A DNA stretch of 56,377 nucleotides, from NCBI GenBank assembly GCA_963170165.1, contig CAUJGQ010000010.1, positions 1 through 56,377 on the forward strand, written 5' to 3'. Under the pieces are notes generated by a model. That model worked only from the letters and a program-made list of their open reading frames with translations, was not told the DNA's origin and did no database searches. Below, piece after piece: positions 1 through 56,377 of the stretch. The DNA comes from Chloroflexota bacterium (GTDB lineage Bacteria; Chloroflexota; Dehalococcoidia; CAUJGQ01). How positions within the stretch are numbered: position 1 is the stretch's first letter; each line of letters begins with the position of its first letter. Both the position numbers and the translations under genes were made by a program.

Positions 1-120
1 CCGGGTCGGTGGTTCGCGCGGGACGGTCCCACCCGTTCCCATCCCGAACACGGTCGTGAAACGTTCCAGCGCCGACGATACTGCCGCCGCGAGGCGGTGC
101 GGACAATAGGCCACCGCCGG
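1..120 (+). rRNA. rrf: 5S ribosomal RNA
   Basis: The sequence carries the conserved 5S loop segment CCCATCCCGAACACGG (around 40-55) and the later GAAACGTTCCAGCGCC segment. The 5' strand around 5-12 (GTCGGTGG) pairs with the 3' strand 111-118 (CCACCGCC) to close helix I, with one mismatch. The first few bases may lie outside the window, so the 5' end is approximate. This is presumably the last gene of an rRNA operon whose 16S and 23S genes are upstream of the window. Confidence 0.93.
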
Positions 121-130
121 CCCTCCCTGA

Positions 131-157
131 TGCCCCTGAGCTTATACCTCAGGGGCA
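131..157 (+). terminator. Terminator of the rRNA operon
   Basis: A perfect 10-bp inverted repeat, TGCCCCTGAG (131-140) and CTCAGGGGCA (148-157), has a 7-base AT-rich loop and starts 10 bases after the 5S gene. It is followed by a modest T-containing tract. The position and perfect stem support an intrinsic terminator. Confidence 0.85.
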
Positions 158-243
158 TTGCCCATTTCCCGTCTTCTAGTTCCTCCCGGTCTTCTCAGGC
201 CGTTGCCCTCCCGCGAGACTGAAACCAGGAGGTGCCACTGCCC

Positions 244-513
244 ATGAACTCCAATGCTTCTGACCCAGCGCCGCCCGCGGGCCACCGCGCCACCGACCCC
301 ATCGCCGAAATCCGTCCCGGCCTGCCGGTATACGGTGTGGAAGGGGAGTTGCTCGGTGAGGTCAAAGAGGTCGCCGGCGACTGCTTCAAGGTTGACGCGC
401 CATTGCGCCCAGATTACTGGCTGGGTCTTGGCGATGTGCTGTCCTTCACGGCCGAGCGCGTCACTATGCGCTTCGGCGCGGAGGACTTGGAGCAGCACCG
501 CTTCTCCCGCTAA
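244..513 (+). CDS. DUF2171-like small protein
   Basis: An 89-residue soluble protein. The segment IRPGLPVYGVEGELLGEVKE, followed by GDCFKVDAPL and a WLGLGDVLSF strand, resembles the PRC-barrel-like DUF2171 fold, a small beta-barrel found in Chloroflexota, Actinobacteria and Deinococcus with no defined biochemical role. The ATG at 244 is preferred over an in-frame GTG at 232 because AGGAGG (227-232) overlaps that GTG and sits 11 bases before the ATG. It stands alone between the rRNA operon and a convergent kinase gene. The family assignment rests on motif resemblance only. Confidence 0.72.
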   Translation: MNSNASDPAPPAGHRATDPIAEIRPGLPVYGVEGELLGEVKEVAGDCFKVDAPLRPDYWLGLGDVLSFTAERVTMRFGAEDLEQHRFSR

Positions 514-521
514 GCCGGCCG

Positions 522-2813
522 TTACTCGCCGGTGCTCTCATCCTCCGCTGCTTCTCGGCGAGCGCGGCGTGAGCGGGGCGGGCTGGCACCCTCTGGCAGC
601 GGCGCCTCCACCGTCACCGTCGTGCCCTTGCCCGGCGTGCTCTCGATCCGCAGCGCTAGCCCGGCCGCCGCTGCCCGCTCGCGCATACTCAGCAGGCCCA
701 TCCCACCTTGCCGGCCGTCACTCGGCACAGCCGACAACGCCGCCACCTCGAAGCCTGCTCCGTCGTCCTCCACGGATGCGCGCAGCCGCCCGCGCACAGC
801 CTCTAGCCACAGATCAACCGACTTCGCGCCCGCATGCTTGACGGCGTTATTGAGCGCCTCCTGCACGATGCGGAACATCGCCGTCTCGACATCGGGGTCA
901 AGCCGCACGTCGACGCCCCCTTCAAAGCGCAACGGCAGATCAAACCTCACCCGGTACGACGCCGCCAGCTTGTCCAGCGCCCCGGAAAGCCCCTCCTCTG
1001 CCAGTGCACTCGGTCGCAGCTCGAACAGCAGGGCGCGCATTTCGGTCAGCGCCTGCTGTGACAGGGTGCTAATGCGCTCCAGCGTGCCACCCAGTGCCGG
1101 CGCCTTGCGGGCATGCTGGGCATGTGCGGCCTTGGCCATCATGCTCAGGGAGAACAGCGATTGGGTCACCGAATCGTGCAGGTCCCGCGCCAGGCGAGCG
1201 CGCTCCTCCAGCACCGCCGCTTCCTGCCCGCGCCGTCCTAACCGCGCGTGCTCGATGGCCAGCGCCGCCTGATCGGCCAGCGTCTCCACCAGCTGGATAT
1301 CGTCGCCGGCGAACCGGTTGGGCGTCGCATCGCCCACCCATAGCACCCCGACCGACTGCTCGCCCACGCGCAACGGCGCCGCCACCACCGCCCGCACACC
1401 GGCGGCAATCGCCCCGGCCTGTGCCTCCGTCACCACTCCCCAGGTCGCGTAGTCGCCGACCGACACCGTCTCGCCCATGGCAAACGCCAGGCCGGAGGCT
1501 CCACCACTCAGAAACGGCTCCACCAACGGCAGCTCCCGCGGCAACCCGCTGACGGCAGGCTGGAGCGGTCCGTCCTGCGCCACGACGCTCATCTTCGTGC
1601 GCTCCGGATCGGCAAGCGCCACCACGGCCACGCCGGCGCCGCACAGCCGGACGGCAGCGGAGACCACCACCTGAAGCATGGCCTCCACATCGGAGCTGTG
1701 AATCAACTCCTCGGTGATGCGGGCCAGCGCTGCCAGCCGCTCAACCTGTCGCGCCGCCGCGTCCCGCGCCCGTCGCTCCTGGCCGGCCAGGCGGGCATTG
1801 TGCAGCGCCACAGCGATCTGATCGGCAAAGGCCTGCGCCAGCCGAATTTCTCCCTCGCTGTACAGGCGCTCGTGGTGGTGATACAGCGCCACCATCCCCT
1901 GCACGGCGCCGCCCGGCTCGAACAATGGCAGGCGTAGCGCACTGACGACCCCGGCCGCTGCCAGCGCCTCGGCTTGGGCCGGATTGCGGGTCCGTGCCGC
2001 GCCAATGTCATCACGCGTGAACATCGGCTGGCCGGTGCGCTGGATCTCCTCGAAGACGCCGGCGCCCTGATTCGCGCGGCGGGCGGTGATCAGCGCCGTT
2101 TCGAATCCGTCCGCGAGCCCGCGGCTGGCCGCAACTCGCAGGTCGGCTGCTTCGTTGAGCAACCAGACGGCACAGGCTTCGCCGCCCAGCGCCTCCAGTG
2201 TCTGGGTGACGATGGCCTCTAGCAACGCATCCGTATCCCGTGCGGAGGCAAGATCGGCGGCCACCGTCTGCAGCCGGTGCGACTCATCGATAATGCGGGC
2301 GTGCTCCAGCACCAACGCCGCCTGCTGCGCCACCACCTCCAGCGCCTGGGTCACCGCGGCCGCCGGTCGCTCCCGCAGGAACACCGCCAGCGCCCCCGCC
2401 AGCCGCTCACCGACGAACAGGGGCGAGCCGGCGTAGTACCGCAGACCGTTGCCGAGCACCCACTCAGGGTTATCAAAGCCGCTGTCGCTCGTGATCGGGT
2501 CAATCACCACCGGTTGCCGCGTGCGAATGGCGCGGATGATGGGGGAGCCTTCGGCCGTCGCCAGGCTGATGACCGAGCCGGGCAGCTCGCCCCCGAGTCC
2601 GGCGGCGGCCCGCTGATGAATCGTGTCTGCTGCGGGATCGTGCAGCCAGATGCGCGCCAACGCTACGCCGAATTCATCTACCAGGCCACGGGCGAGGGCA
2701 CCGAGCGCGCCGTCGCTGCCGGCATCCGCGGTGACACGCGCCATCACCCGCGCGAGCGCAGCCATCGCGTCCGCGGCGCTGCCGGCCGGTGTGGACATGT
2801 CGGCGGCGGTCAC
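522..2813 (-). CDS. GAF-domain sensor histidine kinase (NarL/HisKA_3 type)
   Basis: A 763-residue soluble sensor kinase. Three tandem GAF-like domains cover roughly residues 25-520 and are followed by a HisKA_3 dimerisation/phosphoacceptor segment with ARDLHDSVTQ (His546 the probable phosphorylated residue) and a HATPase_c domain (N-box EALNNAVKHA, then DDGAGF and GGMGLLSMRERA). No membrane segments are visible, so it should sense a cytoplasmic ligand or redox state through the GAFs. GTG at 2813 is chosen over an in-frame ATG at 2852 because a GGAGGAGGGG ribosome site lies about 8 bases before it. No NarL-type response regulator is adjacent. The gene lies 54 bases downstream of the acyl ligase on the same strand, possibly co-transcribed. 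Confidence 0.9.
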   Translation of the reverse strand: MTAADMSTPAGSAADAMAALARVMARVTADAGSDGALGALARGLVDEFGVALARIWLHDPAADTIHQRAAAGLGGELPGSVISLATAEGSPIIRAIRTRQPVVIDPITSDSGFDNPEWVLGNGLRYYAGSPLFVGERLAGALAVFLRERPAAAVTQALEVVAQQAALVLEHARIIDESHRLQTVAADLASARDTDALLEAIVTQTLEALGGEACAVWLLNEAADLRVAASRGLADGFETALITARRANQGAGVFEEIQRTGQPMFTRDDIGAARTRNPAQAEALAAAGVVSALRLPLFEPGGAVQGMVALYHHHERLYSEGEIRLAQAFADQIAVALHNARLAGQERRARDAAARQVERLAALARITEELIHSSDVEAMLQVVVSAAVRLCGAGVAVVALADPERTKMSVVAQDGPLQPAVSGLPRELPLVEPFLSGGASGLAFAMGETVSVGDYATWGVVTEAQAGAIAAGVRAVVAAPLRVGEQSVGVLWVGDATPNRFAGDDIQLVETLADQAALAIEHARLGRRGQEAAVLEERARLARDLHDSVTQSLFSLSMMAKAAHAQHARKAPALGGTLERISTLSQQALTEMRALLFELRPSALAEEGLSGALDKLAASYRVRFDLPLRFEGGVDVRLDPDVETAMFRIVQEALNNAVKHAGAKSVDLWLEAVRGRLRASVEDDGAGFEVAALSAVPSDGRQGGMGLLSMRERAAAAGLALRIESTPGKGTTVTVEAPLPEGASPPRSRRARREAAEDESTGE

Positions 2814-2867
2814 CGGGCTCCCCTCCTCCCCGTGCTGCTGATCGTTCCCCATGTGGCCATGCCGCGG

Positions 2868-4364
2868 CTACAGCAACTCCAGCAGCCGGCGGCGCTGAAT
2901 CTTGCCGGTGGCGCCGCGCGGGATCACAGGCACGAATCGAATCACCTTCGGTACCTTGAACCGGGCGAGATACTGGCCGGAAAAGGCGATCAACTCATCC
3001 GCGGTCACCTGCTCCCCGGGCTTGAGCGCCACCACCGCCTCGACCTCCTCGCCGTAGATTGGGTGCGGAACCCCTACCGCCACCGCTTCGGCAACGGCGG
3101 GATGGCGTAGTAGCACATCGTCGATCTCCATCGGCGTGATCTTCTCACCGCCTCTATTGATCAGTTCCTTGATGCGGCCGTGCAGGAAGATGTACCCGTC
3201 CGCATCGATGCTGCCCTGGTCGCCCGTGCGAAACCAGCCATTGGTGAAGGCGGCGGCGGTCGCCTCGGGGTTGCGCAGATAGCCGCGCGTGACGTTCTCA
3301 CCACGAATCGCTACCTCACCCACGGCTCCGGTGGGGAGCAAATGGCCGGCATCATCCAGGATCGCCGCTTCCAGTCCGGTGGCCAGGCCGACGCTGCCCT
3401 CTTTGCGTGCCGCCGGCGGCAGTGGGTTCGACGCGATCTGGTGCGCGGCCTCGGTCATGCCATAGGCCTGAAGCACGGCCACGTCGAACCGCCGCTCGAA
3501 CGCCTCCTGTGTGGCCGGCGCCAGCGCGGACGAGCAGGAGCGCACGAAACGAAAGCGCGGCGGCTCGCCTGCCAGGTACTGATCTGCCGTGTTCAGCAGG
3601 ATGGTGTGGATCGTGGGGACAGCGGTGTACCAGGTAGGCTGATAGCGCTGTACCACGGGCCAGAAGCCGGAGGCGGAGAACCGCCGCGGCAGCACGATAC
3701 TGCCCCCCGCCTGCAACGTCGCCATCACGCTCGCCACCAGACCGTGGACATGAAACAGCGGCATAACGCACAACGTTCGATCGGCGGCGGTCAGCTCGTA
3801 CGAGGCGGCAACGTTGCGGGCCGAGGCGAGCAGGTTACGGTGGGAGAGCCGGACGCCCTTGGGCCGGGAGGTGGTGCCGGAGGTGTACAGCAGCAGCGCG
3901 TCATCGTCCGGCCCCGGGGAGGCCGCCGGGACCTCGCCACCGGCGGGCCCGTCTACGGTGGAGCCTGCCGCGGTGGAAAACGACAGCCGCGCCCGCCGGT
4001 CTGGTAGCTGTACGCACTCCTGTACGCGGGCGGCGTTCTCCTCATCGAAGAGCAGCAACGTCGCGCGAGAGTCCTCGAGTGCGAAGTCGATCTCTTCCGG
4101 CCGCAGTTCCGGGTTGACCGGCATGGCGGCGGCGCCGGCGGCTAGCGCGCCGAAGAAGGTGAACAGCGCCTCCGGGCCGTTTGGGAGCACGTATGCCACG
4201 GCGTCACCGGGCCGCACTCCGCAAGCGCGCAGGCCTTCGCAGACGGCGTGCACTTCGTCCATCAGGCGTGCATAGGTGATGGTCAGGTCAAGCTCGGGGC
4301 TAATCAGGGCGGGGGCGGCGCGATCACCCCGCGCCAGCAGCGCGAGCAGGTTTTCGGCGGACAT
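2868..4364 (-). CDS. AMP-dependent acyl-CoA ligase, oxalyl-CoA synthetase (Pcs60/AAE3)-like
   Basis: A 498-residue ANL-superfamily adenylating enzyme that should form an acyl-AMP and then an acyl-CoA. Visible motifs are the A3 loop YTSGTTSRPKG (about 158-168), A5 YGMTEA (about 300), the TGD/GRIKELINRGGEKI hinge (about 385-405) and the A10 lysine in PRGATGKIQ near the C-terminus (about 486). The RFSASGFWPVVQRYQPTWYT and RFVRSCSSALAP stretches resemble Pcs60/AAE3 oxalyl-CoA synthetases more than long-chain acyl ligases. ATG 4364 is chosen because GGGAGGCC lies about 7 bases upstream; a longer in-frame reading to 4490 has no such site. Oxalate as substrate is an inference. Confidence 0.88.
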   Translation of the reverse strand: MSAENLLALLARGDRAAPALISPELDLTITYARLMDEVHAVCEGLRACGVRPGDAVAYVLPNGPEALFTFFGALAAGAAAMPVNPELRPEEIDFALEDSRATLLLFDEENAARVQECVQLPDRRARLSFSTAAGSTVDGPAGGEVPAASPGPDDDALLLYTSGTTSRPKGVRLSHRNLLASARNVAASYELTAADRTLCVMPLFHVHGLVASVMATLQAGGSIVLPRRFSASGFWPVVQRYQPTWYTAVPTIHTILLNTADQYLAGEPPRFRFVRSCSSALAPATQEAFERRFDVAVLQAYGMTEAAHQIASNPLPPAARKEGSVGLATGLEAAILDDAGHLLPTGAVGEVAIRGENVTRGYLRNPEATAAAFTNGWFRTGDQGSIDADGYIFLHGRIKELINRGGEKITPMEIDDVLLRHPAVAEAVAVGVPHPIYGEEVEAVVALKPGEQVTADELIAFSGQYLARFKVPKVIRFVPVIPRGATGKIQRRRLLELL

Positions 4365-4509
4365 GCAACGGCCTCCCGTGCCGGGGATCTGCTGGTAGCG
4401 TACATGGCCGCGCCTGGCGGTGACAGGGCGCGCCGACCGTGAATTGCGGGAAGGCAGCGCGCGACACGTCTGCCTTCCCACCCGGTTCAATGTCTAGACA
4501 CCGGTCTGC

Positions 4510-5988
4510 TCAGCGCCGCCGGCCTGCGGCCGCCTTCGCCCGTTCGGACCGTGGTAGCTCATCGGTCAAGTACAGGTGAATCGCCTCAGCGGCGCGGCGG
4601 CCATCGGCAAGCGCCGTAACGACGAGGTCAGCGCCGTTGACGTTGTCGCCGCCGGCGAAGATGTTGGGCCGCGAGGTGCGCATGGTGTCCTTATCGACTT
4701 CCAGCAACGCCCAGCGATTGGCCCTCAACCCTTCGGTTGACTTGGGCACCAGCGGGTCGGCGTTATAGCCGATGGCAGCAACCACCATATCCGCGGGCAG
4801 GATGTACTCGGAGCCCGGCACCGGCACGGGGCGGCGGCGGCCCGACTCGTCCGGCTCGCCCAGCTCCACCTTTTGCACCTCCACGCCGGTCACCCTGCCG
4901 TCCTCTCCCACAACGCGCAGGGGGATGGTCATCCACATGAAGTTGACGCCTTCCTCGCGGGCGTTCTTACGCTCTTCGCCGCGGCCCAGCATCTCCGCCT
5001 CGGTGCGGCGGTACATGCAGGTGACCTCGGTCACACCCAGCCGGCGGGCGGTGCGGACACAGTCCATCGAGGTGTCGCCGCCGCCGATGACGACGACGCG
5101 GTCTACCTTGGGCAGCGGCGTGCGCAGCTTCTCCGGCAGCGCCTCGGGCGGGAGATTGCCGCGGACGAGATACTCCGTCGCCTCGTACACCCCGTCCAGT
5201 TCCTCACCAGGAATGCGCAGCTTGTTGCCCACCCCGGCGCCGGTGCCGACGAAAACGGCGTCAAAGCCATCCTTCTCGAGCAGGGTATCGAGCGTGATAT
5301 CCTTGCCGACCCAGGTGTTACAGCGGAACTGGATGCCCATCTTCCGCAGATACGCGATGTAGTCGTCAACGATCTCCTTGCGCATCTTGAAGTTCGGAAT
5401 GCCGTATACCAGCACGCCACCGGGCTCGGGCCAGGCCTCGAAAATGGTGCAGGTGTGGCCAAGTTTGGTCAGCTCCTCGGCGCAGCCCAGGCTGGCCGGG
5501 CCGGCGCCGATCAGCGCCACCTTGCGGCCGCTGGCGGGCGCCTGCTCAAACACCGGCCAACCGCCATGCAGGCGGCGCTGCGAGTCGTTGATGAAGGCCT
5601 CGAGCTTGCCGATGGTGACCGGCGGCTGATAGGAGCCATCGACGCGCAGCGCGAAGCCGACCACGCACGCTCCCTCGCACAACTTCTCCTGGGGGCACAG
5701 GCGGCCGCACATCTCCGGCAGGTTGCTGGTGCGACGGAAGACACCGGCGGCTGACTCGATATCGCCGATCTCCAGAAATGAGAAGGCGCCGGGAATGTCG
5801 TTGTGCAGCGGGCACGCCTCGGTGCACGGGGCAGCGGGGCACTGAATACAGCGGGCCGCCTCGATCTGGGCTGCTTGCAGGTCAAAGCCCAGGTACGCCT
5901 CATCCCAATTCTTGAGGCGATCTTCGGGGGCCTGTTTGGGCACCGGCTGCACCGGAATCAAGAGCCGTCGATGCGTCAGATTGGACAT
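4510..5988 (-). CDS. gltD: Glutamate synthase small-chain-like NADPH/FAD oxidoreductase
   Basis: A 492-residue iron-sulphur flavoprotein of the GltD/DpdA family, which passes electrons from NADPH through FAD to a partner. The N-terminal domain has two cysteine sets, C47/C50/C55/C59 and C94/C98/C104/C108, for 4Fe-4S clusters. The FAD fold has IGAGPASLGCAEEL and the NADPH fold has VVIGGGDTSMDCV; the C-terminal IFAGGDNVNGADLV closes the FAD site. No gltB or dihydropyrimidine dehydrogenase B subunit lies in the window, so the partner and the true reaction are unknown. ATG 5988 is the first sensible start; upstream in-frame residues look non-coding. Confidence 0.85.
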   Translation of the reverse strand: MSNLTHRRLLIPVQPVPKQAPEDRLKNWDEAYLGFDLQAAQIEAARCIQCPAAPCTEACPLHNDIPGAFSFLEIGDIESAAGVFRRTSNLPEMCGRLCPQEKLCEGACVVGFALRVDGSYQPPVTIGKLEAFINDSQRRLHGGWPVFEQAPASGRKVALIGAGPASLGCAEELTKLGHTCTIFEAWPEPGGVLVYGIPNFKMRKEIVDDYIAYLRKMGIQFRCNTWVGKDITLDTLLEKDGFDAVFVGTGAGVGNKLRIPGEELDGVYEATEYLVRGNLPPEALPEKLRTPLPKVDRVVVIGGGDTSMDCVRTARRLGVTEVTCMYRRTEAEMLGRGEERKNAREEGVNFMWMTIPLRVVGEDGRVTGVEVQKVELGEPDESGRRRPVPVPGSEYILPADMVVAAIGYNADPLVPKSTEGLRANRWALLEVDKDTMRTSRPNIFAGGDNVNGADLVVTALADGRRAAEAIHLYLTDELPRSERAKAAAGRRR

Positions 5989-6094
5989 GCCGAAACCACC
6001 ACCCCATGCCGCGCACACACGGCAGAACCACTGCAACACACTGTTGCCGCGATGATACGAAGTCCACGGCGGGCGAACAAGGCAGCCGGAACCG

Positions 6095-6595
6095 TCACCG
6101 CGTGCGGCGCAACGGCAACGGTTCCGCCACGCCGTCTCGGATGCGGAACGCCGTCACCTCTGGCCGGGCCGGGCGGAGCTGGGCAAAGGCGTGTGCCCGC
6201 TGCCAGGCTTCGGGCGGCATACCGCGATAGACAAACGGTTGATGCGGCGCGCGCAACGACACAAACATGTGCACGATGTCGCCGAACCACAGCGCCATCT
6301 GCGCGGCGTTGTCGAAGTCCGTGGGGCTGGGAAATGGTTGTGTGTGCGTGTGTGAGTGGTAGATTCCTGTGATCTGCCAGCCACGTTCGCTGATCGCGTC
6401 TTCCGCCAGGCGGTAGCTTTTCGGTTCGACATCAAAGCGAAACGGCCGCTCCTCGGGGCGGGCGCCGTTCTCGCAGGGATACACACCCCGAATGATGGTC
6501 CCCTCTCCGCCGAGCACGCCCCAGCACTCATCGGGGGCATGGCGGCGGGCGTGGCCGATCATCTCGCTGATGAGCAGACGGCTGATGTGCAACAT
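6095..6595 (-). CDS. JAMM/Mov34 family metalloprotease
   Basis: A 166-residue single-domain protein with a complete JAMM zinc site: Glu23, then H80-S-H82, seven residues, Ser90, two residues, Asp93. Bacterial JAMM proteins of this size remove C-terminal extensions from ubiquitin-like sulphur carriers such as ThiS, MoaD or CysO (family knowledge). No sulphur carrier or MoeB/ThiF gene is adjacent; the only same-strand upstream neighbour is a small zinc-ribbon protein 52 bases away. The substrate is therefore unknown. The intact metal ligands suggest an active protease. Confidence 0.88.
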   Translation of the reverse strand: MLHISRLLISEMIGHARRHAPDECWGVLGGEGTIIRGVYPCENGARPEERPFRFDVEPKSYRLAEDAISERGWQITGIYHSHTHTQPFPSPTDFDNAAQMALWFGDIVHMFVSLRAPHQPFVYRGMPPEAWQRAHAFAQLRPARPEVTAFRIRDGVAEPLPLRRTR

Positions 6596-6647
6596 GCGCC
6601 CAGCGTACAGGCCCTACCGGTTGTGCGTCAGCCGGGCGAGCGCCGCG

Positions 6648-6863
6648 TTATACGGTGAAGCTGCCGGCATGATTGGGACAGGTGCGGATTAGGCGGGCGC
6701 GCGCCACGAGCCAGGCGTCACGCTGGTCATCGCGCGGCGAGATACGCGCGACGAACACCCGCCGGCATACCGGGCACTGCACCTCCAGCCGCGCCCAGGT
6801 GGCCGGGTAGCGCGCTGCCCGTAGCCGGTAGCGGTGGGTGATGGCATCGACGAACTGAACCAC
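6648..6863 (-). CDS. Small zinc-ribbon-like hypothetical protein
   Basis: A 71-residue protein with a CPVC pair and a later CPNH pair, separated by about 27 residues rich in Arg and Asp, that could bind one zinc ion. The GTG start at 6863 is chosen because a G-rich GGCAGGGGGCGG stretch lies just upstream; a longer in-frame reading to 7028 would collide with the start of the divergent gene at 7027 and is unlikely. It lies directly upstream of the JAMM gene on the same strand. Function unknown; it could be a translation artefact, but the paired Cys/His argue for a real protein. Confidence 0.55.
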   Translation of the reverse strand: MVQFVDAITHRYRLRAARYPATWARLEVQCPVCRRVFVARISPRDDQRDAWLVARARLIRTCPNHAGSFTV

Positions 6864-7026
6864 ACGCCGCCCCTGCCCTACCGGTGTGAGACCGCATCTG
6901 ATCTTCCTTATCGGCAGCCGGTCAGCCGGTGTGAGGGGCCGCACCCAACTTGACACCGCGGGTTCCGCCCCGTAGACAAAGGCCACACACCCGGGTGGAT
7001 CAGCGCCCGGTGGCGGAGGCAGCACC

Positions 7027-7905
7027 ATGGTCGCGGTGGAAGCGCAGTATGACAGCTATACGGGCAAAGACATCGGCAGTCTGAGCGTGGAAGTGTCAGC
7101 GGAGCTGGTGAGCCGCTATGCCGGCGGCGTACAGGACCCTAACCCCGCCTACACCGGCCCATCGCCGTTCGGCGCCCCGGTGGCGCCGGCGCTGGTGCTG
7201 CACAGCGCCCCCCACCGCTTCAGCGGCTGGTATCTGCAGAACCGCTACGGCAACCTGCACGCCAAGCAGGAATGGTGGCTGTTCCAGCCGATCATGGTCG
7301 GTGAAACCGTCACGCTGCGCTCGCTGATCGCCGATCGATACATCAAGCGTGGCCGCGATTATGTCGTCAATGAGGTGACGATCACTGGTCCGGCCGGCGA
7401 CGTGCGCGCCCGAGTCGCCACCCACCAGAGCTTCATGCTTGACACGACCTTCCAAGGCACGGTGGTAGATCCCACACGCGAGAAGCAGTCAGGCCGGCAG
7501 TTCGCGGCCACGGCGCCAGAGGTGCTTGAGCAGTTGCCCCGGTCCCATAAGCTCGTTGATCAGGCGATGTGCGACGCCTACAGCGGACCCGGGCGCAACT
7601 ATCACAACGACAAAGCGGAAGCCGCCAAGCTCGGTTTCCCCGAGATCGTGGTGCAGGGGACGATGTCCACCTGCTTCATCTCCCAGATCATGACTGAGCG
7701 CTTCGGCGCAGGCTGGTGGCAGGGCGGGCGGATGTCCGTCAACTTTGTCAACGTGTTGTGGGTCAACGAGGCGGTGACCGCCGGTGGCCTGGTGATGGCA
7801 CGCGTACCAGAAGGCGGCCGCACGCGACATCACTGTCAGGTATGGGTGGAGAAAGCGGACGGCACCAAGGTCACCGTTGGCACCGCCAGCGCCATCACCA
7901 CGTAG
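7027..7905 (+). CDS. MaoC-like hot-dog dehydratase/hydratase
   Basis: A 292-residue protein with two hot-dog halves. The N-terminal half has YAGGVQDPNPAYTG and a run ending in GAPVAPAL, typical of the FAS1-like/MaoC dehydratase N-domain; the C-terminal half has YHNDKAEAAKLGFPEIVVQG, the hydratase-type loop with the catalytic-region Asp/His. The family hydrates or dehydrates acyl-CoA double bonds. GGAGG lies about 8 bases before ATG 7027. It is transcribed away from the zinc-ribbon gene and is followed by a separate TetR promoter, so it appears monocistronic. The substrate cannot be read from the sequence. Confidence 0.85.
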   Translation: MVAVEAQYDSYTGKDIGSLSVEVSAELVSRYAGGVQDPNPAYTGPSPFGAPVAPALVLHSAPHRFSGWYLQNRYGNLHAKQEWWLFQPIMVGETVTLRSLIADRYIKRGRDYVVNEVTITGPAGDVRARVATHQSFMLDTTFQGTVVDPTREKQSGRQFAATAPEVLEQLPRSHKLVDQAMCDAYSGPGRNYHNDKAEAAKLGFPEIVVQGTMSTCFISQIMTERFGAGWWQGGRMSVNFVNVLWVNEAVTAGGLVMARVPEGGRTRHHCQVWVEKADGTKVTVGTASAITT

Positions 7906-7946
7906 CGCACGCCGCGCACCCCTACGGCCGGCGCCCGGCGTTGTCC

Positions 7947-7976
7947 TTGACAGAGTTAGTGCTGACTCACTATCCT
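7947..7976 (+). promoter_or_regulatory. tetR promoter with overlapping operator
   Basis: TTGACA at 7947-7952 is followed after 17-18 bases by CTATCC/TATCCT at 7970-7976. The 16-bp operator TAGTGCTGACTCACTA (7957-7972) fills the spacer, with 5-bp arms TAGTG and CACTA around 6 bases. The same arms recur at 8713 and 8918. An operator lying between -35 and -10 fits autorepression by the TetR protein encoded 20 bases downstream. Confidence 0.75.
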
Positions 7977-7992
7977 TCTGCCGAAGGGCACG

Positions 7993-8688
7993 ATGATGAC
8001 AGTAGCACGGCAGCGGGCACGCAAACGACCAGCCGAGGTACGGCGGGAGGAGCTGCTTGACGCCGCGGTGCGGGTGTTCGCTCGCACACCCTATCGAGCC
8101 GCCGGCACGGCCGAGATCGCGCGCGAGGCCGGAGTAGCCGAGCCAACGATTTACCGGCACTTCGGCTCCAAGCGCGATCTGTACTTGGCGGCGCTGGAGC
8201 GGTGCGGCGCCAAGGTGCGCGACCAGTTCATCCACATCGCCCAGCGCGAGCCTGACCCGCTGATGGCGCTGCACGAGATGGGTGAGTGGTACGGCGAGAG
8301 TATCTCGCTGGACAACGAGCCGCTGCGCATGCGCCAGCGCGCCATCGCCGAGTCGGAGGATGGCGAGGTGCGCGGGCAACTCCGGCGGGTGTACGAGCAG
8401 ATCATCACCACCATCGCCGAGATCATCAGCCGAGGTCAGGCCGCGGGCTCCTTCAGCCGGGCCGCTCCGGCCGAAGGCATGGCCTGGGCGTTCGTCGCCA
8501 TCGGCCAGGCGATGGATAGCGCCGCGCTGATGGGCTACCCAACCGCCGAGTGCCAATACCGCTTCGCCGAGCTGCAAATCGCCTTCATGCGCTACCTGCT
8601 GGCCGACCCGGATCATCCCGCCCTCCTGCAGATGGTCAGCGCGTTGGGCGAGGCGCGCCGCGCCGCAGCGGCGTCCGCGCCGGATTAG
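7993..8688 (+). CDS. TetR/AcrR family transcriptional repressor
   Basis: A 231-residue regulator. Residues about 15-65 form the TetR helix-turn-helix, with REELLDAAVRVFAR followed by AEIAREAGVAEPTIYRHFGS and KRDLYLAAL. The remaining helical part is the ligand-binding and dimerisation domain. GAAGGG upstream serves either ATG 7993 or ATG 7996. Its promoter carries an operator identical in arms to two sites between it and the MMPL exporter, so it probably represses itself and the exporter and responds to a small hydrophobic ligand. The ligand is not inferable. Confidence 0.93.
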   Translation: MMTVARQRARKRPAEVRREELLDAAVRVFARTPYRAAGTAEIAREAGVAEPTIYRHFGSKRDLYLAALERCGAKVRDQFIHIAQREPDPLMALHEMGEWYGESISLDNEPLRMRQRAIAESEDGEVRGQLRRVYEQIITTIAEIISRGQAAGSFSRAAPAEGMAWAFVAIGQAMDSAALMGYPTAECQYRFAELQIAFMRYLLADPDHPALLQMVSALGEARRAAAASAPD

Positions 8689-8693
8689 CAGCC

Positions 8694-8709
8694 AGACGCC
8701 ATGGCGTCT
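8694..8709. repeat. Perfect 16-bp palindrome
   Basis: AGACGCCATGGCGTCT reads the same on both strands and begins six bases after the tetR stop codon. There is no T-tract, so it is a weak candidate for an intrinsic terminator. It could be a second type of protein-binding site just upstream of the 8713 operator. Confidence 0.6.
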
Positions 8710-8712
8710 AGA

Positions 8713-8728
8713 TAGTGAATGTACACTA
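8713..8728. promoter_or_regulatory. TetR operator, copy 2
   Basis: TAGTGAATGTACACTA matches the arms of the operator in the tetR promoter exactly (TAGTG-N6-CACTA), and the palindrome extends one base further on each side. It lies 25 bases after tetR and about 65 bases before a small candidate gene, in a position to control transcription toward the MMPL exporter. Confidence 0.75.
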
Positions 8729-8793
8729 TGTTTTGCGCGCCGCCGCCGGCCCGCCCTCCCACTTCAATCCGCCTTTCCAAGGAGGCCGCCCCA

Positions 8794-8979
8794 ATGCTCA
8801 ACCCTTCCACACTCGAACTGCTCGCCCGTGCACGCATGGCCGATGACGGCCGGCCGCTCCGCCGTCGCCCTGTTTCCGCCGGGCGCCCCCGGCGGCTTTC
8901 CTCTGCTACGCTGCACCTAGTGAATATTCACAACCTATTCCGCACCTTCCGTCGTGCCGCCCGCGTCCGGCCGGCCTAA
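8794..8979 (+). CDS. Small basic hypothetical protein in the TetR/MMPL intergenic region
   Basis: A 61-residue Arg-rich candidate protein beginning MLNPSTLELLARARMADDG. An AAGGAGG ribosome site lies about 10 bases before ATG 8794, better than that of most genes here. The first twenty residues look like a short amphipathic helix; the rest is basic and low in complexity. The third operator copy (8918-8933) falls inside the 3' end of this reading frame, which weakens it or means the operator controls a second start. No family is recognised. Confidence 0.42.
   Translation: MLNPSTLELLARARMADDGRPLRRRPVSAGRPRRLSSATLHLVNIHNLFRTFRRAARVRPA
8918..8933. promoter_or_regulatory. TetR operator, copy 3
   Basis: TAGTGAATATTCACAA differs from the consensus TAGTG-N6-CACTA at one position. 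Its core GTGAATATTCAC (8920-8931) is a perfect 12-bp palindrome. It lies about 115 bases before the MMPL start codon, the expected place for an operator controlling that gene. Confidence 0.75.
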
Positions 8980-9046
8980 CCACACGCGCGCTGTCCGCCC
9001 GTTCGCGCCAGCGCCGCCCGCCTGCGCCTGCAGCAGGAGCACTGCC

Positions 9047-11359
9047 ATGTTCCCGGCTCTCGCCCGTTTCACTTACCGCCGCCGCTGGGCTGTGATCGCC
9101 CTCTTCTCTGTCTTGCTGCCGTTCGCGCTTGCCGGCGCCGGGTCGGTGTTCTCCGCCCTCGCTCCCGGCGGCTTCGACGACCCCAGCTCCGAGTCACGTC
9201 GCGCCACCGCGCAGATTGAGCGCGCCATCGGTGGCGGCCGTGCCGACCTGATCGCGCTGTACACCGCACCGGACGGGCAGGCAGCCGGCCCCGCTGCCGC
9301 CGCCGCCATCAGCGCTGCCACGGCACGGGCGGCCGCCCATCCCGCCGTCGAGCGCGCGGTCTCCTATTTCTCCACCGGCGCACCGCAGTTCCTGTCTCGC
9401 GACCGCTCGCGCACCTTTGTGATGTTGACGCTCCGTGGAAATGAGTCAGAGCGTGTTGCCGCGGTGGATGAGATACGGCCGCTGCTGGCGGCGGAAGGGC
9501 TGACATTGCAGGTCGGCGGCATCATGCCGGTGTTCGAGGCCGTCAACACCACCGTCGAGCACGACCTCCAGCGCGCCGAGAGCATCGCCTTTCCGGTCAC
9601 CGCCGTGCTGCTGCTCATCATCTTCGGCACGGCCGTCTCCGCCGCGCTGCCGCTAGTGATCGGCGCACTGGCGATCCTGTGCGCCTTCGCGCTGCTGCGT
9701 ATGCTGGCCCTGATAACCGATGTCAGTGTGTTCGCCATCAACATCGTCACACTCATGGGCCTTGGCCTGGCGATTGACTATGCGCTGTTCATCGTCAACC
9801 GCTACCGCGAGGAGATCCACCACCGCCCGCCGCAGGAGGCGCTTGTCACCACCGTCGCCACCACCGGCCGGGCCGTCGCATTCTCCGGTGTGACCGTCGC
9901 TGCCAGTCTGGCCGGGCTGTTCATCTTCCCGCAGACCTTCCTGCGCTCAATGGCGCTGGGCGGCATCGCCGTAACGTTGGTGGCGGTGGTGCTGGCGGTG
10001 ACGCTGTTGCCGGCGTTGATCGCGGTGCTCGGCCGGCGGCTGGAGGCGCTGCGCGTGCCGTGGCTGGGCGCCGCAGCGGCTGCTACCGGCGAAGGCGGCT
10101 TCTGGCGGCAGGTAGCGATGACCGTGATGCGCCGGCCGCTGCTGATCGGCGCGGCCGTGGTGGCGCTGCTGGTGATGCTGGGCCTACCGTTCCTGCGCTT
10201 CCGGGCCACCGGCGTGGACCACCGTGTGCTGCCGCAGCATATTGAGGCTCGCCAGGTCAGCGACACGCTGGACCGCGAGTTTCAGCCGCACGAAATGATG
10301 CCGCACCAACTGGCGGTGATCTCGGCCGGTGACATCCTCACCGCGGAGCATATCGGCACCCTGTATGACCTGGTGCAGGCGGTGGCCGCCGCACCCGGGA
10401 TCACCCGCGTCGATAGCATCTTCAGCGTCGTGCCGGGTCTGAGCCGGACGGAGTACCAGGCACTATACAGCCGCCCCGCCACCGAGCAACCTCCGGCGCT
10501 CACGGCCGGGCTGGCGCTGTTTGCCCGCGGCAACTCGGCCCGTATCAGCGCCATCAGCGCCCACGAGGCCGACGACCCGGAGGCGCTGGCGCAGGTGCAG
10601 GTGCTACGGGCGCTGCCGGAGCCGCCGGGAATGACGGTGCTCACCGGCGGCCGGCCGGCCGACCTAGTCGATCTCAAGGGTGAGCTGGCTGCCCGGCTAC
10701 CGTTGATGGCCGCCATCATCGGCGGGGTGATGTTCGTGGTGCTGTTCCTGGTGTTTGGCTCAGTGACGCTGCCGCTCAAGGCGATGGCGATGAACTTGCT
10801 GTCGCTGAGCGCATCCTTCGGGGCGCTGGTGTGGGTGTTCCAAGATGGGCGGTTCGAGGGAATGCTCGGCTATACCTCCACCGGCGGCATCGACGCGACC
10901 AACCCGGTGCTGATGTTCGCCATCCTATTCGGGCTGTCCATGGACTACGAGGTGCTGCTGCTCTCGCGGGTGCGCGAGGAGTACGACCGCACGGGAGACA
11001 ACACCCAGGCGGTCGCACGCGGACTGGAGAAGACGGGACGGCTGATCACCAGCGCTGCCCTCCTCTTGATCATCGTCATCGGCTCGTTTGCCACCTCGGA
11101 TATTGTCTTCATCAAACAGATCGGCGCCGGTATGGCGCTGGCGATTGCCCTTGATGCCACGATAGTGCGCGGGTTGCTGGTGCCAGCCGCCATGCGGCTG
11201 ATGGGCCGCTGGAACTGGTGGGCGCCAGCGCCGTTGGTAGCGCTGTGGCGGCGGGCGGGACTGGCCGGTCTGGAGGGTGGTGCACATTCTGTGGCGGGTG
11301 GTGGGTCTGAGCGGGGCAAACGGCCCGCGGCGGCGGGACAGCGCGAAAGCGCACGGTAG
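9047..11359 (+). CDS. MMPL/RND family transporter
   Basis: A 770-residue membrane protein with the duplicated MMPL layout: one N-terminal helix, a large external loop, five helices, a second helix-loop and five more helices. The first repeat has GLGLAIDYALFIVNRYREE and the second has FGLSMDYEVLLLSRVREEY, the acidic motifs of proton-driven MMPL/YdfJ-type exporters. Such proteins export lipids or hydrophobic compounds (family knowledge). ATG 9047 follows AGGAG by 8 bases; the in-frame upstream extension to 8954 lacks this. Two operators shared with the tetR promoter lie upstream, so it is probably the target of that repressor. Confidence 0.93.
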   Translation: MFPALARFTYRRRWAVIALFSVLLPFALAGAGSVFSALAPGGFDDPSSESRRATAQIERAIGGGRADLIALYTAPDGQAAGPAAAAAISAATARAAAHPAVERAVSYFSTGAPQFLSRDRSRTFVMLTLRGNESERVAAVDEIRPLLAAEGLTLQVGGIMPVFEAVNTTVEHDLQRAESIAFPVTAVLLLIIFGTAVSAALPLVIGALAILCAFALLRMLALITDVSVFAINIVTLMGLGLAIDYALFIVNRYREEIHHRPPQEALVTTVATTGRAVAFSGVTVAASLAGLFIFPQTFLRSMALGGIAVTLVAVVLAVTLLPALIAVLGRRLEALRVPWLGAAAAATGEGGFWRQVAMTVMRRPLLIGAAVVALLVMLGLPFLRFRATGVDHRVLPQHIEARQVSDTLDREFQPHEMMPHQLAVISAGDILTAEHIGTLYDLVQAVAAAPGITRVDSIFSVVPGLSRTEYQALYSRPATEQPPALTAGLALFARGNSARISAISAHEADDPEALAQVQVLRALPEPPGMTVLTGGRPADLVDLKGELAARLPLMAAIIGGVMFVVLFLVFGSVTLPLKAMAMNLLSLSASFGALVWVFQDGRFEGMLGYTSTGGIDATNPVLMFAILFGLSMDYEVLLLSRVREEYDRTGDNTQAVARGLEKTGRLITSAALLLIIVIGSFATSDIVFIKQIGAGMALAIALDATIVRGLLVPAAMRLMGRWNWWAPAPLVALWRRAGLAGLEGGAHSVAGGGSERGKRPAAAGQRESAR

Positions 11360-11406
11360 GGTAGGATGAGGATAACCGTGCTGTCGAGTTGCATGTGAGG
11401 TGAAGG

Positions 11407-11646
11407 ATGGTCCAGGCCCGAAGTGGAGGGCGCAAGAAGGACGCGATTGAAGTCGAAGGTGAAGTCAGCGAGGCGATGCCGAACGCGATGTTCCGCGTGG
11501 CGCTGGCCAACGGTCATGAGGTGCTGGCGCATCTCTCCGGCCGGATGCGGGTGAACTACATCCGCGTGCTCCCCGGGGACCGCGTGCTTGTCGAGCTGTC
11601 TCCGTACGACCTCACGCGCGGCCGGATCACCTACCGCTTTCGGTAG
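11407..11646 (+). CDS. infA: Translation initiation factor IF-1
   Basis: A 79-residue OB-fold protein with [40 protein letters not shown] and [20 protein letters not shown], the characteristic IF-1 sequence. IF-1 binds the ribosomal A site during initiation. GAGGTGAAGG lies just before ATG 11407. It stands outside any ribosomal-protein operon, 47 bases after the MMPL gene and convergent with gcvT. A weak TAGGAT -10-like element near 11362 could start its own transcript. A second infA copy in the main ribosomal operon cannot be excluded. Confidence 0.96.
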
Positions 11647-11735
11647 GCAACTGCACACCCGCTGGTGTGGACGGAAAGGGCCGGGATGGCGCGCCGGTGG
11701 GCGCGTCCGCCGGGCCGTTTTCGATCTGGGCGCCG

Positions 11736-12833
11736 CTACGCGGCCCCTCGCACAAATGGCCGCTTGACGGTAACCGCCCGCACCGGTCGCCCGCGCACCT
11801 CCACCGCCAGGGCCGTCCCCGGAGCGGCCAGCGCCCTGGGCACGTAACCCATGCCGATGCTGGCGCCCAACACTGGCGAGTGGCCGCCGCTGGTGAGCAC
11901 CCCCACCGCTTCACCCTCGCGCCGCAGCGGCTGGCCCGGCCGGAAGACGCCACCCCGCTCCTCCGCCACCAGACAGGCGAGCCGTCGGGTGACGTTGGCC
12001 TTCAGCACAGCCAGCGCCGCCCTCCCGACGAAATCCTCGCCGTCGTCGAGACTCACCGTCCAGCCCAGGCCGGCTTCGTACGGGTTGGTGCCAGCGGTGA
12101 TGTCCTGGCCATAGAGGGCCAGCGCCGCCTCCAGTCGCAGGGCGTCGCGTGCGCCCAGGCCGCTGGGAGTGACCCCCGCAGCCAGCAGCCGGTCCCACAA
12201 CTCCCGGCCCGCGTCGAAGGCCGCCACCACCTCCACGCCGTCTTCGCCGGTGTAACCGGTGCGTGAGATCGTGGCCTTGTGACCGCCCAGCAGTGCCTCG
12301 GTGATCTGACGGCGCTCCAGCCCGGCCAGCACCTCCGTGCCGGTGATGTCCCCCATGAACTCGAGGGCGCGCGGACCTTGCACTGCCAGCATCACCGTCG
12401 ACTCGTGGCGGTCATCCAACCGTGCGTCCCATCCCGGCGCCGTCAGATCGCGTAGGTGGGCGATATCCTGCTCGTTGGTGGCGGCGTTGGGGATCAGCAT
12501 CCAGCGCGCAGGTCCCAGCCTGAAGCAATAGGGGTCATCAAGGATGCCGCCATCCTCGTTGCAGAGCATGGTGTAATGACCTTGCCCCGGCGACAGCGCC
12601 AATACGTTGTAGCTCAGCGCCCGACGCAGCAGCCGGCCAGCATCCGCGCCGCTAACGAACAGGCGGCCCATGTGCGACACATCGAACATTCCCGCCCGCT
12701 CGCGCACCGCCAGCGCTTCCTCAACGATGCCGGTGTACTGGACCGGCATCTCCCAGCCGGCAAAGGGCACCATCCGTCCACGCCCGGCCACATGCTTGTC
12801 ATGGAGCGCCGTGCGGCGCAGCTCTCCCGTCAT
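11736..12833 (-). CDS. gcvT: Aminomethyltransferase (glycine cleavage T protein)
   Basis: A 365-residue protein. GcvT releases ammonia from aminomethyl-lipoyl-GcvH and passes the one-carbon unit to tetrahydrofolate. Characteristic segments include FAGWEMPVQYTGIVEE, RAGMFDVSHMGRL, SRTGYTGEDGVEV, LEAALALYGQDI and PYEAGLGWTV; the C-terminal barrel ends with SIGMGYVPRAL. The start at 12833 has an AAGGAGG site about 7 bases away. It begins 20 bases after the MBL hydrolase gene on the same strand, so the two are probably co-transcribed. No gcvH or gcvP lies in the window. Confidence 0.94.
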   Translation of the reverse strand: MTGELRRTALHDKHVAGRGRMVPFAGWEMPVQYTGIVEEALAVRERAGMFDVSHMGRLFVSGADAGRLLRRALSYNVLALSPGQGHYTMLCNEDGGILDDPYCFRLGPARWMLIPNAATNEQDIAHLRDLTAPGWDARLDDRHESTVMLAVQGPRALEFMGDITGTEVLAGLERRQITEALLGGHKATISRTGYTGEDGVEVVAAFDAGRELWDRLLAAGVTPSGLGARDALRLEAALALYGQDITAGTNPYEAGLGWTVSLDDGEDFVGRAALAVLKANVTRRLACLVAEERGGVFRPGQPLRREGEAVGVLTSGGHSPVLGASIGMGYVPRALAAPGTALAVEVRGRPVRAVTVKRPFVRGAA

Positions 12834-12853
12834 CCGGCGCTCCTCCTTTGCGG

Positions 12854-13711
12854 TCACAGGCCCGCTTCCGCAACCCAGCGGGTCCGGCCCTCCTGCTCGC
12901 GCAGGCGTCCCACTCCAGGAAAGTCGATGTGCGGGCTGATGATCAGGCTGCCGGTGCGGATGGCGTCGCTCACGATTCGTTTCTTCGTCTCCATCGACAC
13001 CAGTGGCAGGGTATCGAAGGCCGACACCCAGGCAGCGCGTTCCAGCTGAGCCGCGTGCTGGACGAGGTCGCCAATGTAAACGGCGCGTTCGCCGCCGTCC
13101 TCGATCACGACGGCGCTGTGGCCATCCGTGTGCCCCGGCGCCGGCAGGAAGCGCACCGCTGCCGTTACCTGGTGCTCACCTTCCACCAGCTCCAGTTGCC
13201 CGCCATCCTCCAGCGGGGTGAGATTATCGCCGAGATAGGTGGCTCGGGTGCGCTCGTTCGGATGGGTTGCGTCCTGCCACTCGATCCGGTTGATGAGATA
13301 GCGAGCGTTAGGGAAGGTGGGAATGGGAGCGCCGTGGACGCTGGCGGTGTTCCAACCGCAATGGTCAAAGTGCAGGTGCGTGTTGATCACCAGATCAACA
13401 TCGGTGGGAGCCACGCCCAGCGCTGCCAGGTTGCCGAGCAGATAGCCGTAGTCGCCGGGATAGGCACGCTCACGCCGGTCGGGCGCGATCTTGGAGCCGG
13501 CGCCGGTATCGATCAGCATGGTGCGGCCATCGCCGCGCACGAGCAGGCAGTTGAGGGCGATATGCATGCGGTTGAAGGCATCTGGGCTGCCGGCGGCCGG
13601 TTCCCACAGCGTGCGCGGCACCAGCCCGAACACGCCGCCGGCGTCTTGAAGAAAGTAACCGTCCGACACCACATCCAGCCGCAGCCGTCCGAGCGAGACC
13701 GAGGCGTTCAT
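12854..13711 (-). CDS. MBL-fold metallohydrolase
   Basis: A 285-residue metallo-beta-lactamase-fold enzyme with THLHFDHCGWN (about 110-120), the dinuclear metal motif, an earlier MLIDTGAGSK strand, a downstream PAPGHTDGHS metal histidine, and YIGDLVQHAAQ. This arrangement fits hydrolases such as N-acyl-homoserine lactonase-like or glyoxalase-II-like enzymes, but the substrate is not readable. It probably heads a two-gene operon with gcvT. Its start faces a 220-base divergent region shared with the PAP2 gene. Confidence 0.87.
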   Translation of the reverse strand: MNASVSLGRLRLDVVSDGYFLQDAGGVFGLVPRTLWEPAAGSPDAFNRMHIALNCLLVRGDGRTMLIDTGAGSKIAPDRRERAYPGDYGYLLGNLAALGVAPTDVDLVINTHLHFDHCGWNTASVHGAPIPTFPNARYLINRIEWQDATHPNERTRATYLGDNLTPLEDGGQLELVEGEHQVTAAVRFLPAPGHTDGHSAVVIEDGGERAVYIGDLVQHAAQLERAAWVSAFDTLPLVSMETKKRIVSDAIRTGSLIISPHIDFPGVGRLREQEGRTRWVAEAGL

Positions 13712-13931
13712 TCCTCACCCCCACAGCATCACCGCCAGCATACGCAATGCACCACCGATGGGTGATGCCGGGCGCGTGGCGGTCCGATACTTAGACAGAG
13801 GCGCGATCGCGATCCAATCCGGTACCGTAGTACGGGGACAGGGTGAATTGGGTCGTGATACGATTTACGATGCGATAGATCGTGACATCTCACAGGGGTT
13901 GCCGGCCCAGGTCAGGCGACACTGAGCGTGC
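13712..13931. promoter_or_regulatory. Divergent intergenic region (MBL/gcvT versus PAP2)
   Basis: This 220-base gap holds an unusual AT-richer patch at 13848-13890. TCGTGA occurs at 13853-13858 and again at 13880-13885 (27-base spacing), with repeated CGAT tetramers between them; CCGTA-G-TACGG near 13824-13834 is a short inverted repeat. TACGAT at 13859 or 13866 could be a -10 element for the PAP2 gene. No start site can be fixed. Confidence 0.4.
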
Positions 13932-14882
13932 ATGAGCCAGCGAACACTTGAGATCACCCCCCGGGCAGCGCTTGCGGCAGGCCGCCGGGAGACGGCGCTG
14001 CGGATGGCCGCCACCACCGGCAGCCTGCTGTTGATGGCGGCGCTTGCCTACGACATGATCAGTGGCAAGTGGATCGGCGCCGCTGGCTGGCATCTGGCTG
14101 GAGCGTTAGCAGCGGTATTGCTGCTGATGCCGACAGCGCGGCGCGTGCGCTATCTGCACGTCGGCGTCCTGTACATGTTCGGCCTGTTTGTCTACACAGT
14201 GCTGCGCTCCTTCGCGGACAATACCTTCATCCCCGTCCGCTCCGATTACGTCATCCGCATCGACCGGGCGCTGTTCTTCGGCACGCACCCCACCCAATGG
14301 CTCCAGGCCACCTTCTTCGATCCGACCCGGCTGCGGCCGCTGGATTGGGTGACGGTCCAGGTACACTGGTCGTACTTCGCGCTGCCGCACCTGGCGGCGC
14401 TGGCGGTATACATCCGCAAACGTGAGTTGTTCCCTCGGTTTGTGGCGCTGGTTTTGGGCACGTTCTACCTCGGGCTGGCGCTGTACTTCCTGCTGCCGAC
14501 TGCGCCTCCCTGGCTGGCGGCCGATCACGGCCTGCTGCCGGGAGTCACCCGTGTGATGGACTTTGTCGGCGGGCAGGTAGACACCGAGAGCTACCGGCGG
14601 TTATACGATGCCATCGGCGTGCCCAATCCTGTCGCTGCTATGCCGTCGCTGCACATGGGCGTGACCTTCGCCGTGTTCCTGTTCGCGCGCGGGGTCAACC
14701 GCTGGTTGGGGCGGGCGATGCTGCTCTACGCCCTCCTGATGGGCTTCTCGCTGGTGTATATGGGCGAGCACTACGTCACGGACGTGCTCGCGGGAGCAGC
14801 CACGGCCACGGTCGTCTATCTGATCGTCCGCCGCGCCTCCCGCACGTTGCCAGAGCCGGCGCCGATCCGCCTGCCACACTAG
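13932..14882 (+). CDS. PAP2-superfamily integral membrane protein
   Basis: A 316-residue protein with about six membrane helices. The PAP2/inositolphosphorylceramide-synthase-type motifs are present: AMPSLHMGVTFA (His around 241) and GEHYVTDVLAGA (His around 280), the two catalytic histidine segments of lipid phosphatases and phosphotransferases. The family acts on phospholipid or isoprenoid phosphates at the membrane. Neighbours (MBL, ilvE) give no pathway hint. Possible roles are phosphatidate phosphatase, undecaprenyl-diphosphate phosphatase or a head-group transferase; the sequence does not decide. Confidence 0.85.
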   Translation: MSQRTLEITPRAALAAGRRETALRMAATTGSLLLMAALAYDMISGKWIGAAGWHLAGALAAVLLLMPTARRVRYLHVGVLYMFGLFVYTVLRSFADNTFIPVRSDYVIRIDRALFFGTHPTQWLQATFFDPTRLRPLDWVTVQVHWSYFALPHLAALAVYIRKRELFPRFVALVLGTFYLGLALYFLLPTAPPWLAADHGLLPGVTRVMDFVGGQVDTESYRRLYDAIGVPNPVAAMPSLHMGVTFAVFLFARGVNRWLGRAMLLYALLMGFSLVYMGEHYVTDVLAGAATATVVYLIVRRASRTLPEPAPIRLPH

Positions 14883-14988
14883 GCCGGTCGCCTTGTCCCC
14901 CATCTGAGCGCACAACTATAATCGTGCCACGCCAGCCGGTTCGACCGGCCCCCGGCTTTCCGAACCGTCTGCAAGGAGCACATGCCGC

Positions 14989-15936
14989 ATGGCCGAGCGC
15001 TACGCCTATTTTCAGAAGCAGATCGTCCCCCTGGCCGAGGCCAAGATCGGCGTGATGACGCACGCATTTAACTACGGCACCGGCTGCTTCGAGGGCATTC
15101 GCGGCAACTGGAATCCGGATAAGCGGGAGATATTCCTGTTCCGGGTACGCGATCACTACCGCCGCCTGGCCCGCTCCTGCAAGATCCTGATGATCGACCT
15201 GCCATATACGGAGGATGAGCTGGTTGATCTGACGATCAAGGTCGTTGCCAAGTGTGAGTTCGAGGAGGATATCTACGTCCGGCCGCTGGCCTACAAGAGC
15301 AGTGAGATGCTGGGCGTGCGCCTGCACAACCTGGAAAGCGACTTCCTGATCTTCGTGTCGCCCTTCGGCCCCTATCTCGATGTCGATGCCGGGGCCCGCT
15401 GCTGCACCTCGTCCTGGCGGCGGGTCAGCGACATGGGGATTCCCGCCCGCTCCAAGCCCACCGGCATCTACCTCAACTCCGCCCTGGCCAAGACTGAAGC
15501 CCAGCTTAACGGCTTCGATGAGGCGATTGTGCTCTCGCACGAGGGGCACGTCTCCGAGGGCTCCGGCGAGAACATCTTCGTCATCCAGAACGGCCGCCTG
15601 ATCACGCCGCCGCAGCACGATGACATCCTGGTAGGGATCACGCGCGAATGCGTCATCCGGCTGGCCCAAGAGGAGCTTGGGCTAGAAACGGTGGAGCGCT
15701 CCATCGACCGCAGTGAGCTGTACATCGCGGATGAGGTGTTCATGACCGGCACCGCCGCCCATGTCACACCGATCATCGAGATTGACCGGCGTAGCATCGG
15801 TGACGGCAACGTCGGCTCGATTTCCCAGAAGCTGATGCGCCTGTACTTCGCCGCTATCCGCGGTGAGCTGGAGAAGTACAGCCACTGGTCTACCCCAGCC
15901 TATGCCACCGCCCGCGGCATGGGTGTCCTCCGCTAG
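14989..15936 (+). CDS. ilvE: Branched-chain amino acid aminotransferase
   Basis: A 315-residue fold-type IV PLP enzyme. It carries out the last step of Leu, Ile and Val synthesis, transamination of the 2-oxo acid with glutamate. FNYGTGCFEGIRG, RSKPTGIYLNSALAK (Lys156 the expected PLP lysine), DEAIVLSHEGHVSEGSGENIF and the late FMTGTAAHVTPI are the family signatures. AAGGAGC precedes ATG 14989 at about 10 bases. ilvD and cimA, from the same pathway, lie in the window but as separate units. Confidence 0.94.
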   Translation: MAERYAYFQKQIVPLAEAKIGVMTHAFNYGTGCFEGIRGNWNPDKREIFLFRVRDHYRRLARSCKILMIDLPYTEDELVDLTIKVVAKCEFEEDIYVRPLAYKSSEMLGVRLHNLESDFLIFVSPFGPYLDVDAGARCCTSSWRRVSDMGIPARSKPTGIYLNSALAKTEAQLNGFDEAIVLSHEGHVSEGSGENIFVIQNGRLITPPQHDDILVGITRECVIRLAQEELGLETVERSIDRSELYIADEVFMTGTAAHVTPIIEIDRRSIGDGNVGSISQKLMRLYFAAIRGELEKYSHWSTPAYATARGMGVLR

Positions 15937-16035
15937 AGCCATCGCGGGGGGCGCCGCCGCGGCCGCTCCCCGTCGAACCTGTCCAACGCACCGAGGTGGG
16001 CCCTGACCACCCGCCGCACGTCGCCACCGGCCTTC

Positions 16036-16944
16036 ATGAGCACCCTGCCCAGCCATGCGCGGGTGTTCCGCGCCGCCACCCAGCAGCAGGCGCTGATGCT
16101 GGGCGCCATCGCCGTGGCGGCGCTGCTCCTTGCCGTGTTACTCATCTGGCGGGGCGCCGCCGACGGCATCACCTTTGCATCCTTCTTGTCGTACACGCTC
16201 GCCGGTGTGCTGGTTGCTGCCGCCGTGCTCACGGCCTACTGGGCGATAGCCCTGGGGGGGCTGCGCTACGAGATTGCCGGTGGCGCGCTGACCATCGTCT
16301 GGGGACTGACCCGGCAGGTGATCCCGCTGAGTGTTATGGAGCGCATCGTCCGCGGCCGCACCATGGGCATGCCGCGCACCCGGGGAATCGGTTTCCCAGG
16401 CTGGCCGGTAGCCATCGGCCGCACCCGCCTGCCACGCCTCGGTCAGGTACTGCTGTACGCCGCGCCCCGCTCCCCAGCCGAGATGCTGTATCTGGTGACG
16501 GCGCACGAGACGTACGGCATCAGCCCCATGGATCAGCAGGGGCTCATCACCGCATTGCAGCACGCACTGGCGACACCAGAGCTGCCCCACCGCCGCCAGG
16601 AGGTACTGCGCGAGGGCATCGCCGCCTGGCCAGTATGGACCGACCGCACTGCCCTGCTGGTCGCCCTGGCCGGGCTGATCCTGGCGCTGGCCACCGTTGC
16701 CGTCGTGTTCACTGCCTACACCGGCATCCCCGATCGCACGGTCGTGCCGTTCCCCGAAGGCGACCGGGTGACGGGCAAGCGCGCGCTGGCCGGCATACCC
16801 CTGGTAGCGGCGATGATCATAGCGCTCAATACTCTCACCGGCATCGCCATGCACCACCGGCTGCGGCCGGTCGCTTACCTACTGCTGCTGGGCGGTGTAT
16901 TCGTCGAGGCACTGTTGCTGGTGGCTGCCATCGCTGCGACGTAA
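16036..16944 (+). CDS. Membrane protein with bacterial PH-like domain
   Basis: A 302-residue protein. Two N-terminal helices (about 20-40 and 48-72) precede a soluble beta-rich segment (about 73-185) that begins GLRYEIAGGALTIVWGLTRQVIPL, the pattern of bPH domains (YdbS/YdbT type), and three more helices follow (about 205-300). Such proteins are envelope components of uncertain role. It ends 34 bases before the FAD reductase gene, which has its own promoter. The PH assignment rests on strand pattern and layout, not on conserved residues. Confidence 0.65.
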   Translation: MSTLPSHARVFRAATQQQALMLGAIAVAALLLAVLLIWRGAADGITFASFLSYTLAGVLVAAAVLTAYWAIALGGLRYEIAGGALTIVWGLTRQVIPLSVMERIVRGRTMGMPRTRGIGFPGWPVAIGRTRLPRLGQVLLYAAPRSPAEMLYLVTAHETYGISPMDQQGLITALQHALATPELPHRRQEVLREGIAAWPVWTDRTALLVALAGLILALATVAVVFTAYTGIPDRTVVPFPEGDRVTGKRALAGIPLVAAMIIALNTLTGIAMHHRLRPVAYLLLLGGVFVEALLLVAAIAAT

Positions 16945-16963
16945 CGCCGCCTTGCCGCCCCCC

Positions 16964-16972
16964 TGTTACACT
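16964..16972 (+). promoter_or_regulatory. Extended -10 promoter for a leaderless mRNA
   Basis: TGTTACACT contains TG, one base, then TACACT (16967-16972), an extended -10 element. The GTG start of the next gene is at 16979, seven bases after the -10, where transcription would begin. There is no ribosome-binding site before that GTG. This suggests a leaderless transcript. Confidence 0.55.
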
Positions 16973-16978
16973 CGTGAA

Positions 16979-18172
16979 GTGAAGTACGACCTGATCGTGG
17001 TAGGTGGCGGGCCGGGCGGCAGCACGGCGGCGCGGGAGGCGGCAGCGGGCGGCGCCCGGGTGCTGCTGCTGGATAAGGCGGCATTCCCGCGTGACAAGCC
17101 GTGCGGCGGCGGCGTGAACCTGCGTTCGGCGCGGCTGCTGCCCTTTGACCTGTCGCCGGTGGTGGAGCGCGTCATCACCGGTGTGCACTTCTCCCATCGC
17201 ACCCGCCGCCCATTCACCCGCCGTTATCCCGGCGTCCTCACGTACATGACCCAGCGCGCCCGGCTGGACGCCTTCCTTGTGGAGCAGGCGATTGCGGCCG
17301 GCGTGGAGCTGCGCGAGCGCGAGCCGGTGCGCGCCATCGAGACCAACGGCGCCGTCACCGTCCGCGCCCGCGCCGGGACCTATACGGCCCCGCTGGTGAT
17401 TGGCGCCGACGGAGCAAACGGCGTGACGGCCAGGCTGGCGGGGATGCCCGCCCCGCGTGACCTGGCCGTCGCCATCGAGGGCAACATCCGCTTTCCCGGC
17501 GGCGTGCCCGAGTTATGGCGCGAGACGCTGGCGCTCGACCTGGGTGACATCCCTGGCGGTTACGGCTGGCTGTTTCCCAAGGGCGACCACGTCAACGTCG
17601 GCGTGGGCGGCTGGAAGTACCTCACCGGCAGCTTCCGGCCCAAACTGGACGCCCTCACCCGCGCTTATGGCCTGGATCCGGCGGCAATCACGGACCTGCG
17701 CGGCCATCACCTACCCGTGCGCCGCCCGGGCGCGCCCGTGACGCACGGCCGGCTGCTGCTGGCTGGCGACGCCGCCGGGCTGGTCGATCCGCTCTCCGGT
17801 GAGGGCATCTACGCGGCCATCGCCTCCGGCCAGATGGCCGCCCGCCACGCCCTGGCCGCCATGGACAGCCCTACCCTCGACCTCACCGGCTATGCCCGTG
17901 AGCTGGAGCGGGTGCTCGGCCCTGAGCTGGCGGACAGCAGCGCTCTGCAGGACATCTTCAATCTGATGCCGCCGGTGTACGTGGAACTGCTGCGCCGTTC
18001 GCCCCAGCTCTGGCACTGGCTGTGCCGCATCATCCGCGGTGACGAGACATACAGCACGCTTATGCGCCGCGCCGGCCCCTTCGCCCTGCTGATCAACAGC
18101 GCAAGCTGGCTGTCGCGCAACAGCCCCCTGCTCGGCCGCCGCACCGGCCACCCGGCGTGGTTTGGACGCTAG
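16979..18172 (+). CDS. Geranylgeranyl-reductase family FAD oxidoreductase
   Basis: A 397-residue flavoprotein. The N-terminus IVVGGGPGGSTAAREAAAGG is the FAD-binding Rossmann motif, followed by PRDKPCGGGVN (the PxxKxCGGG signature of geranylgeranyl-reductase-type enzymes), VIGADGANG and LLAGDAAGLVDPLSGEGIY. Members saturate isoprenoid chains of lipids, quinones or chlorophyll precursors, or act as related hydroxylases. GTG 16979 is chosen because VKYDLIVVGGG starts the fold at the usual point; upstream residues overlap the preceding gene. The substrate is unknown; isoprenoid reduction is the most likely role. Confidence 0.88.
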   Translation: MKYDLIVVGGGPGGSTAAREAAAGGARVLLLDKAAFPRDKPCGGGVNLRSARLLPFDLSPVVERVITGVHFSHRTRRPFTRRYPGVLTYMTQRARLDAFLVEQAIAAGVELREREPVRAIETNGAVTVRARAGTYTAPLVIGADGANGVTARLAGMPAPRDLAVAIEGNIRFPGGVPELWRETLALDLGDIPGGYGWLFPKGDHVNVGVGGWKYLTGSFRPKLDALTRAYGLDPAAITDLRGHHLPVRRPGAPVTHGRLLLAGDAAGLVDPLSGEGIYAAIASGQMAARHALAAMDSPTLDLTGYARELERVLGPELADSSALQDIFNLMPPVYVELLRRSPQLWHWLCRIIRGDETYSTLMRRAGPFALLINSASWLSRNSPLLGRRTGHPAWFGR

Positions 18173-18458
18173 AAGCCAGCGCGAGAGGATCCGGCCCGCG
18201 TCGACTCTGCCCGGTCAACCACACGGCGCGGCTCAATCGCGCGGGCAAGCGGCGGCAGGTTGTGCGCCGCCGAGGACACGGCAGACCGCGAGGGCACAGC
18301 ACGCCCCACGTCCAAGTAGCAGGAACCCGGGACTGCGGATTGAGACTGTCCGTCCGCTCGTGGATCACCAGCCCCGCGCTGGCCGCCTGCCACCACCGCA
18401 CCTTCGCGAACGGCAGCGGGACACACGAGCGCACCAGCGGCAATGATCAGGCGGACAG
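18173..18458. other. Intergenic region with no recognised content
   Basis: Between the FAD reductase stop and the ilvD terminator there are about 290 bases. Reading frames here overlap on all strands, lack ribosome-binding sites and have no family resemblance. No RNA gene, repeat or promoter is evident. Confidence 0.5.
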
Positions 18459-18503
18459 AGCGGCACCGGTGGGCAAGGGCATGGCAGTCCCACCGGTGCC
18501 GCT
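18459..18503 (-). terminator. Terminator after ilvD
   Basis: A perfect 15-bp inverted repeat (AGCGGCACCGGTGGG at 18459-18473, its complement at 18489-18503) with a 15-base loop starts 9 bases past the ilvD stop codon. There is no T-run on either side, so it may act as a Rho-assisted or stem-only terminator, or protect the 3' end. Confidence 0.7.
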
Positions 18504-18512
18504 CCCTCAGGG

Positions 18513-20201
18513 CTACAGCAGCCCGTCTACCTTGGTGATGGCCCCCTCGGACGCGGACGAGACCAAGGCGGCGTACTTGGCGAAGACGCCGGAGGTGTAG
18601 CGCGGCGGCGGCGGGTTGAAACCCTGCATCCGCTCAGCGATCAGTTCGGCGCTGATCTCCACGTCCAGCCGGCGGCTGTTGATGTCGAACGTGATCATGT
18701 CGCCTTCGCGCACCGCCGCGATCGGACCGCCGCGCGCCGCTTCGGGGGCGACGTGGCCCGCCATCAGGCCGCGGGTGGCGCCGGAGAACCGGCCATCGGT
18801 AAGCAGCGCCACACTCTCGCCCAGCCCCTCGCCGATGATGGCCGCAGTGACCCCCAGCATCTCGCGCATCCCCGGCCCGCCGCGCGGTCCCTCGTAGCGG
18901 ATCACCACCACGTCACCCGCCTTGATCTGGCGGCTGGTGACGGCGGCCATTGCGTCCTCCTCGCACTCGAACACGCGCGCCGGGCCACGGTGATAGGTGC
19001 GCTCGTATCCGGCCACCTTCACGACGCAGCCCTCCGGCGCCAGTGACCCCTTGAGGATCACCAGGCCACCCGTGGGCTTGAGCGCCTTGTCAAAGGGCAG
19101 GATCACATCCTGGCCGGGGGTCTCCTGGGCGTCAGCGGCCATCTCGGCAATGGTGCGGCCGGTGACGGTCATCTGGCTGCCGTCGATGTGGCCGCCCTCC
19201 AGAAGCCGCTTGGCGATGAACTGGATGCCACCGGCGCGGTCCACATCCACCGCTGTGTAGCGCCCACCCGGCTTTAGGTCAGCGATCAGCGGCGTGCGCG
19301 ACGACACGCGGTCGAAGTCGTCGATGTCAAGCGGCACACCGGCCTCGCGGGCGATGGCCATCAGGTGCAACACGGCGTTGGTGGAACCGCCAGTGGCTGC
19401 CACTGAGGCGATGGCGTTCTCGCAGGCGGTCTTGGTGACGATGTCGCGCGGCAGCCGTCCGGCGCGGACGACGTCCATCACCAGCTCACCAGCGCGATAG
19501 CCGACGTTGTCCTTGCGCGGGTCCACGGCGGGGACACTGTTGGCGCCCATCGGCGACAGGCCGAGGAACTCCAGCACCGTGGCCATCGTGTTGGCGGTGT
19601 ACTGACCGCCACAAGCGCCGGCGCCCGGGCATGCCAGGTTCTCCAGCTCCAGCAGGTCGGCGTCGCTCATCCGGCCGGCGGCATTCGCGCCAACACCTTC
19701 GAACACGTCCATGATGGTGACGTCACGGTCGTGGAACTTCCCGGGCATGATGGAGCCACCGTAGATGACGATGCCGGGAATGTTGAGGCGCAGCAGCGCC
19801 ATCGCCCCAGCGGGGATGGTCTTGTCGCAGCCAACGAGAATGACGAGGGCGTCGAACATGTGGCCGCGCGCCACCAGCTCAATACTGTCAGTGATCACCT
19901 CACGGGAGATGAGCGAGGCCTTCATCCCCTCGGTGCCCATCGTCACGCCGTCGGAGATGGAGATGGTGTTGATCTCCATCGGCGTGCCACCCGCCGCGCG
20001 GACGCCCTCTTTGACGTGCTGCGCCAGGTCCCGCAGCCCGTAGTTACAGGGCATCGTCTCAATCCACTCGTGCGCCACGCCGACGATCGGGCGGCGCAGG
20101 TCATCATCGGAAAAGCCAATCGCCTTGAGCATCGCGCGGGCCGGGGCGCGGTCCCGCCCTTCGAGCTGCACGCGGCTGATGTGCCGGGGGTCGTACGTCA
20201 T
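18513..20201 (-). CDS. ilvD: Dihydroxy-acid dehydratase
   Basis: A 562-residue protein of normal length that dehydrates 2,3-dihydroxy-isovalerate and its ethyl homologue in valine and isoleucine synthesis. Cluster and active-site features include [27 protein letters not shown] and [18 protein letters not shown] (cysteines for the Fe-S cluster), plus the C-terminal [12 protein letters not shown] and [23 protein letters not shown] split over that region. ATG 20201 has GAGGAG about 7 bases upstream. It appears monocistronic, with a hairpin just after the stop. Confidence 0.96.
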
Positions 20202-20269
20202 TGCGGTCTCCTCGCGGGTCTGACCGCAGTGTACCGGCCACCTCCCTTATGCACAGCGGGCACTCAGCG

Positions 20270-21649
20270 TCATGGCTGCAGCCGCCGGGCAACGGACAGC
20301 CCCAGCAGCCCGGCGAAGCCTGCCACGACGAAGGCGGCTGCGATACCTGGCCCCTCGCCGTGGCCCAGCGCAACCGCCAGGCTGACGGCGCCGCCGCCCA
20401 GCCCCGCACTCACAGCAAAGGCCAGCTGCTCGGTGACCTGGAGCGAGCTGGCAATGGCGCCCTCCTGTCCCGCCGGGGAGTGGCCCATCACCAGCAGCGT
20501 GATCGTTGAGTAGGCCAGTCCCATTCCCAGTCCCGCCACTGCCCAGGCGGCAGGCGCCAGCCAGACGGTGATCGCCCCCACCAGCACACCGGCCGCCGTC
20601 AAGGCGACACCGGCCAGTATCAGAGCGAAGCCTACGGCCACCCGCCACGCCCGCCGGTGCCCGCCATCGCGCCGGTCCAGCCGCTCTTGCAGCCACGAGC
20701 CCGCGGTCCACGTCAGCGCCGACGCCGTCAGCGGCACGCCCGCCAGCGCCGTGCTCAGCCCGCGCATCTCCGTCAGCCCCAGTGGCACAAACGCCTCTGC
20801 GCCAAAGAAGGCAAAAGTGAGCAGCCCGCGCGCCGCCATACCGGCGGGGAGCCCTGCTCGCGCCGTCGCGATGCCGGCGGGCATCAGCCGCAGGAACGCG
20901 GGAACCGCCAGCGCCACACCGGCCACCATCAGCGGTGGTCCCAGCCACCACGAACCCCCGGCGACACCCGCCAGCGCCAGCGCTGTCCCCGCCGATAGCA
21001 GCAGCGCCGGCCGAACGCGGCCCGCCGCCGGCGCCACGGCCTGGGGACGGCCCAACCGCCGCAGCGGCGGCAGCACCAGAACCGCGGCCAGCAACGGCAG
21101 CGGCAACAGTCCCAACAGCACCAGCCGCCACGTCAGATGCTCGCTCACCACACCAGCCGCCGCGGGACCCACCAGTGCCGGCAGCACCCACGCCGAAGAC
21201 AGCAGTGCCAGCATCCGCGCCCGCAGTTGCTCCGGGTAGCCACGGCTGATGGCGACGTACGCCATGCCGGAGATCGCGCCGCCGCCGGCGCCTTGCAGCG
21301 CCCGTCCCCCCACGAACACCAGCATCGACGGCGCAAATCCCGCCAGCAACAGCCCGGCCGCGAACAGCGTCATCCCCGCCGCCAGCGGCAGCGCCGGGCC
21401 GCGGCGGTCCGCCGTGCCACCGGCCACCACCGCCGTCACCAGGCTGGCGAGCATGAAGGCGCTGAACGCCCAGCCGTACAGCCGCAGGCCGCCCAGGTCA
21501 GCGGTGATGGCGGGCAGCGCCGTGGCTACGGCCATCGCCTCAAAGGCGACAGTGGAGACGATCAGCAGCAGCCCCACCGTCATCGGCCGGTGCACGCTGT
21601 CGAGCACGCCGCGCGCGGCCGGCTGGCCGGCTGTTGCCGTCGCGGTCAC
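20270..21649 (-). CDS. Major facilitator superfamily transporter
   Basis: A 459-residue membrane protein with 12 or more hydrophobic helices. TADRRGPALPLAAG fits the MFS loop 2-3 motif (usual form GxLaDrxGrr), and GGGAISGMAYVAIS falls in the region of the drug:proton antiporter motif C. That suggests an exporter of the EmrB/QacA-like group. The start is GTG at 21649; there is only weak ribosome-site character (GGGGAT) before it. The substrate is unknown. It is divergent from panE across a 250-base gap with no clear elements beyond a TACCCT -10-like site for panE near 21863. Confidence 0.87.
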   Translation of the reverse strand: MTATATAGQPAARGVLDSVHRPMTVGLLLIVSTVAFEAMAVATALPAITADLGGLRLYGWAFSAFMLASLVTAVVAGGTADRRGPALPLAAGMTLFAAGLLLAGFAPSMLVFVGGRALQGAGGGAISGMAYVAISRGYPEQLRARMLALLSSAWVLPALVGPAAAGVVSEHLTWRLVLLGLLPLPLLAAVLVLPPLRRLGRPQAVAPAAGRVRPALLLSAGTALALAGVAGGSWWLGPPLMVAGVALAVPAFLRLMPAGIATARAGLPAGMAARGLLTFAFFGAEAFVPLGLTEMRGLSTALAGVPLTASALTWTAGSWLQERLDRRDGGHRRAWRVAVGFALILAGVALTAAGVLVGAITVWLAPAAWAVAGLGMGLAYSTITLLVMGHSPAGQEGAIASSLQVTEQLAFAVSAGLGGGAVSLAVALGHGEGPGIAAAFVVAGFAGLLGLSVARRLQP

Positions 21650-21900
21650 GGTTGTTATCCCCTACCACACGAATCGCACCTACCGTACTCCACCACTCCT
21701 GGTCGCGGGCCACCCCACCGGCAGGGAATTCGCCCGGGGCGGTATCCGGAGCGACCTGAAGCCGGCGGTCCCTACCTCCTGCTCCCTTTGCCGCTGCGGC
21801 GGAGGAGCAGGAGCTTCCGCGCGCACGGTCGCCTTGCTCCTGTTCCCGGTTCCCGCGATGCTCTACCCTCAGCGCAGCGACGACTGGGGACAGGGAGATC

Positions 21901-22887
21901 ATGCGTTACATCATCTATGGGGCAGGGGCAATCGGCGGGGTAATCGGTGCGCGGCTGGCGCAAGCGGGGCAAGACGTCGTGCTCATCTGCCGCGGCCAGC
22001 ATCTGGAGACGATTCGCGCGCAGGGACTGCGGCTGCAGACGCCGGAAGAAGACGTGCGGCTTGCTATTCCCGCCGTCAGCCACCCGCGTGAAATCGTCTT
22101 CCGCTCCGGCGACACCGTGATCCTGACGATGAAGACCCAGGATACCGATCGGGCGCTGGCCGCCCTGGAGGAGGTGGCCGGCGCGGATGTGCCGGTGATC
22201 TGCTGCCAGAACGGCGTCGAGAACGAACGGCTGGCGGCGCGCCGTTTCTCCCGTGTCTACGCGATGCTGGTGGCGATGCCTGCCACCTTCCTCACGCCGG
22301 GCGAGGTAGAGGGTGAGTCGGTGCCGATCTCCGGTGTGCTGGACACCGGCCGTTATCCGCACGGGCTGGATACCACCATTCGCCAGGTGGCGAGCGACAT
22401 CTCGGGGGCGAAGATGGACGCCCGTGCTGATGGCGAGATCATGCGCCTCAAGTACACCAAGTTGCTGAGCAACCTGGGCAACGCGCTCCAGCTTGTCACC
22501 GGCGAGTACCGCGGCAGCGACACCTTTCGGCGGCTCCTGGCCGGGCTGCGCGCCGAGGCCATCGCCTGCTACGACGCGGCGGGGATCGCCTACGCGCCGG
22601 AGACGGAGTACGACGCCGAGGTACGCTCCCGCTACCGGCTGGCGCCGATCGCGGGCAAGCCACGCGGTGGCAGCTCTACCTGGCAGAGCCTCCAGCGTGG
22701 GCACACCGCGGTAGAGACCGATTACCTCAATGGCGAGATCGTACTGCTCGGGCGGCTGCACGGCGTTCCCACACCGTTGAACAGCACAGTGCGCCACCTG
22801 GCGAACAAGGTGGCTGCGGCAGGCCAGGGGCTGGGCGGCTTCACCGCCGAGCAGGTGGAAGCGCTGGCCGGGGCAGCAGCGGTGTGA
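21901..22887 (+). CDS. panE: 2-Dehydropantoate 2-reductase family protein
   Basis: A 328-residue NADPH-dependent ketopantoate reductase-like enzyme. The start MRYIIYGAGAIGGVIGARLA is the NADP-binding Rossmann motif; TMKTQDTDRAL and CCQNGVENE mark the family, and the C-terminal helical domain contains RGGSSTWQSLQRG with the usual SSM/T-x-D-like segment partly altered. The canonical reaction yields pantoate for coenzyme A. Because the family includes paralogues with other 2-oxo-acid substrates, panE is probable, not certain. GGGAG lies just upstream of ATG 21901. Confidence 0.82.
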   Translation: MRYIIYGAGAIGGVIGARLAQAGQDVVLICRGQHLETIRAQGLRLQTPEEDVRLAIPAVSHPREIVFRSGDTVILTMKTQDTDRALAALEEVAGADVPVICCQNGVENERLAARRFSRVYAMLVAMPATFLTPGEVEGESVPISGVLDTGRYPHGLDTTIRQVASDISGAKMDARADGEIMRLKYTKLLSNLGNALQLVTGEYRGSDTFRRLLAGLRAEAIACYDAAGIAYAPETEYDAEVRSRYRLAPIAGKPRGGSSTWQSLQRGHTAVETDYLNGEIVLLGRLHGVPTPLNSTVRHLANKVAAAGQGLGGFTAEQVEALAGAAAV

Positions 22888-22932
22888 ATAGACAAACAAC
22901 GACGGCGGCGCCACTGATGGGCTTCCGCCGTC

Positions 22933-23009
22933 TGGTCGGGGTGAGAGGATTTGAACCTCCGACCTCTTCGTCCCGAACGAAGCGCGCTGCCGGGCTGCGC
23001 CACACCCCG
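22933..23009 (-). tRNA. tRNA-Pro (anticodon CGG)
   Basis: On the minus strand the acceptor CGGGGTG (23009-23003) pairs with CACCCCG, followed by discriminator A and an encoded CCA (22935-22933). The anticodon stem CTTCG/CGAAG encloses the loop TTCGGGA, so the anticodon is CGG and the codon CCG. The T-arm has GGTTCAAATCC. Length is 77 bases including CCA. It lies between panE and the polysaccharide locus on the opposite strand. Confidence 0.96.
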
Positions 23010-23092
23010 TGGAGGTCTCGGTCTGAGGTGCCCCAGACGCCACTTGAAGATAGCACCGGCATCCGGGAGTGTCCAGCGCCGGCCGGCCACCG

Positions 23093-23122
23093 TTGACACG
23101 CCCAAGCGGCGTTGGTTAGCCT
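23093..23122 (+). promoter_or_regulatory. Promoter of the LCP gene and polysaccharide locus
   Basis: TTGACA at 23093-23098 and TAGCCT at 23117-23122 are separated by 18 bases. The LCP start codon follows at 23185, giving a leader of about 55 bases. This is the best-looking promoter at the left edge of the glycan locus. Confidence 0.6.
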
Positions 23123-23184
23123 GAGGCAGGGGCACGGGGCGGTTGGCTCCGTGCCTTTGTGTGATTGCGACCTCCGGCGGAACG

Positions 23185-24600
23185 ATGGAGCACAGCGCGA
23201 CCGAGGCACCCACACAGCGCCTCGCCGGCCGGCCGGCCACGCGGCCGGGGCGCAGCCGTGCACGGCCCTGGCTGTTCACGCTGGCGCTACTCGTACTGGC
23301 GGCGCTATCGGCCTACCCGGTAGCCGTTATCGCCCTGCGCCTCGATCAACTGTTTTTGCCCGGCAATGAGCTGGCGCTGCCCGCCCCACTCAAGGCTGTC
23401 CCCGGCTTCGCTACCGAGCCCCCCGCCGCCGTCAGCCTGCCCAGCGAGCGCATCAATATCCTCGTGCTCGGTCTGGACCGGCGTCCATTTGAGGGACAAG
23501 AGCCAACCCGCTCAGACACGATGTTTGTGCTGACGCTCGACCCCGCCACGCGCACCGGCGGCGTGTTGAGCATCCCGCGCGATCTGTGGGTCGAGATCCC
23601 CAACGGCCGCGGCGGTGTGTTCGAGGACCGTATCAACACCGCCTACCGCTACGGTGGCTTCACACCCAGCTATCCCGGCGGTGCGGCCGGTGCGGCCAAG
23701 GCCACCATTGAGCACAACTTCCCTCAGATTCGGATCGATTACGAGGTCGCCATCGACTTCACCGCCTTCGTCAAGATCGTGGACACGCTTGGCGGCGTCG
23801 ACGTCACGATCCCGGAGAGCTTCCGCTACACCGAGCGCGTCTCCGTGGACGGCTTCAATGGGGTACTGCCAGAGTTCCGCGCCGGCATTGAGCGCATGAA
23901 CGGCGAACGAGCGCTGTACTATGCCCGCTATCGCGGTGGTATCGATGGCGACCTGGGCCGGATCAAGCGCCAGCAGCAGGTGATGGTGGCGGTTGCCAAC
24001 CGCGCCGTCAGCATTGACGCTGCCGCGCGCACCCCAGAGCTGTGGGCCCGCTTCAAAGACGCTATGGAGACCGACATTCCCTCGTACCGGCTGCCCGGCA
24101 TCGCCCTATTGGCCAAGCAGGTAGGGCTTGACCGGGTGGTGATGAAGTCGTTGGGCGATGTCACGCACGAGGCAATCACGGACGGCGGCGCCGATGTGCT
24201 CGTTGCCGACCCGGGCGATATTGCCGGCGTGGTCAACGAGCTGTTCTTCGACCCCGGCCTGCGCACCGAGTCGGCCAAGATCGATGTCCAGAACGGCACA
24301 CAGCGTGCCGGGCTGGCAACCGCCACCGCCACCTATCTCGTCCGCCACGGCCTATCCTCTCAGCTGGTTACGGTGTCGCCTTCGTCACCGCCGCCGCAGG
24401 ACGAGACGGTGATCATGTCGTACGGCGGCAAAGATTACACGGCTCTGCGGCTGGCCGAATGGCTGGGCCTGCCTGCCTCCCGCGTGCGCCCAAGCCGGGA
24501 TACCGCCACCCGCCCGCCCGGCAGCGCCGACATCGTCGTCATCCTCGGGCGGGACGCGCGCATCGCCGGCATGCCCCAAAACGCCGCCGCCCCGCGATGA
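23185..24600 (+). CDS. LytR-CpsA-Psr (LCP) family glycopolymer transferase
   Basis: A 471-residue protein with an N-terminal cytoplasmic tail, one membrane helix (about 33-52), the LCP catalytic domain (about 85-290; INILVLGLDRR, SDTMFVLTLDP, LSIPRDLWVEIPN, RINTAYRYGG) and a C-terminal LytR_C domain (IDVQNGTQRAGLA to VVILGRDA). LCP enzymes transfer undecaprenyl-linked glycopolymers to the cell wall. Conserved Asp and Arg residues are present, so it should be active. It opens the polysaccharide locus and overlaps the next gene by ATGA, implying coupled translation. ATG 23185 is chosen over the in-frame upstream start at 23143, which falls in the leader. Confidence 0.93.
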   Translation: MEHSATEAPTQRLAGRPATRPGRSRARPWLFTLALLVLAALSAYPVAVIALRLDQLFLPGNELALPAPLKAVPGFATEPPAAVSLPSERINILVLGLDRRPFEGQEPTRSDTMFVLTLDPATRTGGVLSIPRDLWVEIPNGRGGVFEDRINTAYRYGGFTPSYPGGAAGAAKATIEHNFPQIRIDYEVAIDFTAFVKIVDTLGGVDVTIPESFRYTERVSVDGFNGVLPEFRAGIERMNGERALYYARYRGGIDGDLGRIKRQQQVMVAVANRAVSIDAAARTPELWARFKDAMETDIPSYRLPGIALLAKQVGLDRVVMKSLGDVTHEAITDGGADVLVADPGDIAGVVNELFFDPGLRTESAKIDVQNGTQRAGLATATATYLVRHGLSSQLVTVSPSSPPPQDETVIMSYGGKDYTALRLAEWLGLPASRVRPSRDTATRPPGSADIVVILGRDARIAGMPQNAAAPR

Positions 24601-26030
24601 CCGTCGCCGTCCGCCGGGCCGGGTGCGCCGTGTCCCGGCTCCCGGACATCGACTTCTCCCGCGGACGCGCCGCCTGGTGGCTGGCATTGGCGTTCCTCCT
24701 GACGCGCATCCCCTTGCTGGGCGGCGGCTACGGCGCCGATACCGATGCCTACCGAGTTGTACTGAGCGGTCTCCATCTCTGGGAGGAGGGCGAGTATCTA
24801 CCCTCGCGGCTGCCTGGCTTCCCGCTGCATGACGGACTGACGGCGCTGCTGTTGTGGGGCGGGCCGTGGCTCACCAATCTCAGCACAGCGCTGGTGGCGC
24901 TGGGGGGGGTGCTGGTGTTCGCGCGGCTGGCGCAGGTGTTGGGCGTTCCTGCTCCTGGCTTGGCCGTGCTCGGTTTCGCCTTCACGCCCTATCTGGCCGT
25001 CACCAGCACCGCGACCTATGACTACCACTTCGCCCTGACACTGGTGCTGGCATGCTACCTTGCCGCAGTTCGGCGGCGGCCGATTCTTGCGGGCGTGTTG
25101 CTCGGCATAGCGGCAGGCTTTCGCATCACCTCGCTCGTGTTCCTCGTGCCGCTGGCGCTGCTGCTGGTGGCAGAACGCCGTCCGCGCGATCTCGTGCCCG
25201 CCGTCCTCGCCGCGCTGGCGGTAGCGGCCGTATGTCTCCTGCCTGTGGCCATCCCCTATCGCCTGCGCCTTCTGACCTTCGCAGACAGCCGCGTCTCGCC
25301 GGACGGCGTCATCCGCGTCACCGGTCAATGGGCTCTCGGGGCGGCCGGATCGCTGGCCGTGGTGGTGGCACTCGTCGCGTCATGGCGGCGAGTTGCGGCG
25401 CTCCCCGCGCGGCTCAATCGAGAGCCGCACATCGGCGTGTGGCTGCTGGCCGTGGCGGTGTGGACGGCCGCCTTTCTGCGGCTACCGGTCGATCTCGGCT
25501 ACCTGGTGCCGCTGTACCCGTTTGGCTTCCTGCTGCTGGCGGTGACGCTCTCCCGGCGCATGTTCGTCGCCGTGCTCGCGGCCATCGCCATCGCCGGGTT
25601 CGTAGACCTGGATATTCAGCAGCTGCACAACTTCGACCCGCGCGTCGCGGCCCGGACGGTACGGCCCTCGTGGCGTGTGGCCGGCATTCCCCATGACCAG
25701 ATCGCACGCCGCCGCTGGCAGCGCTACGCCCGGGCGTTGCCGGATGCGCCCGTGCCACCCCATAGCGCGGTACTCACCCAGGGCGCCTTCCCAGACGTGG
25801 CCGTGCTCAGCTGGGGACGGCTCGAGTACGCCATCGTCAAGCGGGACCGCCGCGCCATTAGCATGCTCTCTGACAACGGCAGTCTGACCGACCGCGACCG
25901 AGGCGTGATCTACCTCGCGGTCTCTGAGCCGGAGGTGCTGGCCCGGCTGCGGGCTGCCGGATACAGCGTCTACCGGGCGGAGCCGGCAGACAAACGCTGG
26001 AGCACCGTGCTGCTGACACCGCTTCCCTGA
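24597..26030 (+). CDS. GT-C-like polytopic membrane protein, paralogue 1
   Basis: A 477-residue protein with about ten membrane helices followed by a soluble C-terminal tail of roughly 150 residues. The first external loop contains GGGYGADTDAYRV then LPSRLPGFPLHDG, an acidic-motif layout like that of ArnT/PMT-type GT-C glycosyltransferases, which use polyprenyl-phosphate sugars outside the membrane. It starts in ATGA overlap with the LCP gene. The next gene is a clear paralogue with the same loop. Function as a lipid-linked sugar transferase is inferred from fold pattern and context. Confidence 0.72.
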   Translation: MTVAVRRAGCAVSRLPDIDFSRGRAAWWLALAFLLTRIPLLGGGYGADTDAYRVVLSGLHLWEEGEYLPSRLPGFPLHDGLTALLLWGGPWLTNLSTALVALGGVLVFARLAQVLGVPAPGLAVLGFAFTPYLAVTSTATYDYHFALTLVLACYLAAVRRRPILAGVLLGIAAGFRITSLVFLVPLALLLVAERRPRDLVPAVLAALAVAAVCLLPVAIPYRLRLLTFADSRVSPDGVIRVTGQWALGAAGSLAVVVALVASWRRVAALPARLNREPHIGVWLLAVAVWTAAFLRLPVDLGYLVPLYPFGFLLLAVTLSRRMFVAVLAAIAIAGFVDLDIQQLHNFDPRVAARTVRPSWRVAGIPHDQIARRRWQRYARALPDAPVPPHSAVLTQGAFPDVAVLSWGRLEYAIVKRDRRAISMLSDNGSLTDRDRGVIYLAVSEPEVLARLRAAGYSVYRAEPADKRWSTVLLTPLP

Positions 26031-26070
26031 GGCCGCCAGCGGCAGGCTGCTGTTATGTCGTGTTGTTGCG

Positions 26071-26099
26071 TTGCCCGCGTCCCTGCCCGCCCCTACAAT
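26071..26099 (+). promoter_or_regulatory. Internal promoter before paralogue 2
   Basis: TTGCCC (26071-26076), 17 bases, then TACAAT (26094-26099), a near-consensus -10. The likely GTG start at 26116 lies only about 10 bases beyond the expected transcription start, so the leader would be very short. The element sits in the 85-base gap between the two GT-C-like genes. Confidence 0.55.
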
Positions 26100-26115
26100 C
26101 AGGAACGAGGCCGCC

Positions 26116-27624
26116 GTGGTGGCGGAAACATCCACCGTGCACACCATTCCCCGGCCTTCCGGCCCGCCCGCATCGCCGGCGCCGCTAACTCGCATCCGGA
26201 CGGGGCTTGACCGGCTCTTCGCGCTGGACTTCACGCGACGGCCGCAGGCCATCGTGCTGGCGCTGCTGTTCGTCCTCAGCCGCGCCTCACAGCTCAATCT
26301 CGGCTACGGCGCCGACGCCGATGCCTGGCGAGTGGCGATCACCGGCCACTGGTTCTGGGAGCACGGCCAGTTCTATCCGTCACGCCTGCCCGGCTATCCG
26401 CTGCACGAACTCATCACCACGCTGATCATCGGCGGCGGCTGGCTGGCGACGAACACTGCCACCATGCTGGTCGCTCTGGCCGGGGTGTTCATCTTCGCGG
26501 CCATCGTCAAGCGGCTGGCCATCGAGCCCAAGGGGTTGCTGACGCTGACGTATGCGTTTACGCCGCTGCTATGGAATGCCAGCACCGTCACTATGGACTA
26601 CATGTGGGGGCTGACGTTCACGCTGGGCGCCTACCTGCTGCTGATTCGCCGCCAGTACTTGCTGGCGGGTGTGGTGCTGGGCATTGCCGCCGGATTCCGG
26701 CCGGTGTCCATCGCCTTTGCTGGGCCGTTCCTGCTCGTGGTCGTGCGCGGCCGCGACTTCGGCGGCGCTGCGCGGCTCCTCGGTGGCGCGCTGGGGACGG
26801 CGGCGGCGGTGTTCGCCCCCATCTGGTGGCGGTACGGCACACGCTTCCTTGATTTCGCGGACTGGCGGCCGCCCTGGGGTGAGACGGCACGGGCGCTGGG
26901 TGTAGAAGCGCTGGGGCTCATGCCCGCCGTCACGCTGGGCATCCTGTTGCTGCTGTCGCTGCCACGGCTGCGGCTGGTGCCGGGTTGGGTACGGCGTGAC
27001 GGGCACTTCGCCGCGCAACTCGCAGCCACCCTGATGATCGCCGCCGTGTTCGTGCGGTTGCCGCTGGAAGAAGGTTATCTGATCCCGGCGGCGCCGTTCG
27101 CGCTACTGGTCGTGGCGCGCCTGTTCCGGCGGCCGCTGCTGGTGACGGCCTGCGTCGTGGTCGTGCTGGGCGCCTTCCTCGACATCCACACCGCTTCCTC
27201 CGAAGGCTGGCGTTCGCCGGCGGCGCTGCTCTACCTGCGCCCGGAGAAGGGACGGGTGCTGGTTGATCGTGCCCTGCGCCAACAGCGCATGCAGGTGGCC
27301 GATGAGACGTGGACGTCAGCCCTCCCGGACAATGCCGTGGTGACGATGGGATACTACTACCCGATTTTCGCCGAGATGTACCACGACCGGACGGAGCTAC
27401 GCTTTCGCGAGGATTTTGACCCGCGCGTCATCGGACCGCTGACGGACATCACCGAGGCGGTAGACCAGCGCAACCGGGTGTTCGTGTGGCTGCTGACGGA
27501 AGGGCAGGTGCGCGAGTACCGCAGGCGCGGCTACCGCACCTTCACGATGGACTACCGCAGCACAGAACGCTTGACCCTGGAAGAGACGCTCAACCCGGCG
27601 CTGGAACGCTACGGTCCCCGTTGA
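26116..27624 (+). CDS. GT-C-like polytopic membrane protein, paralogue 2
   Basis: A 502-residue protein with about ten helices and a C-terminal soluble part. It shares with paralogue 1 the loop LGYGADADAWRV, the YPSRLPGYPLHE block, similar helix spacing and a C-terminal tail with a late Y-R-x-Y segment, so the pair arose by tandem duplication. A GT-C transferase role is inferred. The start is uncertain: GTG 26116 or GTG 26119, both after a CGAGG weak site; an in-frame TTG at 26071 overlaps the promoter and is less likely. A short basic N-terminal extension of about 40 residues precedes the first helix. Confidence 0.7.
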   Translation: MVAETSTVHTIPRPSGPPASPAPLTRIRTGLDRLFALDFTRRPQAIVLALLFVLSRASQLNLGYGADADAWRVAITGHWFWEHGQFYPSRLPGYPLHELITTLIIGGGWLATNTATMLVALAGVFIFAAIVKRLAIEPKGLLTLTYAFTPLLWNASTVTMDYMWGLTFTLGAYLLLIRRQYLLAGVVLGIAAGFRPVSIAFAGPFLLVVVRGRDFGGAARLLGGALGTAAAVFAPIWWRYGTRFLDFADWRPPWGETARALGVEALGLMPAVTLGILLLLSLPRLRLVPGWVRRDGHFAAQLAATLMIAAVFVRLPLEEGYLIPAAPFALLVVARLFRRPLLVTACVVVVLGAFLDIHTASSEGWRSPAALLYLRPEKGRVLVDRALRQQRMQVADETWTSALPDNAVVTMGYYYPIFAEMYHDRTELRFREDFDPRVIGPLTDITEAVDQRNRVFVWLLTEGQVREYRRRGYRTFTMDYRSTERLTLEETLNPALERYGPR

Positions 27625-27635
27625 GGCTGCCTGCC

Positions 27636-27971
27636 ATGCCCGCTGGCCACACGCCCTCCCCGTTCTCGTTCCGCCCGCGCGCGTTGCTGGCCTGGGCGCG
27701 GGCCCTGCAGCTCGCTCCCCTACCGGCGGCGCTGGTCGGTGGAGGAGCCGGGTTGCTCGTGGGCGCGGCCATGGCCATCACCATGCGCGCCTCGCAGGTG
27801 ATCAGCGCTCGCTACCAAGACTGGATCGCCGCCGCCGGGCTGCTGATCTTGTGGGGGCTGATCGGCCTGGTGGCGGGGCTCACCGTCCTCGCGCCTTTGA
27901 ACGAAGACGCTGACCCGGCGGTGTGCGACACTGCGGATGCATCCGGCGGGCGCGGCGCCAACCGCGCCTAA
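27636..27971 (+). CDS. Small two-helix membrane protein
   Basis: A 111-residue protein with two hydrophobic stretches (about 38-58 and 72-95) and a short acidic tail. No family is recognised. ATG 27636 lies 12 bases after the paralogue 2 stop, and the flippase start is 40 bases further on, so it sits inside the run of polysaccharide genes. Two-helix proteins in such loci sometimes regulate chain length or act as accessory subunits, but there is no direct sign of a Wzz motif here. A real gene by position and hydrophobicity; function unknown. Confidence 0.6.
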   Translation: MPAGHTPSPFSFRPRALLAWARALQLAPLPAALVGGGAGLLVGAAMAITMRASQVISARYQDWIAAAGLLILWGLIGLVAGLTVLAPLNEDADPAVCDTADASGGRGANRA

Positions 27972-28010
27972 CCGCCCGGCATCACGGTCAACGTTTCTGT
28001 TGGTGGCCGG

Positions 28011-29438
28011 ATGAGCATCGCCTTCAACTCCCTGCGCAATATCTTCGTCCGCTCGTTCACGGTCGTGTTTCTGCTCACGATCAGTGTCCTGACGGCGCGG
28101 CTGCTGGGGCCCGAAGGCAGCGGCGTCTACGCGCTGGTTGCGCTGTACTCCTCCATCGGGGTGGCGGCGCTGGGCGGCATGGGCGCCGCCGCGGGCCGCT
28201 GGATTGCGAACCTGCGCCGCCCAGTACCGGAGGTGGTGGCCAACATTACGGCGCTGGCGCTAGTGGCAGGAACAGCGGCGCTGGCGCTGCTGATCGCCAT
28301 TTACTGGCTGGCCGGGCTGATCGCCGGCGCGCGGCCGGAATGGCTGTTGTACGTCGGAGCGGCGCAACCGGCGCTGCTGCTTGCCTCGGCGCTGACCTGG
28401 GCCTTCCTCGGCGCGGATGACCACGGCAACTACAGCTGGGCAATCCTCGCTCCAAGCGCCTGCACGCTGCTGCTGATGGGACCGCTGCTGCTGGCCGGTG
28501 GCGACACCGAGACGGCGTTGCTCGGCTGGCTGGCGGCACAATACGCCGTCATCGGCTGGCTGTGGTGGCGCGGGCGCGCGGTATGGACTCCGCTGCCGCT
28601 GGGCGCGGTCACCCTCTCCTCGATGGGCGCCATCGCCGTCTTCAGTGTCATGACCGGGCTGGCAAACCTCGTCTCCATCCTCAACTACCGCGCCGATATG
28701 CTGCTGGTCGAGCACTTCCTTGGCACCGCCGGCACCGGTATCTACTCCAAAGCCGTCCAGCTCGTAGAAGGACTATTCTTCATCTCTCAAGCCGTAGGGG
28801 TGGCAATCCTGCCCAGGGTGGGCGCAGCTGCGCACGACGATGCAGCGGCTCTGGTTGCGCGCAGCATCCGCATCACGCTGGCGCTGATGCTGGCAGCAGG
28901 GCTGCTGCTGTGCGCCGTTGCCGGGCTGCTGATCCCGCTGCTGTTTGGCGCTGACTTTGCCGGGGCAGTCACGCCATTCCGCATCTTCATCCCTGGCGTT
29001 GCCGCCTGGGGCATGGCCAACCTCCTGGCGACCTTCTACACCACCCACCTGGGCCGCCCGCGCGTGCCGCTCCTCACCGCATTGTGGTCACTGGGCATCA
29101 CCGTGCTCTCTAGCCTGGTGCTGATTCCGCTCTGGGGCCTGTCCGGCGCGGCACTGGCAACCACCCTCGGCTATGTCGCGGCCATTGCCGGGGGATTGTG
29201 GCTGTTCCGGCGCGATACGGGCACACCCTGGCGGGCGCTGCTGTTGCCGGACAGCGCCGACCTGCGCGACGGGCGTACGCTCGCCGGCAAGGCGCTGGCG
29301 CTGCTCTGGGGCAGGCGCCAGCCGCCGGAAGCAGCACCCGCGCTCGAACCGGAGGCGGCCGAGCCACTGTTTCGCCGCATCCGTGCCGGCGAGCTGGCTG
29401 ACCGTGGCACCCACCCGGCCGGGGAGCGGTCGCGATGA
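28011..29438 (+). CDS. Wzx-type polysaccharide flippase
   Basis: A 475-residue protein with 12-14 helices of the MOP/MVF superfamily. It begins MSIAFNSLRNIFVRSFTVVF and has LTARLLGPEGSGVYALV, the usual Wzx opening, with YRADMLLVEHFLGTAGTGIY and the helix-8 region typical of flippases. It should move undecaprenyl-diphosphate-linked repeat units across the membrane. Its stop overlaps the next glycosyltransferase start by ATGA. The C-terminal 60 residues are hydrophilic and Arg/Glu-rich, longer than in many homologues. Confidence 0.88.
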   Translation: MSIAFNSLRNIFVRSFTVVFLLTISVLTARLLGPEGSGVYALVALYSSIGVAALGGMGAAAGRWIANLRRPVPEVVANITALALVAGTAALALLIAIYWLAGLIAGARPEWLLYVGAAQPALLLASALTWAFLGADDHGNYSWAILAPSACTLLLMGPLLLAGGDTETALLGWLAAQYAVIGWLWWRGRAVWTPLPLGAVTLSSMGAIAVFSVMTGLANLVSILNYRADMLLVEHFLGTAGTGIYSKAVQLVEGLFFISQAVGVAILPRVGAAAHDDAAALVARSIRITLALMLAAGLLLCAVAGLLIPLLFGADFAGAVTPFRIFIPGVAAWGMANLLATFYTTHLGRPRVPLLTALWSLGITVLSSLVLIPLWGLSGAALATTLGYVAAIAGGLWLFRRDTGTPWRALLLPDSADLRDGRTLAGKALALLWGRRQPPEAAPALEPEAAEPLFRRIRAGELADRGTHPAGERSR

Positions 29439-30358
29439 GTGGCGGCTATTCTGTCGCCACCGGCGGGCTGCCTTACTTCGGCCGGGCGATGGCAGCGCTG
29501 CTATCTGGTGACGGCTGGCAGGCACAGTACCTGGAAACGCGTGGTTGGCGGCCAGACGCGGCGTTGCGGGCACTGACACACGCCCGGCGCGCGGCGGTGT
29601 TGTATCAGCTCGGCGGACAGATCGGCTGGGGTAGCCGCCCGCACCTGCTCGCGCTGACCGTCCGGACGCCGATGGTGATGCACTGGACGGGCACCGACGT
29701 ACTGTACGCCCGCCGGGCAGCGCGGCGCGGACGGGCGGTGACCCGGCTACAGCGCAACATCACCCACTGGGCAGGCGCGCCGTGGCTGGCAGAGGAGCTG
29801 CGATCGGCGGGCGTGGCGGCCACCTGGCAGCCACACAGCGCTATCGCTGCCCCGGCGGCGGTGCCTTCGTTCCCTGAGCGATTCACGATCCTTGCCTATC
29901 TGCGACCGGGCAGGGAGCAGTTCTATGGCGCGGGGTCCATCCTTCAGGCAGCGGCGGCACTGCCAGAGGCGCGGATACTGGTCGCTGGGACGGAGCGGCT
30001 GGCGGGCGCGCCGTCCAACGTCCGCTGCCTCGGTTGGGTGCAGGACATGGCAGCCGTCTACGCAGACAGCCACGTGCTGCTGCGGCTGGCAGCCCATGAC
30101 GGGCTGGCGTTCATGGTGCAGGAGGCTCTGGCGTACGGCCGGCACGCCGTCTGGAATCACTCCCTTCCCGGCGTCTTCGATGTCCGCTCCACCGAGCAGG
30201 CCATTGCCCAACTGCACCGGCTCCGGGACAACCAGGCAGCCGGACGGCTGGCGCCCAACGAAACCGGTGCGCAGCATGTTCGCGAACGGTTCAACCCCGC
30301 TCGCATTCGCGCCGAGCTACGGTCCGCCCTGGCGCGCGTGATTGAGGCCCGCCGGTGA
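29435..30358 (+). CDS. Glycosyltransferase, GT-B type (GT4-like)
   Basis: A 307-residue soluble protein, shorter than the 350-400 typical of GT4. The N-terminus begins with SGGYSVATGGLPYFGRAMAA, a glycine-rich donor-fold start. The C-terminal half has FTILAYLRPGREQFYGAGSIL, VRCLGWVQDMAAVYADSHVLLRL and AAHDGLAFMVQEALAYGRHAVW, where the D-G-L-A and Q-E-A-L-A-x-G pattern replaces the classical E-x7-E motif of GT4. Overlaps on both sides by four bases (ATGA and GTGA) couple it to Wzx and Wzy. Sugar and acceptor are unknown. Confidence 0.75.
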   Translation: MSGGYSVATGGLPYFGRAMAALLSGDGWQAQYLETRGWRPDAALRALTHARRAAVLYQLGGQIGWGSRPHLLALTVRTPMVMHWTGTDVLYARRAARRGRAVTRLQRNITHWAGAPWLAEELRSAGVAATWQPHSAIAAPAAVPSFPERFTILAYLRPGREQFYGAGSILQAAAALPEARILVAGTERLAGAPSNVRCLGWVQDMAAVYADSHVLLRLAAHDGLAFMVQEALAYGRHAVWNHSLPGVFDVRSTEQAIAQLHRLRDNQAAGRLAPNETGAQHVRERFNPARIRAELRSALARVIEARR

Positions 30359-32538
30359 GCGGCATCACCGCCGCTCGGGGCGGAGCCGTGGGGCTGCTGT
30401 GCGCCGCCATTACTGCCGCCGTGCTGGCGCCACCGATTCCGTTGCCCGCCGGCCTGCCGGACCTGCGCGTCGAGCAGGCACTTGCGCTGCCCGCGGGTTT
30501 GTGGCTGCTCGGGGACCTCCGGCGGCAGTGTGACCGGCGGACCGCGGTCCGTGCCTGGCTGCTGCCGTTCGCCCCACTGCTGGTTATGACGGCGGTGTCT
30601 ATCGTCTATGGAGCACTGGTGTTGGGCGAAGCCGCCGGCCCGCGCGATGCCTTCGAGGTGTTGAAGCTCAGCATCTACGCCGTGCTGTTCGGCTTCGCCC
30701 TGCGCGTCTGCGCTGACCCGGAACGCCGGCAGGCGGCGCTGGCGACCGTACTGGCGGCGGGGACGCTCTCCGCCCTCATCGGGCTGGGACAGTACCTTAG
30801 CCTGCCCGGGCTGGTCGAGCATACCGGCGGCTGGTGGGCCCCTGCCCATCACCTGCGCGCGCTAGAGCGGGACGGGCGCGCCTTCGGCACGGTGGGGAAC
30901 CCGAACTACTACGGCGCGCTCATGGCGCTAGTGGCGGTGATGGCACTGGGGTTGCGGCTGCCGCGGCCTCTCACCCCCCGGCCGTCTCTACCCGCTCGCT
31001 GCCCGCCGGCCCCGCTCTCCTTACTGGGGCTTGCCGCCGGGACGCTGGGCGTGGTGCTGTCCGGCTCGCGCGGGGCGTTGGGGATGCTGATAGCCGCTGC
31101 GCTGACGGTACTGGTGCTGGCTCTCCGGCGGGGTGGATCTCGCCGCGCGGCGCCGGCCGCCATGGCAACGCTGGCCGGCGCATTTGTGCTGAGCGTGCTG
31201 TTCGTGGAACTGCTGCCACGTGGGCGGGTGGACTATCTGACGCGGGTGGCGGGAACGCTCAGCCCCACGGGGGATAGCGGGCTGGCGCTGCGGCTGGAGC
31301 GCTGGCGGGAGCTACTGGGCCGGGAGCAGCCGGTTACGCCGCCGGCAGGCAGCGCACCGATCACCGACACCGGCCTGCCCGCTGCCTCGCTGGAGGCGCG
31401 TGCCCGTGATGAACGCCGCCGGCAAGATGTCCGGGCGTTGGTGGAGGCCGTCCGCCGCCACCGGGACCGCACCGGCGCCTATCCCGCATCGCTGACGGTG
31501 CTGGCTCCGGCTGAACCAGCGGCGTTACCCGTTGACCCGGCAACCGGCGCAGACTACGGCTACGAGCGCACGACTGGTGGCTTCACCGTGAGCGCCCGGC
31601 TCGAGAATCCTGCTGATGTGGATTACCCGCTCTATGCCACCGGCGACACCGTCAACCTGCTGCGCAACGGCAGCGCGGAGGAAGGCGGTGACCGGGCGGC
31701 GGAGTTCCGCATCATCCCAGGAACGGCCGTCAGCCGGAGGGAGGACGCGGCGCTGTACGGCGCGGCCGGGCTGCGCTACACCGGCACGGCCGCGCACACC
31801 GCCCGCCGCGCGGCCGTCTACCAGCAACGGGCGCTCAACCGCTCTGGTGGCTCGCCTTTTACCGCCGCCGTGTGGGTACGCCACGACAACGCGGTAGCCG
31901 GTGAGGTGTTTCTGTATGTCAACATCTACTACACCGACGGCAGCCGTCAGGACCCGGCCGCCCGCACAGCCGCCGACCCGGCGCGAACCGGCATCTGGCA
32001 GCGGCTCGCGCTAACGCTCACGCCTGACGCGGGCAAGCGCGTGGACTTCCTCGGCGTCTACCTGCTGTCCGACAGCTTCCAGGGGCAGGTATCGGCCGAC
32101 GGCTTTCTGCTGGTGGAGGGAAGCGTGCCCGTGAGCTTCATCGGTCTGGCAGAGGGGGAACCCAGCGGGGATGGACAAGACGCCTTGGCGAGGTTTCGCC
32201 GTTCGCCGCTGCTCGGCTCGGGGCCAGGTAAGGCGGAGGATGGCGCGACCGTCGATAACGAGTACCTGGCGGTGATGAGCCGCTACGGCCTGGCCGGATT
32301 GATAGCGTATCTATGGCTGTGGGGGCTGACCGCATGGCGGGCAGCGCGGGCGGGTAGGGCGGCAGCGGCAGCGGTGGCCGGTAGCGTGGCCGGGCTGCTG
32401 CTGTTCAGCCTGGTGGCGGGCAGTCTGTATCACATGCAGCTGATGGACAGCTTCTGGCTGCTGGCCGGCGCGATGTCCGCTACCCTACCGTCGCTACCAG
32501 CAGCAGCAGCACGATCAGCGCCATCCACACCAGGCTGA
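30355..32538 (+). CDS. Wzy/O-antigen-ligase-type polymerase with inserted soluble modules
   Basis: A 727-residue protein; typical Wzy/WaaL proteins are 400-450. About ten N-terminal helices (to about 300) are followed by LRLERWRELL (313-322), then about 290 extra residues, then RFRRSPLLGSGPG (612-624) and NEYLAVMSRYGLAGLIAYL, which complete the Wzy_C active loop, and two or three last helices. The insertion has a pseudopilin-like segment (353-419: alpha region, GAYPASLTVL, PVDPATGADYGY) and a beta-rich segment (434-590) that opens NLLRNGSAEEG, like CBM4/9 carbohydrate-binding modules. GTG start in GTGA overlap with the glycosyltransferase. The 3' end overlaps the convergent DUF5706 gene by 59 bases. 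Confidence 0.8.
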   Translation: MSGITAARGGAVGLLCAAITAAVLAPPIPLPAGLPDLRVEQALALPAGLWLLGDLRRQCDRRTAVRAWLLPFAPLLVMTAVSIVYGALVLGEAAGPRDAFEVLKLSIYAVLFGFALRVCADPERRQAALATVLAAGTLSALIGLGQYLSLPGLVEHTGGWWAPAHHLRALERDGRAFGTVGNPNYYGALMALVAVMALGLRLPRPLTPRPSLPARCPPAPLSLLGLAAGTLGVVLSGSRGALGMLIAAALTVLVLALRRGGSRRAAPAAMATLAGAFVLSVLFVELLPRGRVDYLTRVAGTLSPTGDSGLALRLERWRELLGREQPVTPPAGSAPITDTGLPAASLEARARDERRRQDVRALVEAVRRHRDRTGAYPASLTVLAPAEPAALPVDPATGADYGYERTTGGFTVSARLENPADVDYPLYATGDTVNLLRNGSAEEGGDRAAEFRIIPGTAVSRREDAALYGAAGLRYTGTAAHTARRAAVYQQRALNRSGGSPFTAAVWVRHDNAVAGEVFLYVNIYYTDGSRQDPAARTAADPARTGIWQRLALTLTPDAGKRVDFLGVYLLSDSFQGQVSADGFLLVEGSVPVSFIGLAEGEPSGDGQDALARFRRSPLLGSGPGKAEDGATVDNEYLAVMSRYGLAGLIAYLWLWGLTAWRAARAGRAAAAAVAGSVAGLLLFSLVAGSLYHMQLMDSFWLLAGAMSATLPSLPAAAARSAPSTPG

Positions 32539-33067
32539 GGCCGCGCATCGCCTGTACCGCCCGGTTGACCCGCCGCTGCTTGAGCTCGTAGATCAGCGCC
32601 GATCCGGTGATGGAGCCGGCGTAGTCCGCCAGCATCGCATCGGGGCCGGCAATCAGCAGGCTGTGCAGATATGACCCGGCATCCGCGCCGTGCCGGCCGG
32701 CGACTGCCAGCGGGAACAGGAGTCCCGGCCCTCCTGCGCTGCCACCGCGGTGTGAGCGGGCCATGAACACCGACGACGCGGTGGCGATCACGGCGAACGC
32801 CGCCACCAGATACACCAACCCCGCGACGCCGGCAGCCTTGCCCAGCGCCTCATGCCAGGCCGGACGCGGCGCCAGGGCGATGATCACCGAGGTGAAGAAG
32901 CCCAACGCCGTGGTGAGCATGCCCACCACGCTGATCACAAAGAACGCCTTCTGGTCCATGAAACGAATAAGTTCCTGAGTGAAGCCGAAGGCGCGGGTGG
33001 CATATTCTATCCGCCCTCGCAACGCCGCCTCATCATGCAGTTCTGGGAGTGGCAATCGCTGCAGCAT
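32480..33067 (-). CDS. DUF5706 (Pycsar-effector-like) membrane protein
   Basis: A 195-residue protein with three to four helices. The N-terminal helix runs into FMDQKAFFVISVVGMLTTAL, then a second helix with LVYLVAAFAVIATASSVFMAR, and a last helix at the C-terminus (LVWMALIVLLLLVA). The DQK motif at the start of the first membrane helix and the overall layout match DUF5706, the family of PycTM effectors. No uridylate or cytidylate cyclase is nearby. It is the only minus-strand gene in this part of the glycan locus and overlaps the wzy 3' end. GGAGAGGG precedes ATG 33067. Confidence 0.6.
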   Translation of the reverse strand: MLQRLPLPELHDEAALRGRIEYATRAFGFTQELIRFMDQKAFFVISVVGMLTTALGFFTSVIIALAPRPAWHEALGKAAGVAGLVYLVAAFAVIATASSVFMARSHRGGSAGGPGLLFPLAVAGRHGADAGSYLHSLLIAGPDAMLADYAGSITGSALIYELKQRRVNRAVQAMRGLSLVWMALIVLLLLVATVG

Positions 33068-33261
33068 CGGTCCCTCTCCGGCAGGCGGGCGTGCCTGGCA
33101 GCACCAGGGTACGGCGCGCCGCATGCGGACAAACCGGACACCGGCGCGGCCCGGCACCGGACCATCGGGCCCAGGCAGGCCCGTCCCGCGGTACCGGGCG
33201 TCACAGCGCGGATGCACGGGTGCCGCGCGAGGCGTAGCATGAGAAGCAGGAGGGTACGGTA

Positions 33262-33924
33262 ATGCTCCGCCGCCGCGTAGTCCCCCTGGTGGCATTGGTG
33301 ATCGCGGCGCTGGCGGCTGTCTTCCCGGGCGGGCTGCGCGCTGAATTCCCGGTAGTGGTGCTGCAGGACGACTTCGAGGACCCGCAGCGCGGGGTACTGC
33401 CACGCACCTCCACCAGCCCAGCGGACTTCTGGCTGGGATACACCGGCGGCAAGTACCGCATCTGGAAGCTCAACCCCACCTATGACGGAGCACCCGCTGC
33501 TTTCCTCAGCCCGGTGCTGGCCGATAGTTCGCTCGCCATTGATGCCTGGCTGACGGATGACACCCAAGGCGGCTACCTGGATCTGTGGTGCCGCCGCGGC
33601 ATCGGGCCAGCGGTCAACGGCTACCGGCTTTCAATCTTCACCCGGCTCAATAGCTACCTGCTCACCCGCTGGGACGGCGGTGCTCCCGTAGTACTGGCCA
33701 GCGGCAGCCTGCCCACCGCAATTGCCGACCAGTGGTTCCGCGCCGAATTCCAGTGCGCCGGGCCGCGGCTCACCGGCCTGGTCAACGGTGTTGCGGCCGT
33801 CTCAGTGGAGGACGCCACGCATCAGCAGGGCCAGATGACGCTGGGCGCCGGGGTAGCGACCGACCATGGCCCCGGCACCGTAGACGCCTGGTTCGACAAC
33901 TTCATCCTCAGCCGGCCGCAATGA
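33262..33924 (+). CDS. Secreted concanavalin-A-like (jelly-roll) protein
   Basis: A 220-residue protein with an N-terminal signal (RRRVVPLVALVIAALAAVFP, cleavage likely after GLRAE or nearby). The mature part is beta-rich with Trp and Asp: DDFEDPQRGVLP, YRIWKL, LDLWCRRG, YRLSIFTR, WFRAEFQCAGPRLTGLVNG and VDAWFDNFILS. That pattern is shared by LamG/DUF1080-type domains of secreted glycan-binding or glycan-hydrolysing proteins; no catalytic pair is evident. It overlaps the next glycosyltransferase by ATGA. Probably binds the polymer outside the cell (inference). Confidence 0.68.
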   Translation: MLRRRVVPLVALVIAALAAVFPGGLRAEFPVVVLQDDFEDPQRGVLPRTSTSPADFWLGYTGGKYRIWKLNPTYDGAPAAFLSPVLADSSLAIDAWLTDDTQGGYLDLWCRRGIGPAVNGYRLSIFTRLNSYLLTRWDGGAPVVLASGSLPTAIADQWFRAEFQCAGPRLTGLVNGVAAVSVEDATHQQGQMTLGAGVATDHGPGTVDAWFDNFILSRPQ

Positions 33925-35117
33925 CCGCGGCTCCGCCGGCACGTGTCTGCATCCTCACCTCAGTGCACGACCCGTTCGACCCGCGAATCTTCCACAAACA
34001 GGCGCGGACGCTGGCCACGGCCGGCTATTCGGTGCTGCTGCTCGCCCCGTCTTCGGTCTGCGCCACGGTCGATGGTGTGCGGGTGGTGGGGTTACCGCCG
34101 CCGCGCTCTCGCTGGGGACGGCCGCGGCTGTGGTGGCGGCTGCTGCGGGCGGCGCGGCGGACGCGGGCAGACATCTACCACTTCCATGACCCAGAACTCC
34201 TGCCGCTGGGGCTGCTGCTGGCGCGGCTCACCGGCCGGCCCGTCGTGTACGACGCGCACGAGTACTACCGCGAGGAACTGCTGACCCGCCCCTGGATTCC
34301 CCGGCGGCTACGCAGGATTGCAGCCGAGGCCGTGCACCGGATGGAGTCCCTGGCAGCCCGACGCCTGGCAGCGGTGGTGACAGTGAACGAGCACATGGCC
34401 GCTGGGTTCCGCTCCCGCGGCGCTCGCCGGGCAGTCGCCATCCACAATTACCCGTCGCTGGCTTACTTCCCCGCACCGGTCACCCATCATGACCCATCTC
34501 CCGTCGTTGTCTATGCCGGGTTGCTGAACGAGGAGCGCGGTCTTTCCACCGTCTGGCACGCCACCCGCGCGCTGCGGTTGTCGCTGCCGGACGCCTTGGT
34601 GCGCATCATCGGTCGAGTTGACTTCAGCGCGGCTCCGGCGGCGGTGTCGCGGGAGAGCAGCACTTGGGAGCAGCAGACGGCCGCTCGGTTGCAGGGCGTG
34701 ATCCCCGCGACGGAGGTGCCGGCCGCACTGGCAGCGGCGGCGGCCGGCTGGATTCCATTCCGGCCCACACCCAACAACACACGGGCCGTACCGCTCAAGC
34801 TGCTGGAGTACATGGCGGCAGGACTGCCGGTCGTTGCCTCGGACGCCGGAGTGATGGCCGCCATCGTGCGCGCGGCCGGCTGCGGCCTGCTCGTCCCGGC
34901 AGATGATCCACAGGCGCACGCGGCGGCACTGGCGCGTTTGCTGCGCAATCCGGACGACGCGCGGGCGATGGGCATCGCCGGACGGCGCGCGGTGGAGACC
35001 CGGTACACGTGGGAGGCGGAAGCGGGGCGGCTGCGGTCGCTGTACCGTGACCTGCTGGCCGGGGCCCGTCAGGCGACGATGTCGTCCTCCAGCGGGCTGG
35101 ACAGCCAGCGGGCATAG
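33921..35117 (+). CDS. Glycosyltransferase family 4
   Basis: A 398-residue GT-B enzyme. The N-terminal domain has ILTSVHDPFDPRIFHKQARTL and YDAHEYYREELL; the C-terminal domain has VVYAGLLNEERGL, GWIPFRPTPNNTRAVPLKLLEYMAAGLPVVASD split across the donor site, and LLVPADDPQAHAAALARLL. The usual EYMAAGLP motif with its Glu is intact, so it should be active. ATGA overlap couples it to the jelly-roll gene. The donor sugar cannot be read; members use GDP- or UDP-sugars with retention of configuration. Confidence 0.9.
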   Translation: MTAAPPARVCILTSVHDPFDPRIFHKQARTLATAGYSVLLLAPSSVCATVDGVRVVGLPPPRSRWGRPRLWWRLLRAARRTRADIYHFHDPELLPLGLLLARLTGRPVVYDAHEYYREELLTRPWIPRRLRRIAAEAVHRMESLAARRLAAVVTVNEHMAAGFRSRGARRAVAIHNYPSLAYFPAPVTHHDPSPVVVYAGLLNEERGLSTVWHATRALRLSLPDALVRIIGRVDFSAAPAAVSRESSTWEQQTAARLQGVIPATEVPAALAAAAAGWIPFRPTPNNTRAVPLKLLEYMAAGLPVVASDAGVMAAIVRAAGCGLLVPADDPQAHAAALARLLRNPDDARAMGIAGRRAVETRYTWEAEAGRLRSLYRDLLAGARQATMSSSSGLDSQRA

Positions 35118-35284
35118 TCGGCGTCGAAGCCGAGCACGAGCAGGATGTCCCAGCGCTCCAGGTAATAGGCGCGCTGAGCCGGGCCTTCCACGCAGCAGGC
35201 GCCCTCGCGCACGGCAAAGACGCGGCCTTCCATCGCCTTGCCACCACGCAGAAACAGCACTTTGCTGCCGGGCTCCACGGACAT
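35069..35284 (-). CDS. Small hypothetical protein (SH3-like strands)
   Basis: A 71-residue protein starting MSVEPGSKVLFLRGGKAMEGRVF, with alternating hydrophobic strands and an acidic C-terminal tail (LEDDIVA). It resembles small beta-barrel sequences but no family is recognised. GAGG precedes ATG 35284, and a perfect TATAAT -10 lies about 50 bases upstream on the same strand. Its 3' end overlaps the glycosyltransferase by 49 bases. The dedicated promoter-like element supports it being real. Confidence 0.5.
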   Translation of the reverse strand: MSVEPGSKVLFLRGGKAMEGRVFAVREGACCVEGPAQRAYYLERWDILLVLGFDADYARWLSSPLEDDIVA

Positions 35285-35334
35285 ACCGCCGCCTCGCAAC
35301 GTGTAGCCGCCGCGATTCCGCGGCGTTGTGCCAC

Positions 35335-35340
35335 ATTATA
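35335..35340 (-). promoter_or_regulatory. TATAAT -10 element for the small minus-strand gene
   Basis: The minus strand reads TATAAT at 35340-35335, an exact -10 consensus in GC-rich DNA. No good -35 is present 16-18 bases before it. It lies 50 bases upstream of the ATG at 35284. Confidence 0.45.
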
Positions 35341-35450
35341 TGCCGGCCGGACCCAGCTTCCATGGGGGAAGCAACCGAATTTCTGCCGTACCGGCGCGGC
35401 GGTTCTCAACAGCGCCGCAAACGGCCCGGCTGGCGCGAGGGCCAGACGGC

Positions 35451-36515
35451 ATGCCACGCTACAGCGGTATGCCACCACCATCGCCGCCGCCACTGATCTC
35501 CATTGTCCTGGCCGTGCGCAACGAAGCGCGGTATCTGCCGCGCTGCCTGGCGGCGCTCGCCTGCCAGGAATACCCGGGCGACCGGATCGAGGTGCTCATC
35601 GCCGATGGCGGCTCCACGGACGGCACCGCTGAGCTGGCTCGTGCCCAGGACGGCGTCACCGTGATTGACAATCCGGCGCACGTCACGCCGGCAGGGTTCA
35701 ACGCCGGCATTCGGGCAGCACGCGGTGAAGTGATCATCATCCTGGGCGCGCGGGCAGAAGTGGCCCCTGACTTCGTCGCCCAGAGCGTGGCGGCGCTGGC
35801 GCGGACTGGCGCCGATGCGGTGGGCGGCGTCGTGGATAGCCGCCCGTGGGACGCAACCAGCGCCACCGCCCGCGCGATTGCCCTGGCACTGCGCTCCCCG
35901 TTTGGCGCCGGCGGTGCCCGCTACCGCTACGCGACCACCGAGCAGGTGACCGACACCGTCAACTACGGCGCGTACCGGCGAGAGGTGTTCACCCGTATCG
36001 GGCTGTTCGATGAGGCGCTGGCATATGTGGAAGATGACGAGTTCAACTACCGGCTGCGCGCTGCCGGTGGCCGGTTGGCGCTCTCCCCCAAGATCCGCGT
36101 TACCTACTACAGCCGGCCGGCGCTCCGAGCGCTGTGGCGGCAGCAGTACCATTGGGGCCGGAACAAGCCCAAGGTCGCCCGCCGTCATCCTGGCCAGATG
36201 CGCCCGCGCCAGGCGATCCCCGCCGCCTTCGTCGCAACCGTGCTGCTGTCGTCCGTGGCCGCACCCTGTCTGCGGCCTGCCCGGCAGCTGCTGGCGGTAG
36301 TAGTGGGGATGTACGGCGCGGCGACCGTCCTGGCAACGGTGCTGGCGGCGCGCAGCGCGGCGGCCGGGCGCGATATGCCCGCTCTTGTCCGGCTGCCGCT
36401 TGCTTTTGCAGCGATGCACCTGGGCTATGGCGCCGGGATGCTGGTGGGGCTGGCGCGGCGGGTGTGGCGGGAGGACCGCGGCGCTGCGCCGGCCGGCGGA
36501 GATGGGCGGCCATGA
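35451..36515 (+). CDS. Glycosyltransferase family 2, ExoA-like
   Basis: A 354-residue protein: an N-terminal GT-A domain (ISIVLAVRNEARYLPRCLAAL, VLIADGGSTDGT) and two to three C-terminal helices, the plan of ExoA-type succinoglycan glycosyltransferases. EDDEFNYRL is the conserved acceptor-side acidic motif and WRQQYHWGRNK is the family's late arginine-rich segment. The usual D-A-H metal-binding triad is replaced by LGARAEVAPDF, so the catalytic metal ligand is altered. The start is uncertain between ATG 35451 and ATG 35469; the longer frame upstream is non-coding. It overlaps the methyltransferase by ATGA. Confidence 0.82.
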   Translation: MPRYSGMPPPSPPPLISIVLAVRNEARYLPRCLAALACQEYPGDRIEVLIADGGSTDGTAELARAQDGVTVIDNPAHVTPAGFNAGIRAARGEVIIILGARAEVAPDFVAQSVAALARTGADAVGGVVDSRPWDATSATARAIALALRSPFGAGGARYRYATTEQVTDTVNYGAYRREVFTRIGLFDEALAYVEDDEFNYRLRAAGGRLALSPKIRVTYYSRPALRALWRQQYHWGRNKPKVARRHPGQMRPRQAIPAAFVATVLLSSVAAPCLRPARQLLAVVVGMYGAATVLATVLAARSAAAGRDMPALVRLPLAFAAMHLGYGAGMLVGLARRVWREDRGAAPAGGDGRP

Positions 36516-37198
36516 GCGAGTTGGAGCGCATCCGCCGGGTGTACGCCCGCCGCCGGGCCGAGGGCAGAGAGGCCCGCTACACCGTATTTGAGCGTGGCAA
36601 TCTGTTCCGGCTGCTGACGCTGGAGCGCGACCTTGTAGCGGCGCTGGCAGCAGAGGGACTGACCGAGATGCCAGCACTGCGGGCGCTGGATGCGGGCTGT
36701 GGCGGCGGCTGGTGGCTGCGCACGCTGCTGCGCTGGGGTGCGCGACCAGAACATCTGGCCGGGATCGACCTGTTGCCGGAGGCCATAGCCGCCGCCCGCG
36801 CCGTGCATCCCGACGTGCGCATTGAGCAGGGCACCGCCGAGCGGTTGCCGTTCTCGGACGGCAGCTTCGACCTGGTCTCACAGTTCACGGTGTTCAGCTC
36901 CATCCTGGACCGGCCGATGCAGCGGCGGATTGCGGCAGAGCTGGTGCGGGTGCTCAGGCCTGGTGGTGTGGTGCTGTGGTACGATTTCACGGTCAATCCT
37001 GGGAATCGGGACACGCGTGGCATCCGTAGGGACGAACTGGCGGCGCTGTTTCCCGCATGCCGGCTGCGCTGCCGCCGCGTCACGCTGGCCCCGCCACTTG
37101 CCCGGCTGATTACCTCCCGCTCCTGGCTGGCGGCAGCAGCCCTGGAGTCCATCCCACTGTTGCGCACTCATCTGCTTGCCACGATACGCCGCCCATGA
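36512..37198 (+). CDS. Class I SAM-dependent methyltransferase
   Basis: A 228-residue enzyme. Motif I is ALDAGCGGGWWLRTLL (about 57-72), motif II has GIDLLPEAIAAAR, and AERLPFSDGSFDLVSQFTVF followed by VLRPGGVVLWYDF completes the Methyltransf_11 pattern. It should transfer a methyl group from S-adenosylmethionine to a sugar or a lipid-linked glycan in this locus. Both ends are in ATGA overlap with neighbours, so it is translated together with the GT2 and the aminotransferase. The exact acceptor is unknown. Confidence 0.87.
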   Translation: MSELERIRRVYARRRAEGREARYTVFERGNLFRLLTLERDLVAALAAEGLTEMPALRALDAGCGGGWWLRTLLRWGARPEHLAGIDLLPEAIAAARAVHPDVRIEQGTAERLPFSDGSFDLVSQFTVFSSILDRPMQRRIAAELVRVLRPGGVVLWYDFTVNPGNRDTRGIRRDELAALFPACRLRCRRVTLAPPLARLITSRSWLAAAALESIPLLRTHLLATIRRP

Positions 37199-38358
37199 CG
37201 CACACCGACCCGCTGCCCTATAACCGCCCAGATATCACCGAAGAAGAAATCGCCGAGGTCGTGGCGACGCTGCGCTCCGGCTGGCTGACGACTGGCCCGC
37301 GCGCCGCCCGGCTGGAGCAGGAGTTCGCCGCCTACACGGGCGCGGCCCACGCTCTGGCGCTCAACTCCGCCACGGCCGCCCTGCATCTCGGCCTGGAGGC
37401 CGCCGGGGTGAGCGCGGGTGATGAGGTCATCACGACGCCGCTCACCTTCGCCGCGTGCGCCAACGTCATCGTTCATCTGGGCGCAGCGCCGGTGCTGGCA
37501 GATGTGTGCGCCGACGACCTGAACATCGACCCCGAGCAGGTCGAGCGCCACATCACCCCCCGCACGAAAGCCGTGATGGCTGTCCATTACGCAGGGCAGC
37601 CCTGCCAGATGGATGCCCTGCTGGACCTGTGCCGCCGCCGCGGGCTCTTCCTGCTGGAGGACGCCGCCCACGCCACCGGCGCGATGTACCGCGGGCAAAT
37701 GATCGGTGCGCTGGGCGACGCGACGGCGTTCAGCTTCTACGCGACCAAGAACCTGACGACGGGCGAGGGGGGGATGCTCACCACCAACCGGCCCGAGGTG
37801 GCGGAGCGGGCACGAATCATGACGCTACACGGCATGAACCGTGACGCCTGGAAGCGCTATGACCGCGGCGGCTCCTGGTATTACGAGGTGGTGGCTCCCG
37901 GCTACAAGTACAACATGCCGGATATCGCCGCCGCGCTGGGCCAGGTGCAACTGCGCCGGCTGGAGGAGATGAACGCCCGTCGCGCCGCGCTCGCCATGCG
38001 CCTCTCCGCCGCACTGGCGGACTGCGAGCCCATCCAGCTGCCCGACGCCCGCCCGGAGGTACGGCACGTCTGGCATCTGTACGTTATCCGCATCCGGGCC
38101 GAGGCCTTGCGGATCGACCGTGCCCGCTTCATTGAGGAACTGGCGGCGCGCGGCGTAAGCACGTCCGTCCATTTCATCCCGATTCACTACCACCCGTACT
38201 ACCGTGAAGGGTTCGGATTTGAGCGTGGCAGCCTGCCCGTGACGGAAGGGGAGTACGAGCGGCTGATCTCCCTGCCGCTGTATCCAACGATGACCGAGGC
38301 TGACGTGGACCGGGTGGCGGACGCGGTGCGCGATGTGGCGCGGGAGTGGCGGCGGTGA
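37195..38358 (+). CDS. DegT/DnrJ/EryC1 sugar aminotransferase (PglE-like)
   Basis: A 387-residue PLP enzyme. It begins PLPYNRPDITEEEIAEVV, has AHALALNSATAALHLGLEA, the LLEDAAHATG PLP-aspartate segment and FYATKNLTTGEGGML with Lys185 as the PLP lysine. Enzymes of this group aminate 4-keto-6-deoxy nucleotide sugars. With the downstream phosphoglycosyltransferase and CapD/PglF-like dehydratase it would form a UDP-4-amino-sugar branch like that of bacillosamine synthesis. The C-terminus overlaps the next gene by GTGA. UDP-GlcNAc-derived substrate is an inference. Confidence 0.92.
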   Translation: MTHTDPLPYNRPDITEEEIAEVVATLRSGWLTTGPRAARLEQEFAAYTGAAHALALNSATAALHLGLEAAGVSAGDEVITTPLTFAACANVIVHLGAAPVLADVCADDLNIDPEQVERHITPRTKAVMAVHYAGQPCQMDALLDLCRRRGLFLLEDAAHATGAMYRGQMIGALGDATAFSFYATKNLTTGEGGMLTTNRPEVAERARIMTLHGMNRDAWKRYDRGGSWYYEVVAPGYKYNMPDIAAALGQVQLRRLEEMNARRAALAMRLSAALADCEPIQLPDARPEVRHVWHLYVIRIRAEALRIDRARFIEELAARGVSTSVHFIPIHYHPYYREGFGFERGSLPVTEGEYERLISLPLYPTMTEADVDRVADAVRDVAREWRR

Positions 38359-38957
38359 CGGCACGGCTGAGCCCAATGCGCCGGCTGCTTGATCTGTACA
38401 TCGCCGGTGTGGGGCTGGCACTGGTGTGGCCGCTCCTGGCGCTGCTGGCGCTGCTCATCCGGCTGGAGTCACCTGGTTCGCCCATCTTCACCCAGCAGCG
38501 CGTTGGTCTACGCGGCCGGCCGTTTACCATCTACAAGTTTCGCTCTATGCGCCGGGACGCGCCCGCCGCCGCTGTCCACGTGGACGACTTCTCCAGCTTT
38601 GTGTTCACGCCGCAGGGCCACGATCCCCGCCGTACGCGCCTGGGCGGCGTGGTGCGCCGTACCAGCTTCGATGAGGCGCCGCAGCTGCTCAACGTCCTGC
38701 GCGGGCAGATGACCATCGTCGGCCCGCGCCCGGAGATCCCTGATGTCGTGGCCCAGTACCCTCCCTCCTACCACCGCCGTCACGACGTGCTCCCCGGCAT
38801 CACCGGCTTGGCGCAGATCCACGGCCGCTCCGACCTGCCATACGCCTGCGTGATGGCCTGGGACCTTGCGTACGTCCGCCACCGAACGGACGCCCTCGAT
38901 GCCGCGATCCTGCTGCGCACGGCGTTGCCGGTGCTGACGGGCGAAGGGGCGCGATAG
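38355..38957 (+). CDS. Small phosphoglycosyltransferase (PglC/WcaJ-C type)
   Basis: A 200-residue monotopic enzyme with a single N-terminal membrane segment (about 12-38), followed by the catalytic core: PIFTQQRVGLRGRPFTIYKFRSMR, then RTSFDEAPQLLNVLRGQM, IVGPRPEIP and a late PGITGLAQIHGRS. These are the conserved features of initiating phosphoglycosyltransferases, including the DE pair that forms the phospho-sugar intermediate. It would transfer a sugar phosphate from a UDP-sugar to undecaprenyl phosphate. GTG 38355 overlaps the aminotransferase stop (GTGA); GTG 38346 is an alternative three codons earlier. Confidence 0.93.
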   Translation: MTARLSPMRRLLDLYIAGVGLALVWPLLALLALLIRLESPGSPIFTQQRVGLRGRPFTIYKFRSMRRDAPAAAVHVDDFSSFVFTPQGHDPRRTRLGGVVRRTSFDEAPQLLNVLRGQMTIVGPRPEIPDVVAQYPPSYHRRHDVLPGITGLAQIHGRSDLPYACVMAWDLAYVRHRTDALDAAILLRTALPVLTGEGAR

Positions 38958-39041
38958 GGGCAGCTTATGGGGTCAGGAAACAGGGAACAGCGGGCGTCAC
39001 TCGCCTTCACCCGCCGGCCAGCGAAGGGGCCGGGGGGTGGA

Positions 39042-39068
39042 GGTCAAGGCCTGCTGACCCGCTATACT
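39042..39068 (+). promoter_or_regulatory. capD promoter with inverted repeat
   Basis: TATACT at 39063-39068 is a strong -10. Transcription would start about five bases before ATG 39080, so the mRNA is nearly leaderless. GGTCA (39042-39046) and TGACC (39055-39059), eight bases apart, cover the -35 position and may be an operator. No canonical -35 is present. A ribosome-binding site is absent. Confidence 0.5.
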
Positions 39069-39079
39069 GAGCGCAGCGT

Positions 39080-40960
39080 ATGATCCCACGTACCTACCGC
39101 TCAGCCTTGCGACTGCTTATCGAAGTGCTGCTAGACGGCGCCATCGTCGCCAGCAGTTACTGGGTGGGGCTGTTGCTCCGCTTCGACGGGGACATCCCCG
39201 CCGCGTCGTGGGAGGCCTTCCGCCAGACGGTGCCGCTGATTGTGCTGGCCTACCTGGTGGCCAATGTGCTCAGCGGCGTCTATCGCACCGCCTGGCAGTA
39301 CGGCGGGCTGGGCGACGTCCTTAACCTGGGTCGCGGTGTGCTGGCGGTCACGGCCGCCATCGTGCTGTACAACCTCACACGAGATGAACGCCACCTGCCA
39401 TTGTCCGTCAATGTCATCGCCGGGGCGGTCACCTTCCTGGGGATGGCCTTCTGGAAGATGATGCCGCGGCTGCGGGCCCATCGCTTTCATCGTGTGCGCC
39501 GCGCCGCCGACCACCGGGCCAAGCGGCTGCTGATCATCGGCGCGGGCAACACCGGGCAGTTGGTGGCGCGCGAGTTCCTGCAACACCGCGACTGGGAATT
39601 CCGCCCCATCTGCTTTGCCGATGACGACCCCGCCAAGCGGGGCAAGCGCGTTCACGGCGTGCCGGTGGCGGGCAGCACCAACGACCTCACGGAGCTGGTG
39701 GACCGTTTCCGGATTGACGTCGTAGCGCTGGCGGTGGCCTCGGCCTCGCGGGTGCGGGTGCGCGAGCTGCTCGGCGTCTGCCAGGCCGCAGGCGTGCCCG
39801 TGCGCATGGTGCCGGGGTTACCGGAGATCGTCCAGGACCCGCACACGTTGTCGCACCTGCGCGAGGTGACGGTCGAAGACCTGCTCGGACGCGACCCCGT
39901 CGAAATCGACTACAGCCAGTGCCTGGAGACCATTCGCAATCAAGTCGTGCTGATCACCGGCGCGGCGGGTTCCATCGGCGCCGAACTGGCACGGCAAGCG
40001 CTCAGCTTCCGGCCGGCGGGACTGCATCTGCTGGACAACAATGAGACCGGCCTGTTCGAGCTGGCGCAGGAGCTTCAGCGGGAGGCCGCCGAGCACGGCG
40101 TAGACCTGCGGCTGTGGCCGGCCACCATCGCCGCTGGGGACAAGCTGGCACGCGTGTTCGCCGCGGTGCGCCCGGCACTCGTGTTCCACGCCGCCGCGTA
40201 TAAGCATGTCGGCCTGATGGAGGAGCATCCAGACGAAGCGTTCCGCGTCAACGTGCTCGGCACACGCAACGTCTTTCGGGCGGCGGCGGCAGCGGGCGCG
40301 GCCAAGGTGGTGTTCATCACCACGGATAAGGCTGTGAAGCCCGTCTCAGCCTATGGCGCCACCAAGCGCATCGGCGAGTTGCTGGTGCTGGCAGCAGCGG
40401 AGCAGCGCACGAGCGCCACGGTGTTCTGTGCCGTCCGCTTTGGCAACGTCATCGGCAGCCGGGGCAGCGTGGTGCCGCTGTTCAACCGCCAGATTCAGCA
40501 GGGCGCGCCGATCAGCATCACCGATCCTGACGCCGCCCGGTACTTCCTCACTATCCCTGAGGCCGTCAGTCTGGTGATTCAGGCGGCGGCCTTCGCTCAG
40601 CAGGGGCAGATCTTCATGCTGGATATGGGCGAGGAGGTCCGCATTCTCGACCTGGCGGAGAAGATGATCCGTCTGCGCGGCCTCACCCCGGGCGCGGATG
40701 TGCCCATTATCTACACCGGGCTGCGACCGGGGGAGAAGGTCCGTGAAGAGCTGGTAGCGGACCACGAGCAGCAAACCGCCACCCATCACCCCAAGGTGAT
40801 GCTCACCTTCGCCGGTGGGCCGGTGCCCGCGGTGGAACTGGAGCGGCAGATCGACGCTCTGGCCACCCGCCTGGAGCAGCCAGAGCGCACCGCGTTCATC
40901 GAGCAGATCCACCGCCTGGCGCGGCTCGGACCGGCTGGCGCGCCCGTCCCCGAGCGCTAG
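39080..40960 (+). CDS. CapD/PglF/WbpM-like nucleotide-sugar dehydratase
   Basis: A 626-residue membrane-anchored enzyme: about four N-terminal helices (to 130), a CoA-binding-like/first Rossmann domain with LLIIGAGNTGQLVA (about 150), then the catalytic Rossmann domain with LITGAAGSIGAELARQAL, AAYKHVGLMEEHP and FITTDKAVKPVSAYGATKR. Long family members remove water from UDP-GlcNAc at C4/C6. They usually carry Met in place of the catalytic Tyr (xxxM-GATK); here Tyr425 and Lys429 form a YxxxK pair. It closes the glycan locus and has its own promoter. Confidence 0.92.
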   Translation: MIPRTYRSALRLLIEVLLDGAIVASSYWVGLLLRFDGDIPAASWEAFRQTVPLIVLAYLVANVLSGVYRTAWQYGGLGDVLNLGRGVLAVTAAIVLYNLTRDERHLPLSVNVIAGAVTFLGMAFWKMMPRLRAHRFHRVRRAADHRAKRLLIIGAGNTGQLVAREFLQHRDWEFRPICFADDDPAKRGKRVHGVPVAGSTNDLTELVDRFRIDVVALAVASASRVRVRELLGVCQAAGVPVRMVPGLPEIVQDPHTLSHLREVTVEDLLGRDPVEIDYSQCLETIRNQVVLITGAAGSIGAELARQALSFRPAGLHLLDNNETGLFELAQELQREAAEHGVDLRLWPATIAAGDKLARVFAAVRPALVFHAAAYKHVGLMEEHPDEAFRVNVLGTRNVFRAAAAAGAAKVVFITTDKAVKPVSAYGATKRIGELLVLAAAEQRTSATVFCAVRFGNVIGSRGSVVPLFNRQIQQGAPISITDPDAARYFLTIPEAVSLVIQAAAFAQQGQIFMLDMGEEVRILDLAEKMIRLRGLTPGADVPIIYTGLRPGEKVREELVADHEQQTATHHPKVMLTFAGGPVPAVELERQIDALATRLEQPERTAFIEQIHRLARLGPAGAPVPER

Positions 40961-41166
40961 CGCATCCGGGGCGCATGCAACGCGCCGTTGGCGATGGGCT
41001 CATCGATGTACAGGTCGCCGTTGCGGATCTTGATGTTAAAGCCGCAGGCGGGGTTGGTGCAGGCCCATGCCTTGAAGTGAATCGCCGCCCCCTGGCTGCC
41101 GAAGTCCGACAGCGGAACCAGGTCACCACGCTCGCACTTGCGACACAGCGGGAACATCAACTCCAC
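40957..41166 (-). CDS. Small zinc-ribbon protein
   Basis: A 69-residue protein with CRKC near residue 8-11 and CTNPAC near 36-41, two Cys pairs set to bind one zinc. The rest is polar with one strand pattern (GFNIKIRNGDLYI). GGTGGAG precedes ATG 41166 at about 5 bases. The stop overlaps the capD stop by four bases, convergent. No family is named with confidence; it looks like one of the small zinc-ribbon proteins common in Chloroflexota. Confidence 0.7.
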   Translation of the reverse strand: MELMFPLCRKCERGDLVPLSDFGSQGAAIHFKAWACTNPACGFNIKIRNGDLYIDEPIANGALHAPRMR

Positions 41167-41312
41167 CGGCCACCTCCCCAGAACCCCTCACTCGTCCGGG
41201 GAGTCTACCACGGGCGCAAACGCTTGTGAACCGGGCAATCCGAACTAGTGCTACCTTTCGGCGGTCTCCGAACGTCCCGGCCCGCGGTGATTTCATGGAT
41301 GGGTCTGGGAGC

Positions 41313-41483
41313 TTAGCGCAGCCCCGGATAGGCGCCGCTGCCCGTCTGCGAGGCCGGCGGCGTCCACTTGGGGAACACGCCGATGAACGTTGGTTGGCCG
41401 TTGGGCGAGATGGACCAGCCGCCGAACGAGAGATTCCGTGGAAAGCCAGTGTAGCCGCTTGTTGGCCAAACAGTCTCACGCAT
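41313..41483 (-). CDS. 56-residue orphan peptide
   Basis: A 56-residue product beginning MRETVWPTSGYTGFPRNLSF, then GGWSISPNGQPTFIGVFPKW and a Pro/Gly/Ser tail. It has an ideal AAGGAGGAGG ribosome site seven bases before ATG 41483, far stronger than most genes here. Composition is unusual for this genome: rich in Gly, Pro, Trp, Phe and Ser and poor in Ala. No family is recognised, no signal peptide is visible, and no peptide-modifying enzyme is adjacent. It lies between a zinc-ribbon gene and the two-component system. Confidence 0.6.
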   Translation of the reverse strand: MRETVWPTSGYTGFPRNLSFGGWSISPNGQPTFIGVFPKWTPPASQTGSGAYPGLR

Positions 41484-41853
41484 GGGTGCCTCCTCCTTGG
41501 AACCTGCCTGCCGCTGCCGGTCTGTTTCCGGCTCAACCACCATGCCCGGCGGCGGACGGCGTGGCAGTCGCACGCACGACACCGCCGCCGTGCGCCAGGC
41601 GACACCTCCTGCCGGACGCCCTCACTTAACGAAGATTTGACAACTCGTTAGGGCGGGATTAGCCCATGGCTGGTCTGCCGCGGGCATGATGTGAATGTGC
41701 CGAGACGGTGCTCCTCCTGATGCGAGGCCCGGCGGCGGGGAGAAGGAACGGGCTCCTCGCTTGCCGGGCTTTCGCATGTTCGGGGAGGTGTGCCACGGTG
41801 GGGACAAAGGCGCTACCCTCAGGGCGGGCGAGCCGTTGCTGCCCGGAGGGCAC
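41484..41853. other. Intergenic region upstream of the response regulator
   Basis: 370 bases with no convincing gene. TAACGA (41627-41632) and TCGTTA (41645-41650) form an inverted repeat around TTGACA (41637-41642), which has TAGCCC 17 bases downstream. A second -10-like TACCCT lies at 41814-41819, nearer the response regulator, which has CGGAGGG just before its ATG. Either promoter could start the two-component operon. Confidence 0.45.
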
Positions 41854-42549
41854 ATGTCCCGCACGATTCTCGTCGTCGATGACGAGCGCAACATCGTCGA
41901 GTTGGTGCGCATGTATCTGCGTAATGAGGGCTTTGACGTGGAGACCGCCGCCAACGGCCGCGAGGCGCTGGAGAAGGCGCGGGCTACCCCTCCGGCGCTG
42001 GTGGTGCTGGACATCATGATGCCCGAGATGGATGGACTCGAAGCGTTCCGCGCGCTGCGCAAGGAATCAGACGTCCCCGTCGTGATGCTCACCGCCCGCG
42101 GTGACGAAGTCGACCGCATCGTTGGGCTAGAACTGGGTGCGGATGACTACGTGCCCAAGCCGTTCAACCCGCGCGAGCTGGTAGCGCGGATCAAGGCCGT
42201 GCTGCGGCGCACAGAAGCGGCCGGCCAGCGGCGTGAGCCGGTCCTCAGCCTGGGAGACCTGCGCGTTGATATCGCCGGCCGCGAGGTGCGCGTAGCGGGC
42301 AAGCCGGTGGCGCTGCGGGCCAAGGAGTTCGACCTGCTGTGCGCCCTTGCCCAGCATCCCGGCGTGGCGATGGCGCGTGACCGCCTGCTCAACCTGGTAT
42401 GGGGCGAAAACTTCTTTGGCGATGCCCGTACGCTCGATGTCCATATTGCCTGGCTACGCGACAAGATCTCCGGCTCCACCGCCAAGATTCAGACGGTGTG
42501 GGGTTTCGGCTACAAACTGGTAGAGAGCAGCGGCCCGCCGGAGCCGTAA
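41854..42549 (+). CDS. OmpR/PhoB-family response regulator
   Basis: A 231-residue regulator. The receiver domain (1-120) has VVDDERNIVE, LVVLDIMMPEMDG (Asp53 the phosphorylation site), MLTARGDEVDRI and YVPKPFNPREL. The C-terminal winged helix (about 135-228) has FDLLCALAQHPGVAMARDRL and VHIAWLRDKI then TVWGFGYKL. ATG 41854 follows CGGAGGG by 4-5 bases. The sensor kinase begins 12 bases after its stop, so the pair form one operon. Targets are unknown. Confidence 0.95.
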   Translation: MSRTILVVDDERNIVELVRMYLRNEGFDVETAANGREALEKARATPPALVVLDIMMPEMDGLEAFRALRKESDVPVVMLTARGDEVDRIVGLELGADDYVPKPFNPRELVARIKAVLRRTEAAGQRREPVLSLGDLRVDIAGREVRVAGKPVALRAKEFDLLCALAQHPGVAMARDRLLNLVWGENFFGDARTLDVHIAWLRDKISGSTAKIQTVWGFGYKLVESSGPPEP

Positions 42550-42561
42550 GACAGGGCAGGC

Positions 42562-44046
42562 ATGTTTCCTTCGCTGCGCATCAAGCTGATTGTCGCCTTC
42601 GCCACGGTGACGTTTGTCACGGTGACGATGACGGCGCTGGGCACGTTGCTGCTGCTGCGCCAGCGCGAGATCGCGGCGGAACGGATGCGCGTCGGCCAGC
42701 TTGGCAACGCCGTCGCCGAGCAGGTGACGTACCGCATCGGCCTCAACTGGCAGGCGGACGCCATCGCCAACTTCCTGCAGCAGCGCGCCGACGAACTGCA
42801 CGTCCGCTTCCTGCTGATTGAACTGCCCTCGGACACGGTCATTGCCGATACCGGCGGCAAGCTGGCAGGCCAGCCGGCGGCCGAGCTGACGGGCCGGCTG
42901 TCGGCCGCCCGCCGCGATAGCGTCACCGGGTTTGGCTTTGCCACCTGGCAAGGGCAGATCATCTTCCACCCCAGTACCGGCGCTGTCTTCCGCGCCGGGG
43001 TACAGCGCGACTACCGCGTACTGTTGCTGGTGCCCGAGTCTGACATTACCGACGCCTGGCACAACCTCCTGCCGCGGCTGCTCTCCTCCGGCGCCGCCGC
43101 CCTGATCGCCAGCATCGGAGTCGCCTACCTGCTCGCCCGGTCCATCACCCACCCGGTGCGCATCGTCACTCGTGCCTCCGAGGCGATGGCCCGCGGCGAC
43201 TACGATCAGCGCATCCCCGTCGGCGGCAAAGACGAGATCGGGCGGCTGGCCGCCTCCTTCAACCAGATGGCGCTGCAGGTGTCGCGCACACACCAGACGA
43301 TGCGCGACCTGGCAGGCAACGTCGCCCACGAGCTCAAGACACCGCTTACCTCGATTCAGGGCTACTCCCAGGCGCTGCTCGATGGGCTGATGACCGAGCC
43401 GGAGGACACCGCCCGCGCCGCGCGGGTGATCAATGACGAGTCGGAACGGATGCGGCGGTTGGTGGAAGATCTGCTGTACCTGTCACGGCTGGAGTCTGGG
43501 CAGCTGCAGGTAGCGCGCGAGCCGGTCAATACGGTGGCGCTGCTGGAGACCGCCGCTGAGCGGGTGCGCTGGCAACTGGGCGACGGCGGCGTTGGGGTAG
43601 AGTTGCGGCTGAGCAGCGACCTGCCCGCCATCCGTGGCGATGAGCGCCGGCTAGAGCAGGTGCTGGCCAACCTGCTGGACAACGCCGCCCGCCACACCCC
43701 CCCTGGCGGGCGCATCACCCTGGCGGCGGAGCCTTCGGCCCAGGGGACCGTCACGCTCACCGTCCGCAACAGCGGGTCGTACATCCCGCCGGAACACCAC
43801 GGCCGCATCTTCGAGCGCTTTTACCAGGTGGACCCGTCGCGCACGCGGGACGGGAGCCATGGTGGGTTGGGGCTCGCCATCGTGCGTGAATTGGTACTAG
43901 CCCACGGCGGCCGCATTGGCGTACGCAGCAGCGCCGGCGCCGAGCCGTGGACAGAGTTCTTCGCCGTCTTGCCCGCCGGTCCTGCTCCCGCCGGCACTGA
44001 CCGCCTGTGGCAGCGCCCACCTGCTCGCGCCGGCGCCGGCACTTAG
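42562..44046 (+). CDS. HAMP-domain sensor histidine kinase
   Basis: A 494-residue membrane kinase. Helix 1 (about 7-32), an external sensor region (about 33-165), helix 2 (about 172-195), a HAMP domain (THPVRIVTRASEAMARGDYD, about 198-250), a HisKA domain with NVAHELKTPLTSIQGY (His256 the phosphoacceptor), and HATPase_c (NLLDNAARHTPPGG, SHGGLGLAIVREL). It is the partner of the OmpR-type regulator 12 bases upstream. The external segment gives no clue to the stimulus. Its 3' end overlaps a convergent GNAT gene by four bases. Confidence 0.94.
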   Translation: MFPSLRIKLIVAFATVTFVTVTMTALGTLLLLRQREIAAERMRVGQLGNAVAEQVTYRIGLNWQADAIANFLQQRADELHVRFLLIELPSDTVIADTGGKLAGQPAAELTGRLSAARRDSVTGFGFATWQGQIIFHPSTGAVFRAGVQRDYRVLLLVPESDITDAWHNLLPRLLSSGAAALIASIGVAYLLARSITHPVRIVTRASEAMARGDYDQRIPVGGKDEIGRLAASFNQMALQVSRTHQTMRDLAGNVAHELKTPLTSIQGYSQALLDGLMTEPEDTARAARVINDESERMRRLVEDLLYLSRLESGQLQVAREPVNTVALLETAAERVRWQLGDGGVGVELRLSSDLPAIRGDERRLEQVLANLLDNAARHTPPGGRITLAAEPSAQGTVTLTVRNSGSYIPPEHHGRIFERFYQVDPSRTRDGSHGGLGLAIVRELVLAHGGRIGVRSSAGAEPWTEFFAVLPAGPAPAGTDRLWQRPPARAGAGT

Positions 44047-44606
44047 CGGGCGGCCGCCAGGTCGTATCCCATAATGATGTACGGCTCGGACACGCCCGGG
44101 AAGCGGAACGGCGCCAGCAGTGTCTGCCAGCCGGTGCGGCGATACATCGCCAGCGCCACCGTCTCGACGGCGATGGTGGAGAGACAGGCCGTGGGGTGAG
44201 GCAGCGCCGCCAGCAACGTATCGTGCAGGCCGCGGCCTAATCCCTGGCCCTGGGCGGCGGGGCAGACGGCCAGCTCGACCAGCTCGAAGTGGCCATCCAG
44301 CCAGCGGTCGCGGGCCGTGGCGGTCAGCCCGGCGGAGACGCAGTCTGTCCACCACTGACCCGGCCCGCCGGTGTACCCATACGCCATGCCTGCCAGTGCT
44401 CCATCAGGCGCCACCGCAGCCCAGAACTGGAAGCCCGGCCGCGACGTCTGAGCCGTGAAAGTATACGCGAAATCCTCCACGTGGCCGGCCGTGCGGTGAT
44501 ACGGCGGCCCGGCGAAGGCGGCCCCGTAGACGCGGGCAACGGCATTCGCTTGCGTGCGCGCCTGCTCCCCGCTCCACCGCTCAATGCGGGCTCGTCGATC
44601 AGTCAT
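44043..44606 (-). CDS. GNAT-family N-acetyltransferase
   Basis: A 187-residue acetyl-CoA-dependent acetyltransferase. FELVELAVCPAAQGQGLGRG is the beta4-alpha3 region with the Q/R-x-x-G-x-G/A acetyl-CoA motif, and VALAMYRRTGWQTLL is the late motif B. The acceptor is unknown. The first 8 bases overlap the 3' end of cimA, so it is probably translated from the cimA transcript; its 3' end also overlaps the kinase gene. Confidence 0.85.
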   Translation of the reverse strand: MTDRRARIERWSGEQARTQANAVARVYGAAFAGPPYHRTAGHVEDFAYTFTAQTSRPGFQFWAAVAPDGALAGMAYGYTGGPGQWWTDCVSAGLTATARDRWLDGHFELVELAVCPAAQGQGLGRGLHDTLLAALPHPTACLSTIAVETVALAMYRRTGWQTLLAPFRFPGVSEPYIIMGYDLAAAR

Positions 44607-46203
44607 CGCTCCCGGCGCCTGCCCACTTCACCAGCCAGTACTCATAGCTGTCCGCCAGCGCCAGCCAGGACGCTTCGATCACGTCCGTGGAGGAACCGAC
44701 CGTCCGCCAGATGTTGACACCGTCGGTGGACTCAATCAGCACCCGCACCGAGGCAGCGGTGCCGCCGGCGCCGTCGAGAATGCGGACCTTGTAGTCCGTC
44801 AGCTTGACGGCGACGATCGAGGGGTAAAACGAGGCCAGCGCCTTGCGGACGGCGGCATCGAGGGCGTTGACCGGCCCGTTGCCCTCGCCGGCGGTGTGCA
44901 CCATCTCGCCATCCACCGACAGCTTGATAATCGCCTCGCCCATCATGTCGGACTCGTCGTGGCCGTTGCGCTTGTGGCGGCGGCGCTCGACGATCATGAA
45001 GTCGTCCAGCTCGAACGGCGGCACATACTCCGGCTGCGAGCGGCGCACCAGCAGCTCAAACGACGCCTCGGCGCCGTCGTACTGGTAGCCCTTGGCCTCC
45101 ATGATCTTGACTTTGTCCAGCAAGGCACGGGTCTCGTCTCGCGACAGCGGGATATCGACGCCCTGCTCATGCAGCTTGGCGAGGATGTTGCGCTGGCCGG
45201 ACAGGTCAGACACCAGCACCCGCTTGTCGTTGCCGACGGTGGCCGGGGCGACGTGCTGGTAGGCGTTCTCGTTCTTGACGATGGCGGCGACGTGGTAGCC
45301 CGCCTTGTGGGCAAAGGCCGACACGCCGACATATGGCGCCTGCGGGTTGGGGTTAAGGTTGGCCAGCTCTGCCACGAAGTGCGAGGTCTCCGTCAGGCGG
45401 GCGAGCTGCGCATCGCTGATCACGTCGCGCTTCATCTTCAGCTTGAGATTCGCGATCACGGTTAGCAGGTCGGCGTTGCCGCAGCGCTCACCGTAGCCGT
45501 TGACGCAGCCCTGCACCTGCATCGCCCCCGCCTCCACCGCGGCGATGGAGTTGGCGACGGCCAGGCCACAGTCGTTGTGGACGTGAATCCCAAAGGGGAT
45601 ATCACCCATGCGGGAGCGAATGACATCGATCGCATCCAGCACCTGCGGCGTGATCATGCCGCCGTTGGTGTCGCACAGCACCACACCGTCAGCGCCGGCA
45701 CGTAGAGCAGTGGCGAGGCACTGGATGCTGTAGTCCTTGTTGTCGTAGAAGCCGTCGAAGAAGTGCTCGGCATCGAAGTAGACGGTCTTGCCCAGCGACT
45801 TCATGTAGCGGATTGAGTCCGCGATCATCGCCAGGTTCTCCTCGTTCGAGGTTTCCAGGATCTCGCGCACCTGGAACTCGGAGGACTTGCCGACAAAGGT
45901 GATGACCGGGGTGTGCGCGTCCACCAGGGCGCGGATATTGGGGTCATGCTTGACATCGGCATCCGCGCGGCGGGTGCCGCCAAAGGCGACGAGCTGCGCG
46001 CTCTTCAAGTCAAGCTGGCGGGCGCGCACGAAGAATTCGGCATCGCGCGGATTGGAGCCGGGAAAGCCGCCCTCGATGAAGTGCACGCCCAGTTCATCCA
46101 GGCGGCGGGCCACCTGGAGCTTGTCTTCGACGGAGAGGGTCATCCCCTCCATCTGCATGCCGTCACGGAGGGTGGTGTCGTACAGCTGAAGCAGGCGGGT
46201 CAC
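44599..46203 (-). CDS. cimA: (R)-Citramalate synthase
   Basis: A 534-residue enzyme condensing pyruvate with acetyl-CoA to citramalate, the threonine-independent entry to isoleucine synthesis. YDTTLRDGMQMEGMTLSVED is the DRE-TIM metallolyase signature, GIHVHNDCGLAVANSIAAVE carries the metal His, and NGYGERCGNADL is the next family motif; the C-terminal 130 residues form the LeuA-type regulatory dimer domain. Length and the opening sequence fit the Geobacter-type citramalate synthase group better than 2-isopropylmalate synthase. The start is GTG 46203 with AGGAG about 6 bases upstream. A structured leader precedes it. Confidence 0.93.
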   Translation of the reverse strand: MTRLLQLYDTTLRDGMQMEGMTLSVEDKLQVARRLDELGVHFIEGGFPGSNPRDAEFFVRARQLDLKSAQLVAFGGTRRADADVKHDPNIRALVDAHTPVITFVGKSSEFQVREILETSNEENLAMIADSIRYMKSLGKTVYFDAEHFFDGFYDNKDYSIQCLATALRAGADGVVLCDTNGGMITPQVLDAIDVIRSRMGDIPFGIHVHNDCGLAVANSIAAVEAGAMQVQGCVNGYGERCGNADLLTVIANLKLKMKRDVISDAQLARLTETSHFVAELANLNPNPQAPYVGVSAFAHKAGYHVAAIVKNENAYQHVAPATVGNDKRVLVSDLSGQRNILAKLHEQGVDIPLSRDETRALLDKVKIMEAKGYQYDGAEASFELLVRRSQPEYVPPFELDDFMIVERRRHKRNGHDESDMMGEAIIKLSVDGEMVHTAGEGNGPVNALDAAVRKALASFYPSIVAVKLTDYKVRILDGAGGTAASVRVLIESTDGVNIWRTVGSSTDVIEASWLALADSYEYWLVKWAGAGSDD

Positions 46204-46328
46204 GGTAGCTCCTGATCAGACCACGGATGCCGGCCGCCGTTCGGCGGTGGTTCCACGGTGCAACGCGCCAGGGATGGGGCCATGCGCCATCGGTGGCAGC
46301 AGGCGGCACGAGCGGCCGGGCGGCCGCC

Positions 46329-46428
46329 GTGAGACGGTGGGCGCTCAGGCGCGGCCAATGGCGCCCGCCCGAGCCGCAGCGCGACCCCGGGCGGGTTCTC
46401 TCACCTCGACCTGATGCACACGTCTCAC
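46329..46428 (-). promoter_or_regulatory. Structured 5' leader of cimA
   Basis: GTGAGACG (46329-46336) pairs perfectly with CGTCTCAC (46421-46428). Inside it CCCGCCCG (46364-46371) pairs with CGGGCGGG (46388-46395). A third hairpin CCGCCG-TT-CGGCGG is at 46234-46247, nearer the start codon. The stems lie in the 350-base untranslated stretch before cimA. A cis-acting RNA controlling cimA is possible, but no known riboswitch or T-box core is visible. Confidence 0.4.
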
Positions 46429-46517
46429 AGGCCACCAAACGGGAACGCGTCATCGGGCGGCGTCCCGCGCGTTCATCTTTCCATATCCTCGCGTCGCTGT
46501 CGAATGACCGACAGGAC

Positions 46518-46555
46518 AAAAACACCGCCCCCGCAGCGAACCCCGGGGGCGGTGT
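46518..46555 (-). terminator. Intrinsic terminator upstream of cimA
   Basis: On the minus strand an 11-bp perfect stem (46555-46545 with 46532-46522, ACACCGCCCCC and its complement) and a 12-base loop are followed by TTTTT (46522-46518) that overlaps the stem foot. It can end the transcript of the minus-strand gene at 46901-47641, or act as an attenuator before cimA if transcription starts further upstream. Confidence 0.8.
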
Positions 46556-46608
46556 GCTCGCGACACGGCGGCTCAGCGGGCAGGACTAACGCGGGTGGAG
46601 GCCGGGTT

Positions 46609-46668
46609 CACGCGAAGCCGCGAAGACGCTCGGACGAGAAGTAGAGGCACGCGAAGCCGCGAAGACGC
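46609..46668. repeat. Direct repeat, two copies
   Basis: ACGCGAAGCCGCGAAGACGC is present at 46610-46629 and again at 46649-46668, each preceded by C, so 21 identical bases recur at a 39-base period. Sequence of this CGCGAAG-type is a common intergenic motif in unrelated genomes. Only two copies are seen here. Confidence 0.8.
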
Positions 46669-46680
46669 GAAGAGAGGTGC

Positions 46681-46731
46681 ACAGGATGGGGCATCGCGGA
46701 TCTCCCCATCCTGTCAATCCTGCTCATCCTG
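46681..46731. repeat. CATCCTGT-type intergenic repeat with hairpin
   Basis: ACAGGATGGGG (46681-46691) is the exact complement of CCCCATCCTGT (46704-46714), giving an 11-bp hairpin with a 12-base loop. It is followed by further CCTG units (CAATCCTG, CTCATCCTGT) so that ATCCTG recurs three times at 8-10 base spacing. It adjoins the CGCGAAG repeat, and the two together form a 120-base repeat block in a gene-free region. Confidence 0.75.
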
Positions 46732-46900
46732 TCTCGGTCCGGTCCCCAGTCTCGGGTGAGGAATAAGCAGTCCAGTAAGGAGTATCAGCAGTGGCAGCGC
46801 TTGCAGGGACGGCGCGGGACATCCGGCCGCTGCCGCCGGTGGCGCAGATTCGCCGGTTCAACGCCGGCAGTGCGGGTATACTCTACAGTCAGCGCGGAGG
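46732..46900. other. Gene-free remainder of the repeat region
   Basis: About 170 bases between the repeats and the next stop codon. A TATACT element near 46877-46882 faces the plus strand but has no -35 and no gene beyond it. A reading frame starting GTG 46756 has an Arg-rich product and no support. Confidence 0.4.
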
Positions 46901-47641
46901 TCAGTAGTAGAGCCCCTCCGCGATCCGCAGCAGGTCATCCAGGGTGATCCCATACGCCTGAACGATGGTAAGCACGCCGCCCGCGTACACCACCGCCGCC
47001 GATGCGCCGAAGCCCATCGGCAGGACCGGCCGGGCGATTGCCCCCGGGTGGCCCGCCACCGTGCCCGCTGACCAGCGCTCGGCCGGGATGCCGATCGTCG
47101 CCAGCGGATCGACGAGCTGCCGGGTGATCATGAAATAGCCGCCAAAGCGGCGGACCGCCGGGTCGGAAGGGATGGAATAGTCGGCGGTTACTCCCGCGAC
47201 CACCCCATGGCAGCGCACCGCGGTTGAGACCGATGCGACCGTGAAGGGCGGCAGGTACTTCGGTGCGATCTGTACGCTTGTCCCTACGGTCTCGCTGATG
47301 GGGATTGGCTCGGCGCTGCCGGGGGTGCAGGGGCCGCCGGTCCGGGGGAGGGCGGTGGGGCCGACGGTGATGCCGTTGATCACCTGGTCGTAGGCGGGCC
47401 GCCGCTCCTCAGCGATGTATGGCTCGTACCAGCCGGGCTTGCTGGTATCAGGATTGAGCGGCAGGCCGGACGGCGTGGTGCCGGCCGGCGCCGGTGAGGG
47501 CGACGGGGTGGCCACCCCGGGCTGCGCCGCGACCTGCTGAGCGGGGTCGCCTCCCCGGGCGTTGCGCATGACGACGTAGGAGGCGGTCGCGCTCGCCAGG
47601 ACGACGATGACCGCGGTCATGACAACAAGCACCCTGCGCAT
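46901..47641 (-). CDS. Membrane-anchored extracytoplasmic hypothetical protein
   Basis: A 246-residue protein. An N-terminal basic-hydrophobic segment (RRVLVVMTAVIVVLASATAS) acts as a signal anchor, followed by a Pro/Ser-rich linker (TPSPSPAPAG) and a folded external part of about 170 residues with two Cys in that part (one in GGPCTPGSAEP, one in AVRCHGVVAG) that might form a disulphide. No family is recognised. ATG 47641 is chosen because AAGGAG lies 8 bases before it; ATG 47647 is too close. A promoter and a 200-base leader lie upstream; the hairpin at 46518-46555 may end its transcript. Confidence 0.7.
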   Translation of the reverse strand: MRRVLVVMTAVIVVLASATASYVVMRNARGGDPAQQVAAQPGVATPSPSPAPAGTTPSGLPLNPDTSKPGWYEPYIAEERRPAYDQVINGITVGPTALPRTGGPCTPGSAEPIPISETVGTSVQIAPKYLPPFTVASVSTAVRCHGVVAGVTADYSIPSDPAVRRFGGYFMITRQLVDPLATIGIPAERWSAGTVAGHPGAIARPVLPMGFGASAAVVYAGGVLTIVQAYGITLDDLLRIAEGLYY

Positions 47642-47825
47642 CTGCATCGCTCCTTGCGCCCAGCCCCAGCGACGCATGCGACGGGGCACTGTGAGGACCG
47701 GCTGTGTGGGGCAACGCACCACTGACTTCCATACCTGCTGCTCAACCAGGAGGGCGCGGACGAGCAGATGCCTCGCACCACGAAGCCAGCGCCGCACCGC
47801 TGCCCGTTGCGATGAGCATGCGCGC

Positions 47826-47854
47826 GCATTACTGGGTCGTCAATGGTTAGTCAA
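47826..47854 (-). promoter_or_regulatory. Promoter for the membrane-anchored protein
   Basis: On the minus strand TTGACT (47854-47849), 17 bases, then TAATGC (47831-47826). The leader to ATG 47641 would be about 180 bases. The remainder of the 47642-48122 gap contains no gene that can be supported; frames there are Arg/Pro-rich and lack ribosome sites. Confidence 0.5.
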
Positions 47855-48122
47855 GATAAATAGTACTGCCGCTGACGCTGGCATAGCGAAGCAGCCTGAC
47901 GTGCAGGCATGCTGTCCGGCTCACCGCCGCGACGCACGGGAGCAGCGGCCCGGCATTCCGCCAGGCTCCCGCGGCGGGCACGCTCCTGGAGAGCCGGCCC
48001 GAGTCCCCCGCGCTCCTGCACCACTGCGGACAGACGATTGTCGCAATCGACAACGGCAGGCGGAACAACCGTTAGCAGCGCTGCCGGTAACACGGCAGGG
48101 AGCATCGGCAATGGAGGGAGCA

Positions 48123-48401
48123 ATGCATCGGATACTGTTCAGCGCCCTGGTAGCGCTCGCGCTGTTTGGCGGCGGCTACTGGCTGGGGCTGGCGCGGCAG
48201 GCGCCGGCGGCACGCGCCCAGTTCGGGGCAGACTACTGCGCCTTCCGCACGCGCACCGAGTATCTGAGCAGCGGCGGCAGCTTCACCTACCTGACGGCGG
48301 TGGTCGCGGAATGGAACTCGTCACGGCGGCGCTGGAACGAGGTGTCCGATTACACGGCCAAGAGCGCCGTCGGCAGCTTCTCGTGCGAGAAGGAGTGGTA
48401 G
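48123..48401 (+). CDS. Small exported protein
   Basis: A 92-residue protein. The first 25 residues form a signal or anchor (RILFSALVALALFGGGYWLG), cleavage possibly after ARA near residue 32. The mature part has two Cys (YCAFRT and SFSCEKEW) and a Trp-Asn segment (VVAEWNSSRRRWNEV). No family is recognised. ATG 48123 is preferred over ATG 48111 because GGAGGG sits 5 bases before the former and overlaps the latter. It is divergent from the membrane-anchored protein gene across a 480-base gap. Confidence 0.65.
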   Translation: MHRILFSALVALALFGGGYWLGLARQAPAARAQFGADYCAFRTRTEYLSSGGSFTYLTAVVAEWNSSRRRWNEVSDYTAKSAVGSFSCEKEW

Positions 48402-48441
48402 CCTCCCTCAGCGGCCGTGCCACGGGGCCAACGGACCCGTC

Positions 48442-49806
48442 TCAGTTCCGCAGGCTGTGCAGCGGCGCGGGGATGCGGCCGCCGCGGGCGAGCATGCGGG
48501 AGGCGCCGGCCTGGTTGATCGGCATCACCGTAGCGCGGCCGAGCAGGCCGCCGAAGTTCACGATGTCGCCGGGGCGGGCGCCGGGCACGGGCACCAGCCG
48601 GGCGCCGGTGGTCTTGTGGTTGACCACGCCGATCGCCAGCTCGTCGGCGATGATGGCGGACAGCAGGTCGGGCGTGGTGTCGCCGGGCAGCGCCACCATG
48701 TCCAGCCCCACGGAGCAGACGGCCGTCATCGCCTCCAGCTTCTCCAGGGAGAGGTGACCGGCGGCGGCGGCGGCGTCCATGGCGGCGTCTTCGCTCACCG
48801 GGATGAAGGCGCCGGACAGGCCGCCGACCGATGCCGACGCCATGGCCCCGCCCTTCTTGACGGCATCGGTCAGCAACGCCAGCGCGGCGGTGCTGCCCCA
48901 GGCGCCGGCGGCATCGACGCCGATCTCCTCGAGGATGGCGGCCACGCTGTCGCCAACGGCGGGGGTGGGGGCCAGGGAGAGATCGCAGACACCGAAGGGC
49001 ACGCCGAGGCGCGCTGCCACCTCGCGGCCGATCAGTTCACCGGCGCGCGTCACCTTGAAGGCGATGCGCTTCACCTCTTCGGCCACCTCGGTGAGGGAGG
49101 CGTCCGGCCCGAGGGTAGCGAGAGCGGCGCGGACGGCTCCCGGCCCGCTGACGCCGGTGTGCAGCGCCAGTTCCGGCTCGCCCGGGCCGTGGAAGGCGCC
49201 GGCCATAAAGGGGTTGTCCTCCACGGCGTTGGCAAACACCACGAACTTGGCGCAACCGGCGCCGCCAGCGTCCGCCGTCGCCTGCGCCAGGTCACGAATG
49301 GCGCGGCCCAGGTCGCGCACGGCGTCAATGTTGATGCCGGCGCGGCTGCTGGCGGCGTTGACCGCGCCGCACAGCTTGTGCGTGACGGCCAGCGCCTCCG
49401 GCAGCGAGGCGATCAGGCGGGCGTCGCTGTCGGTCGCGCCCTTGTGCACCAGCGCCGCGTAGCCGCCGATGAAGTCGATTCCCAGTTCGGCAGCGGCGCG
49501 GTCCAGCGCGCGGGCGATGGGCACCGGGTCGCCGTCGTCGCAGGCCGCCGCCACCCAGGCCACCGGCGTCACCGACACCCGGCGGTTGACGATGGGGATG
49601 CCGTACTCGCGGGCCACGGCATCGGCCGTCGCCACCAGCGCCGCGGCGGAGCGCATCACCTTGCTGTAAACCCGCCCGGCGGCAGCAGCCGTGTCGGGAT
49701 GGGCGCAATCGAGCAGACTGACACCAAGCGTGACGGTGCGGATATCGAGCCGCTCCACCGTCACCATGCGAATCGTCTGCAGGATCTCGTCTTCGGCAAA
49801 GGTCAT
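48442..49806 (-). CDS. UPF0210 (DUF711) family protein
   Basis: A 454-residue PFL-like protein. Recognisable segments are ILQTIRMVTVERLDIRTVTLG, NRRVSVTPVAWVA, DFIGGYAALVHKG, FVVFANAVEDNPFMAGAFHG and CDLSLAPTPAVGDSVA, which are conserved in UPF0210. The family's activity is not established. A gene for the UPF0237 ACT-domain protein lies 72 bases upstream on the same strand, the usual pairing for the family. ATG 49806 fits the usual N-terminus; an in-frame extension to 49854 is unlikely. Confidence 0.92.
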   Translation of the reverse strand: MTFAEDEILQTIRMVTVERLDIRTVTLGVSLLDCAHPDTAAAAGRVYSKVMRSAAALVATADAVAREYGIPIVNRRVSVTPVAWVAAACDDGDPVPIARALDRAAAELGIDFIGGYAALVHKGATDSDARLIASLPEALAVTHKLCGAVNAASSRAGINIDAVRDLGRAIRDLAQATADAGGAGCAKFVVFANAVEDNPFMAGAFHGPGEPELALHTGVSGPGAVRAALATLGPDASLTEVAEEVKRIAFKVTRAGELIGREVAARLGVPFGVCDLSLAPTPAVGDSVAAILEEIGVDAAGAWGSTAALALLTDAVKKGGAMASASVGGLSGAFIPVSEDAAMDAAAAAGHLSLEKLEAMTAVCSVGLDMVALPGDTTPDLLSAIIADELAIGVVNHKTTGARLVPVPGARPGDIVNFGGLLGRATVMPINQAGASRMLARGGRIPAPLHSLRN

Positions 49807-49878
49807 GCGGCAATCCGTACGGGCTGGGCCAGCGTGTGCCGCGCACGGCGGCAAACGATGACGGCAGGGGCACGAGCG

Positions 49879-50157
49879 CTAGATACGGTGCATCGCATCG
49901 AAGATCTCGCGGCGGTAGATGTGGGCCTGGACGCCCAGCGCCTCGGCGGCGCCGGTGAGCGCGGTCTGGATCTCAGCGAAGGGGGCGGCCGTGCTGGTCA
50001 GGCTGACGAGTGCGATCATCGTAAACAGGTCGCCCATCGTCGCCATGCGGATGTCCTCGATATTGACACCCTGCGTGGCCAGCGCCGCCGACACCGCCGC
50101 GACAATGCCGACGCGGTCCTCGCCCAACACGGTGACAACGGCGCGGTCCCCGGTCAT
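49879..50157 (-). CDS. UPF0237 ACT-domain protein
   Basis: A 92-residue single ACT domain: RAVVTVLGEDRVGIVAAVSAAL followed by VNIEDIRMATMGDLFTMIAL, the ligand-binding beta-alpha-beta unit. Small ACT proteins of this type usually sense an amino acid and bind the adjacent UPF0210 partner. GAGGGAGCAAGG precedes ATG 50157. It is transcribed with the UPF0210 gene. The ligand cannot be told from the sequence. Confidence 0.9.
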   Translation of the reverse strand: MTGDRAVVTVLGEDRVGIVAAVSAALATQGVNIEDIRMATMGDLFTMIALVSLTSTAAPFAEIQTALTGAAEALGVQAHIYRREIFDAMHRI

Positions 50158-50255
50158 CCTTGCTCCCTCGTGGTGCCCATGCCAGGCACACCGTACCACG
50201 GCGGTCCGGTATGCGCCCCGCCCATCCTCTCCTGCTCCCAAGTTGCGTGCTTACG

Positions 50256-50285
50256 TTGACGTGCGCGTTAGAGAGCGCCTAGACT
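50256..50285 (+). promoter_or_regulatory. Promoter of the MFS gene
   Basis: TTGACG (50256-50261), 18 bases, TAGACT (50280-50285). The MFS start codon is at 50316, about 25 bases past the expected transcription start. Confidence 0.6.
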
Positions 50286-50315
50286 GAGGCATCCCTACGA
50301 GTACGGAACGAACAC

Positions 50316-51638
50316 ATGGCGATTCAGCAGCGCGAGAGCGAGCCGGCCGTCACCGCGACCTCAGCGCGACGGCTGCGGCTGCCGCGGACCTTCGCCGCGC
50401 TGCGCATTCGCAACTACCGCATCTTCTGGTTCGGAATGCTCGCCTCGATGACGGCGATGCAGATGCAGCAAATCGCCCGTGGCTACCTGGCATTCGAGCT
50501 GACCGGGCGCGCCACCTCTGTCGGTCTGGTCAGCGTGGCGTGGGCAGTGCCGCAGATCGTCTTCTCCCTGTTCGGTGGCGTGGTGGCGGACCGGGTGGAG
50601 AAGCGCAACCTGCTGATGGTGACGCAATCACTCACCGGCCTGCTGGCGCTGACGACGGCGATCCTGGTGCACACCGATGTGATCACCATCAATCTGCTCA
50701 TCATTCTCGGCATCTTGCAGGGATCGGTGTTTGCTTTCAACATGCCGGCGCGGCAGGCACTGGTGCCGGAGCTGGTGGGACGCGATGACATGATGAATGC
50801 CATCGCGCTCAACAATGCCGGGATGAACTTCACCCGCGTCTTCGGCCCCACCCTCGCCGGGCAAATCATCGCGCTGCACTTCATCGGCGTCACCGGGGTC
50901 TACTACCTCAACGCCTGCCTGTACATCGTCTACATCGCCTTCATCACTCAGATCCCGGTGAGCGGCGCGGCGGCGCGGCGGCCCAAGGCGCCGGTGATGA
51001 CGGAGCTGAAAGATGGGATGCGCTACATCGGCTCGAAGCCAATGCTGATTACGCTACTGACTCTCGGCTTCCTGCCCATCATCATTGGCATGCCGTATCA
51101 GTCGATGCTGCCGGTGATCTCCAAGCTGGTATACGACTCCGGTTCGCGCGGGCTGGGCTTCATGGCGACGGCCTCGGGCGTGGGGGCGCTGGTGGGCTCA
51201 CTGCTGATCGCCACCTTCACCGGCATCAAGCGCAAAGCGCTGCTGCAAATGACCATGGGCGTCGCCTTCGGCCTGACGCTGATCCTGTTCGGCCTGTCGC
51301 CAAACCTGCCCGTGGCCCTGTTCGTGCTGCTGTTCGTCGGCGGCAGCGCCACCTTTTACCAGACGCTGAACAACACGCTGGTGATGACCAGCACGGACGC
51401 GGAGTACCAGGGCCGTGTGATGAGCGTCTACATGATCTCCATGTCGCTGATGCCCCTGTCGTCGCTGCCGGTCGGCATCGTCGTGGACCATGCCGGCCCG
51501 CAAGAGACACTGGTCATCGCCGGCGCGCTGGTGGCCATCTTCGTCGCCGCCATTGCCCTGTTGCACCCCAGCTACCGGCGCATGGAGACGTCCGGACCGA
51601 TCGGCGGCCGGCCCGGCCCGGGACGGCACCCCGCGTAG
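50316..51638 (+). CDS. MFS transporter (EntS/MFS_3-like)
   Basis: A 440-residue membrane protein with 12 helices. FAALRIRNYRIFWFGMLASM at the N-terminus and FGGVVADRVEKRNLLMVTQ (motif A between helices 2 and 3), plus FAFNMPARQALVPELV, are typical of the MFS_3 enterobactin-exporter-like group. It should export a small molecule using the proton gradient. ATG 50316 follows a clear promoter but no strong ribosome site. It is followed by the convergent PEP-utilising gene, so it stands alone. Confidence 0.88.
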   Translation: MAIQQRESEPAVTATSARRLRLPRTFAALRIRNYRIFWFGMLASMTAMQMQQIARGYLAFELTGRATSVGLVSVAWAVPQIVFSLFGGVVADRVEKRNLLMVTQSLTGLLALTTAILVHTDVITINLLIILGILQGSVFAFNMPARQALVPELVGRDDMMNAIALNNAGMNFTRVFGPTLAGQIIALHFIGVTGVYYLNACLYIVYIAFITQIPVSGAAARRPKAPVMTELKDGMRYIGSKPMLITLLTLGFLPIIIGMPYQSMLPVISKLVYDSGSRGLGFMATASGVGALVGSLLIATFTGIKRKALLQMTMGVAFGLTLILFGLSPNLPVALFVLLFVGGSATFYQTLNNTLVMTSTDAEYQGRVMSVYMISMSLMPLSSLPVGIVVDHAGPQETLVIAGALVAIFVAAIALLHPSYRRMETSGPIGGRPGPGRHPA

Positions 51639-51748
51639 GCAAGAGCTAGGCAGCCGGGGGCGTGGCCTGCCCCTCACCCCCACTGGCCGGCGGGGGCTAC
51701 ATCCCGCCAGATAGGCTGCAGCGGGCGATGTCCATCGCAGGTGACGCC

Positions 51749-53530
51749 CTATTCCTCTGGCTGCCTCGCATCCCCATGCAACACCACCTCGCCGGTGCCG
51801 CCGTCGACGGTGATCTGCTGCCCGTCGCGGATGCGCTTGGTGCCGGTCTTCACGTTGACGACGGCGGGCAGGCCGTACTCCCGGGCAACCGTGGAGCCGT
51901 GAGAGAGGGGGCCGCCCAGGTCCATGACGACGGCGGCGGCGTTGAAGAATAGCGGTGTCCAGGCGGCATCGGTGAAGGGGCAGACCAGCACCTCACCAGG
52001 CTCAAGGTCAATCTCATCAGCCAGCTCGCGAATCACGCGAGCCCTGGCGGTAACGCGCCCCGGGCTGACCGGCAGGCCGCGCAGCACCTCGCCCTCTGCC
52101 GCGGCGAGCGGGATGGAGACGGCTGGCCGCTTGAGCCGGGGGATGGGGCGGCCGGTGAAGCGCTCGTCCATCTCGATGTGGTGCGACCATTCCCAGTCGC
52201 GTCGCCGCTCGGTGATGCGACTGCCCAGATCCGGCGCAGGCCGCCCGGCCATGGCGTCCTTCAGCTCTGCCAGCCGCAGAAAGAAGATGTCATCCGCGTC
52301 CTTGAGCACGCCGCGGTGGTACAGGCGGCGTGCGATGTCACGCACCAGCAGGCGGATGGCGTGGGTGGAGCGCGCCCACTGCGATTTGGCCAGCTCGCGC
52401 CCTTCGATGCCGCGGTGTGCGGCGTTGAGCAGCGAGCGCAAGCGGCGCCTGGCCACCGCACCGAGCTGTCGTTCAACCCGCGCGGTGGCATCCTCACGGC
52501 GGCGCGCCTGCTCGAACAGCGCTGCGTCTGCGTCCAGCCCCTCCTGGCGGACGTACGACAGGAGCAGTCCGGCCACCGCCTCCGGCCGCATCGCCCAGAC
52601 ATGCGTCGTCAGCCCCAGTTCACGCACGCCGCGATAGCCATATGTGCGCAGGAAACGCTCGAGATCGGCGCGGAGTGCCGCAGCTTCACTGTCTGTGGCC
52701 GCGCGCAGCCGGGCGAGCGCCTCCTCCGGCGTGCTCCCGGCCAGCAGCGTCCGCAGCCGCTCGCTGCCGCGGATATGTCGCGCCAGCCGGGCCAGCTCGC
52801 GCCCAGGCTTGGCGCTCTCGACATCGGTCAATCCAGTGCACAACTCCGCCACCGTGGCATCCACCTCTGCAATCCCCTGCTTGAGGAGGAAGACGCGCAG
52901 GTTCTCGAAGTTGCTACCGGACAGGGTGGTATTGGCAGAGTGGATCTCGCAGGTGACGAGATTGCGCCGGTAGGCCTCGTCCAGCTCACGCATGATCGCC
53001 GCATCGCTGAGCGCCGGGAGGTTCGCAGCCTGGATGCGCTGGAGGTAGTCCTCCACGGCGGTGTTATTGGCGAGCAGGTTCGGGCGGGCGGCGCGCAGCA
53101 TTGGCAACAGGTACAACAGCGTCCGTGCTCGCACCAACCGCTGCCTGAGGGCCGGCCGGTACGGGGGACTACCCGGCGGCCGGGTGAGGCCGAACAACTG
53201 CTCATCCACTGCGTCGGGGTCACCGCCCGGCACCCACTTCATCATCTCACGCAGGGTAGAGATATTGATGAAGGCGTGGTTGTAGTACGCGGCGAAGCAG
53301 CCGATGTCCTGCCAGCGGTCCAGCCCCAGGATGCGCGTCAGACCCATGTGCTGGACGGTGGTACGGAAGCCGTGCTCAATGGCGATCAGGTTGACATCGA
53401 ACGACAGCGGGTCGCCCACCCCCGGATAGACTTCCTGAGCGTTGGCGGCCGTCACCTCGGGAAACCGCTCCCACACTGGTGTGTCCATCGCCGGCCGCCA
53501 GGCAGCCAGTTCCTCCTGCGTCAGTGGCAT
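51749..53530 (-). CDS. PEP-utilising-enzyme homologue without ATP-grasp domain
   Basis: A 593-residue soluble protein. The C-terminal about 90 residues form the phosphohistidine swivel domain: VLVCPFTDAAWTPLFF, VMDLGGPLSHGSTVAREYGL with His544, and VVNVKTGTKRIRDGQQITVD. The first 470 residues match the helical middle region of rifampicin-phosphotransferase/PEP-synthase-like proteins, but the PPDK-type ATP-grasp domain that normally precedes it is absent. Start ATG 53530 has GGAGGGAG about 4-8 bases upstream. The frame can be read further, but that part is antisense to the phosphodiesterase gene. How His544 would be phosphorylated is unclear. Confidence 0.82.
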   Translation of the reverse strand: MPLTQEELAAWRPAMDTPVWERFPEVTAANAQEVYPGVGDPLSFDVNLIAIEHGFRTTVQHMGLTRILGLDRWQDIGCFAAYYNHAFINISTLREMMKWVPGGDPDAVDEQLFGLTRPPGSPPYRPALRQRLVRARTLLYLLPMLRAARPNLLANNTAVEDYLQRIQAANLPALSDAAIMRELDEAYRRNLVTCEIHSANTTLSGSNFENLRVFLLKQGIAEVDATVAELCTGLTDVESAKPGRELARLARHIRGSERLRTLLAGSTPEEALARLRAATDSEAAALRADLERFLRTYGYRGVRELGLTTHVWAMRPEAVAGLLLSYVRQEGLDADAALFEQARRREDATARVERQLGAVARRRLRSLLNAAHRGIEGRELAKSQWARSTHAIRLLVRDIARRLYHRGVLKDADDIFFLRLAELKDAMAGRPAPDLGSRITERRRDWEWSHHIEMDERFTGRPIPRLKRPAVSIPLAAAEGEVLRGLPVSPGRVTARARVIRELADEIDLEPGEVLVCPFTDAAWTPLFFNAAAVVMDLGGPLSHGSTVAREYGLPAVVNVKTGTKRIRDGQQITVDGGTGEVVLHGDARQPEE

Positions 53531-53695
53531 CGCTCCCTCCCCTCCCCCGTGGACCAGCCGGGCGGCCGGTGGTGTGCCCGCGATCGTAGCAGGCCCGCTG
53601 CCTACACTCGCGCCGGCCGGCTTTAGCTTGCGGCCCTGCCACCCTATGCTGACGGCAAGCGGGCGGCAGCGAACCGCTCTAGATGGAGGCCTGTG

Positions 53696-55117
53696 ATGGC
53701 GGCCCGAGCGGTGCTGATGATCTGTGACGGTCTGCGGCCCGATTATGTCACCGAGCCGCTGATGCCACACCTGGTCCAGCTGGCGGCGGAGGGTGTGCGC
53801 TTCGCTGACAGTCACGCGGTGTACCCCACCGTCACCCGCTGCAACTCGGCCAGCATCGCCACCGGTCTCCTGCCGGCACGGCATGGTATCCCCAGTAACG
53901 TGTTCTATGCGCCCGGCAGCACCGCGACCGGCCGGCTCAACACCGGCGCGGCTACCGACCTGGAGCTGCTGCGACCCACACGGAACGGGCGGGTGCTGCA
54001 CGCGCCGGCGCTGGCGGAGCGCGTCACGGCTGCCGGCAGCCGGGCGGCGGTGGTTAGTACCGGCAGCCCCGGTTCGGCTCTGCTCCAGTACCCACAGGCG
54101 GCGGCCGGCGGTGGCATCATCTTCAACCCGGCGCTGGAGGCGGGTATCCAACGGGCAGAGCTGGAAACAGCACTGGGACCAATGCCGGCCCGCACCATGC
54201 CCAACACGGCGCAGAATGCCTGGTTCACCCGCGTCATCACTGACGTGCTGTTGCCGGACCCGGAGGTACGCTTCATCAGCTTCTGGCACTGCGACCCCGA
54301 CCACACGCAACACACGTACGGCGTCGGCCACCCCGAGACCCTGCAGGCGGTGCGCGACGCCGGCGCCAACCTGGGCGTGATACTGGCAGCCATCAGACGG
54401 CTGGGGCTGTCTGATGAGACGGATGTCATCGTCACCTCCGATCACGGCTTTGCCACGATCACCGGCGGAATGGACGTTGCCGGGGAGTTGGAGCGGGCCG
54501 GTGTGGCGGAGGGCGCGATCATCCTCGCCGACCTGCTGTATCTGCCCGGTAGTGACGCCGCCCGGCTGGCACAGGTGGCGGGTGTGCTGCAACGGATGGC
54601 AGGCATCGGGCCGATCTTTACCGGCGCGCGCGGGATGGCGGTAGCGCCGGGCACCACGCCGCTGGCGCGCATCGGTGCGGACGGTGAGCACGCACCCGAC
54701 CTGCTGTTCTCACCAGCCTGGAGCGACGCCGTCAACGCGCACGGCTATCCCGGCGCCGCCCTATCGCCGCACCCGCGTTCCACGTACGCCGGCAACCACG
54801 GCAGCATCAGCCCGTGGGAGGTGCGCAACACCCTGATTGCCGCCGGTCCGTCATTTAAACGCGGCCTGGTGAGTCATGTGCCCGCCGGAAACATCGACAT
54901 CGCGCCTACGCTGCTGCACACGCTCGGTATCGACGGCGCTGCGGCGCTGGATGGGCGTGTGCTAACCGAGGCGCTGGCCGGCGGCCCCGCCCCGCAGCAG
55001 GTTGCGGTCGAGCGCTGGACCGAGACAACCGAGACGGACAGCTCCCGGCAGCAGATCCAGTTCTCGCGCGCGGGCGGCGTGACGTACCTGGACAGTGGCC
55101 GGCGGGAACAACCATAA
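53696..55117 (+). CDS. Alkaline-phosphatase-superfamily phosphodiesterase
   Basis: A 473-residue protein of the type I phosphodiesterase/nucleotide pyrophosphatase group. Metal and catalytic residues are visible: Asp11 in ICDGLRPD, Thr47 in YPTVTRCN as the nucleophile (families usually have T-F-P-N), HCDPDHTQHTYG, VTSDHGFATI and YAGNHGSISPWE with the last His. It likely hydrolyses phosphodiester or phosphonate bonds; no signal peptide is seen, so it acts in the cytoplasm. ATG 53696 follows GGAGG by 6-7 bases; GTG 53693 is the alternative. It diverges from the PEP-utilising gene. Confidence 0.88.
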   Translation: MAARAVLMICDGLRPDYVTEPLMPHLVQLAAEGVRFADSHAVYPTVTRCNSASIATGLLPARHGIPSNVFYAPGSTATGRLNTGAATDLELLRPTRNGRVLHAPALAERVTAAGSRAAVVSTGSPGSALLQYPQAAAGGGIIFNPALEAGIQRAELETALGPMPARTMPNTAQNAWFTRVITDVLLPDPEVRFISFWHCDPDHTQHTYGVGHPETLQAVRDAGANLGVILAAIRRLGLSDETDVIVTSDHGFATITGGMDVAGELERAGVAEGAIILADLLYLPGSDAARLAQVAGVLQRMAGIGPIFTGARGMAVAPGTTPLARIGADGEHAPDLLFSPAWSDAVNAHGYPGAALSPHPRSTYAGNHGSISPWEVRNTLIAAGPSFKRGLVSHVPAGNIDIAPTLLHTLGIDGAAALDGRVLTEALAGGPAPQQVAVERWTETTETDSSRQQIQFSRAGGVTYLDSGRREQP

Positions 55118-55623
55118 CCTGTCCCAGGGAACGCGCAGGATAGCCGCTGAGCACTGCGGGCAGATGAGCACCAGGGCCGCCCGAGCAACTGTGAGGCTGG
55201 CGCCCCGCGCCACCAAGCGGATCGCCACCCCGATGCCGGGCAGTGGATTGCCCGACCCGCGGCACCGGGCTCGCCATCGTACCCCCGGCAGCCACCCCGG
55301 TGTGACGTCCAACCCCAGGACGGTGCACCACGCGGGTACACCCCCAGTATGACGGCGGCACTGCCGTACGCCTGCGCGACGACGCACGACTGCCAACCCA
55401 TGCGGACGCTACCTGCTTCACCCGCCGGTACGGTGAGCATGAAGGTACGTGCACCTGCTAACGGCCAGATCCACGGTGCTCTGAGGCCACGCGCATCCGT
55501 CTGACCGCGCGGTGTCCCCTCCTCCGATCCTGCGATCCGGAGGAGCGCCAGTGGTTGCACCCGCCCGCACGCCCCGGAGCCCCGCACGCGACCACCGCAG
55601 GATCGCACGTTGATGGAGGAAAC
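55118..55623. other. Intergenic region before the lipoprotein gene
   Basis: About 500 bases without a supported gene; frames on both strands are Arg/Pro-rich and lack ribosome sites. One hairpin is visible at 55518-55544: CTCCTCCGATC-CTGC-GATCCGGAGGAG, pairing with one bulged base. It could be a terminator or a regulatory stem for the next gene. Confidence 0.4.
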
Positions 55624-56377
55624 CTGCACCGCCGTTTGATTGGACTGATCACCGCAGCACTCGCCGTGATCCTGCTCGCGTCGTGTCGTAGTGACCGCGC
55701 GACGGCCGCGCCCACCGCGGCGAGCAGCAGCACAGGCATATCAGCGATCGCCGCCACCCATGGAACGATGGGGGCGGCGATGCCCGTCAGCGCAGATACG
55801 CAACGCCGGCCCATTCCCGAGAACGTGGTGCCGATCACGCTCGCGGACGGTGGGACTACCAGTACCGATCCTTCCGTCCGCGTGGCCGGCTCCACAGTGA
55901 CGATCACCCAAAGCGGCGCGTATGCCTTGCGGGGCACCCTCACCGCCGGCCGTGACATCGTTGAGAGCGATGGCGGTGGTCCTGTGTGGCTGATGCTCGA
56001 CGGCGTGGATATCACCAACCCGACCAGCGCCGCAATCGCAGTGATGGATGCGGGCGAGGCCGTCATCGTGCTCGCCGAAGGGACGCAGAACTGTCTTGTT
56101 GATGGGCCAGCCTACACCTTCTCCGATCCCACTAAGGATGAGCCCAACGCGACACTGTACAGCAAGGCCGGCATGACCATTGATGGCGCCGGTTCGCTGA
56201 CGGTCACTGCCGCCTACAACGACGGCATCGCCGGCAAGGACACGCTCACGATTCTGGCCGGCGATCTTGCCGTCACCGCCGCGGACGATGGCATCCGTGG
56301 CCGCGACGCGCTGATCATCCTGGGCGGGAGCATCACGGTCAAAGCGGGCGGGGATGGACTGACCTCCGACAACGACG
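55624..56377 (+). CDS. Lipoprotein with Cthe_2159-like carbohydrate-binding domain (partial)
   Basis: The 3' end is cut by the window; 251 codons are visible. The N-terminus reads (L/M)HRRLIGLITAALAVILLASC, a lipoprotein signal with lipobox LASC. GGAGGAAAC sits just before a CTG at 55624, so a CTG start is proposed; the next in-frame alternative is TTG 55636, which would remove the basic residues. The mature part has SGAYALRGTL, VWLMLDGVDITN, AIAVMDAGEAVIVLAEGTQN, KAGMTIDGAGSLTV, YNDGIAGKDTLTI and DDGIRGRDALII, the repeated strand pattern of the secreted beta-helical carbohydrate-binding family of Cthe_2159. Probably binds acidic glycans outside the cell (family knowledge). Confidence 0.85.
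   Translation, partial: MHRRLIGLITAALAVILLASCRSDRATAAPTAASSSTGISAIAATHGTMGAAMPVSADTQRRPIPENVVPITLADGGTTSTDPSVRVAGSTVTITQSGAYALRGTLTAGRDIVESDGGGPVWLMLDGVDITNPTSAAIAVMDAGEAVIVLAEGTQNCLVDGPAYTFSDPTKDEPNATLYSKAGMTIDGAGSLTVTAAYNDGIAGKDTLTILAGDLAVTAADDGIRGRDALIILGGSITVKAGGDGLTSDND

Follow-up and report, generated by a model that had tools for sequence, protein, structure and literature searches.

A TetR-family repressor probably holds down both its own gene and a neighbouring MMPL-type exporter through three copies of one palindromic operator, TAGTG-N6-CACTA, until a ligand releases it. Circuits of this type, in which a self-controlling repressor also governs a neighbour, are ordinary and known. 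The group of operators and regulators to which this one belongs, and a switch of operator spacing within that group, are apparently new and undescribed. The operator provides a concrete, testable site for a widespread and apparently uncharacterised group of TetR proteins, and, with the protein encoded here, an MMPL exporter from beyond the mycobacteria has a candidate regulator.

Operators around tetR

The first-pass annotation of the window (the whole 56,377-nucleotide stretch analysed) described three operator copies around tetR, with identical arms in two, a single base difference in the third and a constant gap of six bases. All three copies are present as described. The features of the region are the following.

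7947-7976, + strand: tetR promoter, with -35 TTGACA at 7947-7952, an 18-bp spacer and -10 TATCCT at 7971-7976
7957-7972, no strand: operator 1, TAGTGCTGACTCACTA, 0 mismatches to TAGTG-N6-CACTA, within the tetR promoter
7993-8688, + strand: TetR-family regulator of 231 aa, recognition helix GVAEPTIYRHF
8694-8709, no strand: perfect 16-bp palindrome, AGACGCCATGGCGTCT, 3 bases 5' of operator 2, with a single copy in the genome
8713-8728, no strand: operator 2, TAGTGAATGTACACTA, 0 mismatches, 24 bp past the tetR stop
8794-8979, + strand: putative leader ORF of 61 codons behind AAGGAGG, containing operator 3
8918-8933, no strand: operator 3, TAGTGAATATTCACAA, 1 mismatch, in the last arm, 113 bp 5' of the MMPL start codon
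9047-11359, + strand: MMPL/RND-superfamily exporter of 770 aa, ATG start after AGGAG, Pfam MMPL

A fuller form of the operator, TAGTGA-N4-TCACTA, was taken from homologous operators. At least one of its inner TGA and TCA triplets is retained at each of the three copies, and both are retained at operator 3. The separate palindrome AGACGCCATGGCGTCT may be a hairpin of the tetR mRNA or the site of another protein.

Operator 1, which the first-pass annotation placed within the tetR promoter, fills the space between the -35 and -10 elements of this TTGACA-18-TATCCT promoter, and the TA at its end doubles as the opening TA of the -10. The promoter scores 10/12 against sigma-70, and its geometry is the same in a sister genus (TTGACT-18-TATTAT). 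Here a dyad operator overlaps the promoter of its own regulator and is conserved with that regulator, the arrangement of a TetR autoregulatory circuit. Self-control of tetR, also part of the initial description, is strongly supported by the position of the operator inside the core promoter and by the same placement in front of about 20 tetR homologues from other genera and families, and autoregulation is very likely. A dimeric TetR-family repressor is posited to bind TAGTGA-N4-TCACTA; at operator 1 it would sit between the -35 and -10 of the tetR promoter and block RNA polymerase, leading to negative autoregulation.

Mismatch scans for TAGTG-N6-CACTA across the 4,411,708-bp genome found two exact copies, both flanking tetR, and 17 sites with at most one mismatch, three of which are operators 1-3. 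With the other 14 sites as Poisson background, 0.0014 sites would be expected in the gaps on either side of tetR against the three seen (P about 5e-10), a post hoc value because the pattern was derived from operators 1-3 themselves; the independent test is the cross-genome scan. With up to two mismatches allowed, the window contains nine matches against 6.95 expected, which is overall not above chance, although the three best matches are clustered. Such a background would suit a reading of the three copies as chance palindromes in AT-richer gaps. The count in the two gaps makes this reading close to untenable, and conservation in other genera already refutes it for operator 1.

The prediction that few other sites would be found, at transport or lipid genes, held for their number. 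Nearly all of the 12 others examined fall inside a coding sequence or at its border, and just one is promoter-like. This one-mismatch site, a poor palindrome (C30:5586; L005 1501-1516), lies in a gap that has a CoA-transferase family III gene on each side; it is 102 bp upstream of one of these genes and is a possible extra member of the regulon. A larger regulon in this genome was considered and rejected, as the other sites are mostly coding and the sole site in a wider gap is a poor palindrome.

The operator and its regulator across the class

A blind, DNA-only scan for TAGTGA-N4-TCACTA over 294 genomes of the class, with the reversed pattern as control, returned 24 sites in 22 genomes, compared with 10 for the control. 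At 18 of the 24 sites, the gene that follows closely encodes a homologue of this TetR: 17 of these homologues were identified by phmmer within the locus of the site, and one site lies directly before the TetR gene of genome G084. The pairing is also visible from the side of the protein: of 32 TetR homologues examined, taken from the strongest match downward, 20 have a copy of the operator, exact or with a single mismatch, no more than about 80 bp from their start, and it is absent at the starts of TetR genes of the class that are less similar. The genome studied here holds at least 10 TetR genes, any other of which might recognise the operators and leave the adjacent TetR a bystander. That possibility is very remote, as across the class the operator accompanies homologues of this particular TetR, tracks their recognition helix and is missing from the less similar genes.

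Homologues bearing the operator share a helix like G-V/I-S/A/T-E-P-A/T-L/I-Y-R-H/Y-F; the exceptions are two f34-family proteins with the helix EPTIYRHF and no operator. The f33 family forms a well-supported nested clade in which letters of the APS, SAS or PPA type replace SEP and TAGTGA-N4-TCACTA is absent. At the same place, six of its eight members have GTGA-N8-TCAC (for instance GTGAATAGCAACTCAC, GTGAAACACTGTTCAC and GTGAATGGAGATTCAC), which is the half-site of GTGA-N4-TCAC set four bases further apart. N8-type sites are found upstream of TetR homologues at loci L137, L138, L142, L145, L146 and L149. On the TetR tree, operator presence changes four times, compared with 13.1 times when labels are shuffled. 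Recognition helix and operator spacing appear to have co-evolved, and a nested change in half-site spacing together with a change in the helix would amount to a natural experiment on how TetR DNA specificity shifts.

The genes that accompany the operator differ among relatives. In the sister-genus genome G001, tetR encodes a protein 54% identical to this TetR and is found without the exporter; its operator is flanked by TTGACT and TATTAT. Another exact copy in G001 (L170 1755-1770), flanked by TTGACA and TATTGT, precedes a FAD_binding_3 oxidoreductase gene, and a one-mismatch copy has a similar promoter setting before a dehydrogenase-like ORF. Another example is G084, which encodes the next closest TetR (40%) and has two exact operators (L109 6533-6548 and 10210-10225), one at the start of the TetR gene and one 3.7 kb away before a peptide-type ABC transporter (solute-binding-protein/permease) operon. 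An RPE65-type carotenoid oxygenase gene adjoins this operon. In other families, the TetR gene adjoins two to four acyl-CoA dehydrogenase genes, with homologues placed ahead of runs of such genes. These contexts imply autoregulation in the group together with control of one or a few operons of lipid-related or transport function, and a target that shifts between lineages. A broader proposal, which we hold only tentatively and at somewhat less than even weight, is that these proteins constitute an undescribed, class-wide set of lipid-sensing TetR repressors with co-evolved helix and operator (N4 with the E-P helix, N8 in the nested clade), re-wired in the present genome so that an MMPL lipid exporter has taken the place of acyl-CoA breakdown as the target.

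Probable control of the MMPL exporter

The exporter belongs to the MMPL family (PF03176, 6e-79, 266 bits), and its closest solved relatives are MmpL3 structures (8.7e-108). It falls far below the threshold for the MmpL3 trehalose monomycolate exporter (NF052608), with a score of 421.9 against a cut-off of 1400. Its control by the TetR is likely, as judged from this one genome. The initial proposal that two sites serve the exporter is favoured by the two further operator copies between tetR and the MMPL gene and by the scarcity of good sites elsewhere; conservation of the pair does not bear it out. This TetR was found paired with an MMPL gene in no other genome examined. Elsewhere in the phylum, MMPL homologues at 41-47% identity have no TAGTG operator, and the case for exporter control rests for this reason on operators 2 and 3. 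At three loci (L150, L152 and L056), MMPL homologues of 44-47% identity follow a same-strand TetR gene that encodes a different TetR, and these too have no TAGTG operator.

Operators 2 and 3 both lie inside the 358-bp gap that runs from the tetR stop to the MMPL start at 9047. No recognisable sigma-70 promoter was found at either: operator 2 is followed by a weak -10-like TATGTT in the same register as at operator 1 and has no -35, and operator 3 has neither element. No good -35 was found for the exporter. When bound, the two operators would hold down transcription into the MMPL gene, either because a non-consensus promoter at operator 2 is covered or because read-through from tetR is blocked.

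A TetR that controls itself only is unlikely, although several observations would fit it. Operators 2 and 3 would then serve tetR, by titration or by stopping antisense or read-through transcription, and the exporter would be independently controlled. The two operators have no recognisable promoter, the sister genome keeps tetR and its operator without the exporter, the MMPL homologues lack the operator, and operators 2 and 3 are 205 bp apart, or about 19.5 helical turns, and therefore out of phase for looping. Against this stand the two extra copies placed before the exporter in a genome otherwise devoid of exact copies beyond operator 1, and the operators that related TetRs elsewhere have at the promoters of other genes.

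The putative leader ORF around operator 3 is probably not a gene. A good Shine-Dalgarno sequence precedes it. Its codon score is negative, it has no Pfam family and no clear homologue, and the matches found in relatives are partial and marginal (E 0.003-0.009), so that it is kept only as a possibility. The predicted structure of the leader RNA between tetR and the MMPL gene is no more stable than that of shuffled sequences (z -0.45), and the terminator-like hairpins in this gap are consensus matches only.

The regulator, its putative ligand and known systems

The regulator carries a TetR_N helix-turn-helix domain (PF00440, 2.1e-18, 66 bits against a cut-off of 24). Its predicted model contains ten helices in an all-helical, two-domain fold, and the top PDB matches of the model are TetR proteins. 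KstR, FasR and FadR, which regulate lipid metabolism, are among the first in the fold ranking, although the ligand domain of the model is of low confidence (pLDDT 51-59 after residue 150). The best NCBIfam match is FasR (NF053731), which at 58.8 is below the equivalog cut-off of 330 and covers mainly the DNA-binding domain. The second is FadR (NF053878), also below its equivalog cut-off (51.4 against 200), over residues 19-157. A MaoC/FAS1-dehydratase-like gene lies directly upstream of tetR. This gene, the FasR, FadR and KstR relatives and the acyl-CoA dehydrogenase neighbours of the homologues together suggest an acyl-CoA-type ligand as the best guess. Such a ligand, most likely acyl-CoA or a related lipid, would free the repressor, and both regulator and exporter would rise.

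FasR of Mycobacterium tuberculosis senses long-chain acyl-CoA, binds inverted repeats and activates fas-acpS (PMC7382501). It is the closest characterised relative by sequence, being also among the best PDB sequence matches of this TetR. An analogous role here, in which the TetR activates the exporter from operators 2 and 3 while repressing itself, would agree with the lack of a good -35 for the exporter. This is improbable, given that operator 1 and the sister-genome sites are inside core promoters, a repressing position. Repression at all three operators is the reading preferred here.

Among characterised circuits, MAB_4384 of Mycobacterium abscessus is a TetR repressor with a palindromic operator that controls itself and MmpS5-MmpL5 (PMC5895659). 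The type of regulator, the palindromic operator and the MmpL-type exporter target are common to both systems. MAB_4384, however, belongs to a divergent pair with one 27-bp operator, whereas tetR and the exporter are co-directional on the + strand, 358 bp apart, with three 16-bp operators and no MmpS gene. With both genes on one strand and separate operators, the locus differs from the classical divergent TetR-efflux pair of the TetR/TetA or MAB_4384 type. The Sulfolobus regulator FadR_Sa recognises a 16-bp dyad motif with few genomic sites, one of them predicted inside an ORF, and is released by acyl-CoA (PMC6449355). It resembles this TetR in the 16-bp dyad, the small number of genomic sites and the site inside an ORF, but is archaeal and controls a 23-gene lipid-degradation cluster. 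The operators of BkaR, MbdR, MftR, Rv0078 and EdcR were compared as possible known matches and have different sequences. No TetR operator matching TAGTGA/TCACTA was found in the literature searched, and a subscription-only paper could still contain one.

In Bacillus, FadR is an acyl-CoA-responsive TetR repressor of acyl-CoA dehydrogenase genes in fatty-acid degradation, and its box is TGAATGA-N4-TCATTCA. The TGA-N4-TCA core is common to this box and the operator described here. The two differ in the outer half-site, which here is TAG/CTA and not TGAA/TTCA, and in the neighbouring gene, here an MMPL exporter. Upstream of a TetR gene at locus L024 is the sequence TGAATGAACAATCATTCA, which we take to resemble the Bacillus FadR box.

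Follow-up and report, generated by a model that had tools for sequence, protein, structure and literature searches.

Introduction

In our judgement, it is still an open question how Wzy polymerases retain a growing chain and control its length, and the loops of these proteins are hard to study. The window, meaning here the whole analysed stretch of 56,377 nucleotides from a Chloroflexota genome (class Dehalococcoidia, contig CAUJGQ010000010.1), encodes a Wzy_C-type protein in which two elements of the catalytic loop lie far apart. What fills this gap, and what could it contribute to the synthesis of a surface glycan? The analyses reported below make it very likely that the large loop is interrupted between R313 and PLLGxG/D634 by two modules, of which the first resembles a pseudopilin and the second a CBM4/9 domain (Table 1). 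The function of this arrangement is inferred.

Table 1. Coordinates of the Wzy_C-type protein, its sequence elements and neighbouring genes in the window.
Feature	Residues	Position	Strand	Remarks
LytR-CpsA-Psr (LCP) protein		23143..24600	+	
Wzx-type flippase (Polysacc_synt_3)		28011..29438	+	
GT4-like glycosyltransferase		29435..30358	+	Directly upstream; 22.9 bits, under Pfam cut-off of 27; neighbour in 6/6 relatives
Wzy_C-type protein (likely polymerase) with two inserted ectodomain modules		30355..32538	+	727 aa, GTG start
R-L-E-R-W	313-317	31291..31305	+	Last conserved element N-terminal to the insert
Pseudopilin (GspG/T2SSG)-like module	~343-432	31381..31650	+	Without N-terminal prepilin helix
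CBM4/9-like beta-sandwich module	~433-595	31651..32139	+	
S-PLLGSGPG	617-625	32203..32229	+	Wzy_C domain resumes; PLLGSGPG is 618-625
DNEY	634-637	32254..32265	+	Invariant in 7/7 family members
GT4 glycosyltransferase		33921..35117	+	Downstream; neighbour kept in 6/6 relatives
GT2 glycosyltransferase		35367..36515	+	
DegT-type sugar aminotransferase		37192..38358	+	
Initiating sugar-phosphate transferase (Bac_transf)		38355..38957	+	
Nucleotide-sugar dehydratase/epimerase (Polysacc_synt_2)		39080..40960	+	

The Wzy_C core and the insertion point

The Pfam model Wzy_C (PF04932) matched the window protein only partially (residues 225-319; 22.6 bits at a cut-off of 31.7), and this match stops at the start of the insert. 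Two relatives exceeded the cut-off in the genome search (35.4 and 32.1 bits), and the other relatives with a match stayed below it. When the family of seven proteins was compared half by half with a profile built from eight ordinary members of Wzy_C, the N-terminal half aligned up to template column 277 (E = 1.3e-10) and the C-terminal half from column 336 onward (E = 1.2e-8; both are one-pair E-values), with the two halves in the same order as in ordinary members. Simple prediction by hydropathy and charge count indicated a multi-TM protein whose long exterior loop lies towards the C-terminus; the charge count placed this loop of 350 residues outside, with some of the TM segments positioned by hand.

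The insert position within the catalytic loop is exact. Among 17 ordinary Wzy_C-type proteins from the phylum, the spacing between the loop arginine and the proline of PLLGxG is precisely 15 residues in all but one, as opposed to 305 in the window protein and 306-322 in its six relatives. The single exception, L035, has a spacing of about 33 (manual count) and lacks the proline. The sample first comprised 15 ordinary proteins, to which L035 and L033 (spacing of 15, also counted manually) were added after initial omission; L037 and L008 represent one gene. Across the seven members the extra loop sequence amounts to ~290-307 residues, which form the two modules.

R313 is invariant in all seven members and is, by analogy with O-antigen ligase (PMC10920833), a candidate for the diphosphate-binding arginine. 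The residue aligned with the acceptor-activating histidine of ordinary Wzy_C proteins is D634, an aspartate in 7/7 members; by motif, 14 of the 17 ordinary proteins have histidine at this position and two have serine, with one unresolved. The acceptor-activating residue is reported to be Asp/Glu in SEDS and in almost every related family of polymerases, and histidine in ligases (PMC10920833). R313 and D634 thus meet the sequence criterion for polymerases (a conserved arginine plus Asp/Glu at the acceptor-activating position) in 7/7 members, and the criterion for ligases and PglL-type O-oligosaccharyltransferases, a catalytic histidine, is not met in any. Since this aspartate replaces the ligase histidine throughout the family and the surrounding gene cluster is of the Wzx/Wzy type, the protein is likely a polymerase rather than a ligase; polymerase activity is inferred here, in the absence of activity data.

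The open reading frame, both flanking motifs and a separation of about 290 residues between the Wzy_C elements had been described in a first-pass annotation made without database searches, and all of these held. Its assumption of a catalytic arginine and histidine in the loop held for the arginine, with R313 as the candidate, but not for the histidine.

The pseudopilin-like module

The module at residues 343-432 corresponds to the soluble portion of GspG-type pseudopilins, as shown via sister modules on other proteins. A profile built from six sister modules outside Wzy retrieved nine PDB matches, of which eight were type II secretion pseudopilins (best E = 5.6e-5), seven of them named G/EpsG. 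The Wzy insert in turn matched the sister modules at 97.6% (one-pair E = 4.1e-12, 81 columns), compared with only 0.13% for the CBM module used as a control. The Pfam model T2SSG matched 7 of the 17 sister-bearing proteins scanned, three of them above its cut-off. Direct searches with the Wzy modules were weak: T2SSG matched 0/7, a PDB search with all seven modules found GspG only at E = 0.63 and below unrelated matches, and one with a single module returned no pilin. The case for GspG rests on the bridge through the sister modules. Among Wzy carriers the sister profile retrieved the window module alone at E = 0.01, an observation that counts against the bridge, although it is not shown whether the other six carriers were in the search set.

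Both the prepilin signal and the hydrophobic N-terminal helix are absent from the module, which starts in a hydrophilic linker. The Foldseek and VIA lists contained no pilins, but the beta-sandwich fills both lists, and they hence provide no evidence either way. Direct homology to conventional type IV pilins was rejected: hhalign comparisons with 22 of the phylum's pilins gave 1-4%, confined to the helix; these were what remained of 24 tails, taken from 30 loci, once the doubtful L094 and L096 had been left out. A match to EAD2 (E = 0.0064, under the cut-off) occurred in one of seven members and was taken as chance. All five members from the family f33 carry a pair of cysteines, the first located in the linker and the second in the pilin helix; the other two members lack cysteines at these places, and a disulfide within the pair is only inferred.

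The sister modules were found on 36 retrieved proteins. In 15 of these they form the C-terminus of multi-TM proteins, all with a PMT_2 glycosyltransferase match, and the other 21 are proteins with a linker and only one TM segment. The N-terminal ectodomain of six PMT_2 carriers showed a weak likeness to 3keto-disac_hyd (5/6 at E up to 1, best 0.0008), and a PDB search with it gave no useful match. No second convincing copy was detected by the module profile in the seven Wzy genomes; six weaker matches there (E = 0.09-0.48) look unrelated by eye.

The CBM4/9-like module

The assignment of residues 433-595 as CBM4/9-like is supported by several comparisons, and sugar binding is an inference without binding data. 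Pfam CBM_4_9 (PF02018; cut-off 25.9) scored 28.1 and 25.3 in two relatives and 13.8 in the window module, and matched 5/7 modules at E up to 10. A PDB profile search matched CBM16 chains (E = 4.7e-5), and predicted strands support a beta-sandwich. Fold comparisons, based on a model of modest confidence for the relative HR29, gave 1gui (CBM4) as the top Foldseek match (E = 5.6e-5), with other sandwiches including capsid proteins also matched, and VIA Z-scores of 9.2 to CBM22 and 8.5 to CBM16, with unrelated sandwiches tied. The AlphaFold models were weak, being built on three-row alignments, and their pLDDT was low (41 at full length, 55.5 for the insert of a relative). No ligand site was identified in the module, and its conserved aromatic columns are possibly only structural.

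Both module calls of the first-pass annotation, made by eye, were upheld, the pseudopilin one via the sister modules, with limits widened from 353-419 to ~343-432 and from 434-590 to ~433-595. Structure prediction for the insert yielded a CBM-like beta-sandwich, at the low confidence given above.

Distribution and conservation

Seven genomes, the window's and six others, share the architecture with both modules. A chimeric assembly, named beforehand as a possible refutation, is thereby ruled out. Identity between the relatives and the window protein is 30-35%. The G023 gene lies in two pieces at two contig ends (N-terminal part on C26, C-terminal part on C55), and the parts were compared separately, unjoined. 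A phylum search with the insert matched 7 of 400 genomes, with both modules only in G000 and G033; the remaining five matches are parts of other proteins. In the class search 17 of 393 genomes matched, seven with this architecture and ten with partial matches to other proteins, and within f33 the architecture occurs in 5 of 38 genomes. No relative was found in plasmid and viral collections. A scan of genome contigs confirmed 2 of 45 candidate stretches, but its peptide patterns were strict and absence elsewhere is not shown.

Mean pairwise identity was 0.32 for the CBM module, 0.38 for the N-terminal core, 0.42 for the pilin module and 0.45 for the catalytic/C-terminal part. The divergence of both modules tracks that of the core (correlations of 0.94 and 0.90), and glycine, aspartate and tryptophan residues are conserved across the seven diverged genomes. 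The CBM module is the least conserved main part, as would be expected of a glycan-specific one.

Gene neighbourhood

Wzx, glycosyltransferases, initiating transferase, sugar-modifying enzymes and LCP protein are all encoded within 18 kb. The order GT4-Wzy-GT4 is kept in 6/6 relatives, with Wzx upstream in the four whose contig is long enough. None of the 20 window genes scanned belongs to a pilin family, and the prepilin signal (N_methyl, TIGR02532) had no match in the window's genome at the thresholds applied, nor in G033; this result covers these two of the seven carriers.

None of the contigs that carry the seven polymerases yielded a Wzz, and in four of the seven genomes none was found anywhere. 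This argument is weak: among ordinary Wzy_C genes from these eight genomes, 6/7 are likewise without a Wzz on the same contig, three carrier genomes have Wzz elsewhere, completeness is just 81% for two of the four Wzz-less genomes, and some of the contigs are short.

Comparison with known systems

Clan GT-C1 includes the bacterial polysaccharide polymerases alongside SEDS (GT119) and the O-antigen ligases (GT121; PMC10920833). The family described here shares with GT-C1 polymerases the many TM helices, the long exterior loop near the C-terminus and the conserved arginine and acidic residue around it, but differs in the two modules within that loop. WaaL and PglL/PglS have the same Wzy_C core and PLLGxG region, from which the family is set apart by its aspartate, its Wzx/Wzy-type setting and the insert. 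The alpha1-C helix, YP turn and following strands of GspG (Pfam T2SSG) are recognisable by profile via the sister modules; unlike GspG, the Wzy module has neither prepilin signal nor hydrophobic alpha1-N and sits within an enzyme loop. The second module resembles CBM 4/9, 16 and 22 in its N-P-S-F-E opening (most members), its beta-sandwich and its profile and fold matches, but it is divergent, its host is a membrane enzyme and no ligand site is apparent. The PMT_2 (GT39-like) carriers of the same class likewise bear the pilin-like module on a multi-TM glycosyltransferase, in their case C-terminally and on a different enzyme family, and no genome was seen with both forms. A published description of a Wzy with a pilin-like and a CBM-like insert was not found in the literature searched, in line with the first-pass statement that none was known.

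Proposed function and alternatives

The explanation that we favour, with a probability of roughly 0.5, is a polymerase with a built-in chain-retention arm; its function is inferred. The Wzy_C-type protein would polymerise lipid-linked repeat units after the neighbouring Wzx has flipped them, with the pilin-like module as a rigid base; next to the active site, the CBM-like module would bind the nascent polymer and retain it there. Catch-and-release has been proposed for Wzy loops (PMC12004945), and the inserted modules would be a folded counterpart of the capture or retention arms proposed for them. The insert may make the polymerase less dependent on a separate Wzz co-polymerase, and the finished chain would be passed to the LCP protein for wall attachment. 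In other bacteria, LytR-CpsA-Psr proteins link completed polymer to the wall. Neither chain holding nor envelope anchoring, the roles first proposed for the insert, has been shown, and without binding, structure or activity data we lean slightly against the retention role taken by itself. The occurrence of the pilin-like module on PMT_2 proteins suggests that its role is perhaps broader than chain holding; known kinds of PMT_2 proteins transfer single sugars.

An alternative that remains possible is a spacer or docking arm. By binding peptidoglycan, the S-layer or a different envelope protein, its two modules would hold the polymerase in place beneath the wall, and the target of the CBM-like fold would then be wall glycan or protein instead of the product. 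The placement of the sister modules, mostly on single-TM proteins with linkers or at PMT_2 ends, is like that of a general surface module, and Tepidiforma isolates of the phylum are monoderms with a wall and an S-layer (PMC10284905). However, the modules are inserted inside the catalytic helix and not at either end of the protein, which suggests a link with catalysis, and the profile search of the seven Wzy genomes offered no convincing second copy as a like-with-like partner.

A relationship to PglL/PilO-like O-oligosaccharyltransferases, with the pilin-like module imitating or presenting a pilin acceptor for protein glycosylation, is unlikely. In its favour, known O-oligosaccharyltransferases of the Wzy_C family act on type IV pilins, with pglL homologues near pilin genes in 21 of 31 cases (PMC3643930), and the module also occurs on PMT_2 proteins, a family that includes protein mannosyltransferases. 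Against it stand the missing catalytic histidine, the unmatched prepilin signal in the two genomes reported and the Wzx/Wzy-type cluster without pilin families among the genes scanned; at the thresholds applied, a pilin acceptor gene, usual but not obligatory for these enzymes, was found neither adjacent nor in the window's genome. Least credible is a neutral domain insertion, in which the modules fold without specific activity. Its rare and patchy occurrence would fit, but both modules are kept in all seven diverged genomes, with conserved glycine, aspartate and tryptophan residues and, in f33, the cysteine pair.

Significance

Beyond the retention arm, a bolder reading is possible, namely that the soluble half of a pseudopilin is a standard accessory of membrane glycosyltransferases using lipid-linked sugars in one Chloroflexota class, where it presents or holds the acceptor. 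It might be inserted in Wzy polymerases of some families and attached to PMT_2 enzymes in others; in Wzy, the pilin module and the CBM might together form a built-in chain holder, conceivably even a protein primer starting the chain, with length set inside the polymerase and not by Wzz. A loop containing two compact domains, which can probably be produced, folded and assayed alone, makes chain holding directly testable. The results also suggest that pseudopilin domains have been reused beyond secretion and pili, repeatedly on membrane glycosyltransferases, and the pilin-like module may represent an unrecognised accessory domain of surface-glycan synthesis.

The probable polymerase gene and its insertion

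The first-pass annotation had described a Wzy polymerase gene with pseudopilin-like and carbohydrate-binding-like modules spliced into its catalytic loop; the ORF is present as described (see table). The Pfam Wzy_C match of its product is confined to residues 225–319 (22.6 bits, cut-off 31.7) and stops right at the start of the insert, which comprises module 1 (pseudopilin-like, residues 343–432) and module 2 (CBM4/9-like, residues 433–595). Among 17 ordinary Wzy_C-type proteins (without insert) of the same phylum, the distance from the loop Arg to the Pro of PLLGxG is exactly 15 residues in 16; in the last, L035, it is about 33 and the Pro is absent (L033 and L035 were counted from the printed sequence). 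In the window protein and six relatives it is 305–322 residues, giving a net insert of 290–307 residues between loop Arg and PLLGxG. The 350-residue loop was placed outside by charge count, with some TM segments set by hand.

The relatives, 30–35% identical to the window protein, occur in G033, G023, G470, G555, G616, and G644 (the G023 copy is broken by a contig break). The recurrence of the architecture in six other genomes thus excludes an assembly artifact, a possibility left open in the first-pass annotation. Few genomes carry this architecture: 7 of 393 in the class and 5 of 38 in genome family f33.

Identity of the modules

Searched alone, the seven Wzy pilin-like modules had no Pfam pilin match, and against the PDB they found GspG only at E 0.63, ranked under unrelated matches. 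Support came from related “sister” modules on non-Wzy proteins. A close one (hhalign 95.4%) on L017, a protein from a different family of the class, had four PDB matches, all GspG (E 0.2–1.3); when it was added to the Wzy modules, GspG rose to first place (E 0.023, four of nine PDB matches). A profile of six sister modules without any Wzy row matched type II secretion pseudopilins in eight of nine PDB hits (best E 5.6e-5; seven named G or EpsG, one titled just “type II secretion protein”). Aligned with the Wzy modules, this profile reached 97.6% (E 4.1e-12), the CBM control against the sister modules giving 0.13%, and it recovered the window's own insert in its genome (E 3.2e-4). Pfam T2SSG was matched by 7 of 17 scanned sister-bearing proteins, above cut-off in L160, L161, and L132. 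Based on these sister-profile, PDB, and T2SSG matches, module 1 is therefore very likely the soluble half of a GspG-type pseudopilin, but, in contrast to such pseudopilins, without the prepilin helix. The ectodomains of all five f33 members (P0002, P0004–P0007) carry a linker Cys and a pilin-helix Cys 50–52 residues apart; the other two members have no Cys at these places.

For module 2, five of the seven copies matched Pfam CBM_4_9 with E values no higher than 10, the best being 9.9e-8; the protein of G033 (HR29) passed the cut-off of 25.9 with 28.1, and that of G555 fell just short (25.3). The module 2 profile matched modules of an S-layer-associated endoglucanase, titled family 16 CBMs (E 4.7e-5). 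From a three-row alignment, AlphaFold modeled the insert of the HR29 protein as a helix, strands, and an eight-strand sandwich, with a mean pLDDT of 55.5; the full-length window protein gave the same element order in a poor model (pLDDT 41). Foldseek placed CBM4 first in a list of mixed sandwiches, and VIA gave Z 9.2 to CBM22 and 8.5 to CBM16, tied with unrelated sandwiches. Both module readings of the first-pass annotation thus held, that of module 1 only via the sister modules and that of module 2 on profile and fold matches together with Pfam matches of which one passed the cut-off; folded elements are predicted in the insert, at low pLDDT.

Sister modules on other proteins

In 386 genomes of the class the sister profile had 43 matches in 18 genomes. 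Apart from the one in the window there were 42, of which 36 were retrieved. Fifteen of the 36 modules form the C-terminus of proteins with 8–11 predicted TM segments, all matching PMT_2 (L160 and L113 under the Pfam cut-off), and in the remaining 21 carriers the module is preceded by a single predicted TM segment. None of the seven Wzy carriers showed a PMT_2 form in the search with the Wzy module profile or in that with the sister profile, the latter of which may have covered only some of them. Six PMT_2 carriers also have an N-terminal ectodomain weakly resembling 3-keto-disaccharide hydrolase. The small proteins of L114–L117 have a Pro- and Thr/Ala-rich linker and four conserved Cys in the GspG-like module.

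Coordinates of the polymerase gene and of recurrent features at related loci
Feature	Location	Strand	Remarks
Wzy_C-type protein with insert	window 30355-32538	+	GTG start, 727 aa
Conserved, apparently secreted protein after downstream GT4	L119:1552-3168	-	
same	L120:1044-2597	-	
same	L121:13091-14653	-	
same	L122:5477-7069	-	
same	L124:2535-4241		
same	L125 about 14337-15833		
PMT_2-type membrane glycosyltransferase, C-terminal GspG-like module	L112:3837-6635		
same	L113:4323-7178		
same	L160:720-3809	-	
same	L167:683-3706		
Small single-TM protein with GspG-like module	L114:6125-6715		
same	L115:6036-6650	-	
same	L117:8056-8763		
same	L116 near 5678-6445		

Core enzyme and gene setting

The N and C halves of the seven-member family matched a profile built from eight ordinary Wzy_C proteins at E 1.3e-10 and 1.2e-8, respectively (one-pair values). 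R297, R313, S617-P618, G621, G623-P624, DNEY, G645, G648, and Q695 are invariant in all seven members, including P0003, a fragment beginning within the core. In the profile alignment, D634, within the invariant DNEY, occupies the His position of ordinary Wzy_C proteins, which by motif reading holds His in 14, Ser in 2, and an unresolved residue in 1 of 17. The equivalent residue is His in O-antigen ligases, whereas it is Asp/Glu in SEDS and all related polymerase families except one (PMC10920833). The Asp therefore favors a polymerase, which we consider likely, over a ligase, with activity inferred from sequence.

The window cluster encodes an LCP protein, a Wzx-type flippase, two GT4-like and one GT2 transferase, a methyltransferase, DegT, an initiating sugar transferase, and a Polysacc_synt_2 enzyme. 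The order GT4-Wzy-GT4 is kept in all six relatives, with Wzx upstream of the polymerase in the four whose contig extends far enough (G470, G555, G023, and G033). Wzz is present in three of the seven carrier genomes, never on the polymerase contig, and absent in four, two of which are just 81% complete.

Several neighboring genes were also recorded. The conserved, apparently secreted protein after the downstream GT4 (517–568 aa, 28–62% identical) occurs in all six relatives, without a Pfam match in the four scanned; no such ORF was called at that place in the window. Between polymerase and next GT4, the window encodes an apparently secreted 220-aa protein (33262-33924) with weak likeness to 3-keto-disaccharide hydrolase (E 0.0074, under cut-off). 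Two adjacent multi-TM proteins lie close to the LCP gene (24597-26030 and 26071-27624), one weakly GT87/PIG-U-like and the other without a Pfam match but with homologs beside small GspG-like proteins; in G051 and G084 such proteins lie near a homolog of 26071-27624.

Possible role of the modules

No description of a pseudopilin-like module on a Wzy_C or PMT protein was met in the literature searched (titles and abstract starts, few subscription papers covered) or in passages of PMC10920833, PMC12800693, PMC3643930, PMC12004945, PMC10284905, and PMC10608941. The position of the modules in the loop points to an action close to the active site. For Wzy loops, a function in capturing the chain and holding on to it has been proposed (PMC12004945). 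The CBM-like module may be a folded form of such a chain-retaining arm, an inference that we hold only tentatively (probability about 0.45), and the pilin-like module would be the pedestal for this arm.

Alternatively, the modules might anchor the polymerase in the envelope, which appears unlikely. Still less probable are a pilin role like that in O-oligosaccharyltransferases and the absence of any role. With regard to the chain-retaining arm, module 2 is the most variable main part of the protein (mean identity 0.32, compared with 0.42 for the pilin-like module and 0.38 and 0.45 for the core parts), as would be expected if the CBM-like module follows the glycan.
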